A program made the position numbers and the translations under genes. From Mycolicibacterium alvei (GTDB taxonomy: Bacteria > Actinomycetota > Actinomycetes > Mycobacteriales > Mycobacteriaceae), in NCBI RefSeq assembly GCF_010727325.1, contig NZ_AP022565.1, positions 806,001 to 870,000 on the forward strand: a stretch of 64,000 nucleotides of DNA, read 5' to 3'. Position 1 is the first letter of the stretch, and each line of letters opens with the position of its first letter. The notes under the pieces were generated by a model, which was given only the letters and a program-made list of their open reading frames with translations, had not been told where the DNA came from and made no database searches. Positions 1-64,000 of the stretch are shown one piece after another.

Positions 1-2
1 CG

Positions 3-362
3 CTGCTCGCAACACCTTTTCACACCTACACGTCGCTGAGTGAGCAGCGTGATTCGTCGGAGTCCAACACCAGAACGTGGGTGGCGCGACGCCGCCAAGC
101 GCACAAACTATTCACCGTCGACCATGACGGCAGGACCTTGATACCGGCGTTTCAATTCGACGAGCACGGCAAGCTGCGCACCGAGTTGGCCCCGATCCTG
201 GCAGCGCTTGCCCAAGGGGGAGTACGGGACTGGTCCTTATGGACGTGGCTGACCAGCCCGACGAGTTTCCTCTCCGGCGAGGTGCCAGAGCGCATCGCAA
301 CAACTGATCCAGCACGTGCGCTGCGCGCAGCCCAGCGCTTCGCCGCGGGTGCGGCCGCCTAG
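3..362 (+). CDS. Antitoxin of a RES-type toxin-antitoxin pair (Xre/MbcA/ParS-like), 5' truncated
   Basis: The frame is open to the left edge, so the N-terminus (probably the DNA-binding part) lies outside the window; 119 residues are visible and the GTG at 81 is only an internal candidate start. The C-terminal part, with LWTWLTSPTSFLSG followed by PERIATTDPARALRAAQRF, resembles the toxin-binding domain of MbcA/ParS antitoxins: an aromatic-rich segment with a proline-containing turn, then a final helix. It lies 14 nt upstream of a RES-domain gene, the standard antitoxin-first order. Known role of the family: neutralises the toxin and represses the operon. The assignment rests on this motif and on the neighbour. 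Confidence 0.7.
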   Translation: MLATPFHTYTSLSEQRDSSESNTRTWVARRRQAHKLFTVDHDGRTLIPAFQFDEHGKLRTELAPILAALAQGGVRDWSLWTWLTSPTSFLSGEVPERIATTDPARALRAAQRFAAGAAA

Positions 363-376
363 AACGCCAGCTCGAC

Positions 377-1090
377 GTGACCGCTACGCCTCCGCCGCAG
401 GATCTGGTGTGCCCCCATCCGGCCGGCTGTGCCGTAGTCGCGACGTTGCCCACATTGAATACGGTGCCCCTCGACAAGGGCCGGATGCTCTACCGCGTGT
501 ACGACGGTAAGTGGGGCTATGACGAATTCAATGCCGGCTGGGGTGACACCCGATTCGCCCCGATCGATGACCCGATCACCGGAAAGCGGTTGTCGAACAT
601 GCATCTGGGCGAGTCGCCTACCGGGGTGCTGCTCGAGTCGGTCTTTCACGACGTGCACCAGTTGGGCAGCATGATCGCCTACGACGCGCATCTGCACGAG
701 AAGCTGTTGGCGCACATTGAGGTGCCGGCCGATGCCACGCTGGGTGACCTTCGCGATCCGGAGCTGACGCGGCTGAACCTCAAGCGCAGCCACGTGATCT
801 CGAGTCCAGCCGAGCACTATCCATGCACCCGGCGCCTGGCCATCGCAGCGCTTGCGCAGAAACATGATCCGCCGATTCAGGGACTGATCTGGCATTCCCG
901 TCAAGCCGAGTTGATCAAGAAGCCACCCGAAGAAGTAATCATCCTGTTCGGGGAAAGGTACCCGTCGAAGCGGGGTTCCTGGCAGCGGTCCGGACCCGGC
1001 TCGCAGAACCTCTACGAAGGCCCAGGGCGGCTACTCGTCGACGAGATCGCCGAAGAATTGCGTGCGCTGATCGAGACGGACAAGGCGTAG
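377..1090 (+). CDS. RES-domain toxin (MbcT-like NAD+-degrading toxin)
   Basis: 237 residues with a GTG start 14 nt after the antitoxin stop. The three RES-family signature positions are visible: Arg in LYRVYDG near residue 40, Glu in LLESVFHD near residue 88, and Ser in IWHSRQ near residue 174. The family-typical GDTRFAPI stretch follows the first. RES toxins such as mycobacterial MbcT consume NAD+ and arrest or kill the cell unless bound by the antitoxin. The gene looks intact, with no frameshift. No strong Shine-Dalgarno precedes the GTG, which suggests translational coupling to the upstream antitoxin. Confidence 0.8.
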   Translation: MTATPPPQDLVCPHPAGCAVVATLPTLNTVPLDKGRMLYRVYDGKWGYDEFNAGWGDTRFAPIDDPITGKRLSNMHLGESPTGVLLESVFHDVHQLGSMIAYDAHLHEKLLAHIEVPADATLGDLRDPELTRLNLKRSHVISSPAEHYPCTRRLAIAALAQKHDPPIQGLIWHSRQAELIKKPPEEVIILFGERYPSKRGSWQRSGPGSQNLYEGPGRLLVDEIAEELRALIETDKA

Positions 1091-1182
1091 GCGCGGTTGT
1101 GGCGGGTGACTACGAGAAGTAGCGGTCGCTATCCATGAACCGGACAATTGATCAACCCGGAAACCATTGGCCGCCAGTTTAA

Positions 1183-1225
1183 TATGCAGTACCGGTAACC
1201 CCGCCATATTCGATTCGGCCGTATT
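1183..1225 (+). repeat. Dispersed ~40-bp repeat, copy A
   Basis: Lies in the otherwise gene-free 1091-1387 stretch. It shares ATGCAGTA, then ACCGGTAAC, then a CCGCCATATTCG block and a distal GTATT with copies at 2384-2418 and 5737-5784. All three sit beside toxin-antitoxin-type genes. No coding or mobile-element role is visible. Confidence 0.5.
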
Positions 1226-1387
1226 GTCGGCCTACGTGCACGGGTATCTGTAGTCCGGCCGAACCGGGGAGAGCCCGGATTCTTGTCGCGATCGACCGCA
1301 GTAGGGTGTCAAGCGCGCGTTGGCGAGGGGCGTGCCCACGGATTGCTGACGGGCTGGGAGCTGCCGGTCGGCCGAATCGGAGGATTT

Positions 1388-2326
1388 GTGGTCAGGTTTG
1401 GGCATCTGCTGGTCAACGTGCCTGCCAAGTTTGTTGAGGACGCCCGACAGTTCTACGCCGTCAGGCCGGCCGGGCGTGGCCCGCGCACTACTGAGGAGTT
1501 GAGGGCGGCCAGGTCGGCCAGGAACGCAACCGCTCCGTCGAATCCTCCGGCGGATGAGTATGTAGTGCGGGATGGGGAAGTCGCAGTCCCCATCAGAATC
1601 TTCACTCCCGCACATGATCCGGCGCGAGGCGTCTACATGGACATTCACGGCGGCGGCTTCTACATGGACTGCGCCGCCCGCGATGACGTCCGCAATCGCG
1701 CTCTAGCGGACGCACTGAATATTGCGGTGGTCAGCATCGACTATCGACTAGCACCTGAACATCCGTGGCCAGCGGCACCCCGCGACTGTGAAGCCGTTGC
1801 ACGCTGGCTCATTGCACACGCGCAGGACCGATTCGGGTCACAACGATTGGTCATCGGGGGCCGGTCAGCAGGAGCGACTCTGGCGACGACCACCCTGCTA
1901 CGGCTTCGGGACACCGGACATGCAGAGAGTGTCGCTGGCGCCGCGCTTCAGTTTGGGACATTCGACCTGAGCGCACAGACGCCCGCGGGTCGCCGCATCG
2001 CCGATGAGTATTTCCTTGACGCCTATGTGGGCCATGTGGCAGATCGCACGAACCCGGATATCTCGCCAATCTACGGTGATCTGGACCGGCTGCCGCCGAT
2101 TCTGATGATCGTGGGGGATCAGGACGTGCTACTGGAAGACAACCTGGCAATGGCCAGTCGACTCTGGGCCGCCGGCAACGATGTCGAGATTCGGGTATAT
2201 CCCGAGTCGCCCCACGGGTTCACAGGACATTCGACGGAGATCGCCCAACGGGCGCTTGATGACGTCGGTTCGTGGATGCTTGACCGAATCGTCTCACCCA
2301 ACGGTCGAGTAGTGCCGTTCCGTTGA
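1388..2326 (+). CDS. Alpha/beta hydrolase, HSL/acetyl-hydrolase family
   Basis: 312 residues from a GTG at 1388, chosen because GGAGGA at 1379-1384 is the only good Shine-Dalgarno; an in-frame TTG at 1283 would add a low-complexity N-terminus. Hormone-sensitive-lipase features are clear: the oxyanion-hole HGGGF near residue 84, then DYRLAPEHPWP, the nucleophile elbow GRSAG near residue 160, an Asp in GDQD and a His in SPHGF near the C-terminus. Members hydrolyse short-chain esters or carboxylesters. The substrate cannot be read from the sequence. The gene is monocistronic between two toxin-antitoxin loci and intact. Confidence 0.85.
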   Translation: MVRFGHLLVNVPAKFVEDARQFYAVRPAGRGPRTTEELRAARSARNATAPSNPPADEYVVRDGEVAVPIRIFTPAHDPARGVYMDIHGGGFYMDCAARDDVRNRALADALNIAVVSIDYRLAPEHPWPAAPRDCEAVARWLIAHAQDRFGSQRLVIGGRSAGATLATTTLLRLRDTGHAESVAGAALQFGTFDLSAQTPAGRRIADEYFLDAYVGHVADRTNPDISPIYGDLDRLPPILMIVGDQDVLLEDNLAMASRLWAAGNDVEIRVYPESPHGFTGHSTEIAQRALDDVGSWMLDRIVSPNGRVVPFR

Positions 2327-2383
2327 TTCGCACGAAACCGGTTGCAGCGGAGAATGATTCATCGGATGGACACGGCGACCTTT

Positions 2384-2418
2384 ACCGGTAACGCTGCATA
2401 TTCGATTGCTGCATATTC
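2384..2418 (+). repeat. Dispersed ~40-bp repeat, copy C (partial)
   Basis: ACCGGTAAC is followed by GCTGCATATTCG and a second GCATATTC. It aligns with copies A (1183-1225) and B (5737-5784) but lacks their leading ATGCAGTA. It lies between the esterase gene and vapB. Confidence 0.4.
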
Positions 2419-2498
2419 TCGCGTGCGCAACGGTGAACTCTTGGTTCGCCGCTTTGACGTCTCACCGGTGATACACTGCGTACGCGGATGCAGTCACG

Positions 2499-2720
2499 GT
2501 GCGCGAATTGCGCAACAGTGGAGGAGACGTTCTGCGCCGTGTCGAGCATGGTGAGCGCATCGTCATTACTCGGGACGGGACACCTGTTGCTGAGCTACGG
2601 CCGTTGCCTCGTTCGAGCGCAGGACCTGCGGAACTGATTCGTCGCCGCAAGAATCTTCCGCCGGTGGACCCGGATGCCCTCCGGCGCGATATCGACAATC
2701 TCATTGACCCGTCACTGTGA
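2499..2720 (+). CDS. vapB: Phd/YefM-family VapB antitoxin
   Basis: 73 residues from GTG 2499; an in-frame stop at 2469 leaves this as the only start. The N-terminus VRELRNSGGDVLRRVEHGERIVITRDGTPVAEL is the classic Phd/YefM fold: a dimerising, DNA-binding beta-hairpin unit. The C-terminus, rich in Arg and Pro and ending IDNLIDPSL, is the presumed toxin-binding tail. The next gene is a PIN-domain vapC that an IS21 element has split, so the antitoxin is now orphaned at this locus. It may still autorepress the promoter or cross-neutralise related VapC proteins (inference). Confidence 0.85.
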   Translation: MRELRNSGGDVLRRVEHGERIVITRDGTPVAELRPLPRSSAGPAELIRRRKNLPPVDPDALRRDIDNLIDPSL

Positions 2721-2739
2721 CGCAAACCCAGAGCCGGGG

Positions 2740-2848
2740 ATGCTGGATACCTCGACGGTGATCCTTTTGGGTCAGCTGTCTGACCCAGCCGAGCTGCCCG
2801 ATCAATCGGTGATCAGCGCGATCACGCTGGCTGAGCTGTCCGTAGGTC
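2740..2848 (+). pseudogene. vapC: vapC PIN-domain toxin, 5' fragment (split by IS21 element)
   Basis: ATG 2740 lies 19 nt after the vapB stop. The fragment reads MLDTSTVILL with the first PIN-domain acidic residue (Asp in LDTS), then ISAITLAELSVG with the conserved Glu. The coding sequence stops matching the family exactly where the IS21 terminal repeat begins at 2849. Joining 2848 to 5412 restores an uninterrupted frame reading SVGPHVANDDAER across the junction. VapC toxins are Mg2+-dependent RNases that cleave tRNA or rRNA. As it stands the toxin is inactivated. Confidence 0.9.
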
Positions 2849-2924
2849 TGTCAATGGCCAAGTTGATGTCCCCGGTGGTGGCCAAGTAGAAGTCCCCACC
2901 CCGTGCGGTGGTTCTGTGTTGTGG

Positions 2925-3728
2925 TTAGGGCTGTTCCTTTCGGTGGTGGGCGTCTTTCATGCGGTAGGAGTCGCCGTCAGTGATGACGACGGTGGCGTGG
3001 TGCAGCAGGCGGTCGAGGATGCTGACGGCGGTGGTCTGCTCGGGCAGGAATCGGCCCCATTGTTCGAAGGGCCAGTGCGATCCGATGGCCAGGCTGCGGC
3101 GCTCGTAGGCGCCGGCGACGAGGCGGAACAACAGCTGGGTGCCGGTGTCATCCAGTGGAGCGAACCCCAGCTCGTCAAGAATGATGAGATCGACCCGTAG
3201 CAGGGATTCGATGATCTTGCCGACGGTGTTGTCGGCCAGCCCCCGGTAGAGGGTCTCGACGATGTCGGCGGCGGTGAAGTAGCGGACCTTGAGCCCGGCC
3301 TGGATCGCCGCGGTTCCCAGGCCGATCAGGGTGTGACTCTTGCCGGTGCCGGCGGGCCCGATGATCGCCAGATTGTGTTGTGCGCGTATCCATTCCAGAC
3401 TTGACAGGTAGTCGAAGACCTTGGGTTGGATCGAGGAGGTGGCTACGTCGAAGGACTCCAACGTTTTGGGGACGGGGAATGCGGCGGCCTTGAGCCGGTT
3501 GACGACGTTGGAGGCATCTCGTGCCGCCAGTTCGGTGTCGACCAGGGTGCGCAGCACCTCTTCGGGGGTCCAGCGTTGTGTCTTGGCGGTGATCAACACC
3601 TCCGGTGCGCTTCGCCGGATCGCGGCCAGCTTCAGCCGCCGCAGGCCCGCGTCGAGATCAGCATCCAGCGCTGGGACCGACGGTGGTGCAACAGGTATGG
3701 TCGCGGTCAGCGGTGGTGTCTTGGTCAC
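2925..3728 (-). CDS. istB: IstB-like ATPase of IS21 element
   Basis: 267 residues. AAA+ helper of IS21 transposition, related to DnaC; IstB multimers remodel target DNA for the IstA transposase. Walker A is GPAGTGKSH near residue 124 and Walker B is LIILDELGF near residue 182. The N-terminus LRRLKLAAIRRSAPEVLITAKTQRWTPEEVL matches the family's entry helices. The start overlaps the istA stop by 4 nt (ATGA), implying coupled translation. Full length and intact. Confidence 0.93.
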   Translation of the reverse strand: MTKTPPLTATIPVAPPSVPALDADLDAGLRRLKLAAIRRSAPEVLITAKTQRWTPEEVLRTLVDTELAARDASNVVNRLKAAAFPVPKTLESFDVATSSIQPKVFDYLSSLEWIRAQHNLAIIGPAGTGKSHTLIGLGTAAIQAGLKVRYFTAADIVETLYRGLADNTVGKIIESLLRVDLIILDELGFAPLDDTGTQLLFRLVAGAYERRSLAIGSHWPFEQWGRFLPEQTTAVSILDRLLHHATVVITDGDSYRMKDAHHRKEQP

Positions 3729-5293
3729 GAGATCACTTCACCGTCGACGGCCGCGGTGATCTTGTAGGCGTCCAGGGAGCGGGTCGGGGCGACGGGCAGG
3801 TCCAAGACGAGTGCATCCCCGGCCGGGCGCGGCTGCGGGGTTCCGGTGCCGGCGGCCAGGATGGAGCGCACGTCAGCGGCGCGGAAGCGGCGAAACGCCA
3901 CCGCCCGGTGCAGCGCCGCGACCAGGGCGTCGGTGCCATGGGCAGCGCCCAGGGCGAGCAGGATCTCCAGCTCCGAGGCTAGGCGGGTGTTGCCGATCGC
4001 GGCTGCCCCGACCAGGAACGCTTGCGCGTCCGCGCCGAGGTCGCAGAACTGCTTCTCGATGGTGGTCTTGGGGCGGGGTCCGCGGCTCGGTGCCGGCCGC
4101 GGCCCGTCATAGTGCTCATCGAGGACCGAGGCGGCACCGGGTGCGATGAGTTCGTGTTCGGCCACCATCATCCCGGTGGCTGGTTCGACCAGGCAGACCG
4201 CGCCGTGATCGACCACCACCGCCACGGTGGCCCCGATCAGCCGAGTCGGTACCGAGTAGCGGGCTGAGCCGTAGCGCACACACGACAGCCGGTCGACCTT
4301 GCGCAGCACCGACGGTGCTCCTATCTGCAGCCGCAACGAGGGAAGTGGTTGCAGCACTTGATGTTCAGCGATCAACCGCTCATCAGGGATGGCGTGGATC
4401 TCCGAATGTGGAGCGGCGTTGACTTCCGCGCACCACACCCTCGCGGCGGCGTTAGCCTCTCGCAGGTCGAGGGTCACGCCGTCGACGGCAGCCTGGGTCA
4501 AAAGCGGCACAGCCAGGTCGCGCTGGGCATACCCGCACAAGTTCTCCACGACGCCCTTGGACTGCGGGTCATTGGCGTGGCAGAAGTCCGGGACGAACCC
4601 GTAATGACTTGCCAGCCGCACGTAGTCCGGGGTCGGGATGACCACGTTGGCGACCACCCCCGCTTTGAGGCAGGCCATCCGATCAGCGAGCACCCGCGCC
4701 GGTACCCCGCCGATCGCGGTCAGCGCTTCGGCGATCAACGCCAGCGTGGTGGAGGCCTTCTGATCGGTGGCGAAGCGCACGAAACGCCAGCGAGAAAACG
4801 CCAGCACCGCGCAGAACAGGAACAACCCCGGCGCAGCCTGTGCCCAATCGATGACCAGATACTGTCCCGGTGACCATACCGCCGGCCGTCGCCCTCGGTG
4901 ATTCTCACTGCGCCACAAAGCTTTCGCTTGCGCAACGAGACGACGGAAGTTGCGTGCCGAGCCTTCGTAGCCGGCAGCCTGGGCGATCGGCAGGAGTCGT
5001 TTGGCTGAGATCCGGCCCGCCGATTTCTCGACCCGCTCAGCGACCAACTCAGCGACCGTGTCGTAGTTGTGGGCACGTTCGGCCCGTGGCGCCGGCGCCA
5101 CGCCAGCCTGGTCGGCCTCGTACCTGTCGACGGTCTTCTTGACCGTCTTGTGGGTGGTGCCGCACTTATCGGCGGCCCCCCGGTACGACCCGAGCTCGTA
5201 GTAAGCGGAAATGATGTCCATGCGGTCCTTCGCAGATTTCAATGGAACTCCCCGATGGTGGTGGCGATTGGTTGGCGCCTTCACCGTCACCAT
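3725..5293 (-). CDS. istA: IstA transposase of IS21 element
   Basis: 522 residues from ATG 5293. An N-terminal helix-turn-helix (AYYELGSYRGAADKCGTTHKTVKK) precedes an RNase H-fold DDE core: Asp in YLVIDWAQ near residue 149, Asp in VLADRMACLK near residue 206, and Glu in DPQSKGVVENL near residue 250. A beta-barrel-like C-terminus follows. IstA performs strand transfer and works with IstB. Intact, so the element could still be mobile. Confidence 0.93.
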   Translation of the reverse strand: MVTVKAPTNRHHHRGVPLKSAKDRMDIISAYYELGSYRGAADKCGTTHKTVKKTVDRYEADQAGVAPAPRAERAHNYDTVAELVAERVEKSAGRISAKRLLPIAQAAGYEGSARNFRRLVAQAKALWRSENHRGRRPAVWSPGQYLVIDWAQAAPGLFLFCAVLAFSRWRFVRFATDQKASTTLALIAEALTAIGGVPARVLADRMACLKAGVVANVVIPTPDYVRLASHYGFVPDFCHANDPQSKGVVENLCGYAQRDLAVPLLTQAAVDGVTLDLREANAAARVWCAEVNAAPHSEIHAIPDERLIAEHQVLQPLPSLRLQIGAPSVLRKVDRLSCVRYGSARYSVPTRLIGATVAVVVDHGAVCLVEPATGMMVAEHELIAPGAASVLDEHYDGPRPAPSRGPRPKTTIEKQFCDLGADAQAFLVGAAAIGNTRLASELEILLALGAAHGTDALVAALHRAVAFRRFRAADVRSILAAGTGTPQPRPAGDALVLDLPVAPTRSLDAYKITAAVDGEVIS

Positions 5294-5406
5294 CGGGGCC
5301 CGCAGTTCCTGATCGACACGACGAACACGGGGTGGATACTTTTAACTGGCCAAAACTGGATACCTCCACTTGGCCACCAGTGGGTACTTTTTCATGGCCA
5401 CGGACA

Positions 5407-5701
5407 AGGTCCCCACGTCGCCAACGACGATGCTGAGCGCGGTGCTCGGCAGCAGCACCTGCAGCAGGCCGAGGCGGATTTCGACGTCCTACCGTTCGAT
5501 GGAGATTGCGCCCGCGCGTTTGGAGCCGTAGCGGCGGCGCTGCGCGCGTCGGGTCGCCAGCCGGCTGCGCGCGCCTACGACGCGCTTATTGCGGCCAGTG
5601 CAATCGCACATGGAGTGCCGCTGTACACGTGCAACCCTGCAGACTTCACGGGAATCCCGCGACTGGAACTGCGGTCAGTTACTCACCCGCATCACCGATA
5701 G
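5407..5701 (+). pseudogene. vapC: vapC PIN-domain toxin, 3' fragment
   Basis: Continues the fragment ending at 2848. The frame reads VANDDAERGARQQHLQQ, then DFDVLPFDGDCARAFGAVAAALR and RAYDALIAASAIAHGVPLYTCNPADF, ending at TAG 5699-5701. The Asp in AYDALIA and the NPADF tail are hallmark C-terminal PIN-domain features. No other lesion was seen, so precise excision of the IS21 element would restore a full VapC. Confidence 0.88.
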
Positions 5702-5736
5702 GGGCAACGCTCGAAAGCGTTGAGCAGCAACGCATT

Positions 5737-5784
5737 ATGCAGTATTTTACCGGCAACCCGCCGTATTCGGATCGGTCGTATTCG
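5737..5784 (+). repeat. Dispersed ~40-bp repeat, copy B
   Basis: ATGCAGTA, then ACCGGCAAC, CCGCCGTATTCGG and a distal CGTATTCG. Aligns with copy A (1183-1225) apart from a short insertion after ATGCAGTA. It lies immediately upstream of the decayed mazF. Confidence 0.5.
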
Positions 5785-5945
5785 TGTCCGGGCAGCCCAG
5801 CCGGTCGGACACGAGCCGGCATTCGTCGCCCGGTGGTGGTGGTATCGGTCGACATTCTCAACAACGGTCCCGGCGGGCTGGTGGTCGTGGTCCCGATCAC
5901 GACCGCTAATTACGGCTTGCGAAGTCATGTCGAACTTGCCAGCTC
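5766..5945 (+). pseudogene. MazF/PemK-type endoribonuclease toxin, frameshifted remnant
   Basis: Two overlapping frames each carry part of a MazF-like protein. One reads PVGHEPAF up to about 5826. The other then reads RRPVVVVSVDILNNGPGGL and continues into VVVVPITTANYGLRSHVEL. Together they make the characteristic MazF G-E-P, RRPVVVVS and PITT blocks. The frame changes near 5826, and nothing family-like follows beyond about 5945. MazF toxins cleave mRNA or tRNA, but this copy cannot encode a complete one. No antitoxin gene was recognised upstream. The rest of 5946-6413 has no supported gene. Confidence 0.6.
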
Positions 5946-6413
5946 GACGCGAAACGCGCTACAGCGCCCAAAACTCCGCCGACCACGAATAGCTCCGGCC
6001 GCTAATCGACGAGCTGACCCGCGATGTGGTCATCCAACCTGGTATCTCGCGCGAGTTGTCGGGGGAGTCGAATGGTTGCCCGACGGTCTGGTGGCCGTGG
6101 CCACGCAGTCGTTGCAAGCGGGCCAGACCGGAGATGCGAGTGCCCGGGCTGCACAGGAAGATTCCGGCGCCTGCAGAGACGACCGCGCAGACGGAGACTG
6201 CTGCGTTGTCCGGACGGAATCCCGGATAACCGGGCGGCGAGGTTTGCGGGCGGCACGAAGTAGGCGACCTCGACTTGAGCGGCGCAACCGTGGGAGCGAA
6301 ACCGAATGCCGCGTACGACTCCCGGTTCGACAAGCCGGGGCCTTCCGTGTGGCGATACCCCGCCGGACATAGCCTGCCCTAACCGGCCTGACGGTCGCTG
6401 TCGTGGCGCGAGC

Positions 6414-6569
6414 ATTCCCATCGAGGTACTGCTGATCTCGGCGCTCGGCGGCTACCACTTCTTAGGGCTGGTGCACGACCAGCCCTTTCAGGGAGTGAGC
6501 GTGCAGAACTTCATCTCCGCTCTCGCCGCGCTGGCACAGGCCTGGGCCCCACAGTCACCTTCCGGGTAG
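6414..6569 (+). pseudogene. C-terminal fragment of a TetR-family regulator
   Basis: About 50 residues, reading IEVLLISALGGYHFLGLVH and then QPFQGVSVQNFISALAALAQAW, with stop TAG 6567-6569. It closely matches the C-terminus of the intact TetR regulator at 12138-12707 (EVLLLAALGGYHFFGLVQ, QPFQGASEEEFISALAAFAHDW). No DNA-binding domain or start is present. It is the end of a lost paralogue, not a functional gene. Confidence 0.75.
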
Positions 6570-6605
6570 CCGATCTCCGCATCGACCTTTTGATGGCTGT
6601 CCGCC

Positions 6606-7202
6606 TCAACGGTCGTGCCGTCCGCGTCCACCACCGTGGTGGCCGTGACCACCTCCAGGACGGTGGTGAGCGCCGTCGCAACCGCTCCCGCCGCGCCGTC
6701 GAACACCTCGGCCGCCGCCCATGGGGCGACCCGATGTCGCCCCTTCGAACGCCCGCAGGTGGTTCTCGGAAGCAGCACGCAAGTTCTCATACACCCTATG
6801 AATGACTGCCTTGTCGCTGCCTTCGACAGCCGCAGTCAGGTCGGCGATATCACCGGTTTCCAGTTCCACCCCGACCGCGCATGCATCTTCGACGGAAGAT
6901 AGTCCCCGGGCGAGCCAACCGTCGTAGGCCTGCTGCAGTGCAGCGTCGGCGTAGACACCGGGCGGCTGCCCGACCGACGGGTCGGGGACGCCGTACCGCT
7001 CGAGCAGTCGTCCGATCGTGTCGTAGTGACGCTGTTCGCTGGCGGCAATGTTGCCGAAGATCGGTACGTCCCACGCCTGGTGGAACCGCCGGTACAAATC
7101 GCGCGCCAGCCGTTCCTCCTCCCGCATCAGGACGAGATTCGCCCGCTCGCCCTCAGACAGCGGACCACCGGCCGCCGGTTCCGGGTTGACGTCGCCATTC
7201 AT
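6606..7202 (-). CDS. DUF2202 ferritin-like domain protein
   Basis: 198 residues from ATG 7202, with GGAGGA at 7208-7213 five nt upstream. The core NLVLMREEERLARDLYRRF, then FGNIAASEQRHYDTIGRLLERYGVPDP and GVELETGDIADL...HLRAFE, carries the Glu and ExxH residues of a ferritin-like four-helix di-iron fold typical of DUF2202. The role is unproven; the family is often near redox or stress genes. The last 35 residues are Gly/Arg/His-rich and not family-like, so the C-terminus may be frameshifted just after residue 165. The long frame running on upstream is a broken CNNM gene, not a fusion partner. Confidence 0.75.
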   Translation of the reverse strand: MNGDVNPEPAAGGPLSEGERANLVLMREEERLARDLYRRFHQAWDVPIFGNIAASEQRHYDTIGRLLERYGVPDPSVGQPPGVYADAALQQAYDGWLARGLSSVEDACAVGVELETGDIADLTAAVEGSDKAVIHRVYENLRAASENHLRAFEGATSGRPMGGGRGVRRRGGSGCDGAHHRPGGGHGHHGGGRGRHDR

Positions 7203-7334
7203 CTGATTCCTCCGCTCATGTTCGGCCACCCGGGAGGGTCGACTCCTCCCTATCTCAGTAGCCGTGGTCATCGCACCAGCTGCACCAGGGGGCAGAACCA
7301 CCCACGCCCTGACGTCAGCGTAATGCTTGCCCCC

Positions 7335-7883
7335 CCGGTCAGTTCCTCGCGCCGCACGTGGGGATCGCCGCCCAGCAGCTGCACCACCACATCGGTGCCC
7401 TTGCCCAGCAACCACATCGGTGCCCTTGCCCAGCAACCACACCACCAGGGCGGCCAGGGTCGACATTGAGTTGAGCGGCGAGGCGACGATCACCGCCCAC
7501 CGGCGCGCATGCTGCATCGCGAGCCGTTTGGGCGCCAGCTCCCCTACCACCAGCGTCGATGCCGTGACGATCACCGTCACGACGGCGATGCCGACGACCG
7601 GCGCGGGGGACCCGAGGAAGTTCAGTCGGGCGGTCAACGGCTCGGCGAGCGTGACAGCGGCAGTCGCCGAGGCGAGGAAACCCGCGAGCGTGATTCCGGG
7701 CTGGATTGTGGCCAGGAAACGGTTGGGTTCCCGCGCGAGTCGTGCGACGAGTAGATCGCGGCGTTCCAGCTCCCGGATCTGCCCCTCGCGTCACGAGATG
7801 AACGCGGCTTCGCTACCGGCGAGCAGGCCGTTGACCAAGACGAGAAACGCCACCAGCGCGAGATCGAGCCAGTCGCCGTGCAC
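7335..7883 (-). pseudogene. CNNM/DUF21 (CorC/TlyC-like) transporter domain, broken
   Basis: Starting at GTG 7883 the frame encodes an N-terminal membrane segment (DWLDLALVAFLVLVNGLLAG, then SEAAFIS) and hits an in-frame TGA at 7793-7791 where the family has Leu (SLREGQ). The frame continues REGQIRELERRDLLVARLAREP and through the DUF21 core GITLAGFLASATAAVTLAEPL and GELAPKRLAMQHARRWA. It is then thrown out of frame by a 25-bp tandem duplication at 7391-7440. Ignoring one repeat unit restores LLGKGTDVVVQLLGGDPHVRREEL. After about 7335 the family match ends, with no CBS domains. At least three lesions, so non-functional. Confidence 0.85.
7391..7440. repeat. Perfect 25-bp tandem duplication causing a frameshift
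   Basis: Two exact adjacent copies, 7391-7415 and 7416-7440, beginning CATCGGTGCCC and ending CAGCAACCA. 25 is not a multiple of 3, so the CNNM/DUF21 reading frame is shifted. Removing one copy restores the conserved reading. Confidence 0.95.
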
Positions 7884-7910
7884 CGGGCGTCAGCCTACCC
7901 GCCGCACCGG

Positions 7911-8633
7911 CTAGCGATGCCTGATCGCCGCTTCCACCTCAGCTTCGGGCAGGTCCTTGGTGCAGAAGAACCAGTCCGCACACTCGAGGCCCTCGTCTTC
8001 GCCGTCCATCCGGTCCTTGGCGGTACCGCAGGACCCCGCCGGCGGAACGATCACCCGGTCACCCGGACGCCAGTCGGCCGGGGTGGCCACATCGAAGTGG
8101 TCGGCGGTCTGCAAAGCCTTGACGACGCGAAGGAGTTCGTCGAAGTTACGGCCGGTGCTCAGCGGGTAGTAGATGATCGTTCGGATGACGGCCTTCGGGT
8201 CGATCACGAACACCGCGCGCACGGCCTTCGTGGAGGCCTCGCCGGGCATGATCATGCCGTACTTCCGCGCGACCTCCATCGAGATGTCCTCGATGAGCGG
8301 GAACGTGACCTCGACGTCACGCATGCCTTTGAACTCGATCTTGTCCTTGATGGTGCGCAGCCAAGCGATATGACTGTAGAGACCGTCGACCGACAGCCCG
8401 ACCAGTTCGGTGTTGTAGGCCGCAAACTCTTCCTGCATCGAGGCGAAGGTCATGAACTCGCTGGTGCAGACCGGGGTGAAGTCGGCGGGATGGGAGAACA
8501 GGATGACCCACTTGCCCGCGTAGTCGGACGGGAAGTTGATGTCCCCCTGGGTGGTTGCCGCGGTGAATGACGGTGCCGGATCGCCGATCCGGGGCATCGT
8601 GAAGGCGGGCGTGGGCGTATCGACGACGGTCAT
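7911..8633 (-). CDS. Peroxiredoxin (AhpC/TSA, Prx6-like)
   Basis: 240 residues from ATG 8633, with GAGAGGATC just upstream; longer in-frame starts lack a ribosome site. The core WVILFSHPADFTPVCTSEF holds the peroxidatic Cys near residue 52 in the PxxxTxxC motif, with the catalytic Arg further on. Additional cysteines occur late (SCGTAKD and LECADWFFCTKD) and could resolve the sulfenate. Reduces H2O2 or organic peroxides in the cytosol. It diverges from a disabled universal stress gene; a palindromic candidate operator lies between them. Confidence 0.9.
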   Translation of the reverse strand: MTVVDTPTPAFTMPRIGDPAPSFTAATTQGDINFPSDYAGKWVILFSHPADFTPVCTSEFMTFASMQEEFAAYNTELVGLSVDGLYSHIAWLRTIKDKIEFKGMRDVEVTFPLIEDISMEVARKYGMIMPGEASTKAVRAVFVIDPKAVIRTIIYYPLSTGRNFDELLRVVKALQTADHFDVATPADWRPGDRVIVPPAGSCGTAKDRMDGEDEGLECADWFFCTKDLPEAEVEAAIRHR

Positions 8634-8682
8634 GATGATCCTCTCTATCGAACTCTCAGTATCGAACCAACCGGTCCCCACT

Positions 8683-8716
8683 ATATACCCCCATGGGTAT
8701 ATACGCTAGGGGGTAT
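8683..8716. promoter_or_regulatory. Candidate CsoR/CstR-family operator
   Basis: ATACCCCCATGGGTAT at 8685-8700 is a near-perfect G/C-tract palindrome of the ATACCC-N4-GGGTAT type bound by CsoR/RcnR/CstR-family repressors. A further GGGGGTATA half-site follows at 8708-8716. It sits upstream of the peroxiredoxin start and of the divergent universal stress pseudogene. The regulator is not encoded in the window. Family assignment is by motif resemblance only. Confidence 0.45.
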
Positions 8717-8816
8717 ACGAGGCCGAAAGGCTCTCTTACCACTGGCCGAAAGACACCGGGATCGCGTCGCCGGTTGTCGCTAGATTCACCCCGGACAGCC
8801 GACCAGGAGGGAAGAC

Positions 8817-9012
8817 ATGACGACCAAGGAACCGGCAACAGGGCCGATCATCGTGGGCGTCGACGCCTCCGAATCGTCCCGCGCGGCCGTCGCCTAGGCG
8901 GCTCACGACGCCGAGTTGCGGGGACTGCCGTTGCGGTTGGTGCAGGCGAGGACCACGCGCCGTTCGACGTGGTCCACACTTTGCTGTCGAACACCTCAAG
9001 CGCGCCAAGAGA
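8817..9012 (+). pseudogene. Universal stress protein, nonsense-truncated remnant
   Basis: Starts well, with AGGAGG at 8805-8810 and ATG 8817, reading GPIIVGVDASESSRAAVA. It then stops at TAG 8895-8897 where universal stress proteins have Trp (AVAWAAHDAELRG). The same frame continues AAHDAELRGLPLRLVQA before losing similarity. About two thirds of a UspA domain and the nucleotide-binding GxxG region are missing. Confidence 0.85.
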
Positions 9013-9104
9013 TTGACCCGCATGACGACGCTATCCGTCACGCGCGGTCCGGCTGCGCGACATCGCATCGGTGCGATTGTGTCGAGGTGATCGACCGGTC
9101 CTGC

Positions 9105-9551
9105 TCAATAGTCCAAGGTGAGGATTCTGCCGTTTGTGAACGAGAAGAACTTCTGCTTGTCGGCTAGCTGGATTCCCGGAGCCAAGTCGGCCGCACTCTT
9201 TCCCGCTGCGGTGAGGCATCCGGGGCACGCCATCAACGGGACACCCTTGCTGAGCAGTGTCGCGATCTGGGTCTTGGACGACGGGAACTGGGCGTACGTG
9301 AGATCCGGGGCGTCAGCAAGGACGACGTTGACTCCGTTGATGTCGAAGTAGACGGCCACGTCGCGGTCCTCGGACATCATCGTCGCCATGTTCAACGCCA
9401 TCAGCACTCGATGCGGGTCCTCCGGCCCGTGGCTGATGTGAATGAACACGCCGTCGCGGGCGGCAGGTTCGGCGGAGGACATCGGGGCCGCCCCCAACAT
9501 CGCAATACTCGTCATCACACAGATCGTCAGCCATCTCAGCGCGAACTTCAT
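9105..9551 (-). CDS. Secreted DsrE/DsrF-like family protein
   Basis: 148 residues from ATG 9551, preceded by GAGGAG at a good distance. The N-terminus MKFALRWLTICVMTSIAMLG followed by AAPMSSAEPA is a signal peptide with a probable AxA cleavage site. The mature part, with GVFIHISHGPEDPHRVLMAL and VAVYFDINGVNVVL, is a DsrE-like fold, and MACPGC supplies two cysteines where sulfur-carrier DsrE proteins have a reactive Cys. Relatives relay sulfur or persulfide. The role outside the membrane is not known. Intact and probably transcribed alone. Confidence 0.75.
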   Translation of the reverse strand: MKFALRWLTICVMTSIAMLGAAPMSSAEPAARDGVFIHISHGPEDPHRVLMALNMATMMSEDRDVAVYFDINGVNVVLADAPDLTYAQFPSSKTQIATLLSKGVPLMACPGCLTAAGKSAADLAPGIQLADKQKFFSFTNGRILTLDY

Positions 9552-9705
9552 CGTCCTGCTCCTCTTCGCATACGGGGCGGTGCGGCTCGTGTCGGTAACG
9601 GTGCCGGGACTCATTCAACACCGCTAGCTAGCCGAGCTGCCTTACCCCCCCAACCCTTCGCGGTCTCTGCACGCCCCGGTGCCCGTCGGGCGTTCGGACC
9701 GAGCA

Positions 9706-10242
9706 TCACATCGGTCGCTCGACGACCAGGACCTGTATTGCGCCCAGCCACGGGGCTGCGGTGAACAGCCGGCCACTCACTCGTACTCGGCCATGGCGGC
9801 TACTGAGGCGCCTGAGCTCGTCTCGGGTGAGGTAATCAGCCGTCGAGAACGGGGCGCGGCGGGTGGGCTGGTCGAGCAGCCCCGACAGGCTACCCGAATT
9901 GAGGGCGAGTGCGATGATTCGTCCACCGGGGCGGGTGATGCGGTCAAGTTTGGCGAGAACCATTGGTGTATCGGTGAATTCGAGTGTCGCGATGGTGATC
10001 GCCACGTCGGCGACACCGTAGGGTAACGGTAGCCGTCGCCCAGCGGCGCAGACGAGTCGGTTGGGGGCTCGGGTGGCGGCGACGCGAGCATCGCCAATGA
10101 CGGGTCCACGCCCAGGACAGCCCCCCGCCTGACCATATGGGCGGTTAGCCGGCCCGTGCCGCATCCCACCTCCACCACGGTCTGACACCGTTGACCCCGC
10201 AAGTCGTCAACTCGTCGAAGGCGCTCCCTGACATCGCACCTG
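9706..10242 (-). pseudogene. Class I SAM-dependent methyltransferase, frameshifted
   Basis: One frame encodes RERLRRVDDLRGQRCQTVVE, then VGCGTGRLTAHMVRRG with SAM-binding motif I, and VLGVDPSLAMLA. A second frame continues from about 10060 with VCAAGRRLPLPYGVADVAIT, TLEFTDTPMVLAKLDRITRPGGRI and a plausible C-terminus ending ERPM at 9706. Joining the two gives a UbiE-type methyltransferase, so a frameshift lies near 10060-10100. No start with a ribosome site was found, so the N-terminus may also be lost. Confidence 0.75.
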
Positions 10243-10325
10243 GATCCGTCACAAGTCAGGGCGGATGCGCTGCCGCGTCACTCACCGACCGCGGTCAACA
10301 CCTCGCGATCACTGTGTCCCGTTCC

Positions 10326-11237
10326 TTAGGGTTTCCTGGCGATGATCACGGGTATCTGAGCGGAGTTCACCACGGTTCGGCTCACCGACCCCAGCAGCAT
10401 GCCGGTGAAACCGCCGCGGCCGTGACTGCCGACGACCAACAGTTGGGCGTTCTCCGCCTGTTCAAGGAGCCGAGGTGCGGGCCGGTCGCTCACGACAACC
10501 CTGCGCACGGGAACGTCCGGGTATTGTTCGAGCCACCCCGCCAGCCGCTGCCCGAGGACCTCTTCTTCCTGTTCCTTGACGTTTGCCCATTCGATCGGCG
10601 CGCGGCCGGGGGTGCCGAAGTTCAGGGGTCCCATGTCACTCCAGGCGTGCACGGCCACCAACTCGACACCGCGTCGCGAGGCTTCGTCGAAAGCGATCTC
10701 GGTCGCCAACTCTGACGCCGGGGACCCGTCGACACCGACCACCACTGGCGCCTCCGGTGAATGCGACTGCGCCGGATCTTCGTCGTGGATGACAGCCACA
10801 GGGCAGTGTGCGTGGTGGACCAGAGCGGAACTGACCGACCCCAGCAAGGCCCGGGCCAGCGCACCCTGACCCCGGCAGCCCAGCACGAGCAGGTCGGCAT
10901 CCTTGGACAATTCGATCAGGGTGGGGACGATCTGGGCGTTCCGCACCTCACTGTGCACCTGTTCCGCGCGATCGGGCGAACTGGCCTCCAGTGCGGTCTT
11001 GAGGCCGTCCTCGATGACCTGGCGGGCTTCGCCTTCCTGCAGTTCCGCCAAGCCGCCGGGGGCAGGCGTTTCGGGCCAGAATCCGCCGCCGGCGACCACC
11101 GGAGGTACTACGTGCACCAAAGTGAGTCGGACGTTACGCATCTCGGCATCCCGCGCTGCCCATTCGACTGCCGCCGTCGAGGACGGAGAGCCGTCGACGC
11201 CGACCACGATTCCGAGCGGCTTTTGTTGCGGTGACAT
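10326..11237 (-). CDS. Tandem-domain universal stress protein
   Basis: 303 residues from ATG 11237, with AGAGGAG upstream. Two UspA domains: residues about 8-145 and 155-302. Each has the ATP-binding signature G-x2-G-x9-G-S: GCRGQGALARALLGS, and GSHGRGGFTGMLLGS near the C-terminus. Each domain opens with VGVDGSP. This is the two-domain architecture common in mycobacteria (for example Rv2623-like), linked to hypoxia and stress dormancy. No clear DosR box was found upstream. Cytosolic. Confidence 0.93.
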   Translation of the reverse strand: MSPQQKPLGIVVGVDGSPSSTAAVEWAARDAEMRNVRLTLVHVVPPVVAGGGFWPETPAPGGLAELQEGEARQVIEDGLKTALEASSPDRAEQVHSEVRNAQIVPTLIELSKDADLLVLGCRGQGALARALLGSVSSALVHHAHCPVAVIHDEDPAQSHSPEAPVVVGVDGSPASELATEIAFDEASRRGVELVAVHAWSDMGPLNFGTPGRAPIEWANVKEQEEEVLGQRLAGWLEQYPDVPVRRVVVSDRPAPRLLEQAENAQLLVVGSHGRGGFTGMLLGSVSRTVVNSAQIPVIIARKP

Positions 11238-11395
11238 TCTGAATCTCCTCTGAGCAGACGACAGCCGGGTTGTCCGGTGTAGCCCTGACGTTAACCATAG
11301 CGGCACGTGTGTCAGGAGACATTGGACCCTAGGATGACGCACCGAGCGTAAATCTTCGATCGGGACATCAGGCTGAGCCGATAGGGTGGTTGCCC

Positions 11396-12130
11396 ATGTC
11401 GGTGCTCGGCTGGATCGTGGTGGCGGGACTTGCGATGAGTCTGCTGGCCTTGGTCGGCAGCGCCGCTCTGCTCATTCCCGAACGCCTGTTTGCGCGAATC
11501 GTGATGCCGTTGGTGGCACTCGCGGCGGGTGCCTTGCTTGGCGGTGCGCTTTTTCACATGCTGCCCGAATCGATAGAGGTGATCGGAAACGATCTCTCGG
11601 TCTATGTTTGGGTCGCGGCCGGCATGTTCTCGTTTTATCTGCTCGAGCAGTTCCTGCACTGGCATCACTGCCACCGGCCGATAAGCGAGCACCGGCCGTT
11701 GGGCTATTTGATCCTGGCCGCCGACGGCCTGCACAACCTCGTCGGCGGGGTGGCGGTCGGTAGCGCATTCGTCGTCGACGTCCGCCTCGGCGTCGTGACG
11801 TGGCTGGTGGCGGCGGCACACGAGATCCCCCAGGAGCTCGGCGATTTCGGGATTCTCGTGCACAGCGGATGGAGTGCGCGGCACGCGCTGCTGTACAACG
11901 TCGCCTCGGCGTTGACGTTCCCCATCGGCGGGTTACTCGCCTACGGTTTCGCGGGCCACGTCGACGTCGCCTACCTCGTGCCGTTCGCCGCGGGCAATTT
12001 CATCTACATCGCGCTCGCCGACCTGCTTCCGGAGATCACCACCTCACCCCACCCGCGGCACAAGATCGTCTACAGCCTCTGTTTCGCAGCCGGGCTGGTG
12101 CTCCTCGGCGTCACCGCGGTGCTCGTGTGA
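11396..12130 (+). CDS. ZIP-family divalent metal transporter
   Basis: 244 residues from ATG 11396. An in-frame TTG lies 6 nt earlier; the ATG is preferred. About eight hydrophobic segments are visible. The ZIP metal-binding signatures are present: DGLHNLVGG in one transmembrane helix and HEIPQELGD in the next, plus HWHHCH in the central loop. Expected to import Zn2+ or related divalent cations across the cytoplasmic membrane. It lies between a universal stress gene and a convergent TetR gene, with no operon partner. Confidence 0.88.
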   Translation: MSVLGWIVVAGLAMSLLALVGSAALLIPERLFARIVMPLVALAAGALLGGALFHMLPESIEVIGNDLSVYVWVAAGMFSFYLLEQFLHWHHCHRPISEHRPLGYLILAADGLHNLVGGVAVGSAFVVDVRLGVVTWLVAAAHEIPQELGDFGILVHSGWSARHALLYNVASALTFPIGGLLAYGFAGHVDVAYLVPFAAGNFIYIALADLLPEITTSPHPRHKIVYSLCFAAGLVLLGVTAVLV

Positions 12131-12137
12131 GCGTGCT

Positions 12138-12707
12138 TCACGCCGCGGGTGGATCCCAGTCGTGGGCGAATGCGGCGAGAGCCGAGATGAACTCCTCCTC
12201 ACTCGCTCCCTGGAAGGGTTGGGCTTGGACCAGCCCGAAAAAGTGGTAGCCGCCGAGCGCCGCGAGGAGCAACACCTCAGCGGGATGCTCCTTCCAGGTC
12301 AGCGATTGTCCGAGGCCCGAAAGGGCGGTGCCGATCACCTCACGGAGTTCCGGGATCCGGTCGCCTTCATTGAGGATGAGGCGAAAGAGTCGGTCGAACC
12401 GGCGAATCGCGCGAAGCATCCGCTGCAGCACCGCCTCCCGAACCAGCCGCTGGTCGTGTGAGACCGCTTTCGACGCGGAGTCACGTTCCGCGGCGACGGC
12501 GGCCATACAGCGAGCCACCTCGCGCTCGACCGCGGCCTGAAACACCGCCTCTTTGGAGCGGAAATGCCGGTAGAAGCTTCCCGTTCCCGCGGCCAGTCCG
12601 ACCCGGCGTTCGACCTCGCTGATGGATGTGCCGCCGAAACCCATCTCGCTGAAGAGGTCGAACGCGGTGTCCAGGATGCGCTCGCGCGTGCTGCTCCTGC
12701 CGGTCAC
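12138..12707 (-). CDS. TetR-family transcriptional regulator
   Basis: 189 residues from GTG 12707. The N-terminal helix-turn-helix reads ERILDTAFDLFSEMGFGGTS, then ISEVERRVGLAAGTGSFYRHF, the canonical TetR signature. The C-terminal ligand domain resembles fatty-acid-type regulators. It lies 11 nt downstream of the GMC oxidoreductase-methyltransferase gene on the same strand, so it is probably co-transcribed and likely autoregulates that operon. The palindrome at 15060-15077 upstream of the operon is the best operator candidate. A C-terminal fragment of a paralogue lies at 6414-6569. Confidence 0.92.
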   Translation of the reverse strand: MTGRSSTRERILDTAFDLFSEMGFGGTSISEVERRVGLAAGTGSFYRHFRSKEAVFQAAVEREVARCMAAVAAERDSASKAVSHDQRLVREAVLQRMLRAIRRFDRLFRLILNEGDRIPELREVIGTALSGLGQSLTWKEHPAEVLLLAALGGYHFFGLVQAQPFQGASEEEFISALAAFAHDWDPPAA

Positions 12708-12718
12708 CTACTCGCCCA

Positions 12719-14989
12719 CTACTTCTCGATCGTCTTCTCGATTGTCGGCGGAACCGACCGGGAACCGTGCCCGGCTGGCTGGATCGCCTGCCCGTCCATG
12801 TCCGGTTCGTCGCTCGCCGGGCGGGCCACGCCCCATTCCAGCCATCCGGCGTAACGCGGCAGGCCGTCGGCGTAGGCCGCGCCCATGCGTTCAATGGTGA
12901 AGCCGGCTTGCTGAAAGCTGTCCGACACCGAGCGAGACATGTGGCAGTTGCCCAAGAGTCTGGTGGAGATCGGGTCCATCAGGTGCTGCCGGCGTCGTAC
13001 CGCCGGATCGGGCGCGAGTCCGTGTTCGAGGTAGAGCACAACCCCGCCCGGACGCAGGATCCTGCGTATCTCGCGCAGAACCTCCTGGGGATTTCGAACG
13101 GAGCACAACGTGTAGCTGGTGATCACGGTGTCGAAACTCGCGTCGGGGAAGGGCACGTCCTCGCCCACACCCCAGCGGATGTCGGCCGGAATCCGACGAG
13201 CGGCGGCGACGTCTCGGGCATCGAAGAGCAACTCCTCGGATGGGTCGATCGCCGCGTAGCTGGTGACCCGCGACTCGTCGAGTAGCGAGATGTTGATGCC
13301 GTCGCCGCAGCCGAGTTCGAACACGGCGCCGTGGGCAAGGGCAAGCAGCTCGTCGCGGGCTGCCATGAGAGCGGGACGACGGCAGCCATCGCGGACCACC
13401 CGGGTGACCACATGACGTCCCCACCAGCTGTTTATCGTGGTGGGTTCCGGCGTCGACTCCTTGCGGGCCGGTGTTTCTCGCTTGCCTGTCGGTGCATTTC
13501 TCTCGATGAACCGCGCGGCAACATGTTCCGCCCAAGCCCCGATCGTCAGCGACGGCGGGCCGCCCACGGGTTGGGGGAGCGCTGCGGCGTCGGTGACGTA
13601 CAGCCCTGGGTGGCCGAACACCTCGCCGTCGAGGTTGACCACACCGCGGTCGTCGCTGTCGGCCAGGGAGGCACCGCCCATCGGGTGCGCTGTCGTCGGC
13701 GTCCCCGGGTCGGACACGGTGGCGCCGAGTTCGGCGGCGACGATGGCGACCGCCTCGGTCACATCGCGGTAGATCGGATTGGCGCTGGGCTCGTAGTCGA
13801 CAACGAGGCTGTTGTCGACCAGACGCACGCGACCACCCCGGTCCTTCCCCATGCCGGCGATGATGACGTTGCGGCGTAATCGTCGCTTCAGGAACTTCGG
13901 TACGGGCAGATCTCGCGTCGGCAGTGTGCTCACGATCAGCAGCGGCCATTCGCGCTCGCCGAGTGGGTGAGCACCGTCGGCACACCGCACGGCGCCGTCC
14001 ACGGCGATCGACGGGCTGGTCAAGCGGCCGTCGGGCAAACGGCACGTGAAGGCCAAGTCCCCGTTGGCGAAGAACTTCTCGCCAAGACGAGGCATACCGT
14101 TCAGACCGTGCGGGGCTTGCCTACTGCGTAGGAGGAGGTCCAACGTGCCGATGGTGCCGGCGGCCACGAAAACGTGATCGGCGAAGTGGTCTTGAACGCG
14201 TCCGGACCGTAGGTTCCGTGCCGTGACCCGCCAGCGCCCAGCGACCGCCGGACCCGCCGGTCGGACAAGGACCGCTTCGGTGAGATCGTGCACCTGCAGG
14301 CCGTGGTCACGGATGGCGGCGTAGAGGTAGACCGCGTCCAACGTGGTCTTGCCCCCGCCGGGCGACCCGAAAGTGCCGTCACGGCCGGGCTGCGATTCCA
14401 ACCGACTCAGGCCGTCGTCGCTGATCAACCGGGGCGCATCCGGTTCCTCTGGGAGGCGCAGGCCCATCGGCAGCGCGGATGCATCATCGTCAGTCGAGAG
14501 CACCGACGAATTCGCGACCAGACTCCCGATTGAATTACGACGGTGTGCGGATCCCGGCACCGTCGTTCCCATTCTGCTCATGAGAGTCTCGTAGTGACGT
14601 TCCATGTCGGCATCGCTCAGCCCTGCAGCGTCCCAGTATCCGGGTTCGGGCGGACGCATGTGCAGGGCGAGGTACGCGTGGCTGCCGCCGCCGACGTTGG
14701 ACGCACTGAGGATCTTGAGGCCTTTGCTGAGGTACACCTCAAGAAACCCGCGCTTGTTGAGAGTGATTCGACCCCGAGGTGTGCGAATCGACCGCAGAAA
14801 GCCGCCGAACAGATGGCGACCCGTCGGCAGCGGCGCGCGACTGCCTATCCCCATGGACCGCACGGGAACGCTGTCGCGCCACGGCCCGCGCTCGAGAAGC
14901 GTGACGTCGAAGCCCGCTTCAGCCAGCCGGGCCGCAGGGATGGCACCCCCGAACCCGCTGCCTATCACCAGTATTCGGTTTCCAGTCAC
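12719..14989 (-). CDS. GMC-type FAD oxidoreductase fused to a class I SAM methyltransferase
   Basis: 756 residues from GTG 14989, chosen because the FAD-binding RILVIGSGFGG follows immediately and a palindromic operator lies further upstream; an ATG at 15082 would add 31 unconserved residues. Residues 1 to about 515 are a cholesterol-oxidase-like GMC oxidoreductase: a dinucleotide motif, then NVGGGSHAY, then HPMGGASLADSDDRG and ALPQPVGGPPSLT near its end. From about residue 540 a methyltransferase follows with VFELGCGDGINISLL (SAM motif I), DASFDTVITSYTLCSV and RILRPGGVVLYLEHG. Suggests oxidation and methylation of one hydrophobic substrate. The fusion shows no internal stop. Substrate unknown. 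Confidence 0.85.
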   Translation of the reverse strand: MTGNRILVIGSGFGGAIPAARLAEAGFDVTLLERGPWRDSVPVRSMGIGSRAPLPTGRHLFGGFLRSIRTPRGRITLNKRGFLEVYLSKGLKILSASNVGGGSHAYLALHMRPPEPGYWDAAGLSDADMERHYETLMSRMGTTVPGSAHRRNSIGSLVANSSVLSTDDDASALPMGLRLPEEPDAPRLISDDGLSRLESQPGRDGTFGSPGGGKTTLDAVYLYAAIRDHGLQVHDLTEAVLVRPAGPAVAGRWRVTARNLRSGRVQDHFADHVFVAAGTIGTLDLLLRSRQAPHGLNGMPRLGEKFFANGDLAFTCRLPDGRLTSPSIAVDGAVRCADGAHPLGEREWPLLIVSTLPTRDLPVPKFLKRRLRRNVIIAGMGKDRGGRVRLVDNSLVVDYEPSANPIYRDVTEAVAIVAAELGATVSDPGTPTTAHPMGGASLADSDDRGVVNLDGEVFGHPGLYVTDAAALPQPVGGPPSLTIGAWAEHVAARFIERNAPTGKRETPARKESTPEPTTINSWWGRHVVTRVVRDGCRRPALMAARDELLALAHGAVFELGCGDGINISLLDESRVTSYAAIDPSEELLFDARDVAAARRIPADIRWGVGEDVPFPDASFDTVITSYTLCSVRNPQEVLREIRRILRPGGVVLYLEHGLAPDPAVRRRQHLMDPISTRLLGNCHMSRSVSDSFQQAGFTIERMGAAYADGLPRYAGWLEWGVARPASDEPDMDGQAIQPAGHGSRSVPPTIEKTIEK

Positions 14990-15059
14990 ACCGCACCCCG
15001 AGCTCGGCCGTCCGTCGCTCTGATGGTCATTCGTTGCTCCGCTCAACCAACCCAGACGT

Positions 15060-15077
15060 TGCAAGGGTATCCTTGCA
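15060..15077. promoter_or_regulatory. Palindromic candidate TetR operator
   Basis: TGCAAGG-gtat-CCTTGCA: perfect 7-bp arms around 4 nt, about 70 nt upstream of the oxidoreductase-methyltransferase start. Size and symmetry fit a TetR-family site, and the operon encodes a TetR regulator. The recombinase trio ends at 15086, just beyond it. Confidence 0.5.
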
Positions 15078-15085
15078 TGCACAGC

Positions 15086-16636
15086 CTACTCGGGATCCGA
15101 CTGCTGCCGTCCCGGGTAACGCGAAGCGGCCCCAATGGGACGCCGGTTGCCCCGCCCTGAGGCATAACGATCCCATTGGGCGGAGACGGCTGAAGCGTGT
15201 CGAATTACAATTTGGTCGCTGTAACCAAGCATCTCAGACACGAACGGCGGTGGTACCTGGGTGACGAGTTCGCGCAGCGCAGCGTTGCGAGCGCCCAGTA
15301 GGTCCATACCTAGCCATCGAAGACGATCCATCAGCGTGTTGGGGTGTAAGTGCTCGCCAGGTCGATAACCCGGAAACAGCCAGGGATTGTCTGCTCCTGC
15401 TGTGCGAAGGTTTGGCCTGTTGATGACGTGGCTCTTGAGCAGTTCAGCGAATGGCTCAGGAACGGGCGAGGGAGTAACGCCGAGTTCGAGCGATAGTCCG
15501 TCTGGAGAGACAAGCACCTTGCTCATCGGTATTGATGCGACCTTCACGAGTGGCTGGGCGTAGAGGAGTAGCAGGGTTCCGGCGACGCGGTAGGGGAGCG
15601 ATTCGCTGTCGCCGGACAGAAGCTCTCGAATCCACTCGAGCCGCTGATCTTGCGTGAGAACCCGAACGGTCTTGGCCTGTCGATGTCCGAGCGTAATTGA
15701 TCGGTTGACCCGCATCTTTTTGCACCAGATGATGAATGTCCGGATGAGGTGCCGTGTGGTCGGACCCCCTGCGACCCAGAGGTCCACGTCTTGCTGTGTG
15801 CAGTCGGCGATCGTTCGGCCATGTTCAGTTCGAAGCCACTCGAGGAACTTCAGTGCCTCAGTGATGTCCTGCTTCGAGGCGTGAACGGGTCCGCGCGTCG
15901 GCTTCCCGGCGAGTGCCAACTCGTTGATACGTTTGAGGTGGTGCCAAGTAGCGAATTGCCTTATCGGCTGCGCTATCTCGGCGTCAGACACCGGGCGCAG
16001 CTTGTCTTCGATCCACCGCTCGAAGTAGGCGAGATACTTGTCACGTGCGGTAATTACGTCATGGTGCTGCAGGATGGCCCGTAGGTGGTCGACGTGCCGG
16101 CCCGCGGGCTCGTACTGGTCCAGGCCGTCGTGGGTGAGGGGAGTGGTGCCATCTCCGAGGGAGCGTAGGAGTCCTTGAACCTTGTCCGATCGTTTCCACG
16201 TGATGATGCTCTCGGCGCGATCGGCTGCGCACAGGGCGTCGATGAGTTGTGTGAAGCTCGCGGGGGAGTCCGAGTGGAGGAACGCCAGCTCAAGGTCTTC
16301 GCGGAGGCTGCAACGTGCGCATACGTTGCCGCGGTAGGGTCGCCGCTCCTCGTTGCACGACGTGCAGTAGAAGTTCTGGCGGATACGTGCGCAGTCTCGA
16401 CACACCGCTTGATCGCCGATGTCCAGTCGACCCGGCAAGAGGCGGTGGAATCCGCAGCTGGGGCAGTCGCCGTAGAGGTTGGTTGCTTCGTAGTAGCAGG
16501 AATTGCAGATGCGGCCGTCTGGCCATGTTGCTGCCGTACGCCGCATCTCGCGGTGGCAACGAGCACACTCCATTGATCCGTCGGTGACTTTGGGTCGTCC
16601 GCGAACGGTGCTCCGGCGCTGCGGTTCAATCGTCAT
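15086..16636 (-). CDS. Zinc-finger protein with degenerate tyrosine-recombinase fold (third gene of recombinase trio)
   Basis: 516 residues from ATG 16636, overlapping the XRE gene end by 11 nt; ATG 16654 is an alternative. The N-terminus has many CxxC pairs (CARCHREM, CNSCYY, CPSCGF, CRDCARI, CTSCNEE, CARCSL), a zinc-ribbon array. The C-terminal 250 residues look like a phage-integrase fold: LLLLYAQPLVKVASI where the first catalytic Arg is expected, ARNAALRELV in place of HxxR, and a final WDRYA tyrosine. With the first Arg and the His replaced, activity is doubtful; it may be a DNA-binding accessory. Confidence 0.7.
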   Translation of the reverse strand: MTIEPQRRSTVRGRPKVTDGSMECARCHREMRRTAATWPDGRICNSCYYEATNLYGDCPSCGFHRLLPGRLDIGDQAVCRDCARIRQNFYCTSCNEERRPYRGNVCARCSLREDLELAFLHSDSPASFTQLIDALCAADRAESIITWKRSDKVQGLLRSLGDGTTPLTHDGLDQYEPAGRHVDHLRAILQHHDVITARDKYLAYFERWIEDKLRPVSDAEIAQPIRQFATWHHLKRINELALAGKPTRGPVHASKQDITEALKFLEWLRTEHGRTIADCTQQDVDLWVAGGPTTRHLIRTFIIWCKKMRVNRSITLGHRQAKTVRVLTQDQRLEWIRELLSGDSESLPYRVAGTLLLLYAQPLVKVASIPMSKVLVSPDGLSLELGVTPSPVPEPFAELLKSHVINRPNLRTAGADNPWLFPGYRPGEHLHPNTLMDRLRWLGMDLLGARNAALRELVTQVPPPFVSEMLGYSDQIVIRHASAVSAQWDRYASGRGNRRPIGAASRYPGRQQSDPE

Positions 16637-16961
16637 CGCTGAGGATCCGAGCACGTTTGGGGCGGATGGCCTTGTTCAGTTCGACGACGTTCTCTCGGCC
16701 AGCGCTGGCGGCCTTCTTTCGGGCGTCCGCAGCAGTAACAGTGACGAGATCGTCTGGGCCGCAGTCGAAGATGTCGCAGAGTGCGGCGATGAGCTTCAGG
16801 GAAACTCGTTCGGGTCGCTGGTGGACGAGTCGGTAGACCTGTGGCCTTGACAGCGTGATGCCGCGTTCGTTCAGCCGTGGTATGAGGTCGGTGCTGTTGT
16901 GCATCTGGTTACCCGCCATGAGCTCGGCGAGGCGCCATTGGTAATCGACATCGCGTTTCAT
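16626..16961 (-). CDS. XRE-family helix-turn-helix protein (middle gene of recombinase trio)
   Basis: 111 residues. The Cro/CI-type HTH reads LAELMAGNQMHNSTDLIPRL, then NERGITLSRPQVYRLVHQRPERVSLKLIAALCDIFDCGPDDLV. Its start overlaps the stop of the tyrosine recombinase by 4 nt (ATGA), and its end overlaps the zinc-finger gene. All three are therefore translationally coupled. Probably regulates the element or directs the recombinase. Confidence 0.85.
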   Translation of the reverse strand: MKRDVDYQWRLAELMAGNQMHNSTDLIPRLNERGITLSRPQVYRLVHQRPERVSLKLIAALCDIFDCGPDDLVTVTAADARKKAASAGRENVVELNKAIRPKRARILSDDD

Positions 16962-18067
16962 CCGGCGCCGCCGTTCTGTTTCGGCTGAAGCGCTGCGGCG
17001 ATGGTGGCGTCGAGCGCATTTCGCAGCGTCCGGGTGCGGTAATCGCTGCTGACACAGCTATAGATCGCTGTGGTCGACGCGTGCTCATGACCCATTTGGT
17101 GCTGAACGAACATCGCATCCCAGCCGGCTTCGAGCAAATGCGTTGCATAGGACCGTCGGAACGAGTGGAGATCGAGGCCGGGCGATAGGTCGAGATCGTC
17201 ACAGTAGCGGCGGAACCGCCTGATGAGTGTGGTTTCCGAGACGAGATTCCCGCGTTCGCTGGGGAACAGGTCGATCCCATCGTCCATATGGTGTTGACCA
17301 TTTTCCAGCCAGTCGACCAGCACCTCGGGCGTCCAGTCGAAGACTGTCAGGACGCTGCGCCGCTTCGGCGGGGAGCCCTTCTTCGCTTTGCCGTATCGCA
17401 CATGAACCAGTCCGAACTTTCCGAACTCCTTAGCGTGGGGGTTCCTTGCGAAGTCGACCGTCTGCAGGTGGGCCAGTTCGTTGAACCGCAACCCATACGA
17501 GTAGGCGATCTTGAACATCACGGCGTCGCGGTACGCGGGCAGCCAACCCTTTCTGCCCGAAGCTACGACGGCAGATACCTGCTCGTCGGCATGATCGAAG
17601 AAGTCTTGAAGTTCGCGCTTGGTGAATGCGCGTTTCTCGGGTTGGGCCTCGTTCTCCTGGACGTGTCGTGCGGTGTTCCAGTCGAAGAAGACCTGGGATG
17701 GGTGGGTCCCGAACAGTGCTTCGCAGACGCGGTCCCAGCCGTAGTCTGGATTGCTGACATAGGAGCAGAACTGTCGCAGGCCGACCTGATACGAACGGAT
17801 CGACGATTGGGCGAGTTTGTGGATACTGCGGAGATCGCCGAAGAACTCGTCGACCATGGCGACGGTCCAGGTCCATGGGAACTCGTTCGAGTGCTCGATG
17901 AAGCGCTGCACCTGCTTGATGCGGGCGTCGATAGTCTCGAACTGCAGATTGCGGCTGAGCTGCTGGTTGCGCCAGCCTTGGAGCATTTCGGCGACTGTTT
18001 GTTCTTCGGGGTGCAGGGGCCGGACCGCGTCAACGAGATACGCACGTCCGACGTCGTCGACTGCCAC
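16958..18067 (-). CDS. Tyrosine recombinase/integrase (first gene of recombinase trio)
   Basis: 369 residues from GTG 18067. The full catalytic set is visible: Arg in YSYGLRFNELAHL near residue 195, Lys in YGKAKKGSPPK, HxxR in LHSFRRSYATHL near residue 304, His in QMGHEHAS and the nucleophile Tyr in AIYSCVS near residue 339. The N-terminal SAM-like core-binding domain is present. Expected to catalyse site-specific integration or transposition of the trio-bearing element. No attachment sites were identified with certainty; a 14-bp-arm palindrome lies just upstream. Confidence 0.9.
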   Translation of the reverse strand: MAVDDVGRAYLVDAVRPLHPEEQTVAEMLQGWRNQQLSRNLQFETIDARIKQVQRFIEHSNEFPWTWTVAMVDEFFGDLRSIHKLAQSSIRSYQVGLRQFCSYVSNPDYGWDRVCEALFGTHPSQVFFDWNTARHVQENEAQPEKRAFTKRELQDFFDHADEQVSAVVASGRKGWLPAYRDAVMFKIAYSYGLRFNELAHLQTVDFARNPHAKEFGKFGLVHVRYGKAKKGSPPKRRSVLTVFDWTPEVLVDWLENGQHHMDDGIDLFPSERGNLVSETTLIRRFRRYCDDLDLSPGLDLHSFRRSYATHLLEAGWDAMFVQHQMGHEHASTTAIYSCVSSDYRTRTLRNALDATIAAALQPKQNGGAG

Positions 18068-18090
18068 CCGAAACTCCCGCCGTCTGGTAT

Positions 18091-18119
18091 CAACAGATGA
18101 ATCAATGATTCATCTGTTG
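18091..18119. repeat. Perfect palindrome with 14-bp arms upstream of recombinase trio
   Basis: The arms CAACAGATGAATCA and its inverse complement surround a single central base, 24 nt upstream of the trio's first start codon. Candidate XRE operator or recombinase binding site. Too AT-rich and too exactly symmetric to be chance in this GC-rich DNA. Confidence 0.6.
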
Positions 18120-18394
18120 CATCATCAAGTCAAGACCCCAGGTCAGCGTGTCGACGGAACGGCCACGGGCGCAGCGGGCATTGCAGCCGACACAAGTCGG
18201 CACCGCACGGATGTCGGTCGGAAAGTCTTGCAACGCAGCCGAAAACCACGGGAGGAGTGGTGGTCGGCAAGCGGCGAGGAGTTGATTCATCCGATGCAAT
18301 ATGCAGTGGTTCACTTAACATAATGTAGCTTATCGGTACATAACTGGCGTGGGTATAGGTGAGCCGCAGCTGGCCGCTGCGCAGTTGTCCGATG

Positions 18395-18615
18395 TCCGAT
18401 CCGGAACCAGTTGAGAGTAATCCGGGAAAACATGAGAGTGATCCGATTCTGCCCTGTTTTCCGGAACCATCTGAGAGTTCTGTTGTTGCAGCGTGTTCGG
18501 TGTTTCTAGGTCGCGGTGGTCACTCGACCACCGCGACGACCGCTGAATCCGCGATGATCTGACAGTGTCGGACTGAGCGTTTCGGATCGTCCGCGATTAT
18601 CTGAGAGTGCCGGAT
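18395..18615 (+). repeat. Array of ~20-bp TGAGAGT-type repeats, left copy
   Basis: Five same-strand boxes with consensus TCCGsnAnnATCTGAGAGT, with TGAGAGT or TGACAGT at 18412, 18433, 18472, 18560 and 18602. The spacing is irregular (21 and 39 nt, then larger). Related boxes recur at 58950-59215. Such arrays are typical of transposase-binding ends of IS21, IS481 or Tn7-like elements. The surrounding 18120-18712 stretch has no supported gene. Confidence 0.55.
18510..18537. terminator. Strong GC hairpin between repeat boxes
   Basis: GTCGCGGTGGTC-actc-GACCACCGCGAC: 12-bp perfect stem with a 4-nt loop. No T-tract follows, so it is either an actinobacterial intrinsic terminator or a structural element of the repeat array. 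It is not conserved in the copy near 59150. Confidence 0.5.
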
Positions 18616-18662
18616 ATGTGTCCCCGCGCAACGGGTTCGAGGTCCGCGATGCCTGACGTAAT

Positions 18663-18675
18663 CGTCACAGTGACG
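18663..18675. promoter_or_regulatory. 13-bp palindrome CGTCACAGTGACG, left copy
   Basis: Perfect palindrome (6-bp arms, one centre base) 38 nt past the VbhA-like stop. The identical 13-mer occurs at 59307-59319 in the diverged right copy. A related TGTCACCGTGACA lies at 19123-19135 upstream of the same gene. Likely a protein-binding site of the element. Confidence 0.5.
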
Positions 18676-18712
18676 TAACTGCGTGGTGTGGCTGGATGTA
18701 TCTGATGGAGAC

Positions 18713-19093
18713 TTAGGTGGCGGAATTGCCTTCCTGCGCTGGGTTTTCCGGTTCTGGAAACGGGTCATCGAAGTTGTCGGGCGCGACGAGGTTGGGCAGC
18801 TGGCCGAACTGGCGATGAGGCGGGCCCGATGAGGTGACCGTGTTGCCGGCGGCGTCAGCTGCTTTGAGTACCTGGCTTGTGTATTCGTCGATGGTGATTC
18901 GGCCGGCGGCGAGTTCGATCAGCCGTTGTGTGGATTCGCGGTCAGGTATCGCGTCTGCGAGCATGCTGTCGACGATGGCGTCGCGCACCGCTCGTTGATC
19001 TTTGGCTGACAGGCTGCTGTTGTGCAGCAGCTCGGCTAGTTCTGCTGCAAAGGCGCCAGGTTCGTGGTCGGCAGTCTCACCAGTCACGGTCAC
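18713..19093 (-). CDS. Small protein with VbhA-like antitoxin domain (orphan)
   Basis: 126 residues from GTG 19093. The central part, AKDQRAVRDAIVDSMLADAI then DRESTQRLIELAAGRITIDEYTSQVL, follows the pattern of VbhA-type antitoxins, short helical proteins that block Fic-domain AMPylating toxins. No Fic gene is adjacent. The C-terminus is acidic and Pro-rich (PDNFDDPFPEPENP). A TATAAT box (minus strand, 19099-19094) abuts the GTG, so transcription may be leaderless or the true start may be downstream. A broken homologue lies at 59330-59562. VbhA assignment is by pattern only. Confidence 0.55.
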   Translation of the reverse strand: MTVTGETADHEPGAFAAELAELLHNSSLSAKDQRAVRDAIVDSMLADAIPDRESTQRLIELAAGRITIDEYTSQVLKAADAAGNTVTSSGPPHRQFGQLPNLVAPDNFDDPFPEPENPAQEGNSAT

Positions 19094-19102
19094 ATTATAT
19101 GC

Positions 19103-19135
19103 GTGTGCTCACCGCACACTTTTGTCACCGTGACA
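19103..19135. promoter_or_regulatory. Two palindromes at the VbhA-like gene promoter
   Basis: GTGTGC-tcacc-GCACAC (19103-19119) lies over the expected -35/-10 spacer of the minus-strand promoter. TGTCAC-c-GTGACA (19123-19135) lies just upstream of it. Both are suitably placed for autoregulation; the second matches the 13-bp palindromes at 18663 and 59307. Confidence 0.4.
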
Positions 19136-19193
19136 CTTCTCCCCTGCTCGCTATAACGGTAAAGTCACTGCCCCGCACCGGATTACCCACTTT

Positions 19194-19219
19194 TGATGGA
19201 TAATGTTGATTATCCATCA
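19194..19219. repeat. Inverted repeat with 11-bp arms before the tyrosine recombinase gene
   Basis: TGATGGATAAT-gttg-ATTATCCATCA, ending 22 nt before the integrase ATG. AT-rich arms around a short spacer resemble a tyrosine-recombinase core site or an operator. The spacer (4 nt) is shorter than the usual 6-8 nt of XerCD/Cre-type cores. Confidence 0.45.
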
Positions 19220-19240
19220 TTCTTGCGTGAGCGTTGAGAC

Positions 19241-20326
19241 ATGGTCGTCAGCCGCGAATCCTCGCCTAAGTCGCCTGCCCCTGTAGCGACGACTGAGGCA
19301 TCTGCCGATCCGCTTCCGGTCTGGTTTGTTGAGTTCCTCAATGATCGGCAGACCCGCAAACCATCCGCACACACGATGAAGGCGTACCGCCAGGACTTCG
19401 TTGCGATCGCCACGCTGGCCACCGGCGGCGATCCAGCTCGACTCGCCGTATCTGACATAACGAAAGAATCGATGCGTGCCGTGTTCGCCGCCTATGCGCG
19501 CGACCATGAAGCCGCTTCGATCCGGCGATGCTGGTCCACCTGGAATGTGCTGTGCACATTCCTGTTCACTTCTGAACTGCTGACTGCGAATCCCATGGCG
19601 TTGGTCGGTCGACCAAAACTCGCGCGGTCGCTACCCAAGGCGCTCCCCCACACCGCCGTCGGCGCGTTGCTGCAAGCTGTCGCAGATGGCGCGGACTCGA
19701 AACGTCAAACAGATTGGGCAGAAAGGGATCTCGCGATAATCCTCACGTCGTTGTTGGCAGGCTTGCGGGCAGAGGAACTGCGCCAGGCCGATGTCGGCGA
19801 CGTGCGCACCGTCGACGACGGTGCCGGGATCATCCACGTGAAAGGCAAGGGCGGCAAGGATCGGTCGGTACCGGTAGAAGCCGACTTGTTGAGAGTGATC
19901 GAAGCCTATCTCGACAGCAGGGCGACGCGATTCCCTGACACCGTCAAAGGTCAGGCTAGACCCACGGTCGGCGGTCTTTCTCGGTGGCCGGCACGTTCAC
20001 CTCTTTTTGTTGGGCGAGACGGCCAGCGCATCACACGGGGAACGGTGCAGTCACGCATCAAGCGTGCTTTCAAGCTTGCCGGTCCCGATGCCCAGCCGGT
20101 ACCCGGGGCGATGGTGCACGGGTTGCGACATACTTTCGCCACCGAATTGGCCAACGCAAATGTCAGCGTCTACACATTGATGAAGCTGCTGGGCCACGAA
20201 TCAATGACCACATCCCAGCGCTACGTCACTGCCGCAGGAACCGAAACGCGCACAGCTGCAGCACAAAACCGCATGTATGAACTCGCTGCCGACGTTGCGG
20301 CAGTATGCCCTGTCCCCGGCATCTGA
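19241..20326 (+). CDS. XerC/D-like tyrosine recombinase
   Basis: 361 residues from ATG 19241. An N-terminal SAM-like domain (FVEFLNDRQTRKPSAHTMKAY) is followed by a complete catalytic domain: Arg in LLAGLRAEELRQ near residue 187, Lys in KGKGGKDRSVPV, HxxR in HGLRHTFATEL near residue 295, LLGHES and the Tyr nucleophile in QRYVT near residue 328. Probable integrase of the flanking island; no excisionase gene was recognised. It is unrelated in detail to the trio recombinase at 16958. Confidence 0.9.
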   Translation: MVVSRESSPKSPAPVATTEASADPLPVWFVEFLNDRQTRKPSAHTMKAYRQDFVAIATLATGGDPARLAVSDITKESMRAVFAAYARDHEAASIRRCWSTWNVLCTFLFTSELLTANPMALVGRPKLARSLPKALPHTAVGALLQAVADGADSKRQTDWAERDLAIILTSLLAGLRAEELRQADVGDVRTVDDGAGIIHVKGKGGKDRSVPVEADLLRVIEAYLDSRATRFPDTVKGQARPTVGGLSRWPARSPLFVGRDGQRITRGTVQSRIKRAFKLAGPDAQPVPGAMVHGLRHTFATELANANVSVYTLMKLLGHESMTTSQRYVTAAGTETRTAAAQNRMYELAADVAAVCPVPGI

Positions 20327-20552
20327 ACTTGAGAGGCGCAACAGAGGAGCCGGCTCTGTGGTGCAATCAGTGGTACGTATTTCCGCTTGCTCTTGGTTTG
20401 CGCCAAGGCGCTGGCGGCCACCACGACGAACGGCTCACCTCAGGCCGGCCCGCCAACAGAATAGGATTGGTGTTGTTGCGCCTGGCAAACCCGGGGTAGG
20501 TTGAGTCCGTCAGTGCGTTTGCTGACTTGTGCGCGTCGGATCGGGGGAATGG

Positions 20553-20909
20553 ATGCCGCAGGTTTCGAAGGCTCAGCCTTCGTCTTCTCAGGGGCTGAGG
20601 GTTGATCCGGATGATCTTTCGGACTCAGCTAACCGGATCGACCGTTTGGTCACTGATCTGAAGTCCAGCCACGAATCGGCGCATGGCCGCATGGAAGCCG
20701 CGCAGGCCGGTCAGGTGGGGCGTTCGGGGGTCGCGTTAAAAGGTCTGGTCACGAAGTGGCGGTCCGACAGCACTGCGTTGGTCGAGCAGCTGACCAAGCA
20801 TGGTCAGGCATTCCGGTCGGCAGCTACGGCCTACCGGGAGACAGATGCTCGTGCAGCCTGCACCATCAAGACTGCTGGCAACGAGGCCAACCCTGTCTCC
20901 CAGCTGTGA
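20553..20909 (+). CDS. WXG100/ESX-like helical protein
   Basis: 118 residues from ATG 20553, with GGGGGA just upstream; an earlier in-frame GTG at 20529 lacks one. It is an all-helical, about 100-residue protein with LRVDPDDLSDSANRIDRLVTD and a KGLVTKWRSDSTALVEQLTKH segment, resembling type VII secretion target/EspC-like proteins (a W-centred turn between two helices). The strict WxG is not present. First gene of a trio with a DUF1023 hydrolase and a lipoprotein. Likely an export partner or chaperone (inference). Confidence 0.6.
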   Translation: MPQVSKAQPSSSQGLRVDPDDLSDSANRIDRLVTDLKSSHESAHGRMEAAQAGQVGRSGVALKGLVTKWRSDSTALVEQLTKHGQAFRSAATAYRETDARAACTIKTAGNEANPVSQL

Positions 20910-20921
20910 AGCCCACGTGAC

Positions 20922-22568
20922 GTGTCCCTGACAATCGCTGATATTGATCGTTGGAGTGCTGGCGATGTCCGGGAAGTGTTCCACGCTGCGCAAAGCCGCG
21001 CCGACGCTGCTCGTGAGGCGAACGATGGCATTGCACGCCTCCCTGCGTTTGAGCAGTGGGGCGGCGACGCGTCTGACGCCGCCCGTAGGGCGAACGAGCA
21101 GCAGCGCAGAGATCTCGACAAGCATGGCAATGAGTCGATCGCAGTAGCGCGTGCCGCGGATCAGGCCGCCAGCGGTATTGAGGCGGTCCAGAATAGGTTG
21201 GCCAACCTGCGCGCTAAGGCCGAAAAGCTGGGGATGGCACTAAACCCGGCGACCAACTCGTTCGACCGTGCGCCTGGGTCTACGATCAACGGCTCGCAGA
21301 TGATCACGGCGCTGTTGGAGCTCCAACCCGAGCTCAACGCAGTGCTGGCCGATGCCAACGCAGTCGATCAGCGATTGACCGATGCGATCAAGATGGCTAC
21401 CGGCGAGTCGCCGATTCCCGATGCGCCCCATGACAATCGGCCGGAAATACAAGAGGCGCTGTCCAAGCCGCTGCCCCAAGATCCTCAAGCGTTCAATGAC
21501 CTGTGGGAGCAGCTGACCCCCGAGGAAAAGGAGTGGCTTTACCAACGGGATCATTTCGTGGGCAACAGTGACGGAATGCCGTTTGATGAACGCAACGGAT
21601 TCAACGTACGGCATCTGGGCGAATTGGAGCATGCGAATAAGGCGGAGCTCGATCGTCTGCGCGCTCAACATCCAGACTGGGCGGCCGGCAACTACCCGAC
21701 CAACAAGGGAAGGTCAGAGTGGAAGCGATGGAAAGCCGAGTGGGACAACGCGAATAAGTCGCAGACTGAGTACGGCCAGGTGCGGCAGGCGCTCGATTCG
21801 AGCAAAGATGGGCTCCCTAGGTTCCTCGGCGTCCTCGACGACAAGGGCCACGCCGCTGTATCCATCAACAACCCGGACGAGGCGAAACGCAACGCCACCT
21901 TCGTGCCGGGGACCGGTCAAGACGTATCCCGTCTGGAGTACAGCACAGAGAAGTCCAAAGCGATGTATGAGGCGACGATGAGCGCGGACCGGTCGCTGCG
22001 GCCCGGTGACGTATCGGTAACTACGTGGATGGACTATGACCGGCCGATGAATGTCTTTCAGGCAGGATCTACCAGCCCCGCCCACGACGGGGCTGCTGCA
22101 CTTGAGGGCTTCCAGGGTGGCATGCGTGCCTCCCACGATGACATGTCGGCGGGTGGTCCCTCCACAAACACAGTCATTGGGCACAGCTACGGGTCAACTT
22201 TGATGGGTGCGGCCGGTCTTGACGGGTTCTTGGATGCCAACAACGTTGTTGCCGTGGGCAGCCCGGGAGTACTTGCCGGACATGCAGGAGATCTCAACCT
22301 GCCCTCAGATTCGAACGTGTTCGCAACCCGTGCTCAGAACGACATCATCGGATCAGTCACAGGGTTGACGCTTGGACCCGATCCGATGATGAGCAAGTTC
22401 GGCGGAATCCCGTTCGAGGCATCTCCCGGCAAACCTTGGCCATTCGGCTTGCCTTCCGTTGAGGCGCACAGCAGCTACTGGGACAACGCGAGCAATCCGG
22501 CCTTGATCAATATGGGCCGTATCATCGCCGGCAGAACCGACGTCACTCCACCAACATTCAACCCCTGA
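20922..22568 (+). CDS. DUF1023 alpha/beta hydrolase with helical N-terminal domain
   Basis: 548 residues from GTG 20922, 13 nt after the preceding gene. Residues 1-190 are helical and ESX-substrate-like (WGGDASDAARRANEQQRRDLDK). The C-terminal half is the DUF1023 hydrolase: FVPGTGQDVSR, then the nucleophile elbow IGHSYGSTLMG near residue 423 and AVGSPGV. A C-terminal His in VEAHSSYWDN completes the plausible triad. Mycobacterial homologues are common and poorly characterised; the combination suggests a secreted esterase or toxin exported by a type VII system. Confidence 0.75.
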   Translation: MSLTIADIDRWSAGDVREVFHAAQSRADAAREANDGIARLPAFEQWGGDASDAARRANEQQRRDLDKHGNESIAVARAADQAASGIEAVQNRLANLRAKAEKLGMALNPATNSFDRAPGSTINGSQMITALLELQPELNAVLADANAVDQRLTDAIKMATGESPIPDAPHDNRPEIQEALSKPLPQDPQAFNDLWEQLTPEEKEWLYQRDHFVGNSDGMPFDERNGFNVRHLGELEHANKAELDRLRAQHPDWAAGNYPTNKGRSEWKRWKAEWDNANKSQTEYGQVRQALDSSKDGLPRFLGVLDDKGHAAVSINNPDEAKRNATFVPGTGQDVSRLEYSTEKSKAMYEATMSADRSLRPGDVSVTTWMDYDRPMNVFQAGSTSPAHDGAAALEGFQGGMRASHDDMSAGGPSTNTVIGHSYGSTLMGAAGLDGFLDANNVVAVGSPGVLAGHAGDLNLPSDSNVFATRAQNDIIGSVTGLTLGPDPMMSKFGGIPFEASPGKPWPFGLPSVEAHSSYWDNASNPALINMGRIIAGRTDVTPPTFNP

Positions 22569-22574
22569 GATCCC

Positions 22575-23204
22575 ATGCCCTCACCGAAACAGTTTCTAGT
22601 CGCCGCGGCCGTGTGCGCGCTGATGGCCGCTTGCTCGTCGAACACGCCGCCGGATGCATCGCCCAGCGCCCAGAAACCATCCGGCACTACCCTGATTCCA
22701 GGAGGCCCAATGGAACCGACGCCTGTCGCGCCCTCGCCGAAGATCCCGGCCAGTCAACAGGAAGCCCAGGACACCGTTCTGCGCTATCTGCAGCAGACCG
22801 TCAACGCCTTGCCGCCGGGAAGCACTCTGGATGGCACTAGATACGTTGTCGGGGGCGACACTCGCTACTGCGACGATGATCCCAGCGGCCCTGATGCGCC
22901 GGTCAGATTCTCCGATTGGCGCGATATACAAATGCCTCCGCAGGACAATTACAACGCGCTTGTTGAGCAAGTTGGCGAACTGTGGAAAAGCTGGGGGTGG
23001 CAAGTCATTGAGCGCGACGGATATGACAAGCCGAACCGCTTCGGATATGCGCCAGACGGTTACATCCTTCAGATCACGGCGGCGTATCCGGCCAACTACC
23101 CGCCGAGCGTGATTGGTGCCTCTCCGTGCTATCCCGGAAACCTGCGTCGTGACGATCTGCCGCGAAACCCGCCTGTGATAGCTCAGCAGCCGGTCAAAGG
23201 ATGA
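22575..23204 (+). CDS. Lipoprotein, partner of DUF1023 hydrolase
   Basis: 209 residues from ATG 22575, 6 nt after the hydrolase stop. Signal peptide FLVAAAVCALMAAC with a lipobox (LMAAC) puts the lipidated Cys near residue 20. A Pro/Ser-rich linker is followed by a domain with DTVLRYLQQTVNALPPGS and RYCDDDPSGPDAPVRFSDWRDI. Such lipoproteins commonly follow DUF1023 genes in mycobacteria; a receptor or immunity role is possible but unproven. The 317 nt after it contain no supported gene. Confidence 0.75.
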   Translation: MPSPKQFLVAAAVCALMAACSSNTPPDASPSAQKPSGTTLIPGGPMEPTPVAPSPKIPASQQEAQDTVLRYLQQTVNALPPGSTLDGTRYVVGGDTRYCDDDPSGPDAPVRFSDWRDIQMPPQDNYNALVEQVGELWKSWGWQVIERDGYDKPNRFGYAPDGYILQITAAYPANYPPSVIGASPCYPGNLRRDDLPRNPPVIAQQPVKG

Positions 23205-23521
23205 TCCGGAGAACAGCTTGCACCGTGCAGTAGCGATATAGCCTGGCGCTTGCGCTGCGTCGCATCAGTCGAAGGCGGATCCCAGGACGGCACGAGGATC
23301 CAGACGTCGGGCTGACCTCATCGGCACAACCCAGCGCGCTCCCTGTGGAGAGCAGCCAAACGCGCGTCGCAAGGCGAGTACGACAGCACACTTCATTGAG
23401 GTGAACCGATGCTGCAGGCGGCGCAGTGTTCCTCGGCGGCGCGGTTTCGCCGTCCTGGCCATCCGTCGCACCTCAACGCGGGCTCCCGACCCCGTCAAAG
23501 GGATGAGCGTCAGCGACCGAC

Positions 23522-24691
23522 CTACTTTTGAAAGTGACGATCGAGCCGATCGGCAATCTCACTGATCGTGGTGTTGCGTGTGATCCCCAGATCATCCAAT
23601 GGCACCAGTCCTACATTCGTGTTCACGCTGGCGTGGTCGTAGTGGATGGCGGCGAAAAATGGTCGATTGGTGGCAGGCCGGTAGCACACAATCGTGTAAG
23701 GAGTGTACGGAAGTGTCTGGTCTTGAAGCCAACCGTACGAATCAGTCGGTTCGGCCACCACGAACAACGTCTCCCCGGTCACCGATCCGGGAAAGATCCG
23801 TTCGAATTCCTTCCTGATTTCTGCCTTCTCCTGAAGATCCTCACCGATTCCTTGGAAGTAGAAGTCAGGGGTGAAGTGGGAGAGGAAGACTCGACTCTGG
23901 TGCAGCCGGGCGTCGCTCGGCGGACTGGTTTGAACACGAACGACTCGGACCGGCTCATCGTCGATGATGACGCGCTGCTCACTATGGATACACAGTTGGC
24001 TATAGCCACGCCGGGCCAATTGGGTGGCTGCTTCCTCCATCAGCTGGTCGAGATCGGTAATCGTCTTGTTTACCCCTACCCCCTGGGGCGAATAGACGCG
24101 CCAATTCTTGGGGTGATTGCCCGGGGCGACGAACTTGTCGTCGGAAAACTCGAGATCGCTGATGACGATGAGGTGCGCCACCTGAGTCGTGGATTCACGG
24201 CTGAGTCTGCTAGCCGGCGCCGGGCGACCTGTGGGCACGTCTGTGGAGGCCGATCCAGATTCTTCGTCAGTGCTCGAGCTCGGGTTCGCGTCGTCGCCGT
24301 CGACCAGGCCCAGGAGGCGGTGGTACGCGTGGCGGTACTTGTCGGGTACGGGCCGCGAACCGCGTTCCCACTGCGAGATGGTCGCCCGGTTGACCCCTAA
24401 CACCTTGGCGACGTCGGTTTGATTGAGCCCTGCGACCACTCGCCGTTCAGCGAGAGTCTCGGCGCCCTCGGCAGTGCCGTAGAGGTCGGCGACCGCGACC
24501 CCGACGGCTGCGGCGATCGTAGGGACGCTTCGTGGTCTGGGTTGGCATTGGCCAGTCTCCCACTGCAAGACCACGTCCCATCCGGTGTTCAACCGCCTCG
24601 CTAACTCAGCGCGCGTCCACCCCAGGTCTTTCCGGACCGCCATCAGGCGCGAGCCGTCGAAGCCGCCCTTCTCACGTACGCCTCGCGCCAC
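23522..24691 (-). CDS. Tandem-XRE protein with unknown C-terminal domain
   Basis: 389 residues from GTG 24691, with GAGGAGG upstream. Two helix-turn-helix units occur in series: residues about 16-70 (LGWTRAELARRLNTGWDVVLQWETGQ) and about 78-130 (VAGLNQTDVAKVLGVNRATISQWERG). A Ser/Thr-rich linker then leads to a 210-residue domain starting AHLIVISDLEFSDDKF that I do not recognise. Tandem XRE plus an effector-like domain could be a sensor of foreign or stress signals. Flanked by gene-poor sequence on both sides. Confidence 0.7.
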   Translation of the reverse strand: MARGVREKGGFDGSRLMAVRKDLGWTRAELARRLNTGWDVVLQWETGQCQPRPRSVPTIAAAVGVAVADLYGTAEGAETLAERRVVAGLNQTDVAKVLGVNRATISQWERGSRPVPDKYRHAYHRLLGLVDGDDANPSSSTDEESGSASTDVPTGRPAPASRLSRESTTQVAHLIVISDLEFSDDKFVAPGNHPKNWRVYSPQGVGVNKTITDLDQLMEEAATQLARRGYSQLCIHSEQRVIIDDEPVRVVRVQTSPPSDARLHQSRVFLSHFTPDFYFQGIGEDLQEKAEIRKEFERIFPGSVTGETLFVVAEPTDSYGWLQDQTLPYTPYTIVCYRPATNRPFFAAIHYDHASVNTNVGLVPLDDLGITRNTTISEIADRLDRHFQK

Positions 24692-25384
24692 CGCCTCGAT
24701 CCTCCTCGCTTTCCCACCAACTTAGGCGCTTCGTTGTGTTCGTAGTGCGATGCATTGACAGCTGCGTCGCCGTGTCGGTACGCTAATGCCATATTGATGT
24801 ACCGTACCTCCACGGCAAGCGTTTGCTGACTGCGCGCCTTTTGGCCTGTGATGATCACGGTCGCTGCGTATTCGTGCTTCTTTTTGTGTTCGCGCCGATG
24901 TGTCGATGCTCGACCGTTCGATGAGCTGACGTATTCGAATGAAATCCTGTATTGGATCGATTACCAAGGTTATTCACTCTCGTTCGTACCTATCGCTGTG
25001 CCGCGCATGTGCGTCGGGTATCGCCAGGTGATCTAGATTCGTGAACGTGCGCCTGCGGCGTTTCAGGATTGTGTGGCTTGCGTATTCGAGCGAGCGGCAA
25101 GATTGCTGGGGCTCTTGTGGAGCACGGTTAGCGTGTGGTGAACTAGCGATTGCCCCGAATATTTATCGCGCCGGGGACAGGCCGTCGGCCCCTTTCACCG
25201 GGCTTGAACGGCGTTCGCACATTCCCATCACAGGAGGTGCTCGACACCGATTCGTACTTGACAGTCGATTTCGCGACTACTTCTAGGTCACTGACCCTAA
25301 GAATTGGAAAAGCCGGGGGGCAACCCGGCTTCTCCGATGCGGTCTAGCACCGCACCCATCCCACTCCCCGTTAGAGGAGGACAC
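24692..25384. other. Gene-poor intergenic region upstream of the Tn7-like operon
   Basis: No ORF here has family-like content. It holds a TTGACA box at 24754-24759 with a TACGCT 18 nt further on, a second TTGACA at 25258-25263, and the hairpin at 25310-25331. It is more AT-rich than its neighbours. I looked for Tn7-like end repeats and saw none I could defend. Confidence 0.5.
25310..25331 (+). terminator. Intrinsic-terminator-like hairpin
   Basis: AAGCCGGG-gggcaa-CCCGGCTT: 8-bp GC-rich stem followed by CTCC rather than a T-run. It insulates the transposition operon, whose first ribosome site starts about 45 nt later. Confidence 0.6.
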
Positions 25385-25495
25385 ATGGCTATTTCAGCGT
25401 GCCCAGATCAAGTTGTCAACCCCTTATCGGCGCCCGTGTGGGCGTCTGCGCAGCGTGCCCCGGGTGGGGTTCGGTGGACATGGCGGCGGCCATGA
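25385..25495 (+). CDS. Small ORF translationally coupled to tnsA
   Basis: 36 residues, MAISACPDQVVNPLSAP through WTWRRP. It has the best Shine-Dalgarno of the operon (AGAGGAGG four nt before ATG 25385), whereas tnsA has none. Its TGA overlaps the tnsA ATG as ATGA, so tnsA translation probably depends on it. The product may be a coupling leader rather than a functional peptide. Two Cys and C-terminal Trp/Arg are the only features. Confidence 0.6.
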   Translation: MAISACPDQVVNPLSAPVWASAQRAPGGVRWTWRRP

Positions 25496-26274
25496 CCACG
25501 CACCGATCCAAAAAGCCGGCAGCGCTACCCGTCAACGATGCGCCATACACGAAAATCTTGTACGTCGATCCCGATACGGGTCGACGGGTTCGGTCTCGCA
25601 TCGTCGCCGAGGTCGGCCAGGTCCGCTTCGAAGCATCAGCCCCGATCCGAGTCTTCCCCGCCTACCGCGGCAGACGCTCTCATCAAGGCCGGTACTGGTT
25701 TTCGCGATCGTCCTCGCACGTGCATTTCGAATCTCGATTCGAGATGACGGCGCTGATGGTGCTCGATTTTCAGGGTGAGGCGATCGCGGTCAGCTCCAAT
25801 CCGTTCTGGTTGTTGTGGCCGCGGGGCGCCAAACCGGTGCGCCACGCACCGGACTTCTTCGTGCGCCGCCGCGATGGCTCGGTCCTTATCGTCGATGTCA
25901 AACCTGCCGAGCGCATCACCGACAAAGACCGCGAGCAACACGACCTCACACGACAGTGTTGCACTGAAATCGGCTGGGAATACGAGGAGTTCACTTCGAT
26001 CACCACTCCGGTGGAGCGCAATCTTCGCGTGCTGTCGGGATACCATCATCCGCGGTTCGCTCCCGCCGAGAGTGCTCGCACGCTGATCGTGTCACGGGTG
26101 CGGGAGGCCGGAGACCACGGTGTGCGACTGGCCGCCCTGATCGATGCCGCCGGTGCTGCCACCGGCCTACCCGACGATCAGCTGCTGTGCGCGGTCTATC
26201 ACATGTTGTGGACCGCGCAGCTGCACATCGACCTCAACCATCTGCTCGCGTGGAACGCGGTGGTGCGATCATGA
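25492..26274 (+). CDS. tnsA: TnsA-like transposon endonuclease
   Basis: 260 residues from ATG 25492, chosen for the ATGA coupling; an in-frame ATG at 25480 is possible. The nuclease core has ESRFEMTALMVLDF (catalytic Glu), HAPDFFVRR (catalytic Asp) and VLIVDVKP (catalytic Lys), the E-D-K restriction-like arrangement of TnsA. TnsA cuts the 5' strands of the element so that, with TnsB, transposition is cut-and-paste. A helical C-terminal TnsC-binding part follows. The stop overlaps the tnsB start by 4 nt. Confidence 0.85.
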   Translation: MTTHRSKKPAALPVNDAPYTKILYVDPDTGRRVRSRIVAEVGQVRFEASAPIRVFPAYRGRRSHQGRYWFSRSSSHVHFESRFEMTALMVLDFQGEAIAVSSNPFWLLWPRGAKPVRHAPDFFVRRRDGSVLIVDVKPAERITDKDREQHDLTRQCCTEIGWEYEEFTSITTPVERNLRVLSGYHHPRFAPAESARTLIVSRVREAGDHGVRLAALIDAAGAATGLPDDQLLCAVYHMLWTAQLHIDLNHLLAWNAVVRS

Positions 26275-28337
26275 TCGAAATTAAGGTCGGCGACCTCATC
26301 GAATTCCGCTGCCAGACATGGCAGATACGGGACCGAGATGCTGTGGCGCTGCAACTGAAATGTCTCGATGACGGTAGCGAACTCACCCTGCCAACCGCGA
26401 TGGTGACCTCCGACGACACTTTCGTTGGACCCGATGCTGGTGGTCCCAGCGTGGCTGATCAGCGTCTGCTTGACCTGGCGTCACCGCAACGCCGCGCCGA
26501 CGCCGAATTCTGGTACGGGCACATGTTCGAAGTGAAATACGGAATATCCCTGCAAGACCGAGGCATCCTCGCCCCAGTCGAGCCGACATCGACCGTCGCC
26601 GCGCGACTATCGGATAAGCGCCGACAGCTGCGCGACCTCGGTATCACGGTGTCGATGGCGACCATGTGGCGCAAATGGAGCGGATTCAATAGGCGCGGCG
26701 TCGTGGGCTGCATGGATCTGCGCGGAACGCCCGGCCACGTGCGGTTATCCGGCTTCGACCAGCGGATCGAGATAGTCCTCGACGCGGTCCGTACCCACTT
26801 CATCGACAAGTCAACTCCGACAAAGAAACAGGTCATCGAAATCGCAAAACATCGCCTCACCGACGATGGCATTGAGATGCCGAAAAAGACCTCCATGTAC
26901 AAACTGCTCGATAGGCTTGACCGTGGCGAGCACATTACCGGCGATGCCACCGCACGGCGCAGCCACGCCAACAGCCCAGACCGCGCCTTCAGCAAGATTG
27001 TCGCCCTGTTCCCGGGCGAGGAAGTCCAGGTCGACTCCACTCCCCTCGACGCCATGGTGCTCATGGCCGACGGCCATCCCGGCACCGTGGATCTGGCCGC
27101 GGGCATCGATGTCGCCACAGGCACCGTGCTGTGCCCGATACTGCGGGTGAACGCTTGCAAGACCGTCGACGTCATGGAGGTCTGGGCCAATTCGGCAGTA
27201 CCGCAACAGAAGGTACCGGGCTGGAAAGAAAATATGGCGATCGCACGCAGCTATCTACCCGACGTGATGGCTTCGGAGGAGGACCTCGATGCTGCGCTGG
27301 CGGACAAGCCGCTCATCGATGTGCGTGGCCTGGTCGTTGACCGCGGCAAGATCTTCGTCTCGGATACGTTCCTACGCGCTGCAGAAGCCCGCGGTGTCAA
27401 TTATCGTCTGGCACCCCCATACACGCCGACAGCGAAACCACACATCGAGCGACTGCTGAAAACCATTGCCGACGACTTCGTCAGATGGATTCCCGGCTAC
27501 AAGGGACGCTCGGTGAACCATCGTGGCCGCCACCCGGAGAAGGATGCGGTATGGCCGCTTCCGCTGCTGCAGGCGCTGTTAGACCAGTGGGTCATCATGG
27601 TCTACCAGTACCGTCGACACGTCGGCCCACAGACAGCGTTCGCACCCCGAATGCAGCTGTCCCCCAACGCCATATATCGCGCGTTGTCGCAGTCAGCACC
27701 GACACCGGTTCGGATACTGACCCGCGAGGAGTGGATCTGCCTGCACCCATGCGCATTCAGACGAATCAATCGATACGGAATCAACTTCAAGAACTTGACG
27801 TACAACGACGATTCGCCGGAGTTTCACCGTCTGCGCCGACGCAAGTCGCCCAACAAGAAGAAGAACGGACAGTGGGAGGTGCGTTACGACCCCAACAACC
27901 TGTTGCAGATCTGGGTGCATGATGAGTCACTGGACTACGACGAGGACGGTCACCAGACCGTCAAAGACAACGGGTGGATCGAATGCCGTTGGGTTCTCGC
28001 GAAATTTGTGTCAGTCCCGTTCGGTGTCGACATCCTTCGCGCCATAAAAGACGATCTAGGAAACAACATCAGCGACAAGCAGGTTCTCGAGCGCGCCGAG
28101 CATATCCACCGTCAACTCCTCGGCGGCCCTCCAGAACCCCGACGCCGGCCCCTGACCCGCACCGAAACCGTCGCGGCCCGAGCCAACCTGGCACGCCAAG
28201 AGCTACGTGCCGGTCCCCCGGAACCAGACCCGCAACTTGAGTCAGATCAAGCTGAGGCGGCTGCGGAAACGATCACGCCCCCTGCGGCCAGTCGTGTAGA
28301 ACCGATGCGCCCCATGCGCTTGTCGGAAGGGTGGTGA
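26271..28337 (+). CDS. tniA: TnsB/TniA-like DDE transposase
   Basis: 688 residues from ATG 26271 (ATGA overlap with tnsA). The N-terminus carries helix-turn-helix regions (STPTKKQVIEIAKHRL). The RNase H-fold core has Asp in EVQVDSTPLD near residue 255, Asp in LVVDRGKIFVSD near residue 352 and Glu in KPHIERLLKTI near residue 392. A C-terminal domain contacting the TnsC ATPase ends RPMRLSEGW. Binds the transposon ends and joins 3' ends to target. Intact. Confidence 0.92.
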   Translation: MIEIKVGDLIEFRCQTWQIRDRDAVALQLKCLDDGSELTLPTAMVTSDDTFVGPDAGGPSVADQRLLDLASPQRRADAEFWYGHMFEVKYGISLQDRGILAPVEPTSTVAARLSDKRRQLRDLGITVSMATMWRKWSGFNRRGVVGCMDLRGTPGHVRLSGFDQRIEIVLDAVRTHFIDKSTPTKKQVIEIAKHRLTDDGIEMPKKTSMYKLLDRLDRGEHITGDATARRSHANSPDRAFSKIVALFPGEEVQVDSTPLDAMVLMADGHPGTVDLAAGIDVATGTVLCPILRVNACKTVDVMEVWANSAVPQQKVPGWKENMAIARSYLPDVMASEEDLDAALADKPLIDVRGLVVDRGKIFVSDTFLRAAEARGVNYRLAPPYTPTAKPHIERLLKTIADDFVRWIPGYKGRSVNHRGRHPEKDAVWPLPLLQALLDQWVIMVYQYRRHVGPQTAFAPRMQLSPNAIYRALSQSAPTPVRILTREEWICLHPCAFRRINRYGINFKNLTYNDDSPEFHRLRRRKSPNKKKNGQWEVRYDPNNLLQIWVHDESLDYDEDGHQTVKDNGWIECRWVLAKFVSVPFGVDILRAIKDDLGNNISDKQVLERAEHIHRQLLGGPPEPRRRPLTRTETVAARANLARQELRAGPPEPDPQLESDQAEAAAETITPPAASRVEPMRPMRLSEGW

Positions 28338-28341
28338 TCAG

Positions 28342-29346
28342 GTGGCATCGCCGACAACTAGAGACGAGTGGCGCGAGTACTGCATGTATGAGCCGACACC
28401 TGACTCGCAGCGCCCCCGTTTGACCATCGATGAAATCAAAGCCCTCAGTCCGTCAGCCCGTGACGTCTACAACGAGCGTCGTATCGACTACCTCAACGAG
28501 GAGCGGGTGTTTCCCACCCGCGACCTGAACCGAATCCTCAAGCACTCCCATCGGCTTCTGCGCAGGTCGCGGGTGGAGAAATGGGTTGCGCGCCCCGGGA
28601 TTAGGGTCTCGGGCAAACCGAGAACCGGCAAAACCACCGACGTGATGGCTGCCGGCAAGCGCCTGGACGCTGAGCTTCGCCGAGCCAGCGGTAAAGGAAA
28701 CGATCGGTCCTATCTTCCCGTTGTTTACACCACGATCGCAACCGCCACGACCACAAACAAACTTTGGGTCAGGCTCGCCGATTTTGTCGGTGTACGGGAG
28801 CTGCGGGGTAGCAACGCTGATGAGCGACTCGTGGACCTCGCACGACTATTGAAAGGCCTCGGAACGAAGTTCGTCATCCTCGATGACGTCCAGCGTCTGA
28901 ACACCGACCGCGCCGCCGGCGCCGAAGTCGCAGACAACATTAAGACGTTCGCCGAGAATCTCGACGCCACGATGCTGTTCGCCGGCATCTCCTTGGAGAC
29001 GGCGCCGCTGTTCAGCGGCGAGAACGGTGAGCAATGGCGCAAGCGAACACGGGCGGTCAACCTCGCCAACTATGTGCTGTCGAATGAGGCCGATCACAGA
29101 GAGTGGATCGAGCTGGTCGCCTCGCTCGAACGGATCTTGCCGCTGCCGCTGCACGAGGAAGGCCTGCTCGAGAGCAACGCCGACTATCTGTTTCACCGCA
29201 CCGACGGCTCGATCGCGGCGCTCACCGACTTGGTCATCGACGCAGCCACTGACGCCATCGACCTCGGGATGGAGGCCATCACGCTCAAGCTTCTCGACTC
29301 GGTAGCCGTCGACGATGTGGACCTGGAAGCCGCCGATGTCGACTAG
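28342..29346 (+). CDS. tniB: TnsC/TniB-like AAA+ ATPase
   Basis: 334 residues from GTG 28342, 4 nt after tniA. Walker A is SGKPRTGKTT near residue 92 and Walker B is KFVILDDVQRL near residue 177, then a sensor region (TMLFAGISLE). Regulates TniA and connects it to the target selector TniQ. The C-terminus overlaps the tniQ start by 11 nt. Confidence 0.92.
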   Translation: MASPTTRDEWREYCMYEPTPDSQRPRLTIDEIKALSPSARDVYNERRIDYLNEERVFPTRDLNRILKHSHRLLRRSRVEKWVARPGIRVSGKPRTGKTTDVMAAGKRLDAELRRASGKGNDRSYLPVVYTTIATATTTNKLWVRLADFVGVRELRGSNADERLVDLARLLKGLGTKFVILDDVQRLNTDRAAGAEVADNIKTFAENLDATMLFAGISLETAPLFSGENGEQWRKRTRAVNLANYVLSNEADHREWIELVASLERILPLPLHEEGLLESNADYLFHRTDGSIAALTDLVIDAATDAIDLGMEAITLKLLDSVAVDDVDLEAADVD

Positions 29347-30328
29347 CTCTTTCAAGCTCATCGAGCATGATGATTCGGTCCTACCTTTGCTGCGTGGCAG
29401 TGGGCTGCCTGTCCAGATAGCCCCGATGACCAACGAGACGCTGGTCAGCTACCTGCAACGACTTACCGATGGAAACCTGCTGCGGCCGCAGTGGCTTACC
29501 GGACTGTCGCATCAACTGCATTTTGGTGCGACGTTGGCGCACCTGACCGGGCTCTCCGAGAGACATCTGGCATCGGCACTGCCAGAACTGCGTTCAACGG
29601 CGACCGTCGAGAAGTGGCCGCATCTCATCGGACAGGTCTCAGCCTGTGCGGGCACCCGCCCGGCCTGCACGCACTGTGCGGCTGCCCGCACCGGAGATCG
29701 CACGACACTGGTCACCGTGTTCGCCTGCCACCAACAACTCATCTGCCACACTCATCGGCGTTGGATCGGCAGCCCCGACCTCAAATGCACACCAACAGCG
29801 CAATTTTCACTGCACAACTGCCCCGACATCGTCACCGCCAACCTGCAGCACCAACGGTTGATCAAGCAATGGGGACGAGGACCGGTCCGCGCCAGTTTCG
29901 TCGCGGCAGTCCGTTGCTTGTCGCTGTGGGCGAGATGGCCTGTAGTCATGCGTGCGCCCGACATCAGCACACGATGGGCGCGACTGGGAGTCACCCAACA
30001 GGCCCAACCACTGGGACCAGCCGAAGTCGCCGCGTGGTACCCCAACGCCGTCGCAGTAACCCAGATCATCCTGTCGCACCGCCGACACGTCATCACTGCT
30101 GAACTAACGCAGCCACGCATCGTCGCCAGCGCGCTCGCGCAACTGCACGAAGCCATCGCCGGGCTGAGCCCCGGTGGCGCCGCAGACCCGTTCCGCCAGG
30201 CAATCTTCGCCGAGCTGCTCGAACCCGGCTGCGAAGCCGAAGGCCAACCCCCATTGGCACCAGACGACTTTCGACCGCACCGCCCCCACAGCGGGAATCT
30301 CTCTTTGGCCCGTCCGAACCCGCACTGA
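29336..30328 (+). CDS. tniQ: TniQ/TnsD-like target-site selector
   Basis: 330 residues from ATG 29336. The TniQ N-terminus is recognisable: LPVQIAPMTNETLVSYLQRL, then a zinc-binding cluster CAGTRPACTHCAA followed by FACHQQLICHTHRRW. TniQ recognises the target (directly, or with a CRISPR effector in CAST elements). No CRISPR-Cas gene is nearby, so targeting is presumably by DNA sequence. Full operon order tnsA-tniA-tniB-tniQ. Confidence 0.88.
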   Translation: MSTSSFKLIEHDDSVLPLLRGSGLPVQIAPMTNETLVSYLQRLTDGNLLRPQWLTGLSHQLHFGATLAHLTGLSERHLASALPELRSTATVEKWPHLIGQVSACAGTRPACTHCAAARTGDRTTLVTVFACHQQLICHTHRRWIGSPDLKCTPTAQFSLHNCPDIVTANLQHQRLIKQWGRGPVRASFVAAVRCLSLWARWPVVMRAPDISTRWARLGVTQQAQPLGPAEVAAWYPNAVAVTQIILSHRRHVITAELTQPRIVASALAQLHEAIAGLSPGGAADPFRQAIFAELLEPGCEAEGQPPLAPDDFRPHRPHSGNLSLARPNPH

Positions 30329-30420
30329 GTCCAAGAGATCAAGGAGATTCGGCGAGCATAGCCCCACGGATTGTCACCGCTCGGGGTGATCACGCGGTCC
30401 CCTGGTCGCAGGCTCACTCG

Positions 30421-30621
30421 CTAGATGGCCGCGGTATCGAGCCGCCGCGGGCGCGGGCCGCGTAGGCCGGCCACCAGGTCGGTGAGCGACATCTGCTTGT
30501 CCGGTACTCGCATGTTGTTGCGCAACGTATCCGGCGCTCTCACCTTTCCGCGGTCATCCCGGGTAGCGGGAAAATTGTCTACCACCGCTCGACATGCGTC
30601 CCGGCTATCTGTCACTGTCAT
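30421..30621 (-). CDS. Short hypothetical protein
   Basis: 66 residues from ATG 30621, convergent with tniQ. MTVTDSRDACRAVVDNFPAT, then MRVPDKQMSLTDLVAGLRGPRPRR has plausible composition, but no family was recognised and no ribosome site is obvious. It could be a fragment. The rest of 30622-30998 has no supported gene. Confidence 0.3.
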   Translation of the reverse strand: MTVTDSRDACRAVVDNFPATRDDRGKVRAPDTLRNNMRVPDKQMSLTDLVAGLRGPRPRRLDTAAI

Positions 30622-30998
30622 GTCATCCTGGAAAAGGGCCGAACTCGGTGCACGAATCCGCGAAATGATGAGAGTCGCACTGGATCTGACAGCTCGGGTC
30701 GGCGACGTGAGATCTGCTGCATCCGAGCGTTCTAGTGGCAGGCGCGCACGAACAGTCGAGCGTCGACGTCGGGTCGACGATTATGTGACGCGATGCGCGC
30801 GACAAACCGGTTACGAGGAGTATCGTGAATGGGGCTCAGGAGTGGCTTTTCGGAAGAGTCGACCGTCAGAGGTGGAGAGTCGACCGCGCACGACGATGAA
30901 TATCGACCCAGACGTTCCTCAAGTGCCCTCCTGAGCCTTTAATGGCTGCCCGGCCGGGGAGCCGCAGAGAGACTCGCAGGATCAACACGCTGGAGATC

Positions 30999-32567
30999 AT
31001 GACCATCACCCTCCCCAGCGGGCAACCCAACGAGCGATTCATACGGTACGTGCGGCCACCAGTCAGGGACGACGATGACCACCCCCCGCTGTTCCCGCTT
31101 CGCCCCGCGACGCGCAAGTTGCGACTGGGCATCGACGTCACCACAGTGCCGACTCCCCCGGACGGACTCCTGGCTGGTTACCTAACACGAGACGAGATCG
31201 ACGTCCAGCTTCTGCTTCCGGAAGACCAGGAAGTGCCCAGCACGTGGGCCGCCCTGTTGCCCACGGCGACGACAGTGCGAGTTGGGTTCACTGCTGTTCC
31301 TGAGAGCTGGCCGATGGTGTTGGCCTTCAGCGTGGGGTTCGCTGCTGACAGCGAGACGCGACGCACCCGGGGAACGGCAGAGTTCTTCCCCGCGTATCAG
31401 CTCGCCGACGCGCAAGCAGCACCTGCCAGCGCGCAGCCGCTGAACTTGTCGCAGCGGCACCACGCGGCTGCCTACGCCACGGTGGCCGCGAAGGTCGACA
31501 TAGACGTCATCGTTACCAACGCACCGACCGCGGGCCGGCCTGACGTTGCAGATAACGACCTGGTCGTGGCAGTCACTCCGGATGACGCGGTGGCATTGAT
31601 CGGACTCCATCTGCGCATGACAGCCAACCCCGTTGTCGGGGTGCAGCGGGGAGCACTCGCCGGCGATGTTGGATCGTGGGAGACGACATTGACCACCAGA
31701 ACCATCGAGAACCTCTACAACTGGGGCTTGGTGTCGCACATGCGCTACTTCGAGATCTTCCAGGCACTCGCCGCTCGGGAGTCGGACAGCGCAACCGTAA
31801 CGGCGCTCAAGTCGATCCGTGTGCGCCTGACTCGCGCAGCCCGTGCACTCGACCACATGCTCGCGGCGCTCTCCAACCCGCTGAACAACCACCACGAGGC
31901 CGACGTAATCGAGACCGCCGCCGAGGCTTTCGACCGGGAACTGCTCTACCTCGCCGCGGCCTTCGATATCTACGGGCGTCGGTACCCTCTCCTCATCGAT
32001 CCCACGCGTGACCCGAAGAACTTTCGCCAGTCTTTGGACGGAAAGGGCTACATCAGGGACCACGTGGAGAAGGAATACGACGCCGGCCTGCTCGTCGATG
32101 TTCAACGGCTGCACGTCTATGCGACGGTGTGCAAGGTGCTCCGCAATCACATCCACGACGGCATCCTGCCCGTCAACCAGCATCTCGGGCGCAGTTACGG
32201 CAGCACCAGGAACATCGCACTGAACCTGGACGCGATGCCTGAACTGCTACCTGGCAGCACCGCGGTGGATACCAGGTTGACCCAGGCTCACTACGACTCG
32301 CTCGGTGCGTGGCAAGCCGACCCCGCCGACGCTTTCGCCACCACGATGAAGGTCGCCGACCTCGCCACAGCGGGGGTCACGCTCTTGGTCTCCGGACTGC
32401 AGCTCATCGAGGAGTTCACGAAGGTGATTCTGCGGAACGAGCCGCAGACAGCGGCCGCACCCAGCCCGCTGCTCGGTTGCCTCACTGCACCGCCGGAGTG
32501 GAGCGAACCCCCGCTGCACGAACGCGCGGTGCTTTACGGAGCGCTGTTCGGCTACCACCCCGTCTGA
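30999..32567 (+). CDS. Large hypothetical protein in defence island
   Basis: 522 residues from ATG 30999, with GGAG four nt upstream; ATG 30942 is possible but adds an Arg-rich, unlikely N-terminus. Not recognised. An N-terminal beta-rich part (RLGIDVTTVPTPP, DIDVIVTNAPTAG) is followed by helical segments: SHMRYFEIFQALAARESDSA, RLTRAARALDHMLAALSNPL, DRELLYLAAAFDIYGRRYPL. No nuclease, helicase or membrane motif was found. It lies between the transposition operon and the next unknown gene, so a cargo role is likely. Confidence 0.65.
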   Translation: MTITLPSGQPNERFIRYVRPPVRDDDDHPPLFPLRPATRKLRLGIDVTTVPTPPDGLLAGYLTRDEIDVQLLLPEDQEVPSTWAALLPTATTVRVGFTAVPESWPMVLAFSVGFAADSETRRTRGTAEFFPAYQLADAQAAPASAQPLNLSQRHHAAAYATVAAKVDIDVIVTNAPTAGRPDVADNDLVVAVTPDDAVALIGLHLRMTANPVVGVQRGALAGDVGSWETTLTTRTIENLYNWGLVSHMRYFEIFQALAARESDSATVTALKSIRVRLTRAARALDHMLAALSNPLNNHHEADVIETAAEAFDRELLYLAAAFDIYGRRYPLLIDPTRDPKNFRQSLDGKGYIRDHVEKEYDAGLLVDVQRLHVYATVCKVLRNHIHDGILPVNQHLGRSYGSTRNIALNLDAMPELLPGSTAVDTRLTQAHYDSLGAWQADPADAFATTMKVADLATAGVTLLVSGLQLIEEFTKVILRNEPQTAAAPSPLLGCLTAPPEWSEPPLHERAVLYGALFGYHPV

Positions 32568-32710
32568 CACGACGCAGCCGCCAGTGGTTCGGGCATGTCG
32601 ACCGGAAACCACGCCGAGACTGACCACCAACGGTCATCAGCGGGATCCCGGTGGAGGTCGATGAACTCCAAGGTTCCGGCGCCGCCACCGTCGGTTCCTC
32701 ACGCGGCCCG

Positions 32711-34585
32711 TTAGGGTCGTATCAGCGCGTCCAGCTCTGCGGCGGCTGTGACCATGTGCTGCGGACACGGGCGGTACGGGGAACCGGACGCCTCCAGGTA
32801 CTGCTGCAGCGGCATCACCCCCACCTGCCGCCAGGCCCGGATAAGGTTGGCCACCTCAACCAGTGGAGTCTCGGCCATGCCCTCCAGCAACATGAGATCA
32901 GAGATCGAGACGACAGCGGGCGCTAGCATCCTGCCCCCGTACGCTGCCATCATCTCGCGAGCGCAGAACCCGACGAGCATCATCGACATCGGAGTACCTG
33001 GAAGTCCCACGTCGGGCACGACGACGAAGGGCGCGAACGTCGTGTCCGCGAACGATACTCCGCCCCAGCCACTTTCGGTCACGTGGTCGATCACGGACTC
33101 GAACTGACGAGCCTTCTTGCTCGTCAGGAACGCTTCGAGGTTGGAGGCGAACTCCTCGCCACTGCCCCATCCCTCCGCCAGCGGTTGCCTCAGAGGGCGG
33201 TGCGTCGCGTCGATAAGCCAGGTAAACCGATTGTTGGTCGGCAGAATCCAATCACACGCCTTCGGTTGCTGGCCCCTCTTGGCAGGCCATGCGGCCTGCA
33301 TCTCATCCTCGCCGACGATGGAGCCGAACACTGCACTGTTCGCAGCGATGCGGCCGACGATGCGGCCGACGATCTGCTCGAACTGGTGCTTGACCGCATC
33401 CTGAAACTGCTTCGCCCGCTCCGGCTTTCCCTGGTCTACGAAGCCCTGCTGAACATCGAACTCGGGGGCGTTCCCGAAAAACCGGTCCATGCCCCACTGA
33501 GCTCGAAGCGCGAGCACTGCGCCGTCGCAAAGATCGAGGAACGGGAACCGCGTGAACGTGTACCGCTGTGCTCGCACGTCGCCGCGCTCCCGATCCTGCC
33601 GCGACATAGCGCGGAACTCGTCGAGGTCGCGGACCATGTTCCGCTTGATGTACTGCACCACTCCATCACTGACACCGTGCTCGTGGAGTGTGCCCAGGTC
33701 GAATCGTGCGCGCCCTGTCCGGAGCACCGACATGATGACGTCGCCCGCCTGCAGGAACTCGTCCATGCTGATCCCCGTGGCTTCACGGAAAGTGTCGGCG
33801 GGGGTCGCACCGAGCTGGTCTCCCACCTTCTGCGCCCAGGGCTGGTACCAGAACTCGTGGGTCATGCACTTCATGTGCTCGGGTAACCGAGAGGCGTTGA
33901 ACATCATCGACGCAGCTTCATCGACCGCCACCTCGTTGGCGAACCCTATGAGCTCGTCCTCCGACATGGCCCGCATCTCAGCGTCCATCTGGCGCATGTC
34001 CATTGCGTTGAACCGAGCTGCCCTGCCACTCGGGGCGTCGTGGTCCTCGTTCACCGACAACAGCAGTTGAAGCAGGGCATCGTCGTCCTCGATACCGAGC
34101 CGGCGCCCCTCGCCAGCTTCGATGATCTCCCGCATGAGCCGGATCATCGTCTGCGGCGGCGCCAACCGATGCCCCGCCGCGAGCTGCTGCCGCACCGGCT
34201 CGTACCACTGCGAATCCACGATGCGCATCGCCTCGACCGGCAACGTCTCCGCACTGCTGAGCATCGCAGCGTCGAGTTCGGCTTGCATCTCACCCAGCGC
34301 TACCAGCACCGCTGTGCTGTCGATACCCGAGAGCAGCTCAAGGCGTTGATCCCGATCGAGCGGCTCCAAGCCCACTGCTGTTGCGGTGATCGCGTGCCGC
34401 GCCATCCCGCGCATCGCCTCCACGACACGCTGCATCCCGGGCGGAAGATCACTCATGTCGGGCAGCTCCATCGCTGTGGGTTGAACGGCCGGCGTGTGTG
34501 AAGGCATGGCTGTACTGCTGCCCGGTCGTCTTGTCCGCTTCGCGATGCGCCGGTGTCGTCGTGCGCGCTTCTGCTGCTTCCCCAT
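32711..34585 (-). CDS. Large hypothetical protein, downstream of DISARM terminator
   Basis: 624 residues from ATG 34585. The basic N-terminal tail (MGKQQKRARRHRRIAKRTRR) is DNA- or RNA-binding-like; a long helical, Met-rich middle and a mixed C-terminal domain (DWILPTNNRFTWLIDATHRP, FAPFVVVPDVGLP) follow. Not recognised. Convergent with the 30999 gene. The hairpin at 34668-34697 separates it from drmC, so it is an independent unit. A nuclease or sensor role in defence is conceivable but has no motif support. Confidence 0.65.
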   Translation of the reverse strand: MGKQQKRARRHRRIAKRTRRPGSSTAMPSHTPAVQPTAMELPDMSDLPPGMQRVVEAMRGMARHAITATAVGLEPLDRDQRLELLSGIDSTAVLVALGEMQAELDAAMLSSAETLPVEAMRIVDSQWYEPVRQQLAAGHRLAPPQTMIRLMREIIEAGEGRRLGIEDDDALLQLLLSVNEDHDAPSGRAARFNAMDMRQMDAEMRAMSEDELIGFANEVAVDEAASMMFNASRLPEHMKCMTHEFWYQPWAQKVGDQLGATPADTFREATGISMDEFLQAGDVIMSVLRTGRARFDLGTLHEHGVSDGVVQYIKRNMVRDLDEFRAMSRQDRERGDVRAQRYTFTRFPFLDLCDGAVLALRAQWGMDRFFGNAPEFDVQQGFVDQGKPERAKQFQDAVKHQFEQIVGRIVGRIAANSAVFGSIVGEDEMQAAWPAKRGQQPKACDWILPTNNRFTWLIDATHRPLRQPLAEGWGSGEEFASNLEAFLTSKKARQFESVIDHVTESGWGGVSFADTTFAPFVVVPDVGLPGTPMSMMLVGFCAREMMAAYGGRMLAPAVVSISDLMLLEGMAETPLVEVANLIRAWRQVGVMPLQQYLEASGSPYRPCPQHMVTAAAELDALIRP

Positions 34586-34667
34586 GACCGTTGATATTCG
34601 CACCTAGGACCGACATCTCCGCTCCGCTGGGACGTGCTAGGTCCCGCTCCACCACGAACACAGAGAA

Positions 34668-34697
34668 CAGCCCCGGCATCGATCGATGCCGGGGCTG
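34668..34697 (-). terminator. Terminator hairpin after the DISARM operon
   Basis: A perfect 15-bp-arm inverted repeat (CAGCCCCGGCATCGA and its complement) with no extra loop, 170 nt past the drmC stop. GC-rich and in the right place to end the drmA-drmB-drmC transcript. Confidence 0.7.
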
Positions 34698-34866
34698 CTG
34701 CGTTCCTCCGCGCGGTCAGGTCACCCTGCGCTGCTCACCAACTCGTATAACCCGGGCCCGGTCGTCGCCGCCGTGCCCGGATCCAGCAGCACCGCGCATT
34801 TTCACACCCCGTCGAGGAGAGAGACACATTGTTGTAAACGTTGTACCCTCTCGATGAATCGCAGTG

Positions 34867-35571
34867 CTACGCCAGCTCATACAAACTCCCCCGCTTGCTC
34901 GCCATCGTCGATTCGACCGATGCGGCAAGACCGCTGTCGTGAATCAGCAGCCCGAATTCGACGTTGCGGTTCTCCGCGTTGTACGAGAAGTTCGCGCTGG
35001 TGAGCAGCACGATCTCGTGATCGACGATGATGAACTTGGTGTGACTGACGATCGGCTTGCCATTGGGCAGGGTGGCTGACCGATACACCGTTGCCCGCGG
35101 CAGCCGCGCCTTCACCTTGACCGGGTCGCCTTTATCTCCGTCCACGTACACGCAGACGGCGACTTCAGGCTCCTCGGACGCCGCCTTGAGTGAATCCCAC
35201 ATGTTCGAGGACGGCGAAAAGTTGTAGGTCGCGCATGTGACGGAGGTGCGGGCGGCGGCGACCACGTCGTGAAACTGGTTGGTCAGGTGACCGACCGTGG
35301 CCTCGTTGCCCGGCATCGTCCACACCGGGATCAGGTCGCGGTGCGCCGATTTCGCGCCCGCGATACCGTGCAAGACCGCAACCGACAACTCCGGCGAAGC
35401 ATGCCCAATGCCGGCCGCTTTCAACAGTTCTGCGACCCGTTCACGCCGGGCGGCGCTCACCGACGCCAACGCGTGGGTGGTGTGTTCCCCCGCGTCGAGC
35501 AGTACCGCTAACCCCTCGGCCTCGGTGGCGGTGAGGTACTCCCCCAGCCGGCCCAGCGGGTCATTGGACAT
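34867..35571 (-). CDS. drmC: DISARM phospholipase D-like protein DrmC
   Basis: 234 residues, overlapping drmB by 11 nt. The phospholipase D/nuclease signature is SHTKFIIVDHEIVLLTSANFS near residue 177 (HxKx4D). An earlier half with DVVAAARTSVTCATYNFSPSS resembles the degenerate first repeat. DrmC is a class-wide DISARM component; reports describe it as dispensable in at least one system. Last gene of the operon. Confidence 0.88.
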   Translation of the reverse strand: MSNDPLGRLGEYLTATEAEGLAVLLDAGEHTTHALASVSAARRERVAELLKAAGIGHASPELSVAVLHGIAGAKSAHRDLIPVWTMPGNEATVGHLTNQFHDVVAAARTSVTCATYNFSPSSNMWDSLKAASEEPEVAVCVYVDGDKGDPVKVKARLPRATVYRSATLPNGKPIVSHTKFIIVDHEIVLLTSANFSYNAENRNVEFGLLIHDSGLAASVESTMASKRGSLYELA

Positions 35572-37612
35572 CAGGGCTCCCGAAGAACCCCGGCACCGGG
35601 TTGCCGTCCCCGCTGGGCAGGGTCAGCAGGAAGCGACGGTCCAGGAATCGGTTGGCCTTCTCACACGATGTTTCCGACGCGAAGGCGCAGCAGTGGCAGG
35701 CCGCACCGTGCAGGAAGTCCTCGGGATCGCTGGGAGTGCGCATGGCGCACACCGGATCTGAGGAGCACCTGCTGGCGCGCCGCAACGCGGAGATCACCAG
35801 CCCCTGCAAGCGGACCGGCTCGGAGAGCGCCACCAGGCCACCCAGGGTGCCTTCGCTGTCCGACGCGGTGGTGCAGATCAGCAGACCGGCCGCGCCCTCC
35901 CGATGCGCGGATGCCGGCCAGCCGTAGATCCGTTCGGTCAGACTGGCCGCCCCGTAGCCGCAGGACATGGCCATCTCGCGGATCAGCACATGAGACAGGG
36001 TGTGCAGCAACCAATACCGCGGCGCGGGCAGCCGGGTATCGGGATCGACAGCCTTGGCGGTCTCGGAGAAACGGCGGGCAAAGTTGCGGCGGTTCGCGGC
36101 GCGGTGGGCTTCCCACAGCGGCGTGGAGTAGACGGCGTTCTCCCAGGCTTCCACCTCATCGAGGCGCAGTTGCAGGAAGATTCCCTCACCCCGGTCCTCG
36201 GTCGCCGGCACCCAGGCGGGGCTGCCGTTGCGGGTGAGTTTGACCAGTCGGCCGGGTAGGTCGTTGACGCGGTCCATCTCGTCGAGTCGGGTGAAGCCGA
36301 GGAACGCGTTGACCTTCTTCATCTGGTTGACCGCGACGACCCGGCTGATGTTGGCGGGAAGCGCCGGGCCGCGGGGCATGTCGGTCACCATCAGGCCGCT
36401 GGTGTTCTTCTGGGTCGGGAACAACGCCGGCTTCTGCAGGTACTGCCATTCGGGGATCAGCAGCTCGATCGGATCCCAGGTGTCGAGTTTCTGCTTGCGC
36501 TGCTCCTCGGATTCCGGCGGCACCAGCACATCGGCGATCGCGGCGGCCAAGCTGTCATCCGACACCCCGCTCAGGTCGAGATCCTTCAGACCTGCCATCG
36601 CGCGGATCACCTCAAGCTGGCCGGCGAACTGCTTGACCTGCTCCACGCCGAGTTCCACGCGCAGTCGATCACCAAGGGCTTCAGCCTTTTCCGCGTCGGT
36701 GCGGGGCATCACGATGATCGACTGGGTGGAGGCGAACCACAGGTTCGACGCGCCCATCATGATCAACGCCGGACGGGCGTCGCATTCCTTGTCGAAGGCG
36801 TTCAAGTGCGGGTGCCGTCCCCGGCAGGTCTGGGGCAGCTTGTCGCGGCCGACCGAGCCTTGGGCCTCGGCCATGCCGCGGGTGGCGCCACAGGATGCGC
36901 AGGAGATCATCGATCCGACGCTCTTGCCGAGGTTGGCGTCGCGCATCTTCAGGTCGGGCCGTTGCGCCTTGGGGCAGGACCGGCCGCGGTGCACCCACAG
37001 TTCGTAGGGGAACTCGTCGAGGTGCCCGTTGGTACACGTCAATAGGTGCTGTGCAGGAACCGCGGGGCTGTCCCGCCGCCCCGACTTCGCCCCGCCGCGT
37101 TTGGCGCCGCGCCCAGGGCAGCTCTTGTGGGTGAACTGCGCCAGGTCCGGGCGGAACGGGTGAGTGTTGATGTAGCTGAATCGCGGCAGCGGGCCCAGAT
37201 AGTCGCATCCGGTGCAGCGCAACCATTGCGGGTACACCCGGGCCGGGATACCCAGGTCGGCACCGTCTTTGGCGAACGCGTTCTGGTTGGGCTGCCACGG
37301 GTAGGGCCGCAGCGCATCTACCTGGTTGCCCAGGTGCATCCGGACCACGTTGAGCAGGCGCGGTTCGATGATGGTCGGAACGTGTTCGCGCCGCTTCCAG
37401 ATCGGTTCCCAGTCATCGAGGCCCGCCGGCATCACCGAGAACCCGGGCAGGTCCATGATGGCACCCGGCCCGTAGGTGTACAGCAGCGATGACGGCCGCG
37501 ACGACCCAACCTTGGCGCGGTTCTTCACCACCGCTTCTTCGGCATCGGCCAGCGGGTCCAGCGCTTCGGCCGGATCGTGCAGCATCACCTCATCGGGCGC
37601 GGTTTCGGTCAT
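35561..37612 (-). CDS. drmB: DISARM DUF1998 protein DrmB
   Basis: 683 residues. The ATG at 37612 overlaps the drmA stop as TGATG. Several zinc-binding pairs (RCTGCDYLG, SCASCGATRG, CHCCAFASETSCEKANRF) and the DUF1998 core HTLSHVLIREMAMSCGYG, then ASLTERIYGW, mark DrmB. DrmA and DrmB form the core complex of DISARM that loads on phage DNA with 5' overhangs. Intact. Confidence 0.92.
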   Translation of the reverse strand: MTETAPDEVMLHDPAEALDPLADAEEAVVKNRAKVGSSRPSSLLYTYGPGAIMDLPGFSVMPAGLDDWEPIWKRREHVPTIIEPRLLNVVRMHLGNQVDALRPYPWQPNQNAFAKDGADLGIPARVYPQWLRCTGCDYLGPLPRFSYINTHPFRPDLAQFTHKSCPGRGAKRGGAKSGRRDSPAVPAQHLLTCTNGHLDEFPYELWVHRGRSCPKAQRPDLKMRDANLGKSVGSMISCASCGATRGMAEAQGSVGRDKLPQTCRGRHPHLNAFDKECDARPALIMMGASNLWFASTQSIIVMPRTDAEKAEALGDRLRVELGVEQVKQFAGQLEVIRAMAGLKDLDLSGVSDDSLAAAIADVLVPPESEEQRKQKLDTWDPIELLIPEWQYLQKPALFPTQKNTSGLMVTDMPRGPALPANISRVVAVNQMKKVNAFLGFTRLDEMDRVNDLPGRLVKLTRNGSPAWVPATEDRGEGIFLQLRLDEVEAWENAVYSTPLWEAHRAANRRNFARRFSETAKAVDPDTRLPAPRYWLLHTLSHVLIREMAMSCGYGAASLTERIYGWPASAHREGAAGLLICTTASDSEGTLGGLVALSEPVRLQGLVISALRRASRCSSDPVCAMRTPSDPEDFLHGAACHCCAFASETSCEKANRFLDRRFLLTLPSGDGNPVPGFFGSPDVQ

Positions 37613-40600
37613 CAGTCCTCATCTCCCACCGGCAGGGTCCAGCGCGGTGCACCGTCGGGTACATGCGCGAATAGCCGCTCCGGGATCGGGCTGACCAGAA
37701 TGTTGATCTCCGGCTGGACTTCGCGCATCGAGTTGGCGACGACGAACGGCGGATGGGCGGAGGAGCCGACGCCGGCCTTGGCGTTCTCCGGGCTCATCAG
37801 CAGTGGCAGGTACTTATCGCCTTCCCCGGTACGTTCGTAGACCAGCGTCTTGTGCATGTCGCCGGCGCGGGTGGCCCGGTCCACCCAGCGGTCGATCCGG
37901 TTGACCAAAAGGTCGCTGGCGTACTTCACCGCCGCCTCATCCTGGGCGGCGGCCTTGATGCGGGCCATGAGCCGGTCGGCGATCCGTTCCACTTCCGCGC
38001 GTTGGTCTTTGATCCGCCAGGCGCCACGTTCCGGGGAGAGTCCGTCGTCGGTGCGGGCCTGGGTGACCCGGGCGGCGCTGACCAGCAGCCCATCGAGGCC
38101 CCGGTCCAGGGAGGTAGGCGAGTACGGGGTTACGGACAGCGCTTCAACCTGGGCGTAGAACGTTTCGTGGTAGTGGCGGAACTGCTCGTAATGGGCCAGA
38201 TCGCGGGGGCGTGCCCAGTTGCCTAGTGTCACAACCAGACCCGGCCGTTCGGCGTCGCGGCCGACACGGGAGGACGCCTGGATGTATTCGGCGGTGTTCT
38301 TGGGCTGGCCGACCACCAGCATCAAACCGAGCCGCTGCACGTCCACCCCGACCTGCAGCATCGAGGTGGCCAGCACCACGTCGAACGGCGGCACCTTGCG
38401 GGCAGGTACCTTCTTTCCTGCCTTCTGGGCAGCCATCCGGGCCTGAAAGGCCGCGGTGGTGTCGTAGTCGGCGTCGAAGTCCAGCCCCAGTCGGTCCAGG
38501 GTCTCACCGATTTTCGACGAGGCCATGCGCCCGGTGAGTTCGCCCTTGTTGAGGAAGCCGTAGTCGGTTCCGATGCGCGGCGGGAACCCGGAGTCCTTGC
38601 GGGGCCGCTTGACTCGGTTCTGCACGTCATCCCCGAGGTAGCGGGTCATGCCGGCCAGTTCGCGGGTGGCGTTGAAATAGCCGACCAGGGTCATGTACGG
38701 GTCGGCTGCCATACCGCTGCTGTCGAACAACAACTGCCCCGCCGACAGCAACACCTCCGCGACCCGGATCTCGGCGCTGGCCAGACGCACCCCCTGGGCG
38801 CTCACCCCCACGTAGCGGCGACCGGGCGTGGCCTTGGTGATCGGGATTTCGCGGGAGAAGTAGGTGTCGGCGACGTCGAGCACCTGCGGCGGGAAGATCT
38901 CGACTCTCCGCCCGTACAGGCCGCGGACCTGTTCCTGCGCGTTGCGCACCGTCGCGGTGGAGGCGACGATCAGCGGCCGCACCGGCTTGCCGTCGGGTTG
39001 TTCCCAGGACGCCAAGGTTTCCACCGCAACCTCGAACAAGCCCACCGAGGTGCCCAGCGCACCGGTGATCAGATGCAGCTCGTCCTGGATGATCAGATCC
39101 GGTGGCCGCAGCCGGCCCACCGGATGCACGGTGGCCGTGGGATATCCGCTGGTGGCGGGATGCGCGGTGGAAATGTTGCACGCCGCGTAGTCGGAGTGCA
39201 CATAGCCGTGGCGGGCGCAGCGCTGCCCGACGAAGCCGAACAACGCCGCAGCCTCACCTTCACGCGCCAGCCGGGCGAACTTGTCGACCGTCGCGATGAC
39301 GAACGCCGGCGTGAGCCGGTAGATTTCCTCGTCCACGGTCAGGATCGGCAGGCCTTCGGCGACCTGACCGCCCCTGGCGAACGGGCAGCGCGCCAGATCA
39401 TCCCCGCAGTAGACGAACACCCGGCGCGCCGTGGCGTCGGCCTTGACCTGTGCGGCGGTGATGGGGGTGCCGCACCACGGGCAACGCTGCACCTGTAGCA
39501 CGGTAAGTCGGTGCGCCCCATACTCATTGGCCTTGGTCAGCTGTTCATCGGCTTCTTCGAACCGTTTCGGGCTGACATCGGTGCCCACCCACAACCCGAT
39601 CCGGAACGGCTCGACACCCCAGGTGGCTTCGTCGGCCTGGCGGGCCAGCTCGGCCGCACACACCAGGGCTGTCGCCCGCTGAAACTGCTGAGCGGTCAGC
39701 AGCCGCAGCGTATAGCGCATCAGCACCGCCACCCCGTCGCGGCCATCCAGCGAGCCGTCGGCAGAGTCGACAACACCCTGGCGGCGGCGGATCGCGAACG
39801 TATACGCCGCCAGCCCGAGGTAGGCCTCGGTCTTGCCGCCACCGGTCGGGAAGAACAACAACTCCACCCGTGCCAGGTGCTCGGCGCTGCGCAGCGGCGC
39901 GGCCGGGTCTGACAAGGCTCCCAGCTGCATCAGGATGAACGCCAACTGGAACGGCCGCCACGACGCGGCTTTCTCCCCCTTGCCGGCGATCTCATCACGG
40001 GCGTCGGCGATCGACAGCGTGGGATCCGAGGCCCGCAGCGCCGCCACCTGGGAGGCGATGCGTTGATCGCGCATCACCGCGTTCATGAACTGAAAACACC
40101 GCAACGCCTCCGCATCGCCGGCGACGTGATCGAGCCCTTCTTGCAGCCGTTTGTGGGCGCTGCGGGCCTCCACCAACGCCAGATCGGCGGTCTCGCGCAG
40201 ATGGTCGGGCAACTGCTCGGCACCGCTCTGCTGCTCGTCGATCCACTCGCCGTACCCGGTGACCAGCGGCGCCAACCCCGAGCGCAACTGCTCGGCGTTC
40301 ACCGTGGCCAGGGCGTCCATGGACAGCAACGCCTTCTCGACATCGCGGGCCTGGGTTTGCGGAGTCTCGGCGACCGGCAACCAGGTGGTCCACACTGCGG
40401 TGGCGCGCCGCGAACCCTTTTTGGCGGTCCAGTCGACCGAGCAGGTCCGCCCGATCGCGTACTCAAGTCGGTTGCGGTACTGCAGGTTCAGCCGTTGCAC
40501 CTCAAGATCATGCTCGGGCCAGTCCTGTTCCAGCACGTCGCACACCGGGAGGAACACCTCGGCCCCGCCGGCGTCGACGTGCAGCTTGGTTTGGAACATC

Positions 40601-41325
40601 CACATCCCGATCGGGATCGGCATGGGTGTCTCACGGTCATTACACAACGCGATCTCGACGAGCACCCGGCCGAACGTCGCGTCGTCGTAGCGGTCGACCC
40701 GCAGGCAGATGGTGTCGCGCAGCGGGATCGTCGTGGTCTGACCGGCCGCCAGGTCGGCAAGGCGGATGGTGCGGGGTTCCTCGACCGGGATCCGTTGGAA
40801 GTGGCGGATCGGGCGGCCCGCCTTGGTGACCTTGTCGGTCTGCACCGACTCGTAGGTTCCCCACGACGCGGTGACCGTGAACGCCGCCAACTCCGGCGGC
40901 ACCTGAAACCGCAGCCCCATCGAGGCCGGAATCATCAAGCCCTGCTTGGGCGCTCGATCCTCGGCGTCGTCTTCGTCGGAATCGGCCTCGTGCTCGTCGG
41001 CGGCGAACGCGGGAACCCCGCGCACCTCCGACACGGCATCCTCGTCGGCGCGGGCCTCCACCAAAACCCCCCGCTCAGCGACACCGTCCTGCTCGCCGCT
41101 TCCCTGAGTCGCACCGGTGAGCCGCACCGGCGCGATGTGCCCGATGAGGTACTGCGAGCGCGGGCTGAACGGCAGCAGCTCGTCGGCACCGTGGATCGGG
41201 CCGAGCAGCTCACGTTCCAGGATGTCGACGAGATTCTCTCGGACGGTGAACGACGTGCGGTCCGGCTCGAAGGTCAACGCGTACGAAGCCTGCGATCCAG
41301 CCGCGTCCATGGATGTATCGGTCAC
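37612..41325 (-). CDS. drmA: DISARM helicase-like protein DrmA
   Basis: 1237 residues from GTG 41325, which overlaps the recombinase stop as GTGA; longer starts run back through that gene. Walker A is LLFFPTGGGKTEAYLGLA near residue 486, a DExH-type motif is LIIQDELHLI near residue 744, and motif VI is QASSRVGRDAERPG near residue 1018. Cys pairs CPWCGTPI occur mid-protein. Superfamily 2 helicase-like and the structural core of DISARM with DrmB. Confidence 0.92.
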   Translation of the reverse strand: MTDTSMDAAGSQASYALTFEPDRTSFTVRENLVDILERELLGPIHGADELLPFSPRSQYLIGHIAPVRLTGATQGSGEQDGVAERGVLVEARADEDAVSEVRGVPAFAADEHEADSDEDDAEDRAPKQGLMIPASMGLRFQVPPELAAFTVTASWGTYESVQTDKVTKAGRPIRHFQRIPVEEPRTIRLADLAAGQTTTIPLRDTICLRVDRYDDATFGRVLVEIALCNDRETPMPIPIGMWMFQTKLHVDAGGAEVFLPVCDVLEQDWPEHDLEVQRLNLQYRNRLEYAIGRTCSVDWTAKKGSRRATAVWTTWLPVAETPQTQARDVEKALLSMDALATVNAEQLRSGLAPLVTGYGEWIDEQQSGAEQLPDHLRETADLALVEARSAHKRLQEGLDHVAGDAEALRCFQFMNAVMRDQRIASQVAALRASDPTLSIADARDEIAGKGEKAASWRPFQLAFILMQLGALSDPAAPLRSAEHLARVELLFFPTGGGKTEAYLGLAAYTFAIRRRQGVVDSADGSLDGRDGVAVLMRYTLRLLTAQQFQRATALVCAAELARQADEATWGVEPFRIGLWVGTDVSPKRFEEADEQLTKANEYGAHRLTVLQVQRCPWCGTPITAAQVKADATARRVFVYCGDDLARCPFARGGQVAEGLPILTVDEEIYRLTPAFVIATVDKFARLAREGEAAALFGFVGQRCARHGYVHSDYAACNISTAHPATSGYPTATVHPVGRLRPPDLIIQDELHLITGALGTSVGLFEVAVETLASWEQPDGKPVRPLIVASTATVRNAQEQVRGLYGRRVEIFPPQVLDVADTYFSREIPITKATPGRRYVGVSAQGVRLASAEIRVAEVLLSAGQLLFDSSGMAADPYMTLVGYFNATRELAGMTRYLGDDVQNRVKRPRKDSGFPPRIGTDYGFLNKGELTGRMASSKIGETLDRLGLDFDADYDTTAAFQARMAAQKAGKKVPARKVPPFDVVLATSMLQVGVDVQRLGLMLVVGQPKNTAEYIQASSRVGRDAERPGLVVTLGNWARPRDLAHYEQFRHYHETFYAQVEALSVTPYSPTSLDRGLDGLLVSAARVTQARTDDGLSPERGAWRIKDQRAEVERIADRLMARIKAAAQDEAAVKYASDLLVNRIDRWVDRATRAGDMHKTLVYERTGEGDKYLPLLMSPENAKAGVGSSAHPPFVVANSMREVQPEINILVSPIPERLFAHVPDGAPRWTLPVGDED

Positions 41326-42656
41326 AAGGTAACAGTCTGCCGTAGCCCACCGACGAGGTCCGGCTCCCGCATGGATTGGTTCGAACCGGAAGGGCGCCAC
41401 CGGAGCATCACACGGTCTTCGTCGAAGTAGCGTCCGACGACGCCGCGGCGAACTCGCAGGCTTGCAAGCTGCGTCAAGAGGACCTTTCGCCGCGCCAATT
41501 CATCACGACCTGCGGCGTCCCAGCGGTCCCGGACGGTTGAGTCCCCAAGCGGTTCGCTTCCCCGCTCCGTAAGAAGACGTGCGATGAGGTACGGGTCGAA
41601 CGTTGTCCTGCTCAGCGTCTGTCGGCACTTCGGGCAATAGATGACCGGCCGCCTCTGGTTGGTCCCACGACACATGTAGACCTCGCAGTCGTCGCACCGC
41701 GCGACACGTGACATGAACGGGCTCGTCGTCTCCCGCTCGGATCGTTTTCGCGCCTGCGGGCATGTGCGCGAATCAAGGATGCGCTGCAGCGCTGTGAACT
41801 CGTCGATCGTGATGACAGCGAGTGGCTCGTTGACGACCGGGGCGCCGCACTCATCGCGGACTACCGCAAATGGGTCGACCCGTTTGGCGCTCCTGGCCCT
41901 TCCGGGATTGTGCGGGGTCATCCCGGCCAGAATGGGGTTCCGCAAGAGTCCGTCCACCGTTTGTCGGTTCCACACCCTGCCGCCCGTATTCCGGCTTGTT
42001 CTTGGCCCCTCGGGAAGTGGCGCCCTCTGATTGGTCAGCCAGGTCGTGATGGCGTTGACGCTGGTGCCGCGCAACGCCATCCGGACGGCATCGGTGAGCC
42101 AGCCGACGGTATCTGGATTCTGGGCAAGCACTCGCCCTGGCCCTTCCGGGTTTGCTGTCGAGCGATAGCCATATGGGATGCCACCGCCGGCGAAGCGTCG
42201 GTCCTTGATCAATTGCGCCCGTGCGGCGCGAACTCGCGCCCGTATCGCCTCAGCTTCCATTTCGCCGAAAACGGCGAGCATGACGGCGAAAGCACGGCCC
42301 TGCGGACTGGTCATGTCGATCGGATCCTCGACCGCGACGAGTCCGGCACCTCGCAGCTGAAGCGTCTCGTCCGCGTGAAGGAAGTCCAGCACTCGCCTCG
42401 CGAGCCGATCCACCTTCCAGATCACCACGGCATCGAAACCTTCTGCTGCCAGCAGGGCGGACCAGCCCTTTCGGTCCTCGGGGCGGTTGGCGGTCGCAGA
42501 GACGCCGTCGTCGACGAATTCGCCGACGACCTCCCACCCGCGCGCTTCGGCATACCTCCGGCACGATTGGACCTGGCGCGCGATGGAGACGGATTCTTCT
42601 TTGGTGACGCTGAGCCGCGCGTAGAGGACGCAGTGGCTAATTCGGTTGATGTTCAT
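41322..42656 (-). CDS. Large serine recombinase (candidate invertase of the drmMI switch)
   Basis: 444 residues from ATG 42656. The resolvase domain is complete: catalytic Ser in VLYARLSVTKEES, FVDDGVSATANRPEDRKGW, WKVDRLARR, and the E-helix AFAVMLAVFGEMEAEAIRARV. A recombinase domain (GIPYGYRS...) and a zinc ribbon (CDDCEVYMCRG...CPKC) follow. It lies inside the DISARM operon: its start is 40 nt from the edge of the 253-bp inverted repeat, and its stop overlaps the drmA start. DNA inversion between the drmMI copies is the inferred job. Shorter than phage integrases, like transposon-type serine recombinases. Confidence 0.88.
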   Translation of the reverse strand: MNINRISHCVLYARLSVTKEESVSIARQVQSCRRYAEARGWEVVGEFVDDGVSATANRPEDRKGWSALLAAEGFDAVVIWKVDRLARRVLDFLHADETLQLRGAGLVAVEDPIDMTSPQGRAFAVMLAVFGEMEAEAIRARVRAARAQLIKDRRFAGGGIPYGYRSTANPEGPGRVLAQNPDTVGWLTDAVRMALRGTSVNAITTWLTNQRAPLPEGPRTSRNTGGRVWNRQTVDGLLRNPILAGMTPHNPGRARSAKRVDPFAVVRDECGAPVVNEPLAVITIDEFTALQRILDSRTCPQARKRSERETTSPFMSRVARCDDCEVYMCRGTNQRRPVIYCPKCRQTLSRTTFDPYLIARLLTERGSEPLGDSTVRDRWDAAGRDELARRKVLLTQLASLRVRRGVVGRYFDEDRVMLRWRPSGSNQSMREPDLVGGLRQTVTL

Positions 42657-42681
42657 GTCGATGACTGTGGCGCGCGATCCT

Positions 42682-42687
42682 TGTCAA
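42682..42687 (-). promoter_or_regulatory. TTGACA -35 box for the recombinase-drmABC unit
   Basis: An exact TTGACA on the minus strand, just outside the inverted repeat (which starts at 42696) and 26 nt before the recombinase ATG. No good -10 is seen at 17-18 nt (TCATCG), so the promoter is tentative. A promoter here would uncouple recombinase and drmABC expression from the switch orientation. Confidence 0.3.
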
Positions 42688-42695
42688 CAGGCGAA

Positions 42696-42948
42696 GCGCT
42701 ACCTCACTGTTGCAGGCGAAGGGCACAATAGGGCTAATCGCTACAAACACTGTGGCGCAAGGTGATACGCGCGAAGTCGGCCTGGACGCGATGGTCGCCA
42801 ACGGTTTCACCATCACTCGCGCCATCCAATCTCGCTCGTGGCCGGCCTCGAGCGCCAACCTTGAGTACGCCGCAGCCTGGGGCACGCTCGGCCCCGTCGC
42901 CGAGGGCGTGCCCCGCGTCGCCGACGACGTGCCGGTGCGCCGCATCAG
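42696..42948 (+). repeat. Inverted repeat, left arm, of the drmMI switch
   Basis: 253 bp matching the inverse complement of 46422-46674 with one difference visible (C at 42772). It encodes the same residues as drmMI from the SLLQAKGT segment to VPVRRIS. After the IS3 insertion the match continues another 57 bp (44199-44255 with 46421-46365) before divergence. Confidence 0.95.
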
Positions 42949-42977
42949 TGAGGGGGACCCATTCGGTGGTCCAGTCG

Positions 42978-43826
42978 CTATGCGGCTTGGGGTTGGTGGG
43001 TCGTGGTCCACTGTAGGGCGAACTCGGCTGGGCTGAGTCCGCGGTGGGCCGAATGCGGTCGGTTGGCGTTGTAGTCGATCCTCCAGTCTTCGATGATCAC
43101 CCGGGCTTCGAGCAGTGAGTCGAAGCGCCAGGAGTTGAGCAGCTCGTCGCGCAGTCGGCCGTTGAACGACTCGATCCATGCGTTCTGCCAGGGTGATCCG
43201 GGGTCGATGAAAAGTGAGCCGGTGCCGTTGAACCGGCACCAGTCGTTGACCGCGTGGGCGACGAACTCGGGCCCGTTGTCAAAGCGCACGTAGTGCGGCG
43301 CGCCATGTTGGTCGACCAGTTGGTCGAGGATGTCGACGACCCGGTCGGCGTTGATGGCGCGATCGACGTGGATCGCCAGGGCTTCGCGGGTGAACTCGTC
43401 GATGATGTTGAGCATTTTGATGGTGCGCCCGTCGGCGGTGGTGTCGAACTGAAAGTCCATCGCCCAGATCACGTTCGGCTGGATCGGGCACATCGCGCCG
43501 ACCGCGGTCCCGATGCCGGTCAGACGTTTCTTCTTGCGGCGCTGCGGGACTCGCAGGCCCTCGTCGCGCCACAGTCGGCGGACGCGCTTGTTGTTGACGA
43601 CCCAGCCCGCTTTTCGTGCGGCAATCGCCGCTCGTCGCCAGCCCCAGCGGGGCCGGTCGGTGGAGAATTTCCGCAGCCAGGCCCGCAGCTCGGCTTCCTC
43701 GTCGGTGATCGGTGGCGGCGTCAGTCGCATCGTGGAGCGGTGAATGCCGACCACCGTGCAGGCTCGACGCTCAGAGACCCGAACCGCTCACGCAACGCCG
43801 TGACGGCGCTGCGCTTGCGATCCGGG
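42978..43826 (-). pseudogene. IS3 OrfB transposase, 1-nt frameshift
   Basis: DDE integrase core: Asp in VIWAMDFQFD, Asp in RFDNGPEF, Glu in WIESFNGRLRDE. The N-terminal part GKLLTPDRKRSAVTALRERFG is in another frame. The family reads ERFGVSERRAC across this point; here one base is missing at the GGG run 43778-43780. The shift is downstream of the normal orfA/orfB slippage region, so it is probably a true lesion. Confidence 0.8.
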
Positions 43827-43827
43827 G

Positions 43828-44115
43828 TCAGAAGTTTCCCGACGAGATCTCCTTGAGCATGTCGATGTCGAGGGCCTGATTGGCGACCAGCTTCTTGAGC
43901 CGGGCGTTCTCGGCCTCGAGTTCCTTGAGCCGTTTGGCCTCGTTGGCTTTCATGCCGCCGTACTGGGCGACCCAGCGATGCCAGGTCGACTCGGTGACCT
44001 CCAGGTGCCGGCACACCTCGGCCAGCTCCTGCCCGGTCCCGAGGAGCTTGTTGCCCTCGGCGAGCTTGCGGATGATCTGATCCGGCGTGTGCCGCCGGCG
44101 CTTGTTCGATGCCAT
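43828..44115 (-). CDS. IS3 OrfA helix-turn-helix protein
   Basis: 95 residues from ATG 44115 (MASNKRRRHTPDQII). HTH_21-type DNA-binding domain (GQELAEVCRHLEVTESTWHRWVAQYGG) followed by a leucine-zipper-like helix (KRLKELEAENARLKKLVANQALDIDML). Normally makes the OrfAB fusion by frameshifting; with orfB broken only OrfA can be made. Confidence 0.88.
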   Translation of the reverse strand: MASNKRRRHTPDQIIRKLAEGNKLLGTGQELAEVCRHLEVTESTWHRWVAQYGGMKANEAKRLKELEAENARLKKLVANQALDIDMLKEISSGNF

Positions 44116-45376
44116 GTCGTCGTCGATTCTTCCTGCCCGAACACCGGGCATCAGAGTCGCACAACAACTGGACCACTACGAAGGGCTCACCTCATCAGCA
44201 CCCTGCTCGAACCCGCCGGCCGAATAGAAGGCAACCCCATCCGACTCCCAGAAAACTCCGGAATCGCCTACATCGGGTGCTACGTGCTCGGCATGGGGTT
44301 CGTGGTCGATGTTGCTGAAGCGCACGAGTGGATTGCCACCGATGCACGCAACGCTGAAGTGCTCTTCCCCTACCTCAACGGCGAAGACCTCAACTCCCGT
44401 CCCGACGCCTCCGCCTCCCGCTGGGTCATCGACTTCAACGACCGCACCGAAGCCGACGCCGCGACCTACACACTTCCGTATTCCCGGCTAGCCGAACAAG
44501 TCAAGGCGGAGAGAGCGGGCAAGCCGAAAGCAGTGCGCGACGCTCCGTGGTGGTTGTTCCTGCGGGCACGTCCCGCGATGCGTGAAGCGGTCGCCGCATT
44601 GTCGGAGGTGTTGGTCATCGCTCGTGTCAGCAAAACCGTGATGCCACTGCGCGTTCCGACAGGTCAGGTGCCGAGCGAAGCCTGTGTGGTGTTCGCCTCG
44701 GACAGCTACAGTCACCAGGCAGTCTTGTCATCAAGCCTGCACCAGATCTGGGCGATCACCTATGGTTCGGGGCTGCGGAACGACCCGCGTTACACCCCTT
44801 CGGATGTGTTTGAGACCTTCCCCCGTCCCACGCTTACGGATCGCCTTGAGCGCGTCGGACGCACCCTGGACGAGGAACGTCGCGAGATCATGCTCCGCCG
44901 CAAACTCGGATTGACGGCCCTCTATAACCTGGCCAACGACAGGCACATCGCCGATAGCTCAGACCCCGACGTCGCCCGGGCACGGGCCATCCACGTCGAA
45001 CTCGACTACGCAGTCATAGAGGCCTATGGGTGGTCGGATATTCCGCTGGACCACGGGTTCCATACTTACAGAAAGATGGAGCGCTGGACCATGTGCCCAA
45101 CTGCGCGCACCGAGATTCTTGATCGGCTCCTTGAAGAGAACCATCACCGCGCCGAACTGGGTCCGTCAAGTCAACCCGTCTCGGCGCGAATCGAGGTCCC
45201 CCACGAGGAAGGCACACTTTTCTCCTGATCTCGCTCTCCCAGTTCGGGCCGATCCCCGAATCCATAGCCACGACCCGAGTGGGGCCGAAGCGGCGCCCGC
45301 AGGAACAAAGCAGATGCGCGACCTGCGTTGGGTCGCCCAGCTTCCGGCACCGGCGAGTTGAACGACGAACGTCCAT

Positions 45377-48300
45377 TCAGGTGAACAGTGTCCCGTCCTC
45401 CATGGGTAAGTTGGTCTTGCGTGAGGCGGCCTGGTAAGGCCGTTCCAGTTCAGCGCGACGGTGGTTCTCTTGGACAAGGCGATCAAAGATTTCGACGCGG
45501 GCTGCAGGACTTACCGTCCAGCGAGTCATCTGCCGGTAGGTGTGGAAGCCATGGTCTACAGGGATGTTGTCCCAACCGTAGGCGTCCATGGTCGCCTCAT
45601 CTACATCGACATGGATGTTGCGCAGTCGGTCGACATCCATGTCGCCTTTCAGATCGGGGTTGTTTACGAGGTTATAGAGGGCCGTCAATCCGAGTTTGCG
45701 GCGGAGCATGATCTCGCGACGTTCCTCGTCCAGGGTGTGTCCGACGCGCTCAAGGCGATCCGTCAGCGTGGGACGGGGGAACGTATCAAACACGTCGGAG
45801 GGCGAGTAGTTCACATCAGCGCGCATGGTGGAGCCATATTTCACAGCCCAGAGCTGATGCAGGTTTGACGACAGAACAGCCTGATCGGCGAACGAATGAG
45901 TTGCAAAGACCCCGAGCTTGTGACTGAATACTTGCCCAGTCGAAACCCTTACCGGCATCACTGTTTTGCTGACAAGCGCGACGACCAACACCTCCGACAA
46001 CGGAGCGATCGCTTTTCGCATTGCCGGACGCTTCTCGCCGTACTGCCACCAGCGCTCGGGCAGAGGTCGGCGCAACACGAACGATCCGTCCGGCTTCACA
46101 CGCTGTCGCTCCGGCTTTACAGCGGCGACGAGTCTGCGAAACGGGAGGACGTACTCTGCGGCGTCGGCTTCGGTGCGGTCGTTGAAGTCGATGACCCAGC
46201 GGGAGGCGGAGGCGTCGGGGCGGGAGTTGAGGTCTTCGCCGTTGAGGTAGGGGAAGAGCACTTCAGCGTTGCGTGCATCGGTGGCAATCCACCGTTGCGC
46301 TTCGGCAACATCGAGAACAAAGCCCATCCCGAGGACGATGCAGCCCTGGAACGCGATACCGGAATTTTCTGGGAGTCGGATGGGGTTGCCTTCTATTCGG
46401 CCGGCGGGTTCGAGCAGGGTGCTGATGCGGCGCACCGGCACGTCGTCGGCGACGCGGGGCACGCCCTCGGCGACGGGGCCGAGCGTGCCCCAGGCTGCGG
46501 CGTACTCAAGGTTGGCGCTCGAGGCCGGCCACGAGCGAGATTGGATGGCGCGAGTGATGGTGAAACCGTTGGCGACCATCGCGTCCAGGCCGACTTCACG
46601 CGTATCACCTTGCGCCACAGTGTTTGTAGCGATTAGCCCTATTGTGCCCTTCGCCTGCAACAGTGAGGTGGCGCGGAGGAAGAAGTAGGCGACTAAATCG
46701 GCGCTGCCACGGCGGCCTCCAGCAACACTGTTGACGAACCAGTCGCGGACAGACGTGCCGACCGCTCCGGTGAGCTTCTGGCCACCGAGAAATGGCGGAT
46801 TCCCGATGATCGCGTCGAACCCGCCGCGCTCCACGACGACATCGGGCGCTTCGATGACCCAGTGATTCGGCTGCCACCGCTCATAGTCGGTCGGCACGGT
46901 CGGAGTGAGGCCAGTGTGGATGATCCTGTCGAGCATGGTCGAATCTGGCTCGCCGGATTCCGGATATGCGGCTTTGACGGCGATGCGGAGGTTCTCGTAT
47001 GCGTCGTCGAGAGCCCTTCCCGGTTTGCCTCCGAGCGGCAGCCCGGCGGCAATCGCCCCATCAGCAATCTTGCGCAATTCGGCTGTCACATCATGCAATT
47101 GGTCAAGCTGACGGCGCTTTGCCGTGCTGTTGCGGGCCGGGTCGTTCTCGTCGATTTCGGAGGCGAGCTTGCGGCGCAAGTCGACAGCTTTGCGGATGAT
47201 GGCGTCGATGTCGACGTCGTAGAAGTCGATCATCGCCGTGGATGGCACCCGTGATGGGTCGATGTGCAGCTTGCGGAGTTGGTCGAGGCTGGTCAGCCCG
47301 AGCAGGGAGTTGCCGAGGAAGATCTTGTCGTCGACGAACGAAAACGGCAGGTCGCGGTCCAGCGATACCAGCCATAGCGACAGTTTGCACATCTCGACGG
47401 CCATGTCGTTGATGTCGGCGCCGTAGATGCAGTTGGCGACGACCTCACGGATGGCCCGCAGATACAGGTCGCCGCGTTGACTGTTGGTGGGGTCTTCAGC
47501 GGTCCACGCCTCCACCACCCGTTCGGCGAGATAACGTGCGGCGGCGACCAGGAATGCCCCAGAGCCACAAGCGATGTCGGCGACTTTGAGGCTGAGGATG
47601 TCGTCGGAGGGTTTGAGCGTCCACGTCGATTCGTCGGCGGTCTGGTACGGGCCGGGTTGGTAGCACAGCGGTTGCAGCGCGTGCAGCACCACCTCTTCGG
47701 CCAGCGATTTCGGCGTGTAATGCGCGCCGGCATTCTTGCGCGACGGGGTTTCCTTGACCATCAGGCCGCCGGCGCGGACGACCATTGGCCGGCCGCGCAG
47801 GTCCTGACGGATCAGGCCCAGCCACGGCAGCACCCGCTCCCGCAGATCGGTGTCGTCGCCGACGGCCTGGGTCAGCGCACTGACGACGTTGGGCTCCACT
47901 GTGGCACCCATCGCTTTGGCGATCGCAGATTCTGATTGTGGCGTGGCCGAGGGTTGGTCCTGCTCGACCCAATCGCGGACGGCGGCGGCCAGCTTCTTCG
48001 GCGAATCGTCGTGCCCGCCGTGCAGCTGTTCGAGCTGCGCCAGCGGGATCTCCGGTTCCTCACCCTTCTTGCCGCCCAGACCGAGGTGGGTCTCGCTGAC
48101 GGTGACGGCCGTGTAACCGAGCAGACCCTCATAGATGTAGCCGATCTGCTCAACATCGATATCGCGGAACGAGATTCGGCGCGCCTCACCGCCCTTGAGC
48201 TCAGCCTGCTGCACCGACCGCAGGGCGTGCAGCATCACCCGGTCGGACACGGTCAGCGCCAGCGCGCCCTGGTCGGTGGTGGCGGTCAGGAATCCAAACC

Positions 48301-49444
48301 GGCTGGGGTCGAACAGCGACCCGCCGTAGGCGGGCATCCGCATACCCTCGAACGAAGCGCCGGCGTAGAGCGCCTGACTGGTGGCCAGCAGGCGATGCCA
48401 CGTCATCGAGGTGGCGTCGAGCGCCTCCTCGCCTTCGTTGATTTCGCGTGCCTGCAACCGATCCAGCGACCCGGCGATACCGTAGCCCTGCTCGAACAGC
48501 TCCCCCGACGGCAGCAGGCCGCGTTCCTCGGCGAACAGCAGGAACACGATCCGCATCATGGTGGTGACCGCGGCCTCGTACGCGTCGTGCGGGTGCTCGG
48601 GCAGCGGATTCGGCAGCCCGCGGCGGAGCGCGTCGGCGGCGGATTCGGAGAACGACGCGATCAGCAACTCCACGGCGCGGCGCACCTGGGAGCCCAGGGC
48701 CTCGGTGATCTCCTCGGCGGCGGCCACCGAATCCTTGAACAAGTCCGGCAGCCGGTCGTTCGGGTCGCCGCCGATGATGTACTGGCGGCCGGTAATCGTG
48801 AAGAAGGCGTCGCGGGTGCGAGGTTCCTCGATCCAGGTCAGTGCGTCCACGATGCCGGAGGCCGCCATGGCGCCGTCGCGGGCGCACACCAGACCCCACC
48901 AGCGTCCGTCGGTGACAATGCCGGTCTGGATGCCGTTGTCGCGCAACAACGCTTCCATCCGGTCGACCGGGGTCGCCGCCCACAGATCGTTGGGCACCTG
49001 CCGCAGCGAATCGACCGGATCGATCACGGAGACCAGGGCGCCGATGCCGTCGGGCCCGGTGAGTGCGGCCTGCGCGGTCACCGTCACCGCCCGGTTCGGG
49101 GACTGCGCCGACACCCCGGGCACCTCACCCCAGGACAGCGACTCGGCCCAGCCGACCACCTCCCGCAACACGGTTTCGACCCACTTGTCGCGGGCCACCC
49201 GGTAGCCATCCAGGGTCGCCTCGTCATCCGGGCGGCGGTCGAGCGCCTCCCACGCGGGTTCGAAATCCTTGCGGGCGTCGGCCAGCAGGCCCTTGCGGTC
49301 CGCGGGCAGGCTCGGCATCCCTTGCGGCCACACCCGTTTGAGCGGGGCGATCGCCAGGAACGGGCCTTCGGTGTCGACCAGTTGCAGCCACTGCCGGTGC
49401 AGGTCAGCGACATTGGCGGTCTGTTGGCGTCGTCGCGCGGCCAT
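45377..49444 (-). CDS. drmMI: DISARM class 1 adenine methyltransferase DrmMI
   Basis: 1355 residues from ATG 49444, overlapping the drmD stop as TGATG. SAM motif I is VADIACGSGAFLVAAARY near residue 623 and the N6-adenine motif IV is FDAIIGNPPFLGG near residue 880, as in Eco57I/PglX-type methylases. Residues from about 925 to the end form the region repeated in inverted orientation at 42696-45228; the presumed target-recognition domain lies there. In DISARM it marks host DNA as self. The currently expressed allele is intact. Confidence 0.92.
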   Translation of the reverse strand: MAARRRQQTANVADLHRQWLQLVDTEGPFLAIAPLKRVWPQGMPSLPADRKGLLADARKDFEPAWEALDRRPDDEATLDGYRVARDKWVETVLREVVGWAESLSWGEVPGVSAQSPNRAVTVTAQAALTGPDGIGALVSVIDPVDSLRQVPNDLWAATPVDRMEALLRDNGIQTGIVTDGRWWGLVCARDGAMAASGIVDALTWIEEPRTRDAFFTITGRQYIIGGDPNDRLPDLFKDSVAAAEEITEALGSQVRRAVELLIASFSESAADALRRGLPNPLPEHPHDAYEAAVTTMMRIVFLLFAEERGLLPSGELFEQGYGIAGSLDRLQAREINEGEEALDATSMTWHRLLATSQALYAGASFEGMRMPAYGGSLFDPSRFGFLTATTDQGALALTVSDRVMLHALRSVQQAELKGGEARRISFRDIDVEQIGYIYEGLLGYTAVTVSETHLGLGGKKGEEPEIPLAQLEQLHGGHDDSPKKLAAAVRDWVEQDQPSATPQSESAIAKAMGATVEPNVVSALTQAVGDDTDLRERVLPWLGLIRQDLRGRPMVVRAGGLMVKETPSRKNAGAHYTPKSLAEEVVLHALQPLCYQPGPYQTADESTWTLKPSDDILSLKVADIACGSGAFLVAAARYLAERVVEAWTAEDPTNSQRGDLYLRAIREVVANCIYGADINDMAVEMCKLSLWLVSLDRDLPFSFVDDKIFLGNSLLGLTSLDQLRKLHIDPSRVPSTAMIDFYDVDIDAIIRKAVDLRRKLASEIDENDPARNSTAKRRQLDQLHDVTAELRKIADGAIAAGLPLGGKPGRALDDAYENLRIAVKAAYPESGEPDSTMLDRIIHTGLTPTVPTDYERWQPNHWVIEAPDVVVERGGFDAIIGNPPFLGGQKLTGAVGTSVRDWFVNSVAGGRRGSADLVAYFFLRATSLLQAKGTIGLIATNTVAQGDTREVGLDAMVANGFTITRAIQSRSWPASSANLEYAAAWGTLGPVAEGVPRVADDVPVRRISTLLEPAGRIEGNPIRLPENSGIAFQGCIVLGMGFVLDVAEAQRWIATDARNAEVLFPYLNGEDLNSRPDASASRWVIDFNDRTEADAAEYVLPFRRLVAAVKPERQRVKPDGSFVLRRPLPERWWQYGEKRPAMRKAIAPLSEVLVVALVSKTVMPVRVSTGQVFSHKLGVFATHSFADQAVLSSNLHQLWAVKYGSTMRADVNYSPSDVFDTFPRPTLTDRLERVGHTLDEERREIMLRRKLGLTALYNLVNNPDLKGDMDVDRLRNIHVDVDEATMDAYGWDNIPVDHGFHTYRQMTRWTVSPAARVEIFDRLVQENHRRAELERPYQAASRKTNLPMEDGTLFT
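46422..46674 (-). repeat. Inverted repeat, right arm, inside drmMI
   Basis: Mate of 42696-42948: 253 bp with one mismatch. It covers drmMI codons of about residues 924-1007. Recombination between the arms would invert about 4 kb and replace the drmMI 3' end. Confidence 0.95.
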
Positions 49445-52400
49445 CAGCGCAACCCTCCTTCCGCGTCGTCGGGGGTGAGCGCGAACACCACGGCCGCCGC
49501 GGTGGTGTGCGGTTTGACGTCGGCGTAGCGTTCGCTGATCGCCGCGACCTCGCGCGCTTCCTCGTCGTCAAGGTCGTCGAGGCGGCGTTGCATGGCCTCG
49601 ATGTCGCGGCGCCACTGCTTCTGCTGATCGTCGGCCCACAGCATCGCCTCGGACTCGGCCTGTTTGGAGCGCAGCTGGGCCAGGGAGTCGCGCAGGTTGC
49701 TGCGGAACGCCGCGAAAATGTCGCGCGCCCGTTGGGTATCGGCGTGTTGGCGTTTGGTCAGCTGCTCGATCACGGATTCCTGCCGGCGCGCCGCCCGATC
49801 CTGCATCGACGCCTCCAACCGGGTACGCAACGGCGCGTCGGGGATGTTCCACAGCTGGCACAGGTGATCGCGGACCTGCTGGCCGGCGGGTGTGAGCTTC
49901 TCCGCGTCGAGCGCGTGGTCTAGAGCCTTCTCGGCTTTCTCCTCGGCCATCGCCCGGCGGCCCTTCAACCGCACCCCGACCAGGAACACGTCCTCGTGTA
50001 GCCGCAGCCCGCCGCGGCCGACCAGCACCATGCGGGTCACTGCCGCCACGAACGATTCCGGCAGGTCCTCGACCACCACCGCGGTCACCCGGCTCAACGG
50101 AGAATCCACGCTCCACAACGAACTACGCAGCAGCCGTTGGGCTTTCTGCACGATCGGGTGCCCGAGGTGCACATACACCAGGTCGCTGCGTCCTTCCGCG
50201 GCGGCCGGGTCGAACGTGATCGGCCGCAGCACATCGGGTTCCAACCGGGTTTCCAAGCCTTTGAGGGTGTCCTGCCACCCTGGGCTCAACGCCGGCACCT
50301 CGAACACCTCGGCGTCGGTGTCCGGGTCACCGATCGGCTGCAACGGCAACTGATGATTGATCCGCAACGCGGTGTCGACCACGCGGCGCAGATTCTCCGG
50401 TTCCAAATGCAGATCGGCGCGTGACGCGTCATAGCCGCGTTCCAGCTCCGTCAACCGTGCGTTGAGTTCGATACCTCCGGCCAGCGTCTCTTGGATCACC
50501 TGATTGCCGTCGAGGCCCTTGGCTTTGCGTGTGGCAGGGGTGCGGCGGGCGAAATGCTCCTGAATCTCCTCGCCGATCACCTGGTTGGCCGACCCCAGAT
50601 CCACCTCGACCTGGGCGATCTTTCGGGCGATGCGGGCCATGAATTCCGCGTCGGCCCCATAGGTGGAGGACTTGTCGTCGGGAACGAAGTGATGGACCTC
50701 GGGTGTCTCGGTTTGGCCGTAGCGATCAATGCGACCGATGCGCTGCTCCAGCCGCGACGGGTTGAACGGGATGTCGAAGTTCACCAACCGGTGGCAGTGG
50801 GTTTGCAGGTCGATACCCTCACCCGCTGCATCGGTGGCCAGCAGCACCCGCACCGGCTCCTTGGCCGGGTCCGCGGTGAACTGCAACCGGATGAGTTCGC
50901 GGTCCTCGGTGGGCGTTTGGCCTTCGATGACCGCCAACCGGTCGGTGTAGCCGTGGGAGGCCAAGACCCGCTGCAACCAGCCGAGGGTATGGGCGTATTC
51001 GGTGAACACCACCACCCGCTCGTTGGACCAATGCTTGCCGCCGGGCCGGCACACCGCGTCCAGGAAAGTGATCAGCCGTTCCAGCCGGGAATCCGGGCGC
51101 CCCTCGTAGCTCAGCCCCCACTCGGCCAGCTTCTCCAGCTGTCCCGGCTCGGCCGCGCTGAGCGGGTCCGAGGCCTTCGACTCACGAAGCCGCTCGGCCT
51201 CGTCCTGCTCCCACAGGCCTTCTTCCTCGTCGGCCTGACCGTCACCGAAGATGTCGTCGTAGTCGTCGTCGGAGAGTCCGCGGCCGGTCCGCGCATCCAC
51301 GTAGTGGCCGATCGTCATGCCAAAAGCGAAGGGGCTGGACAAGAATCGCTTCTTGAGCAGCATGGTGACGATGTCACCGCCCGGCTTGGTGCCGTTCTTC
51401 TTGGCGCTGCGAGTGACAATGTCGTCGAGCAGGGCGAACATCTCCTGCTCGCTGTCATCAGGTGTGAAGTTCAGGATCTTGACTTCGCGGTCCTTGAACC
51501 CCTTGCCCGTCAGGTCGCGTTTGAGCCGACGCACCGTGACGTCCTTCAACGCTTTGGCGTCCAGGAGCGCGCCACGGGAGAACCGGCGGGGATCGATCAT
51601 CTCCATCAGCGCGGTGAACGACTCGGGATGCCCGTTGTGCGGGGTGGCGCTCAGGAACAGCCGGTGCTCACACTTGTCGGCAAGCTGACGGGCCGCCACG
51701 GTGCGTTGGGTGTCCACCGAATAGCCGCGGCCGCCGGCCACCGCCGACGGGCTCGACGGCGCGACGTGGTGGGCCTCATCGACGATGAGGACATCGAAGG
51801 CAAACCGCTTGCCCACCTTCGGGTTACGGGCCTGGGCGTAGACGTCGCGCAGCAGCCGTTGGCACCGCACCTGCGGCAGCCACGCCATCGACACGATCAC
51901 CCGCGGGTAGAGCTGGAACGGGTTGGCGTGCAGCCCGTGGGTGCGGCGCACCTGCGCCATCAGCTCGCTGTTGACGATGACGAACTGCAGACCGAACTTG
52001 TCGCGCATCTCGTCCTGCCACTTCAGTGCCAGGCTCGGCGGGCACACGATCACCGCGGTGCGGGCCCGATGCCGCAAGAACAGCTCCTGCAGGACCAGGC
52101 CGGCCTCGATGGTCTTGCCCAACCCGACGTCGTCGGCCAGCAGCAAGTTGGTCCGCGGGCTCGTCAGGGCGCGCCTGAGTGGTTCGAGCTGATAGGCCTC
52201 CACGACCACACCGGACCAGAACGGCGCCTGGTAGCGGTTCGGGTCGGCCGAGGTGACCGCGCCCCAGCGCATCGCGTCGATGAAGCCCGCCAACGTAGCC
52301 GGATCGTCAAACCCCTCCCGGGTGATGTGCTCCGGCAGGCCCTGCGCCGGGGTGACCGTCTGGCCCACCTCCAACTCCCAGATCACCGACAACTGCTGGC

Positions 52401-52986
52401 CGAGCCGGTCCTCGTCGAGTGACTGCAGATCGACGATGTGATTGAGCTGCGCGGCCGTGTCGTCGGCGGGGCTGCGCGGTAGACCCTGCGCCGCGACGTT
52501 GGCAACCGCCCATGTCGCACCGCGTACCTCGACGACCTGACCGGGTTCTGGCAGGGACGGCGCAGCTACGGGCACAGGTGATCCTCCGGTCAGTTTGGTT
52601 GGGGGAACAGTATCGCCGTCCGCACCGACAACCGCGCGGATAGCGTCCTCGGAGAGGCCCAGGTGTTCAGAAAGCTTCGTCACTGCTGCGACGACGGCCT
52701 GGCTTCGCTGGTGGGGCTTCGCGGTGGCGGTGGCTTCCCGGACTTCTCGGCGAATGCGATTGCGCTGACCGGCGGTCAGAAGCTCTTCGGGCAATGCCTC
52801 CGGCAGTTCGTCGTGGAGCAGGTAATCGATCGTGTCGTAGCAGATGCCGTACTTCTCCTGGAGCTCGGCGCAGGTGTTGCGCATCGCCCACTCCTGGCCG
52901 TGTGCATCGATCGCCTCTTGCACGGCACGACGGATCGTCGACCGCTGCCCCGGTGACAGTTGGTCTGCTTCTGCTTTCGGTGACAC
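49444..52986 (-). CDS. drmD: DISARM class 1 SNF2-like helicase DrmD
   Basis: 1180 residues from GTG 52986; upstream starts run into the divergent gene's promoter and encode Arg-rich junk. SNF2/SF2 motifs: Walker A LLADDVGLGKTIEAG near residue 280, VLIVDEAHHVAPS near 402, LFLSATPHNGHPES near 446, motif V LATDAAGEGIDLQ and motif VI QRIGRIDRYGQ near 747. A helical C-terminus rich in Glu/Arg follows. DrmD defines class 1 DISARM together with DrmMI. Divergent from the HExxH-HicA gene. Confidence 0.92.
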   Translation of the reverse strand: MSPKAEADQLSPGQRSTIRRAVQEAIDAHGQEWAMRNTCAELQEKYGICYDTIDYLLHDELPEALPEELLTAGQRNRIRREVREATATAKPHQRSQAVVAAVTKLSEHLGLSEDAIRAVVGADGDTVPPTKLTGGSPVPVAAPSLPEPGQVVEVRGATWAVANVAAQGLPRSPADDTAAQLNHIVDLQSLDEDRLGQQLSVIWELEVGQTVTPAQGLPEHITREGFDDPATLAGFIDAMRWGAVTSADPNRYQAPFWSGVVVEAYQLEPLRRALTSPRTNLLLADDVGLGKTIEAGLVLQELFLRHRARTAVIVCPPSLALKWQDEMRDKFGLQFVIVNSELMAQVRRTHGLHANPFQLYPRVIVSMAWLPQVRCQRLLRDVYAQARNPKVGKRFAFDVLIVDEAHHVAPSSPSAVAGGRGYSVDTQRTVAARQLADKCEHRLFLSATPHNGHPESFTALMEMIDPRRFSRGALLDAKALKDVTVRRLKRDLTGKGFKDREVKILNFTPDDSEQEMFALLDDIVTRSAKKNGTKPGGDIVTMLLKKRFLSSPFAFGMTIGHYVDARTGRGLSDDDYDDIFGDGQADEEEGLWEQDEAERLRESKASDPLSAAEPGQLEKLAEWGLSYEGRPDSRLERLITFLDAVCRPGGKHWSNERVVVFTEYAHTLGWLQRVLASHGYTDRLAVIEGQTPTEDRELIRLQFTADPAKEPVRVLLATDAAGEGIDLQTHCHRLVNFDIPFNPSRLEQRIGRIDRYGQTETPEVHHFVPDDKSSTYGADAEFMARIARKIAQVEVDLGSANQVIGEEIQEHFARRTPATRKAKGLDGNQVIQETLAGGIELNARLTELERGYDASRADLHLEPENLRRVVDTALRINHQLPLQPIGDPDTDAEVFEVPALSPGWQDTLKGLETRLEPDVLRPITFDPAAAEGRSDLVYVHLGHPIVQKAQRLLRSSLWSVDSPLSRVTAVVVEDLPESFVAAVTRMVLVGRGGLRLHEDVFLVGVRLKGRRAMAEEKAEKALDHALDAEKLTPAGQQVRDHLCQLWNIPDAPLRTRLEASMQDRAARRQESVIEQLTKRQHADTQRARDIFAAFRSNLRDSLAQLRSKQAESEAMLWADDQQKQWRRDIEAMQRRLDDLDDEEAREVAAISERYADVKPHTTAAAVVFALTPDDAEGGLR

Positions 52987-53090
52987 CCCCACAGGGCCAA
53001 ACCGTAGCTGGGTGGCACGTCTGACACGCGGATTTGAGGCCCGACGTCTCGCTTCACAGTGGACCAGCAATGCTGTGGCAGGATCGCCCC

Positions 53091-54233
53091 GTGGCTGACC
53101 CGCTCTGGCTTCCCGAAGTCGTCGACACCCTCGTGGACATGGACCTCGTTGACCTCGACAGCGTCGGCCCCTGGCCCGGTGATCCAGAAGACGCCGATAT
53201 CTACGAGCCGGACTGGACGCAGATCCATCCAAATGACCGAATGGCCGATTCGCCGCTTGATGACTTACCGATCGGGCAGTCTGCGGTCATCGACGAAGTC
53301 CGCAAGCGCGCCAGCGGCGGGTTCCTGGTTCCGCCGCGTGATGTCTTGGACGCGCTCGCTTGGTACACGCCGATTCACTATTTCGGCCTCGGCTCGGCCA
53401 TTTACATTCGGGAGTCGGCCGTCTTCGACGTCGCCGTAGCCATCCTCAACCGACTGCCTGAGCCCGAACGCGGGCAACCGGCCAACGTCATGGGTGCGTG
53501 CCGAGCAGCCATGTCGGTGCTCTACCTACATGAGGCGTACCACCACAAGATCGAATCGTTGGCAATCCGATTCGAAATGGTGGAGCGGACACGGCGCTAC
53601 CTCCCCTACTCCAAGGGGGTATTCATCCCGCTCATCAAGCAGGGATCTGATGACGTGCTCGAAGAATCGCTCGCGTGCGCGGAGATGTATCGCCGTTTCA
53701 AGAAAGAAGATCTCTACCGCCGAGGAGTCGCCAAGGTTGTCCGGGATGCGACCATCGCGATGCTTCCGGAGTGGTTTCGTGCCCTTCCGCCCAGCTACCG
53801 CGAAGCTGGCCGCTACCTCCATGACCGGACATTCGACTACGCGCAACGGGCGCTGATGAGCCAAGTGCACGAAGCAGCCGTTTCGCCCATACGGGCGGCC
53901 AGCGAGTGGAACCTGGCCCCGCACCTGCGTCGTGGTCTGTTCGACTGCCAGCGCATCACACACGTGCTCGTCCCGAAGGGCGAGCAACCGATCCTGCCCT
54001 GGATCGGCCACGCTCCTGCGCTTCCCTCCGTGAGCAGTCGAAAAGCCATCCGCCACCTGGAAGAACTCGGGTGGAAGGTTGAGCCTGGTCGCGGCAAAGG
54101 TTCGCACATTCGTCTCAAACATGTTGGGAAGCAATCACTCACGATCCCCGGCAATCGCGAGTCGCTCTCGCCGGTCGTGTTGAAGTCGGTCGCCCAAGCA
54201 CTAGGTGTGCGTCTCGGCGATCTGGCTTTCTAG
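53091..54233 (+). CDS. HExxH metallopeptidase-like domain fused to HicA-like domain
   Basis: 380 residues from GTG 53091 (AGGA seven nt upstream); ATG 53070 is an alternative. Near residue 147 LYLHEAYHHKIESLAIRFE shows a zincin-type HExxH. Residues about 312-375, SRKAIRHLEELGWKVEPGRG and KGSHIRLKHVGKQSLTIPGN then VVLKSVAQALGV, match the HicA double-stranded-RNA-binding-like fold including its catalytic His in GSH. HicA toxins cleave mRNA. No HicB partner is adjacent. Divergently transcribed from drmD across a short shared promoter region, so it may be a DISARM-linked regulator or effector. Confidence 0.65.
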   Translation: MADPLWLPEVVDTLVDMDLVDLDSVGPWPGDPEDADIYEPDWTQIHPNDRMADSPLDDLPIGQSAVIDEVRKRASGGFLVPPRDVLDALAWYTPIHYFGLGSAIYIRESAVFDVAVAILNRLPEPERGQPANVMGACRAAMSVLYLHEAYHHKIESLAIRFEMVERTRRYLPYSKGVFIPLIKQGSDDVLEESLACAEMYRRFKKEDLYRRGVAKVVRDATIAMLPEWFRALPPSYREAGRYLHDRTFDYAQRALMSQVHEAAVSPIRAASEWNLAPHLRRGLFDCQRITHVLVPKGEQPILPWIGHAPALPSVSSRKAIRHLEELGWKVEPGRGKGSHIRLKHVGKQSLTIPGNRESLSPVVLKSVAQALGVRLGDLAF

Positions 54234-54447
54234 CGGCTAACCGCAACCCCTCGGACGACAACCCGGCGAGAAAGACAGCTGCGCAGGTATGCCCACGCCG
54301 GGGGCACGTGGCCGGCCTGCCCTGACGTCGCGGCGGCAGAGCAACCAGGCAGAAACCAACTAGTTAGGTCAGCGCTCGTGATCAATGCTGTCGCGGTCGA
54401 CCGAACACTGCCCGCTCGTGGTAGTTGCTCGACGCTAGTGTGAGGGA

Positions 54448-55080
54448 ATGGATCCACTGGAATTGGTCCCGCTCCTCGGTGCGCTCGGTGCCGGGTCCGT
54501 GATCGGCAACTGGTTCGGCGGGGGCCGCTCACGTCGGGAGGTGCGTAGCGGGATTCTCAGAGCCATCGCCACGACGGAGACAAAGCGATGGGCGACCGAT
54601 CCTGATTCAACCGACTTTGGAGATTTCATCACGGCGGTCCGCGACTTGGAGACGGCCGCCCTTGTCGCTCGAATCCCGAGGTTAGCCGTGCGCCATTACG
54701 TCGTGCTTGCCCATGCGGCCCGCCAACTCAGTGACGACGGGGTGGACTATTTTCGGGACGAGAACGATTTCTGGGGTCCTATCGATGGCTACTTCGACAC
54801 ACTGGTCCGAGATTCAGCCGATGTCCTCACCCGGCTAGCTTGGCGTCCATGGTGGACGCGGCTAGGGCTGCGTTTGGATCTGAGGAATCTACGTACTCGA
54901 GCGCTGGAGTTTGACGATCAGAGGCTCCAACGGAGGCTTGCGGGTGCCCAAAAAGCCTACGGGGCTCTGCCGGGAAAACTCGGTCAGCTACCCGGTGTCA
55001 AGGATCCTCCGCAGTTCGTCGTGCCGTCCAAAAACACGATTGAAGCCTCCAAGAACGAGACTCAAGTCGGTGGCGGTTAG
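54448..55080 (+). CDS. Membrane-anchored hypothetical protein next to Gabija
   Basis: 210 residues from ATG 54448 with GAGGGA upstream. The N-terminal segment LELVPLLGALGAGSVIGNWF is a single membrane anchor. The rest is helical and soluble, with many Arg/Asp (RDLETAALVARIPRLAVRHY, RLGLRLDLRNLRTRALEFDD). Not recognised. It ends 55 nt before gajA on the same strand and could be co-transcribed with it. Confidence 0.6.
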   Translation: MDPLELVPLLGALGAGSVIGNWFGGGRSRREVRSGILRAIATTETKRWATDPDSTDFGDFITAVRDLETAALVARIPRLAVRHYVVLAHAARQLSDDGVDYFRDENDFWGPIDGYFDTLVRDSADVLTRLAWRPWWTRLGLRLDLRNLRTRALEFDDQRLQRRLAGAQKAYGALPGKLGQLPGVKDPPQFVVPSKNTIEASKNETQVGGG

Positions 55081-55131
55081 CCCGGTTCGGCGGTGGCTGC
55101 AAAGTGTTGCACCATCAGACCGATAAGTTAA

Positions 55132-55150
55132 CCCAATGTCTGACATTGGG
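55132..55150. promoter_or_regulatory. Palindrome spanning the gajA start codon
   Basis: CCCAATGTC-t-GACATTGGG: perfect 9-bp arms around one base, with the gajA ATG inside the left arm. Could be an operator or an mRNA hairpin hiding the start codon. Confidence 0.5.
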
Positions 55151-56962
55151 GTCGCGCCCTCTGATCAATCTGTCGATCCCATCGATCACACCACTGCTCC
55201 GTTCAACCCTGCGACAGGATTTGCACCGCTGTATGTCGAGCGACTGCATGTGCATTTGTTTCGTGGGATCGACCAGTGCGACATCGAGTTCGAACCCGAC
55301 GTGACAATTCTCGCGGGTCGAAACAATTCAGGTAAGTCACGAATCCTGGCCGCCCTGAACCTCGCTCTGGGAGGCCGTGCAGCAGAGGCCGACGATTTCA
55401 CCGTCGGCGAGTCGGCAGAACCGTACATCGACATCGTGCTGGCCCCACCGCCTCCGGTTGGTAAGCAGCCCGATGACGCCTTCAGCGACAGCGTCGGGCG
55501 GCGCCTGGGCACCGGTGTGCAGACCCTGCAAGAGGAGCCGCTACGTGAACGGTTCGCCTGGCGAACCTACGTGCGCCACTCAGCGGAGGGTTCCGGCGCC
55601 TTTACTGAGACCCGCCTGCTGACGTTCGATGTGACTAATCGACGGTGGACGGAACGGACCGATGCGCCAGGCCTACGGGCCGATCAGCGTGGATTGTTCG
55701 CGGTGGACCTCATAGACACGCGGCGTGACCTGGTGGAGGAGCTGGGGCGTCGTGGGTCAACGATACGCAAGATTCTCAGCGACCTGGAAGTGGATGAGGC
55801 GAGTCGCCAAACACTCGAAGGTGAACTGAACGCACTGGGGGCCACGATCGTTGCTGGCAGCGCAACGCTTACATCAGTGCGCCAAGCCCTCGAGGGATTA
55901 CATCAGCTGATCGGGAGCATGGGCGTGCCGCACCTTAATCCGTTGCCCGTCACTCTCGAAGAACTCGCCCGTTCGGTCTCCGTTGACCTGGATACAGGAT
56001 CGGGCGCACTTCCGATCCGAATGCACGGCGCGGGATCACGTAGTTTAGCATCGCTGCAGGTCCAGGGCGTTCTCTATGATCGTCGACTCGGCAAGGACGG
56101 ATCATCCCTCCAACCGCACCCGGTGACGCTGGTCGAGGAACCAGAAGCACATCTGCACCCACAGGCGTCGCTGGAACTGAGCAGCCTACTCACAGCTCTG
56201 CGGGGCCAGAAAATTGTGTCTACTCACTCCGCACAGCTCGTCACAGCGGTGTCTCCCCGCTGTATCCGACTGTTACGCAACGATACCCAGACTTTGCGCA
56301 TAGTTGATCTCGGACCTGCGGCCACCGCAGCTGACGCGCCGCACCGGGCGCTCCGCCCTGACCTGCACACCGCAGAGATGGAGACCCTTAAGCGGCTGGT
56401 CGAACGGCCGTTCGGGGAACTTGTCTTCGCCAGCGCGGTCATCATCGGGGACGGTGCGACTGAACGCGCGTTCCTACCGGTAGCAGTCCGTCATGCACTC
56501 GGTCATCGAGCGCACGGCATCTGCGTGATCGACCCTGAAAGCTTGACCAGCCCACTCGCAACTTCAGCCGTCAAGTTCGCGATGCTGACCGCCACGCCTT
56601 GGGTGCTCTTCGCAGACAGCGATCCTGCCGGAAAGGCTGCCGCGATGGCGCTGAGCAACGATCACGGCGATGGTGACGCAACTCGTCTCGTCTGGATATA
56701 CGGAGTTAACGACGAAGGCCATCCGATACCAGGCGCGTTTGAGACTATGATGGCAACGTTTGACCCTGAATTATGTTGGGCGGCCTGCGATGATGTCCGT
56801 CCTGATATCAATCATGGACTTCCTCTGCTGAAAGCTCTGAAAAAAGTTAAGGGCAGCGTCGGTGTGGCGCTGGCGCACAGGCTGATCCAGAAATACCCTG
56901 ACAGCGCGCTCTGGCCCGATTCGCTGAAGGTGCTCCTTGAGCGCCTGCGACAGGAGTTGTGA
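55136..56962 (+). CDS. gajA: Gabija nuclease GajA (OLD-family ATPase-TOPRIM)
   Basis: 608 residues from ATG 55136. ABC-type ATPase head: Walker A LAGRNNSGKSRILAALNL near residue 61, signature/Walker B region VTLVEEPEAHLHPQASLEL near 332. The TOPRIM domain follows: VIIGDGATERAFLPVAV near 438 (Glu) and LFADSDPAGKAA near 494 (DxD). In Gabija, GajA is a sequence-specific nicking endonuclease held off by nucleotides and activated when phage depletes NTPs. Length and pairing with a UvrD-like helicase gene support Gabija over a lone OLD protein. Confidence 0.88.
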   Translation: MSDIGVAPSDQSVDPIDHTTAPFNPATGFAPLYVERLHVHLFRGIDQCDIEFEPDVTILAGRNNSGKSRILAALNLALGGRAAEADDFTVGESAEPYIDIVLAPPPPVGKQPDDAFSDSVGRRLGTGVQTLQEEPLRERFAWRTYVRHSAEGSGAFTETRLLTFDVTNRRWTERTDAPGLRADQRGLFAVDLIDTRRDLVEELGRRGSTIRKILSDLEVDEASRQTLEGELNALGATIVAGSATLTSVRQALEGLHQLIGSMGVPHLNPLPVTLEELARSVSVDLDTGSGALPIRMHGAGSRSLASLQVQGVLYDRRLGKDGSSLQPHPVTLVEEPEAHLHPQASLELSSLLTALRGQKIVSTHSAQLVTAVSPRCIRLLRNDTQTLRIVDLGPAATAADAPHRALRPDLHTAEMETLKRLVERPFGELVFASAVIIGDGATERAFLPVAVRHALGHRAHGICVIDPESLTSPLATSAVKFAMLTATPWVLFADSDPAGKAAAMALSNDHGDGDATRLVWIYGVNDEGHPIPGAFETMMATFDPELCWAACDDVRPDINHGLPLLKALKKVKGSVGVALAHRLIQKYPDSALWPDSLKVLLERLRQEL

Positions 56963-58803
56963 TGCCACGGCCCACAAGTTCCGACAACATCGACCCACCG
57001 TTAAGCGATGAGCAGCGGGCGGTGGTGATGTCTGATGATCGGGCCATCGCCGTAATAGCGAGCGCTGGCAGCGGAAAGACCGAGGTTGTTGCTCGCCGCA
57101 CACAACGCCTGCTACAGAACTCCTGCGACGATGGCCAAAAAGTGCTGGCGCTGTCGTACACAAAGAAGGCGGCAGACGAGCTGCGAGCCCGGCTCGACGA
57201 GCGTCTGGGAGCGCTGGCAGCGAAAGTCGAGACAGACACGGTGCATGGATTCGCCCATACATTGATTCGTGAACACGGAACGAAAATTGGGCTTCCCGTC
57301 GAACCCGAGCTGTTGGTGCGCGATGAGGACCGCGTAGAACTTCTTTCTCGATGGCTGCAGGAGCAAGGCAGTACCGAGTCCGGCGACCTCGGTACAGCGT
57401 TGCACGAACTAGACTTACTTCGCGCCCGGAATCGCCGCAGCCCCCTTCTCGATGAGTGGGAGGCAGCATTGAGAAATGCTGCCTCACTTGACTATCCGTC
57501 CCTCTTATCGGCGGCACGGGAACTCTTCGAGTCGAAGTCGACACGGCGCCAGCTCTCCCGCGTTTACGCTCACCTCATTGTTGACGAAGCACAGAATCTG
57601 ACTCCGGCACAGTACGAGCTTCTCTCCGCGCTCATTGACGCACCCGGGGGTGGCAATATCATGCCGACGATGCTGGTCGGGGACGACAAACAATCAATCG
57701 TTAGCTTCGCCGGCGCGGACCCGCGGCTTATTGCCAGGTTTATCAATGACTACAAGGCAACGACATTCGGGCTCAGTACTAACTTTCGCTCGGCCACCGC
57801 GATGTCGTTGGTATCGAGTAGGATTGCCCTCGCGCTGGGGCACACACTTGTCGAGCCCGCCGAGGAAAACAGCGCCCCCGGCCTGATCACTTACCATGAG
57901 GCGCCGGACGAAGAAGCTGAAGGCAACCTTGTCGCGACGTGGATCGGTGATCTGCTCAGTAAAGGCATCCCATCGGAGGCGCTCGCTTTGTCAGACGTCC
58001 CGACGGTGCGGGCCGAGGACATCGCCGTTTTGGGAAGGTCTGCAGCCGCGCTGAGAAACACCGGAAAATCTCTTACCGCGCAAGGTATTCCCTTCGTCTC
58101 CGCCAGTGGAGCGTCTGACTGGCTGGACAGTACGTCAGCCAAAATTGTGCTCGAGATCATCGGACTGCGCAGCGCTAGTGACCACCAGTCGGTGCATTGG
58201 CAATTGGCACGGCTCCTCGACATCGATTCCGCACTGGTCACGACCATCGTCGACCTTCGAAACCAACTTCTCTGTACCGCTGACCCGGCACTACAGGCAC
58301 TCGCTCCCCTGTGTGACATCGAGGATGTTGGCGACTTCGTGGCTGCCTTGGACGATCTCGCCGTGCCCACCGCGTCGAGCACGAGTCAGTTAGCGGCGTG
58401 GCAAACGGATCTTGAGCAGCTGCGCGACTCATGGGCCGAATTCGATCAAACCGTCGATCGCGCCGGACTCACTTGGGCAGCATTCAAGTTATTCTGCTCG
58501 CGGCAGCAACGCGGCGACGACCTTGCCCCGGGCGTACGGCTGCTGACAATCCACAAATCTCAAGGTCGCGAATTCAGGGCAGTCGCGATCGTCGGACTAA
58601 ATGATGGACAACTCCCTGACTTTCGGGCCCAGACTCCCGACGAACAGCTTGCCGAACTACGCACCTTCTATGTCGCTGTGACGCGTGCGCGTCGTGCATT
58701 GCTCATCACACGTTCCAAATCAAGGTCAACCCGTTACGGCAGCCGGCGGTCAATCCCCTCCCCCTTTCTTGAATACCTGGATCTGCCAACGTCGCGGAAA
58801 TAG
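56962..58803 (+). CDS. gajB: Gabija helicase GajB (UvrD/Rep-like)
   Basis: 613 residues from ATG 56962, with AGGAG five nt upstream; the gajA TGA overlaps it (TGATG). UvrD-family motifs: AVIASAGSGKTEVV near residue 30, VLALSYTKKAADELRARL, HLIVDEAQNLTPAQYELLS near 205, LVGDDKQSIVSFAGAD, and TIHKSQGREFRAVAI near 530, then FYVAVTRARRALLIT. GajB senses or unwinds DNA termini and feeds GajA. Larger than the founding GajB, with an added middle segment. Confidence 0.88.
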   Translation: MPRPTSSDNIDPPLSDEQRAVVMSDDRAIAVIASAGSGKTEVVARRTQRLLQNSCDDGQKVLALSYTKKAADELRARLDERLGALAAKVETDTVHGFAHTLIREHGTKIGLPVEPELLVRDEDRVELLSRWLQEQGSTESGDLGTALHELDLLRARNRRSPLLDEWEAALRNAASLDYPSLLSAARELFESKSTRRQLSRVYAHLIVDEAQNLTPAQYELLSALIDAPGGGNIMPTMLVGDDKQSIVSFAGADPRLIARFINDYKATTFGLSTNFRSATAMSLVSSRIALALGHTLVEPAEENSAPGLITYHEAPDEEAEGNLVATWIGDLLSKGIPSEALALSDVPTVRAEDIAVLGRSAAALRNTGKSLTAQGIPFVSASGASDWLDSTSAKIVLEIIGLRSASDHQSVHWQLARLLDIDSALVTTIVDLRNQLLCTADPALQALAPLCDIEDVGDFVAALDDLAVPTASSTSQLAAWQTDLEQLRDSWAEFDQTVDRAGLTWAAFKLFCSRQQRGDDLAPGVRLLTIHKSQGREFRAVAIVGLNDGQLPDFRAQTPDEQLAELRTFYVAVTRARRALLITRSKSRSTRYGSRRSIPSPFLEYLDLPTSRK

Positions 58804-58869
58804 CGTTCCCTGAGAAGGCGGGGCCACGCGGAATTGTTGCTTATCCGCGTGTGCGCCGGAATGACGGTC

Positions 58870-58965
58870 GTGGCTGCTGCGGCATGGCCCGAAGACCAGC
58901 ATCCACGTCGCCAACGATTCCGCCGAGCTTCGTATCGACGTCGTGACACTTCCGGCACTCTCAAG
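58870..58965 (+). pseudogene. Possible transposase C-terminus relic
   Basis: A frame reading GPKTSIHVANDSAELRIDVV resembles the C-terminal strand region of IS481-type integrase-core transposases. It has no start and no catalytic part. It lies directly against the repeat boxes that follow. Weak evidence. Confidence 0.3.
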
Positions 58966-59215
58966 TCTTTCTGGATTCTGTCCTGCACTCTCATTTCTTC
59001 GCGGACGAATCCATTCAGATCGATCCGGAACTAATTGACAGTGGCCAGCTCACAGCACTGCCGCACTCTCAACCAGTCGCGGATCGGACATCCGATCCGG
59101 AACTAGTTGAGAACAATCCGATTCCGCTCTGCTTTCCGGAGCGGTTTTGATCCGCGGTGGCCGCTTGGTTGGCGTGCTCGCTAGGTGCATCCGCGATGAT
59201 CTGACAGCATCTCGG
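58944..59215. repeat. Array of TGAGAGT-type repeats, right copy, mixed orientation
   Basis: Boxes related to those at 18395-18615. Forward: about 59023, 59092 and 59190 (GATCCGGAACTAGTTGAGA, TCCGCGATGATCTGACAG). Reverse: about 58955, 58985 and 59065 (CACTCTCA forms). From about 59085 rightward the sequence aligns with 18390-18700, lacking one 21-bp box. No gene is supported in 58804-59329. Confidence 0.55.
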
Positions 59216-59306
59216 ACTCAGCACCTCGGCCTGTCCGTGACCACCCGGGAGCGCCGGACATGCACTCTCGCGACGGGATCGAAGCCCTCGGGATGCTCTA
59301 CATAAT

Positions 59307-59319
59307 CGTCACAGTGACG
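59307..59319. promoter_or_regulatory. 13-bp palindrome CGTCACAGTGACG, right copy
   Basis: Identical to 18663-18675 and in the same position relative to the VbhA-like gene remnant, despite surrounding divergence. This points to a selected protein-binding site. Confidence 0.5.
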
Positions 59320-59329
59320 TATCTGTGCG

Positions 59330-59562
59330 GTGTCGCTGGATGCAGCTGTCGGCGTCTGTGCGGCCGAATCATCCTCCTGTGTAGGGGTTTCCGGGTTCGG
59401 AAGCCAGCCGTCGAAGTTGTCTGGTATGCCGACGTCTGGGCAACTGGCCGAACCGGCGACGAAGTCGGAATCAGTCGCCTTGAGAGCCATTGCACGAAGT
59501 CGCCGTTAGATATCGCGCCTTCAATCATGCTGTCAACGACAGCGTCCCGTGCAGCGCGTTGT
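59330..59562 (-). pseudogene. Truncated VbhA-like gene (copy of 18713-19093)
   Basis: The frame reads VGIPDNFDGWLPNPETPTQED, paralleling APDNFDDPFPEPENPAQEG of the intact gene. A short stretch at 59525-59560 matches its middle (SMLADAIPD region of the intact copy), with the DNA between shortened. Homology stops at about 59560, where alcohol dehydrogenase sequence begins. No start remains. Confidence 0.65.
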
Positions 59563-60045
59563 TGTGGCCGATTGCTCGGTGATCATCGCGGTGGACCGGA
59601 ACGCGCAGCGCCTGGAGCTGGCCAAGGAACTCGGCGCCACGCACACCGTCCTCGCCGAGACCGGCAATCCAGCGGAGGAAGTACGCAGGATCACCGGGAG
59701 GGGCGTTCAGTATGCGGTGGAGACCACCGGCGTTCCGTCCGTATTCACCACAATGACGGAGTCGCTCGCTCCCCGTGGCGTGGCAGGCGTATTGGGTGCG
59801 GCAGCACTGGGTACCAGCGCCTCGCTGGACATCGGGTCGCTGCTGCCGATGGGATCACCATCAAAATGATCACTGAGGGCGATTCCGTCCCGTCGGTGTT
59901 CATCCCTCAGCTCATCGAACTGCACCGGTCCGGCCGGTTCCCGTTTGATCGACTGATCAAGACCTACTCATTCGACCGCATCAACGAAGCCTTCGAGGAC
60001 TCCGCCAACGGAAGCACCCTGAAGCCGGTCGTGCTCTTCACCTGA
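59563..60045 (+). pseudogene. Zinc-type alcohol dehydrogenase, 3' fragment with frameshift
   Basis: About 160 residues of an NAD-dependent benzyl/aryl-alcohol-type dehydrogenase: CSVIIAVDRNAQRLELAKEL, GATHTVLAETGNPAEEVRRI, then SLLPMG. A 1-nt deletion near 59853 shifts the frame, which resumes ITIKMITEGDSVPSVFIPQL and RINEAFEDSANGSTLKPVVL to TGA 60043-60045. The N-terminal half (zinc ligands and most of the Rossmann fold) is absent and not found at the other island edge. Confidence 0.88.
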
Positions 60046-60097
60046 CTGATGGTGTTCCGGGCATCGCTCGATTTGCCCTGGTTTGTAGGCTTCGAAC

Positions 60098-61906
60098 ATG
60101 CCGTTCAATGCCGGTGACGTCTTTGCCGGGTACACCATTCAGCGGCTCCTCGGCGCCGGTGGCATGGGCGAGGTCTACCTGGCCCAGCATCCGCGCCTTC
60201 CCCGTCTGGATGCGCTCAAGATCCTTTCGGTGAACACCACGCGCGATGATGAGTTCCGCGCCCGGTTCACCCGAGAGGCGGAGTTGGCCGCAACGTTGTG
60301 GCATCCGCACATCATCGGGGTGCACGATCGTGGAGAGTTCGACGGCCGGTTGTGGATCTCGATGGACTATGTCGAGGGCACCGACGCCAAGCACTTGATC
60401 GAGCAGCACCCGACGGGGATGCCCATCCAGGATGTGGTGGAGATCGTGACGGCCGTCGCCGAAGCCCTCGACGTCGCGCATGAACGGAACCTGCTGCACC
60501 GCGATGTCAAACCGGCCAACATCCTGGTCACCCCGCCGTCGGGAAGTGCCCGGCGACGCATACTGCTCACCGATTTCGGCATCGCCCGGGAAGCCGACGA
60601 CACGAGTGGCCTCACCGAGACCGACGTGGCCATCGGTACCGTCGCGTATGTAGCGCCAGAACAGCTCACCGGGAAGACTCTCGACGGCCGAGCAGACCAG
60701 TACGCCCTGGCTGCGACCGCTTTCCATTTGCTGACCGGTACGCCTCTCTTCGACGACGCCAATCGCATCGTCCTGGCCGGCAACCACCTCTACACACCTC
60801 CTCCCCAGCTGTCCGAGCGGCGTGCCGACCTCGCGCATCTCGACGCCGTCATGGCGAAGGCGCTCGCGAAGCAACCCGATAAGCGCTACGCGCGGTGCCT
60901 GGACTTCGCCCGCGCGCTGGGCGGAAGTACTGACCTGTCGACCGCGCCCGAACCGGTGCCGGTGCAGAATCCGGAGCCAACGCCGCGTGATGCAGGTGGG
61001 CACACCGCCCCGTTGGAGACCCCCGACCACCGCGCGCGGAGCAGCTCATCGGAGACCAAGCGGTTGGCCATGCTGACAATCCTGGGCACTGCCCAGGGGG
61101 TGCAGAAGCAACCGTCCGGACCTGACGGCGACGAGGAGGTCTGGACGTTCCGTGTGGAGCGATACGAGTCGACCGGTGAAGCGCACACCGTCGTGCCGGT
61201 CGAGCTACGCGGCAATTCCATTACGGGCGAACTCTCCGACGGGGATGTGGTGGAGGTCAGCGGCCCCTGGGATGACCGAACGCTGTTCGCCGACTCGGTG
61301 GTCAATCACTCGGCCGGGACGCGCGGGCGCCGCCGCGCCCTGGCGTCCCGTCCCGTGCGCATCACCTTGATACTGGCCGTGATCGCGACGACCGTTGCCG
61401 CGTCCGTTCTTCTCATTCGCGGTTCGGGCTCCTCGTCGCACAGCAGTCCGGGACCAATCGTGACGCCCACGAGTGCGACGGTGTTCTCCCCCGGCGGTGC
61501 ACCAGACCATCCGGACCAGGCGGGTCTGGCCATCGACGGCAACCCCGATACGTCATGGCCCACCGACATCTACCAAGATGCCGCACCGTTTCCGGCCTTC
61601 AAAGAAGGCGTCGGCCTGCTACTTCACCTCCCGTCGCCGGCCGCCTTGAGCGAGGTGACGATCGACGTGCCGAGCACCGGAACAGAGGTCCAGGTTCGTG
61701 CGGCCGACAGTGCCCACCCGAACAGCCTTTCCGACACCACCGAGCTGACGCCGAACATGGTGTTGCAGCCGGGGGAAAACACCATCACCGTCGACAATGA
61801 GACGGAAACCTCGAATGTGGTGGTGTGGATTTCGAAGTTGGGCACCCTCGACGGGCAGAGCCGCACGAGCATTTCAGAGATCATGCTGCGGGCCACAGGC
61901 GATTGA
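60098..61906 (+). CDS. PknB-type transmembrane Ser/Thr protein kinase
   Basis: 602 residues from ATG 60098. Kinase domain residues about 12-270: [14 protein letters not shown] (P-loop), [11 protein letters not shown] near residue 134, [20 protein letters not shown] with the activation loop, and [20 protein letters not shown] juxtamembrane region and a small beta domain ([20 protein letters not shown]) precede one membrane helix near 420-445 ([19 protein letters not shown]). The extracellular part, [20 protein letters not shown] then [11 protein letters not shown], resembles a discoidin-type carbohydrate-binding fold. Senses an external ligand and phosphorylates cytosolic targets; not one of the PASTA kinases. 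Confidence 0.9.
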
Positions 61907-62526
61907 TCGGCGGCTGCGTGGCTCCGTTGGCCGACGCCGCCCAGATCACAATGCACGCCGCCACCGAATCCGTTTCCCAGCGACATGACGCCGGCCGCTG
62001 CGCGCACGGAGGTACTCGACAGAATGGGACATTAGTGGGTGGTGCAGGCGGCCGCGCCACGAGCCGGGTCAGCGACAGCACTGAGTCCTCCCCGCACGAT
62101 ACGGCTTTGCTGATAGTCACCTCGGGCGATACCGAAGCGACCGCATGTGGCCGAATGTAATCGGCTGAATAGCGTTAAGCCCGCGGCGGCGGATGATCCG
62201 GCCGGGCAATCCGCCGTATGTGGCGAAGTGATGGTGCCTCAATCGGTTGGCGGAGGCCTGAAACGGGTATTACTCAACCACGGAGTTGTGTGCTGCCGGC
62301 GGCCCAGAACGCTGAGGTTCCGGTGGTTCAGAACGCAGCTGCCGGGACCGACGTCATCCTGCCTTCACGTTGTGTGCAGTGGCAACGCCCCCCAGGGTTT
62401 GCGCTCCCGCCCCGCGGCAACCCCCTGAGTTCGTCGTACCGGCTCGCCGCCGCTTAGCGATCGGAGTAACTGACCCGGGCATACCTGCCCACAAACAAAC
62501 ATCTACACCGAAACTAGGTAAATGCC
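61907..62526. other. 620-nt stretch without a supported gene
   Basis: Several short frames exist but none has family-like content or a ribosome site. No repeats or hairpins stand out. It may hold the promoter of the small membrane-protein gene that follows. Confidence 0.5.
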
Positions 62527-62706
62527 ATGATCATCGTCGGAATCATCATGATCGTTCTGGGGCTACTCCTCCCCAGTCTCGTCCCCACGTTCGCCTTCGC
62601 CCATGTCGTACTTGTCATCGGGGTCATCCTGCTGGTCGTCGGCCTGCTCATGATGCTGATGGGGCGGACGGGTCACGCCGTCGGCGGTCGACGCCACTAC
62701 TACTGA
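62527..62706 (+). CDS. DUF6131-type small membrane protein
   Basis: 59 residues from ATG 62527. Two hydrophobic helices (IIVGIIMIVLGLLLPSLV and HVVLVIGVILLVVGLLMMLM) separated by a short turn, then a basic tail GRTGHAVGGRRHYY. The tail and size match the DUF6131 mini-proteins frequent in mycobacteria, whose function is unknown. Confidence 0.8.
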   Translation: MIIVGIIMIVLGLLLPSLVPTFAFAHVVLVIGVILLVVGLLMMLMGRTGHAVGGRRHYY

Positions 62707-62858
62707 CCGACCCGCGGTCATAGCCGACGACACGGAGCCGACGGCTGCAATCAGGTCTGTGCCTGTCCCGCGCTGAGCCGCAGATGGTACGACAACGCAC
62801 TGGGGCGCAACCGATTTCACAGTCGACCTCGCGTTCCGGCAAGTCCGAAGGAGCCAAG

Positions 62859-63100
62859 ATGGAGACCAGCAGTAACGTTTTCATCGTCTTCGTGGTGTTC
62901 GCGGTGGCAATGCTCATCGCGGTCTTCGCGTGGGTGGCGGGCAACAAACGCTGTCAGAAGCCGACATCTGTGCGGCCCCAGACTGGGGTCTGCCCCAGCG
63001 GGACGACATCCACCGCAACGCGGCGCCGACCTCCCCTGAGCAGTTCAACGACCCAGTGGGACCACGCTATCCAGCTGGTCATCAGCAGCATTTTCACTGA
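62859..63100 (+). pseudogene. Small membrane protein, probably frameshifted
   Basis: ATG 62859 has a good AGGAG. METSSNVFIVFVVFAVAMLI and AVFAWVAGNKR form one membrane helix with a cytosolic anchor. After Lys-Arg the annotated frame turns to Ser/Thr/Arg-rich sequence and runs into the next gene. The other frame reads LSEADICAAPDWGLPQRDDI, then HRNAAPTSPEQFNDPVGPRY and stops at TGA 63098-63100, just before the next ribosome site. A 1-nt loss near 62952 is the simplest explanation; the native protein would be about 80 residues. Confidence 0.55.
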
Positions 63101-63111
63101 CTGGAGGATAG

Positions 63112-64000
63112 ATGCCACGGACGGTCGGCATTGAGGAAGAGTTCCACCTTGTCGACCTCACGACCAGGCGGTTGGCAGCGCGTGCACCAGAGCTGCTGCA
63201 ACTTCTGTCTGACAGTTATGTGGCCGAATTGCAGGGCTGCGTCGTGGAGACGAACGGCAGCGTGGTCAGTACCCTTACGGAACTGCGGGCTGATCTGACA
63301 GCGAGACGCCGAGTCCTAGTCGATACGGCGTCTACTCTCGGGTTGGGCGTGGTTGCCGCAGGCGCTGTTCCATTGTCGGTGCCCAGTGAGATGCGCGTGA
63401 CCCAGACTTCCCGCTATCAGCAGATGCTTGCCGACTATCAGCTGTTGGCGCGCGAGCAACTGATCTGCGGTACCCAGATTCACGTAGGAATCGACGACCG
63501 CGACGAGTCGGTCCTGGTGGCCGGCCGGGTGGCGGCATATGTTCCGACTCTGCTCGCATTGAGTGCGAGTTCACCATTCTGGTCCGACGGATCTGACACC
63601 GGCTACAGCAGTGTCCGCACACTGGTATGGCAACGATGGCCCACCACCGGTTTGGCTCCCCCGGCCAAGTCAGCCGCGGAGTACGACACGTTGATCTCCA
63701 ATCTGGTTGCGACCGGGGTGATTAGCGACGCAGGGATGTCGTACTTTGACGTTCGCCCGGCCCTGCGAACGCCCACGTTGGAACTGCGCGTGTGTGACAG
63801 CTGTCCGCGGGCCGACACCATCGTCCTGATCGCGGCCCTGTTCCGCGCGCTCGTCGAACGCGAAGTCGAGGGCCTACGCGCCGGGGTGCCTTCCGCAATA
63901 GTGGTGCCCCCGCTCGGCCGCGCCGCGTTGTGGCGTGCTGCTCGATCAGGATTGGAAGGCGACCTCGTGGACTTGATAGGTCCGGCGAGTCGCCCTGCGG
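63112..64000 (+). CDS. Carboxylate-amine ligase, YbdK/glutamate-cysteine ligase type 2 (3' cut by window)
   Basis: ATG 63112 with GGAGG at 63103-63107; 296 residues are visible and the gene runs off the end. The N-terminus PRTVGIEEEFHLVD is the GCS2 signature (metal-binding Glu residues). CVVETNGSVVSTLTELRADL, CGTQIHVGIDD and RTPTLELRVCDSCPRADTI follow the family closely. Forms a gamma-glutamyl amide bond with ATP. Substrate in mycobacteria uncertain; it need not make glutathione, which mycobacteria lack. Confidence 0.92.
   Translation, partial: MPRTVGIEEEFHLVDLTTRRLAARAPELLQLLSDSYVAELQGCVVETNGSVVSTLTELRADLTARRRVLVDTASTLGLGVVAAGAVPLSVPSEMRVTQTSRYQQMLADYQLLAREQLICGTQIHVGIDDRDESVLVAGRVAAYVPTLLALSASSPFWSDGSDTGYSSVRTLVWQRWPTTGLAPPAKSAAEYDTLISNLVATGVISDAGMSYFDVRPALRTPTLELRVCDSCPRADTIVLIAALFRALVEREVEGLRAGVPSAIVVPPLGRAALWRAARSGLEGDLVDLIGPASRPA

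What the first reader, a model, noticed from the sequence alone, without database searches (positions are those of the whole stretch)
42696..46674. Candidate phase-variable DISARM: inverted second copy of the drmMI specificity region beside a serine recombinase
drmMI (45377-49444, minus) and a promoterless plus-strand cassette (42696-45228) share a 253-bp inverted repeat with one mismatch (42772). They share another 57 bp after the IS3 element, then diverge over the presumed target-recognition region and become similar again at the C-terminus. A large serine recombinase gene starts 40 nt outside the repeat. Recombination within the repeats would swap about 340-430 C-terminal residues of the methylase in frame. 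DNA inversion that switches methylase specificity is established for type I restriction hsdS genes and has been described for BREX pglX. I do not know of it for DISARM.
Basis: partly seen in the sequence, partly recalled or inferred. Interest (0 to 1): 0.96.

Follow-up and report, generated by a model that had tools for sequence, protein, structure and literature searches.

The report
Invertible specificity switch inside DISARM
A bacterial anti-phage system (DISARM) carries its own DNA-flipping enzyme and a mirror-image spare copy of the part of its methylase that reads DNA, a layout shared by many actinobacteria and best explained as a switch that changes or silences what the system recognises.

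Summary
The window has a class 1 DISARM operon (drmD-drmMI-drmA-drmB-drmC). Between drmMI and drmA lie an inverted partial drmMI copy and a large serine recombinase. All 17 loci found with drmMI and this recombinase on one stretch, across many actinobacterial genera, have such a copy; 27 recombinase-less drmMI loci show none in the stretch held. In 15 loci, expressed and silent copies match at chance left of one point (134 of 525) and nearly fully right of it (576 of 615), placing the crossover at the ACC codon of Thr926. A motif there stands in 23 of 25 linked and 1 of 23 unlinked genes. Seven of 12 silent cassettes read are open for 407-432 codons, so inversion would exchange the target-recognition domain. 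In this window an IS3 interrupts the cassette: inversion today would truncate drmMI after about 1036 residues (ON/OFF, not A/B). Other loci look ON/OFF too, one apparently caught OFF. Three DNA words inside the domain are conserved only in linked genes, and one relative is a clear chimera, hinting at finer shuffling. Flipping itself is not shown: no reads were available.

The parts
49444..53232 (-). drmD (SNF2-like helicase), first drm gene of the operon
   Evidence: NCBIfam NF038317 DISARM_DrmD, 1249.8 bits against a cut-off of 610; PADLOC DrmD
45377..49444 (-). drmMI, expressed methylase, 1355 aa; residues 1-925 constant, 926-1355 within the proposed invertible part
   Evidence: PADLOC DrmMI PDLC02643, 1653.8 bits; Pfam Eco57I, MmeI_Mtase, MmeI_TRD at 1041-1227
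46422..46674 (-). inverted-repeat arm inside drmMI
46664..46674 (-). expressed-side crossover site, GCGCC-AC-CTCA; proposed exchanged dinucleotide AC at 46668-46669 (Thr926 codon)
   Evidence: identity step across 15 loci
42696..42948 (+). inverted-repeat arm of the silent cassette
42696..42706 (+). silent-side crossover site, GCGCT-AC-CTCA; proposed AC at 42701-42702, about 40-50 nt from the recombinase start
42701..46669 (.). proposed invertible segment (about 3.97 kb)
   Evidence: inference
42949..44190 (.). IS3-family element interrupting the silent cassette; bounds approximate; 4-nt duplication TCAG read by eye
   Evidence: NCBIfam NF033516 transpos_IS3, 215.8 bits against a cut-off of 160; three other copies at 99-100%; sequence
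44191..45228 (+). rest of the silent drmMI cassette (residues about 1003-1355 equivalent), 69-71% identical to drmMI at protein level
41322..42656 (-). large serine recombinase, 444 aa, co-directional with the drm genes; its 3' end overlaps the drmA ORF as listed
   Evidence: Pfam PF00239 and PF07508; PDB relatives are integrases, invertases and resolvases; CxxC...CxxC invariant in three sequences; ORFs
37612..41400 (-). drmA helicase
   Evidence: NCBIfam NF038325 DrmAS, 1378.9 bits against a cut-off of 950
35561..37612 (-). drmB
   Evidence: PADLOC DrmB
34867..35571 (-). drmC (PLD nuclease)
   Evidence: PADLOC DrmC, Pfam PLDc_2

Best explanation
It is a recombinase-driven inversion module built into class 1 DISARM. 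The serine recombinase recognises one site inside drmMI (codons about 924-932) and a second site just upstream of its own start, in opposite orientation, and exchanges strands at an AC dinucleotide in the Thr926 codon. Inversion joins the constant methylase part (residues 1-925) to the C-terminal part of the other copy. With a full-length silent cassette this replaces the target-recognition domain, so host protection and phage targeting would move to another DNA motif. With an interrupted or frameshifted cassette it makes a methylase lacking its TRD. Both orientations contain the same two site types because the exchanged right halves are copies of each other, so the reaction should be reversible. 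In this window the IS3 has turned an ancestral A/B switch into an A/OFF switch or a locked locus. Shown: the module, its conservation and the crossover position. Inferred: that flipping happens, that this recombinase does it, that it is reversible, and that specificity changes.
For: The inverted partial copy is present in 17 of 17 loci that hold drmMI and recombinase on one stretch and not seen in the stretch held of 27 recombinase-less drmMI loci, two of which end inside the gene. Identity step at ACC in the 15 of 29 locus pairs where both sites could be located: 134 of 525 matches at -40 to -6, 576 of 615 at 0 to +40; position +2 varies between loci (CC/CA/CT) but agrees within a locus in 15 of 15. 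The site motif, written from the linked set, stands in 23 of 25 linked and 1 of 23 unlinked genes, the unlinked set including relatives of the window's own genus. Silent frames open for 407-432 codons in 7 of 12 read. drmMI contigs of 9 of 10 further draft genomes end inside the repeat. L035 carries a truncated form in the expressed position and the complete one in the silent position, the mirror of L027 and L048. The constant part holds the NPPF motif (residues 882-885); the exchanged part holds MmeI_TRD.
Against: No reads or second isolate show the opposite orientation of any single genome; the genome searches held one genome per species. In the window the cassette is broken. Two of 25 linked loci lack the site motif, and in 14 of 29 pairs a site could not be located on one side, in part because silent cassettes are decayed or contigs end. 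Exact long repeats break assemblies whether or not they invert. Close relatives of the recombinase sit in viral-collection contigs without drm genes in the held stretch, and one bacterial relative at 73% (L041) has no drm genes either, so the family is not exclusive to DISARM. Full-length silent copies could also be kept by gene conversion.
Confidence: 0.85

Rival explanations
1. The inverted copy and recombinase are the remnant of an integrated phage or island whose integrase used a site in drmMI and left a duplicated 3' end; the locus does not switch.
For: Recombinases 65-73% identical occur in eight of nine IMG/VR contigs found, without drm genes in the held stretch; three contigs checked carry some phage-type genes. 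The tree does not separate the two cleanly.
Against: Integration leaves direct, not inverted, flanking sites (general knowledge). The same minimal module recurs with open silent frames in several genera. Expressed and silent arms keep identity right up to one base. No good match to the site was found in the nine viral loci (best 17-20 of 29 bases).
Confidence: 0.06
2. The copies exchange sequence only by RecA-type homologous recombination or gene conversion across the repeat; the recombinase is incidental.
For: Arms are long enough for it (253, 360 and 479 nt at 98-100% in the window, L021 and L023); conserved blocks inside the TRD and a chimeric TRD exist.
Against: A sharp end of homology at one base in 15 loci and a motif that is absent where the recombinase is absent are not expected from homology-driven exchange.
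Confidence: 0.08
3. In this window the system is dead: the IS3 and perhaps a silenced recombinase have frozen drmMI in one state. (About the window alone; compatible with the main explanation for the family.)
For: IS3 in the cassette; the silent frame stops after 111 codons.
Against: Both sites and the recombinase frame look intact, so A/OFF inversion remains possible.
Confidence: 0.4

Closest known systems
Invertible hsdS loci of type I restriction-modification (e.g. Streptococcus pneumoniae, PMC4948785; seen as a search listing with start of abstract)
   Same: Inverted partial copies of a specificity gene; inversion changes methylation specificity
   Different: Here the target is the methylase-TRD fusion of DISARM, and the likely enzyme is a large serine recombinase placed in the drm gene cluster
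Phase variation of Pgl/BREX pglX (G tract in Streptomyces: PMC4365076, passages seen; inversion of pglX comes from the finding and from memory)
   Same: Phase-variable methylase of a multi-gene phage defence system
   Different: In Streptomyces the variation is attributed to a G tract; here it would be site-specific inversion, in DISARM
Gene-altering programmed inversions (Milman et al. 2023, NAR 51:553; not held; seen only in reference lists)
   Same: General class of coding-sequence inversions; from memory it reported type II restriction-modification genes as new targets, which could include unlabelled drmMI
   Different: Could not be checked for DISARM; the crossover site and the operon module are described here
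Type IIL MmeI (PDB 5hr4)
   Same: Same kind of methylase and TRD (Pfam MmeI_Mtase and MmeI_TRD; weak sequence match to 5hr4)
   Different: drmMI is part of DISARM, with drmD, drmA, drmB and drmC

Membership tests
Class 1 DISARM | drmD, drmMI, drmA, drmB and drmC together (class definition recalled) | tested here: met
   drmD and drmA above NCBIfam cut-offs
Class 1 DISARM | protection against phage dependent on the operon | not testable with these tools
   needs experiment
Large serine recombinase | Resolvase catalytic domain followed by Recombinase domain and a zinc-ribbon region | tested here: met
   PF00239, PF07508; CxxC...CxxC invariant in three sequences; no zinc-ribbon Pfam hit at 1e-3
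Programmed coding-sequence inversion (hsdS-like switch) | inverted partial copy with matching sites and adjacent recombinase | tested here: met
Programmed coding-sequence inversion (hsdS-like switch) | in-frame exchange giving a second full-length protein | tested here: inconclusive
   open silent frame in 7 of 12 cassettes read; not met in the window because of the IS3
Programmed coding-sequence inversion (hsdS-like switch) | both orientations seen within a clonal population | not testable with these tools
   no reads available; one genome per species
BREX | BREX-type PglX methylase | tested here: not met
   the two BREX PglX models listed score far below cut-off on drmMI (34.3 of 500 and 27.5 of 900 bits)

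The most novel reading that the evidence does not exclude
Recombinase-linked DISARM methylases are combinatorial shufflons: besides the Thr926 site, three further DNA words inside the TRD (near residues 1047-1059, 1148-1162 and 1186-1195) act as exchange points, so two cassettes can yield several chimeric recognition domains. Supporting: synonymous conservation at these words in linked genes and not in two unlinked groups; cassettes that read as fusions of site 1 (L027, L035, L048) or of a site-2-like word (L037) to the word near residue 1154; a relative (P0046) whose TRD follows the expressed copy of L045 before residue ~1188 (38 against 16 informative positions) and its silent copy after (2 against 49), p 1.7e-13; and P0029, 99% identical to L048 over the N-terminal 900 residues and from ~1150 to the end but differing between ~990 and 1150 save for a conserved block at ~1050-1090. 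Against: the four words do not resemble one another above background, so the same enzyme need not act on them; they were picked from the linked set; and in an earlier comparison the largest linked/unlinked difference (near residue 957) was not one of them.
Probability: 0.35. Interest if true: 0.92.

Novelty: new variant of a known kind. Interest (0 to 1): 0.85.

Why it matters
In ten text searches of the held library (several listings were capped) no title or abstract start listed describes inversion or phase variation of DISARM; only some of the papers were opened, and the paper most likely to overlap is not held. If true, a defence system that marks self by methylation changes its own password at random, with hardware carried in its operon, in many actinobacteria. 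It gives a direct, cheap test (PCR across two junctions) and raises the question of how a cell survives a change of self-mark while DrmAB is active. That the recombinase has close relatives in viral-collection contigs also asks which side had it first.

Tried and rejected
A blastn self-search for inverted repeats returned only the window's main arm with the settings used; replaced by a seed-and-extend script. A first site scan used the wrong frame and found nothing; redone. The silent cassette of L033 was read in a wrong frame; its rows there are void, and the mosaic test was redone (searches were not redone). The idea that the four words share one recognition motif was tested and not supported (best pair, words 3 and 4, mean z 1.39). 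Within-locus likeness of expressed and silent copies over the between-locus level fades along the TRD and gave no clear peaks at the inner words. With whole-gene codon use, N-terminal windows score as high as the sites in both groups; the sites stand out only against their own C-terminal surroundings. A search of 398 genomes of the family of the Microbacteriaceae strain found only the centre itself. Plasmids held no relative of the recombinase at 1e-60; phage records three at about 35%. No same-species pair with opposite orientations was reached: among the 120 drmMI relatives listed for the C-terminal region the highest identity is 78%.

Rows dropped before counts: in the step test 14 of 29 locus pairs lacked a locatable site on one side; in the motif count 4 of 27 unlinked genes could not be placed; in the codon test L035 (truncated), L144 and L145 (contig ends) were left out; 2 of 38 pairs had too few informative positions in the mosaic test, and only the eight best were permuted. 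The frame given for L037 assumes that its altered site aligns like the others.
Full report
What is there. The window carries drmD (49444-53232), drmMI (45377-49444), drmA (37612-41400), drmB and drmC, all on the minus strand. Between drmMI and drmA sit a partial second drmMI in the opposite direction and a 444-residue serine recombinase. The main inverted repeat is 253 nt at 99%. The second copy is cut by an IS3 element of which three other copies at 99-100% lie elsewhere in the genome. From kinship and contig lengths I infer that the genome is a Mycobacterium in the GTDB sense; no name was given.

It is a recurrent module. A scan of one genome per species with an alignment of three recombinases gave 36 loci; drm genes lie in the held stretch of 27 of these, two of the 27 being contigs of one genome. 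The other nine include one 73% relative (L041) and more distant ones. Counting the window and a locus from another search (L090, taken to be Thermomonospora umbrina from its contig length), 17 loci hold drmMI and recombinase, whole or in part, on one stretch, and all 17 have an inverted partial drmMI between them. In L034, L039 and L043 further insertions separate or split the parts. The usual order is drmD, drmMI, inverted cassette, recombinase, drmA, drmB, drmC. In eight recombinase-less DISARM loci (L057, L093-L099) no inverted copy was seen; drmMI is followed directly by drmA in seven, while L099 has about 5 kb between them. Nineteen more from the window's genus (L130-L148) show none in about 1.5 kb of flank, drmA being next in 16; L144 and L145 end inside drmMI. 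The 22 other drmMI-bearing genomes in the genus sample of 396 hold no recombinase closer than 35% identity.

Assemblies break at it. In 12 loci of the scan the recombinase lies within 490 nt of a contig end or is cut by it, and eight of these ends hold the inverted arm. In 9 of 10 such genomes searched for drmMI, its contig stops inside or at the start of the repeat, in 7 of the 9 at the very residue where the recombinase contig stops (956, 957, 965 twice, 986, 987, 1058). This shows long near-exact repeats, not flipping.

Where the exchange happens. Aligning expressed and silent sites from 15 loci, the two sides agree at 134 of 525 cells (26%) from -40 to -6, at 13-14 of 15 from -5 to -3 (a GYGC-like word), at 10 of 15 at -2 and -1, and at 576 of 615 (94%) from 0 to +40, the first base of ACC being position 0 (sums made by hand from its table). 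Positions 0 and 1 (AC) never vary in these 15; position 2 is C, A or T by locus but the same on both sides in 15 of 15. In cassettes that read as fusions of this site to a word near residue 1154 (L027, L035, L048), position 2 is A as in the inner word and position 0 is A or T; since some intact sites also have A there, this is only suggestive. I read it as a two-base overlap AC, an inference. The motif GYGYNACNTCN[CT]T, written from linked genes, stands at this place in 23 of 25 linked and 1 of 23 unlinked; the exception, L144, is a contig-end gene of a genome rated 81% complete in which no recombinase was found.

What inversion would do. Read from ACC, the silent frame is open for 407-432 codons in L021, L023, L025, L033, L035, L045 and L090, and for 8-165 codons in the window, L027, L032, L037 and L048. 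So relatives fall into specificity-swap and ON/OFF types. L035 has a short, out-of-frame form in the expressed place (open frame about 1000 aa) and a complete cassette in the silent place, as if caught OFF; it is a metagenome-assembled genome. In the window the silent frame is 111 codons, giving about 1036 residues without a TRD. The crossover lies after the NPPF motif (residues 882-885) and before MmeI_TRD (1041-1227), so catalysis should stay and recognition change.

Finer exchange. In codons 900-1335 of 16 linked genes, four stretches have the highest synonymous conservation: site 1 (observed/expected 1.64) and words near residues 1047-1059 (1.66), 1148-1162 (1.63) and 1186-1195 (1.55), against 1.14 elsewhere; 0, 0, 0 and 1 of 335 other windows reach them. 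Two unlinked groups (14 and 11 genes) show nothing there (1.06-1.24 against 1.22; 0.95-1.14 against 1.05). The words were chosen from the linked set, so only the control groups are independent. They do not resemble each other. Of 38 locus-relative pairs tested for mosaic TRDs, 36 had enough informative positions; one is very strong (L045/P0046, p 1.7e-13, 0 of 200 permutations) and six more lie between 5.9e-5 and 7.6e-4 before correction (0-3 of 200 permutations); some pairs repeat the same protein under two names.

Recombinase origin. 503 proteins (90% clusters) match at 1e-100 among the candidates scored. Nine IMG/VR contigs carry relatives, eight of them 65-73% identical, without drm genes in the held stretch; three were checked and carry some phage-type genes. 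The tree mixes both and does not settle direction.

Print. Ten searches gave no title or abstract start on DISARM inversion. In PMC12839542 the terms recombinase, inversion and phase variation do not occur. I saw passages, not whole texts, of PMC12458937, PMC12707154, PMC7365801, PMC9142583, PMC4365076, PMC10939037 and PMC11892184; none of the passages describes it. Milman et al. 2023 is not held and could overlap.

Verdict. A real, conserved module of DISARM with the anatomy of an inversion switch and a pinpointed crossover; flipping, and change of motif, remain to be shown. In this strain it is damaged by an IS.

Noticed in passing
window 55136-56962, 56959-58803, 60098-61906 (+): Gabija-like GajA and GajB homologues and a PD-T4-6-like protein beside the DISARM operon: a defence island.
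   Followed up: partly
window 32711-34603 (-): 630-residue ORF after drmC with no Pfam or PADLOC match at 1e-3; possible accessory DISARM gene.
   Followed up: no
L121-L129: IMG/VR contigs encode recombinases, eight of nine 65-73% identical to the DISARM switch enzyme, without drm genes in the held stretch; a phage enzyme acting on the host switch is conceivable but no good match to the site was found there.
   Followed up: partly
L035 5301-8596: drmMI in the expressed position reads as a fusion out of frame after about residue 932 while a complete cassette is silent: apparent OFF state in a metagenome-assembled genome.
   Followed up: yes
L059 (G137) 10245-14223: drmMI split into two frames near residue 570, in a genome with the recombinase near a contig end.
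   Followed up: no
L057: The Nocardia genome with the broken linked locus (L020, L056) also has a second, recombinase-less DISARM.
   Followed up: partly
L041: A 73% relative of the recombinase in a Promicromonosporaceae metagenome contig without drm genes in the held stretch.
   Followed up: no
PMC7365801: Cutibacterium acnes methylome paper reports a motif that its authors say cannot be genuine and may relate to its DISARM; passages seen.
   Followed up: no
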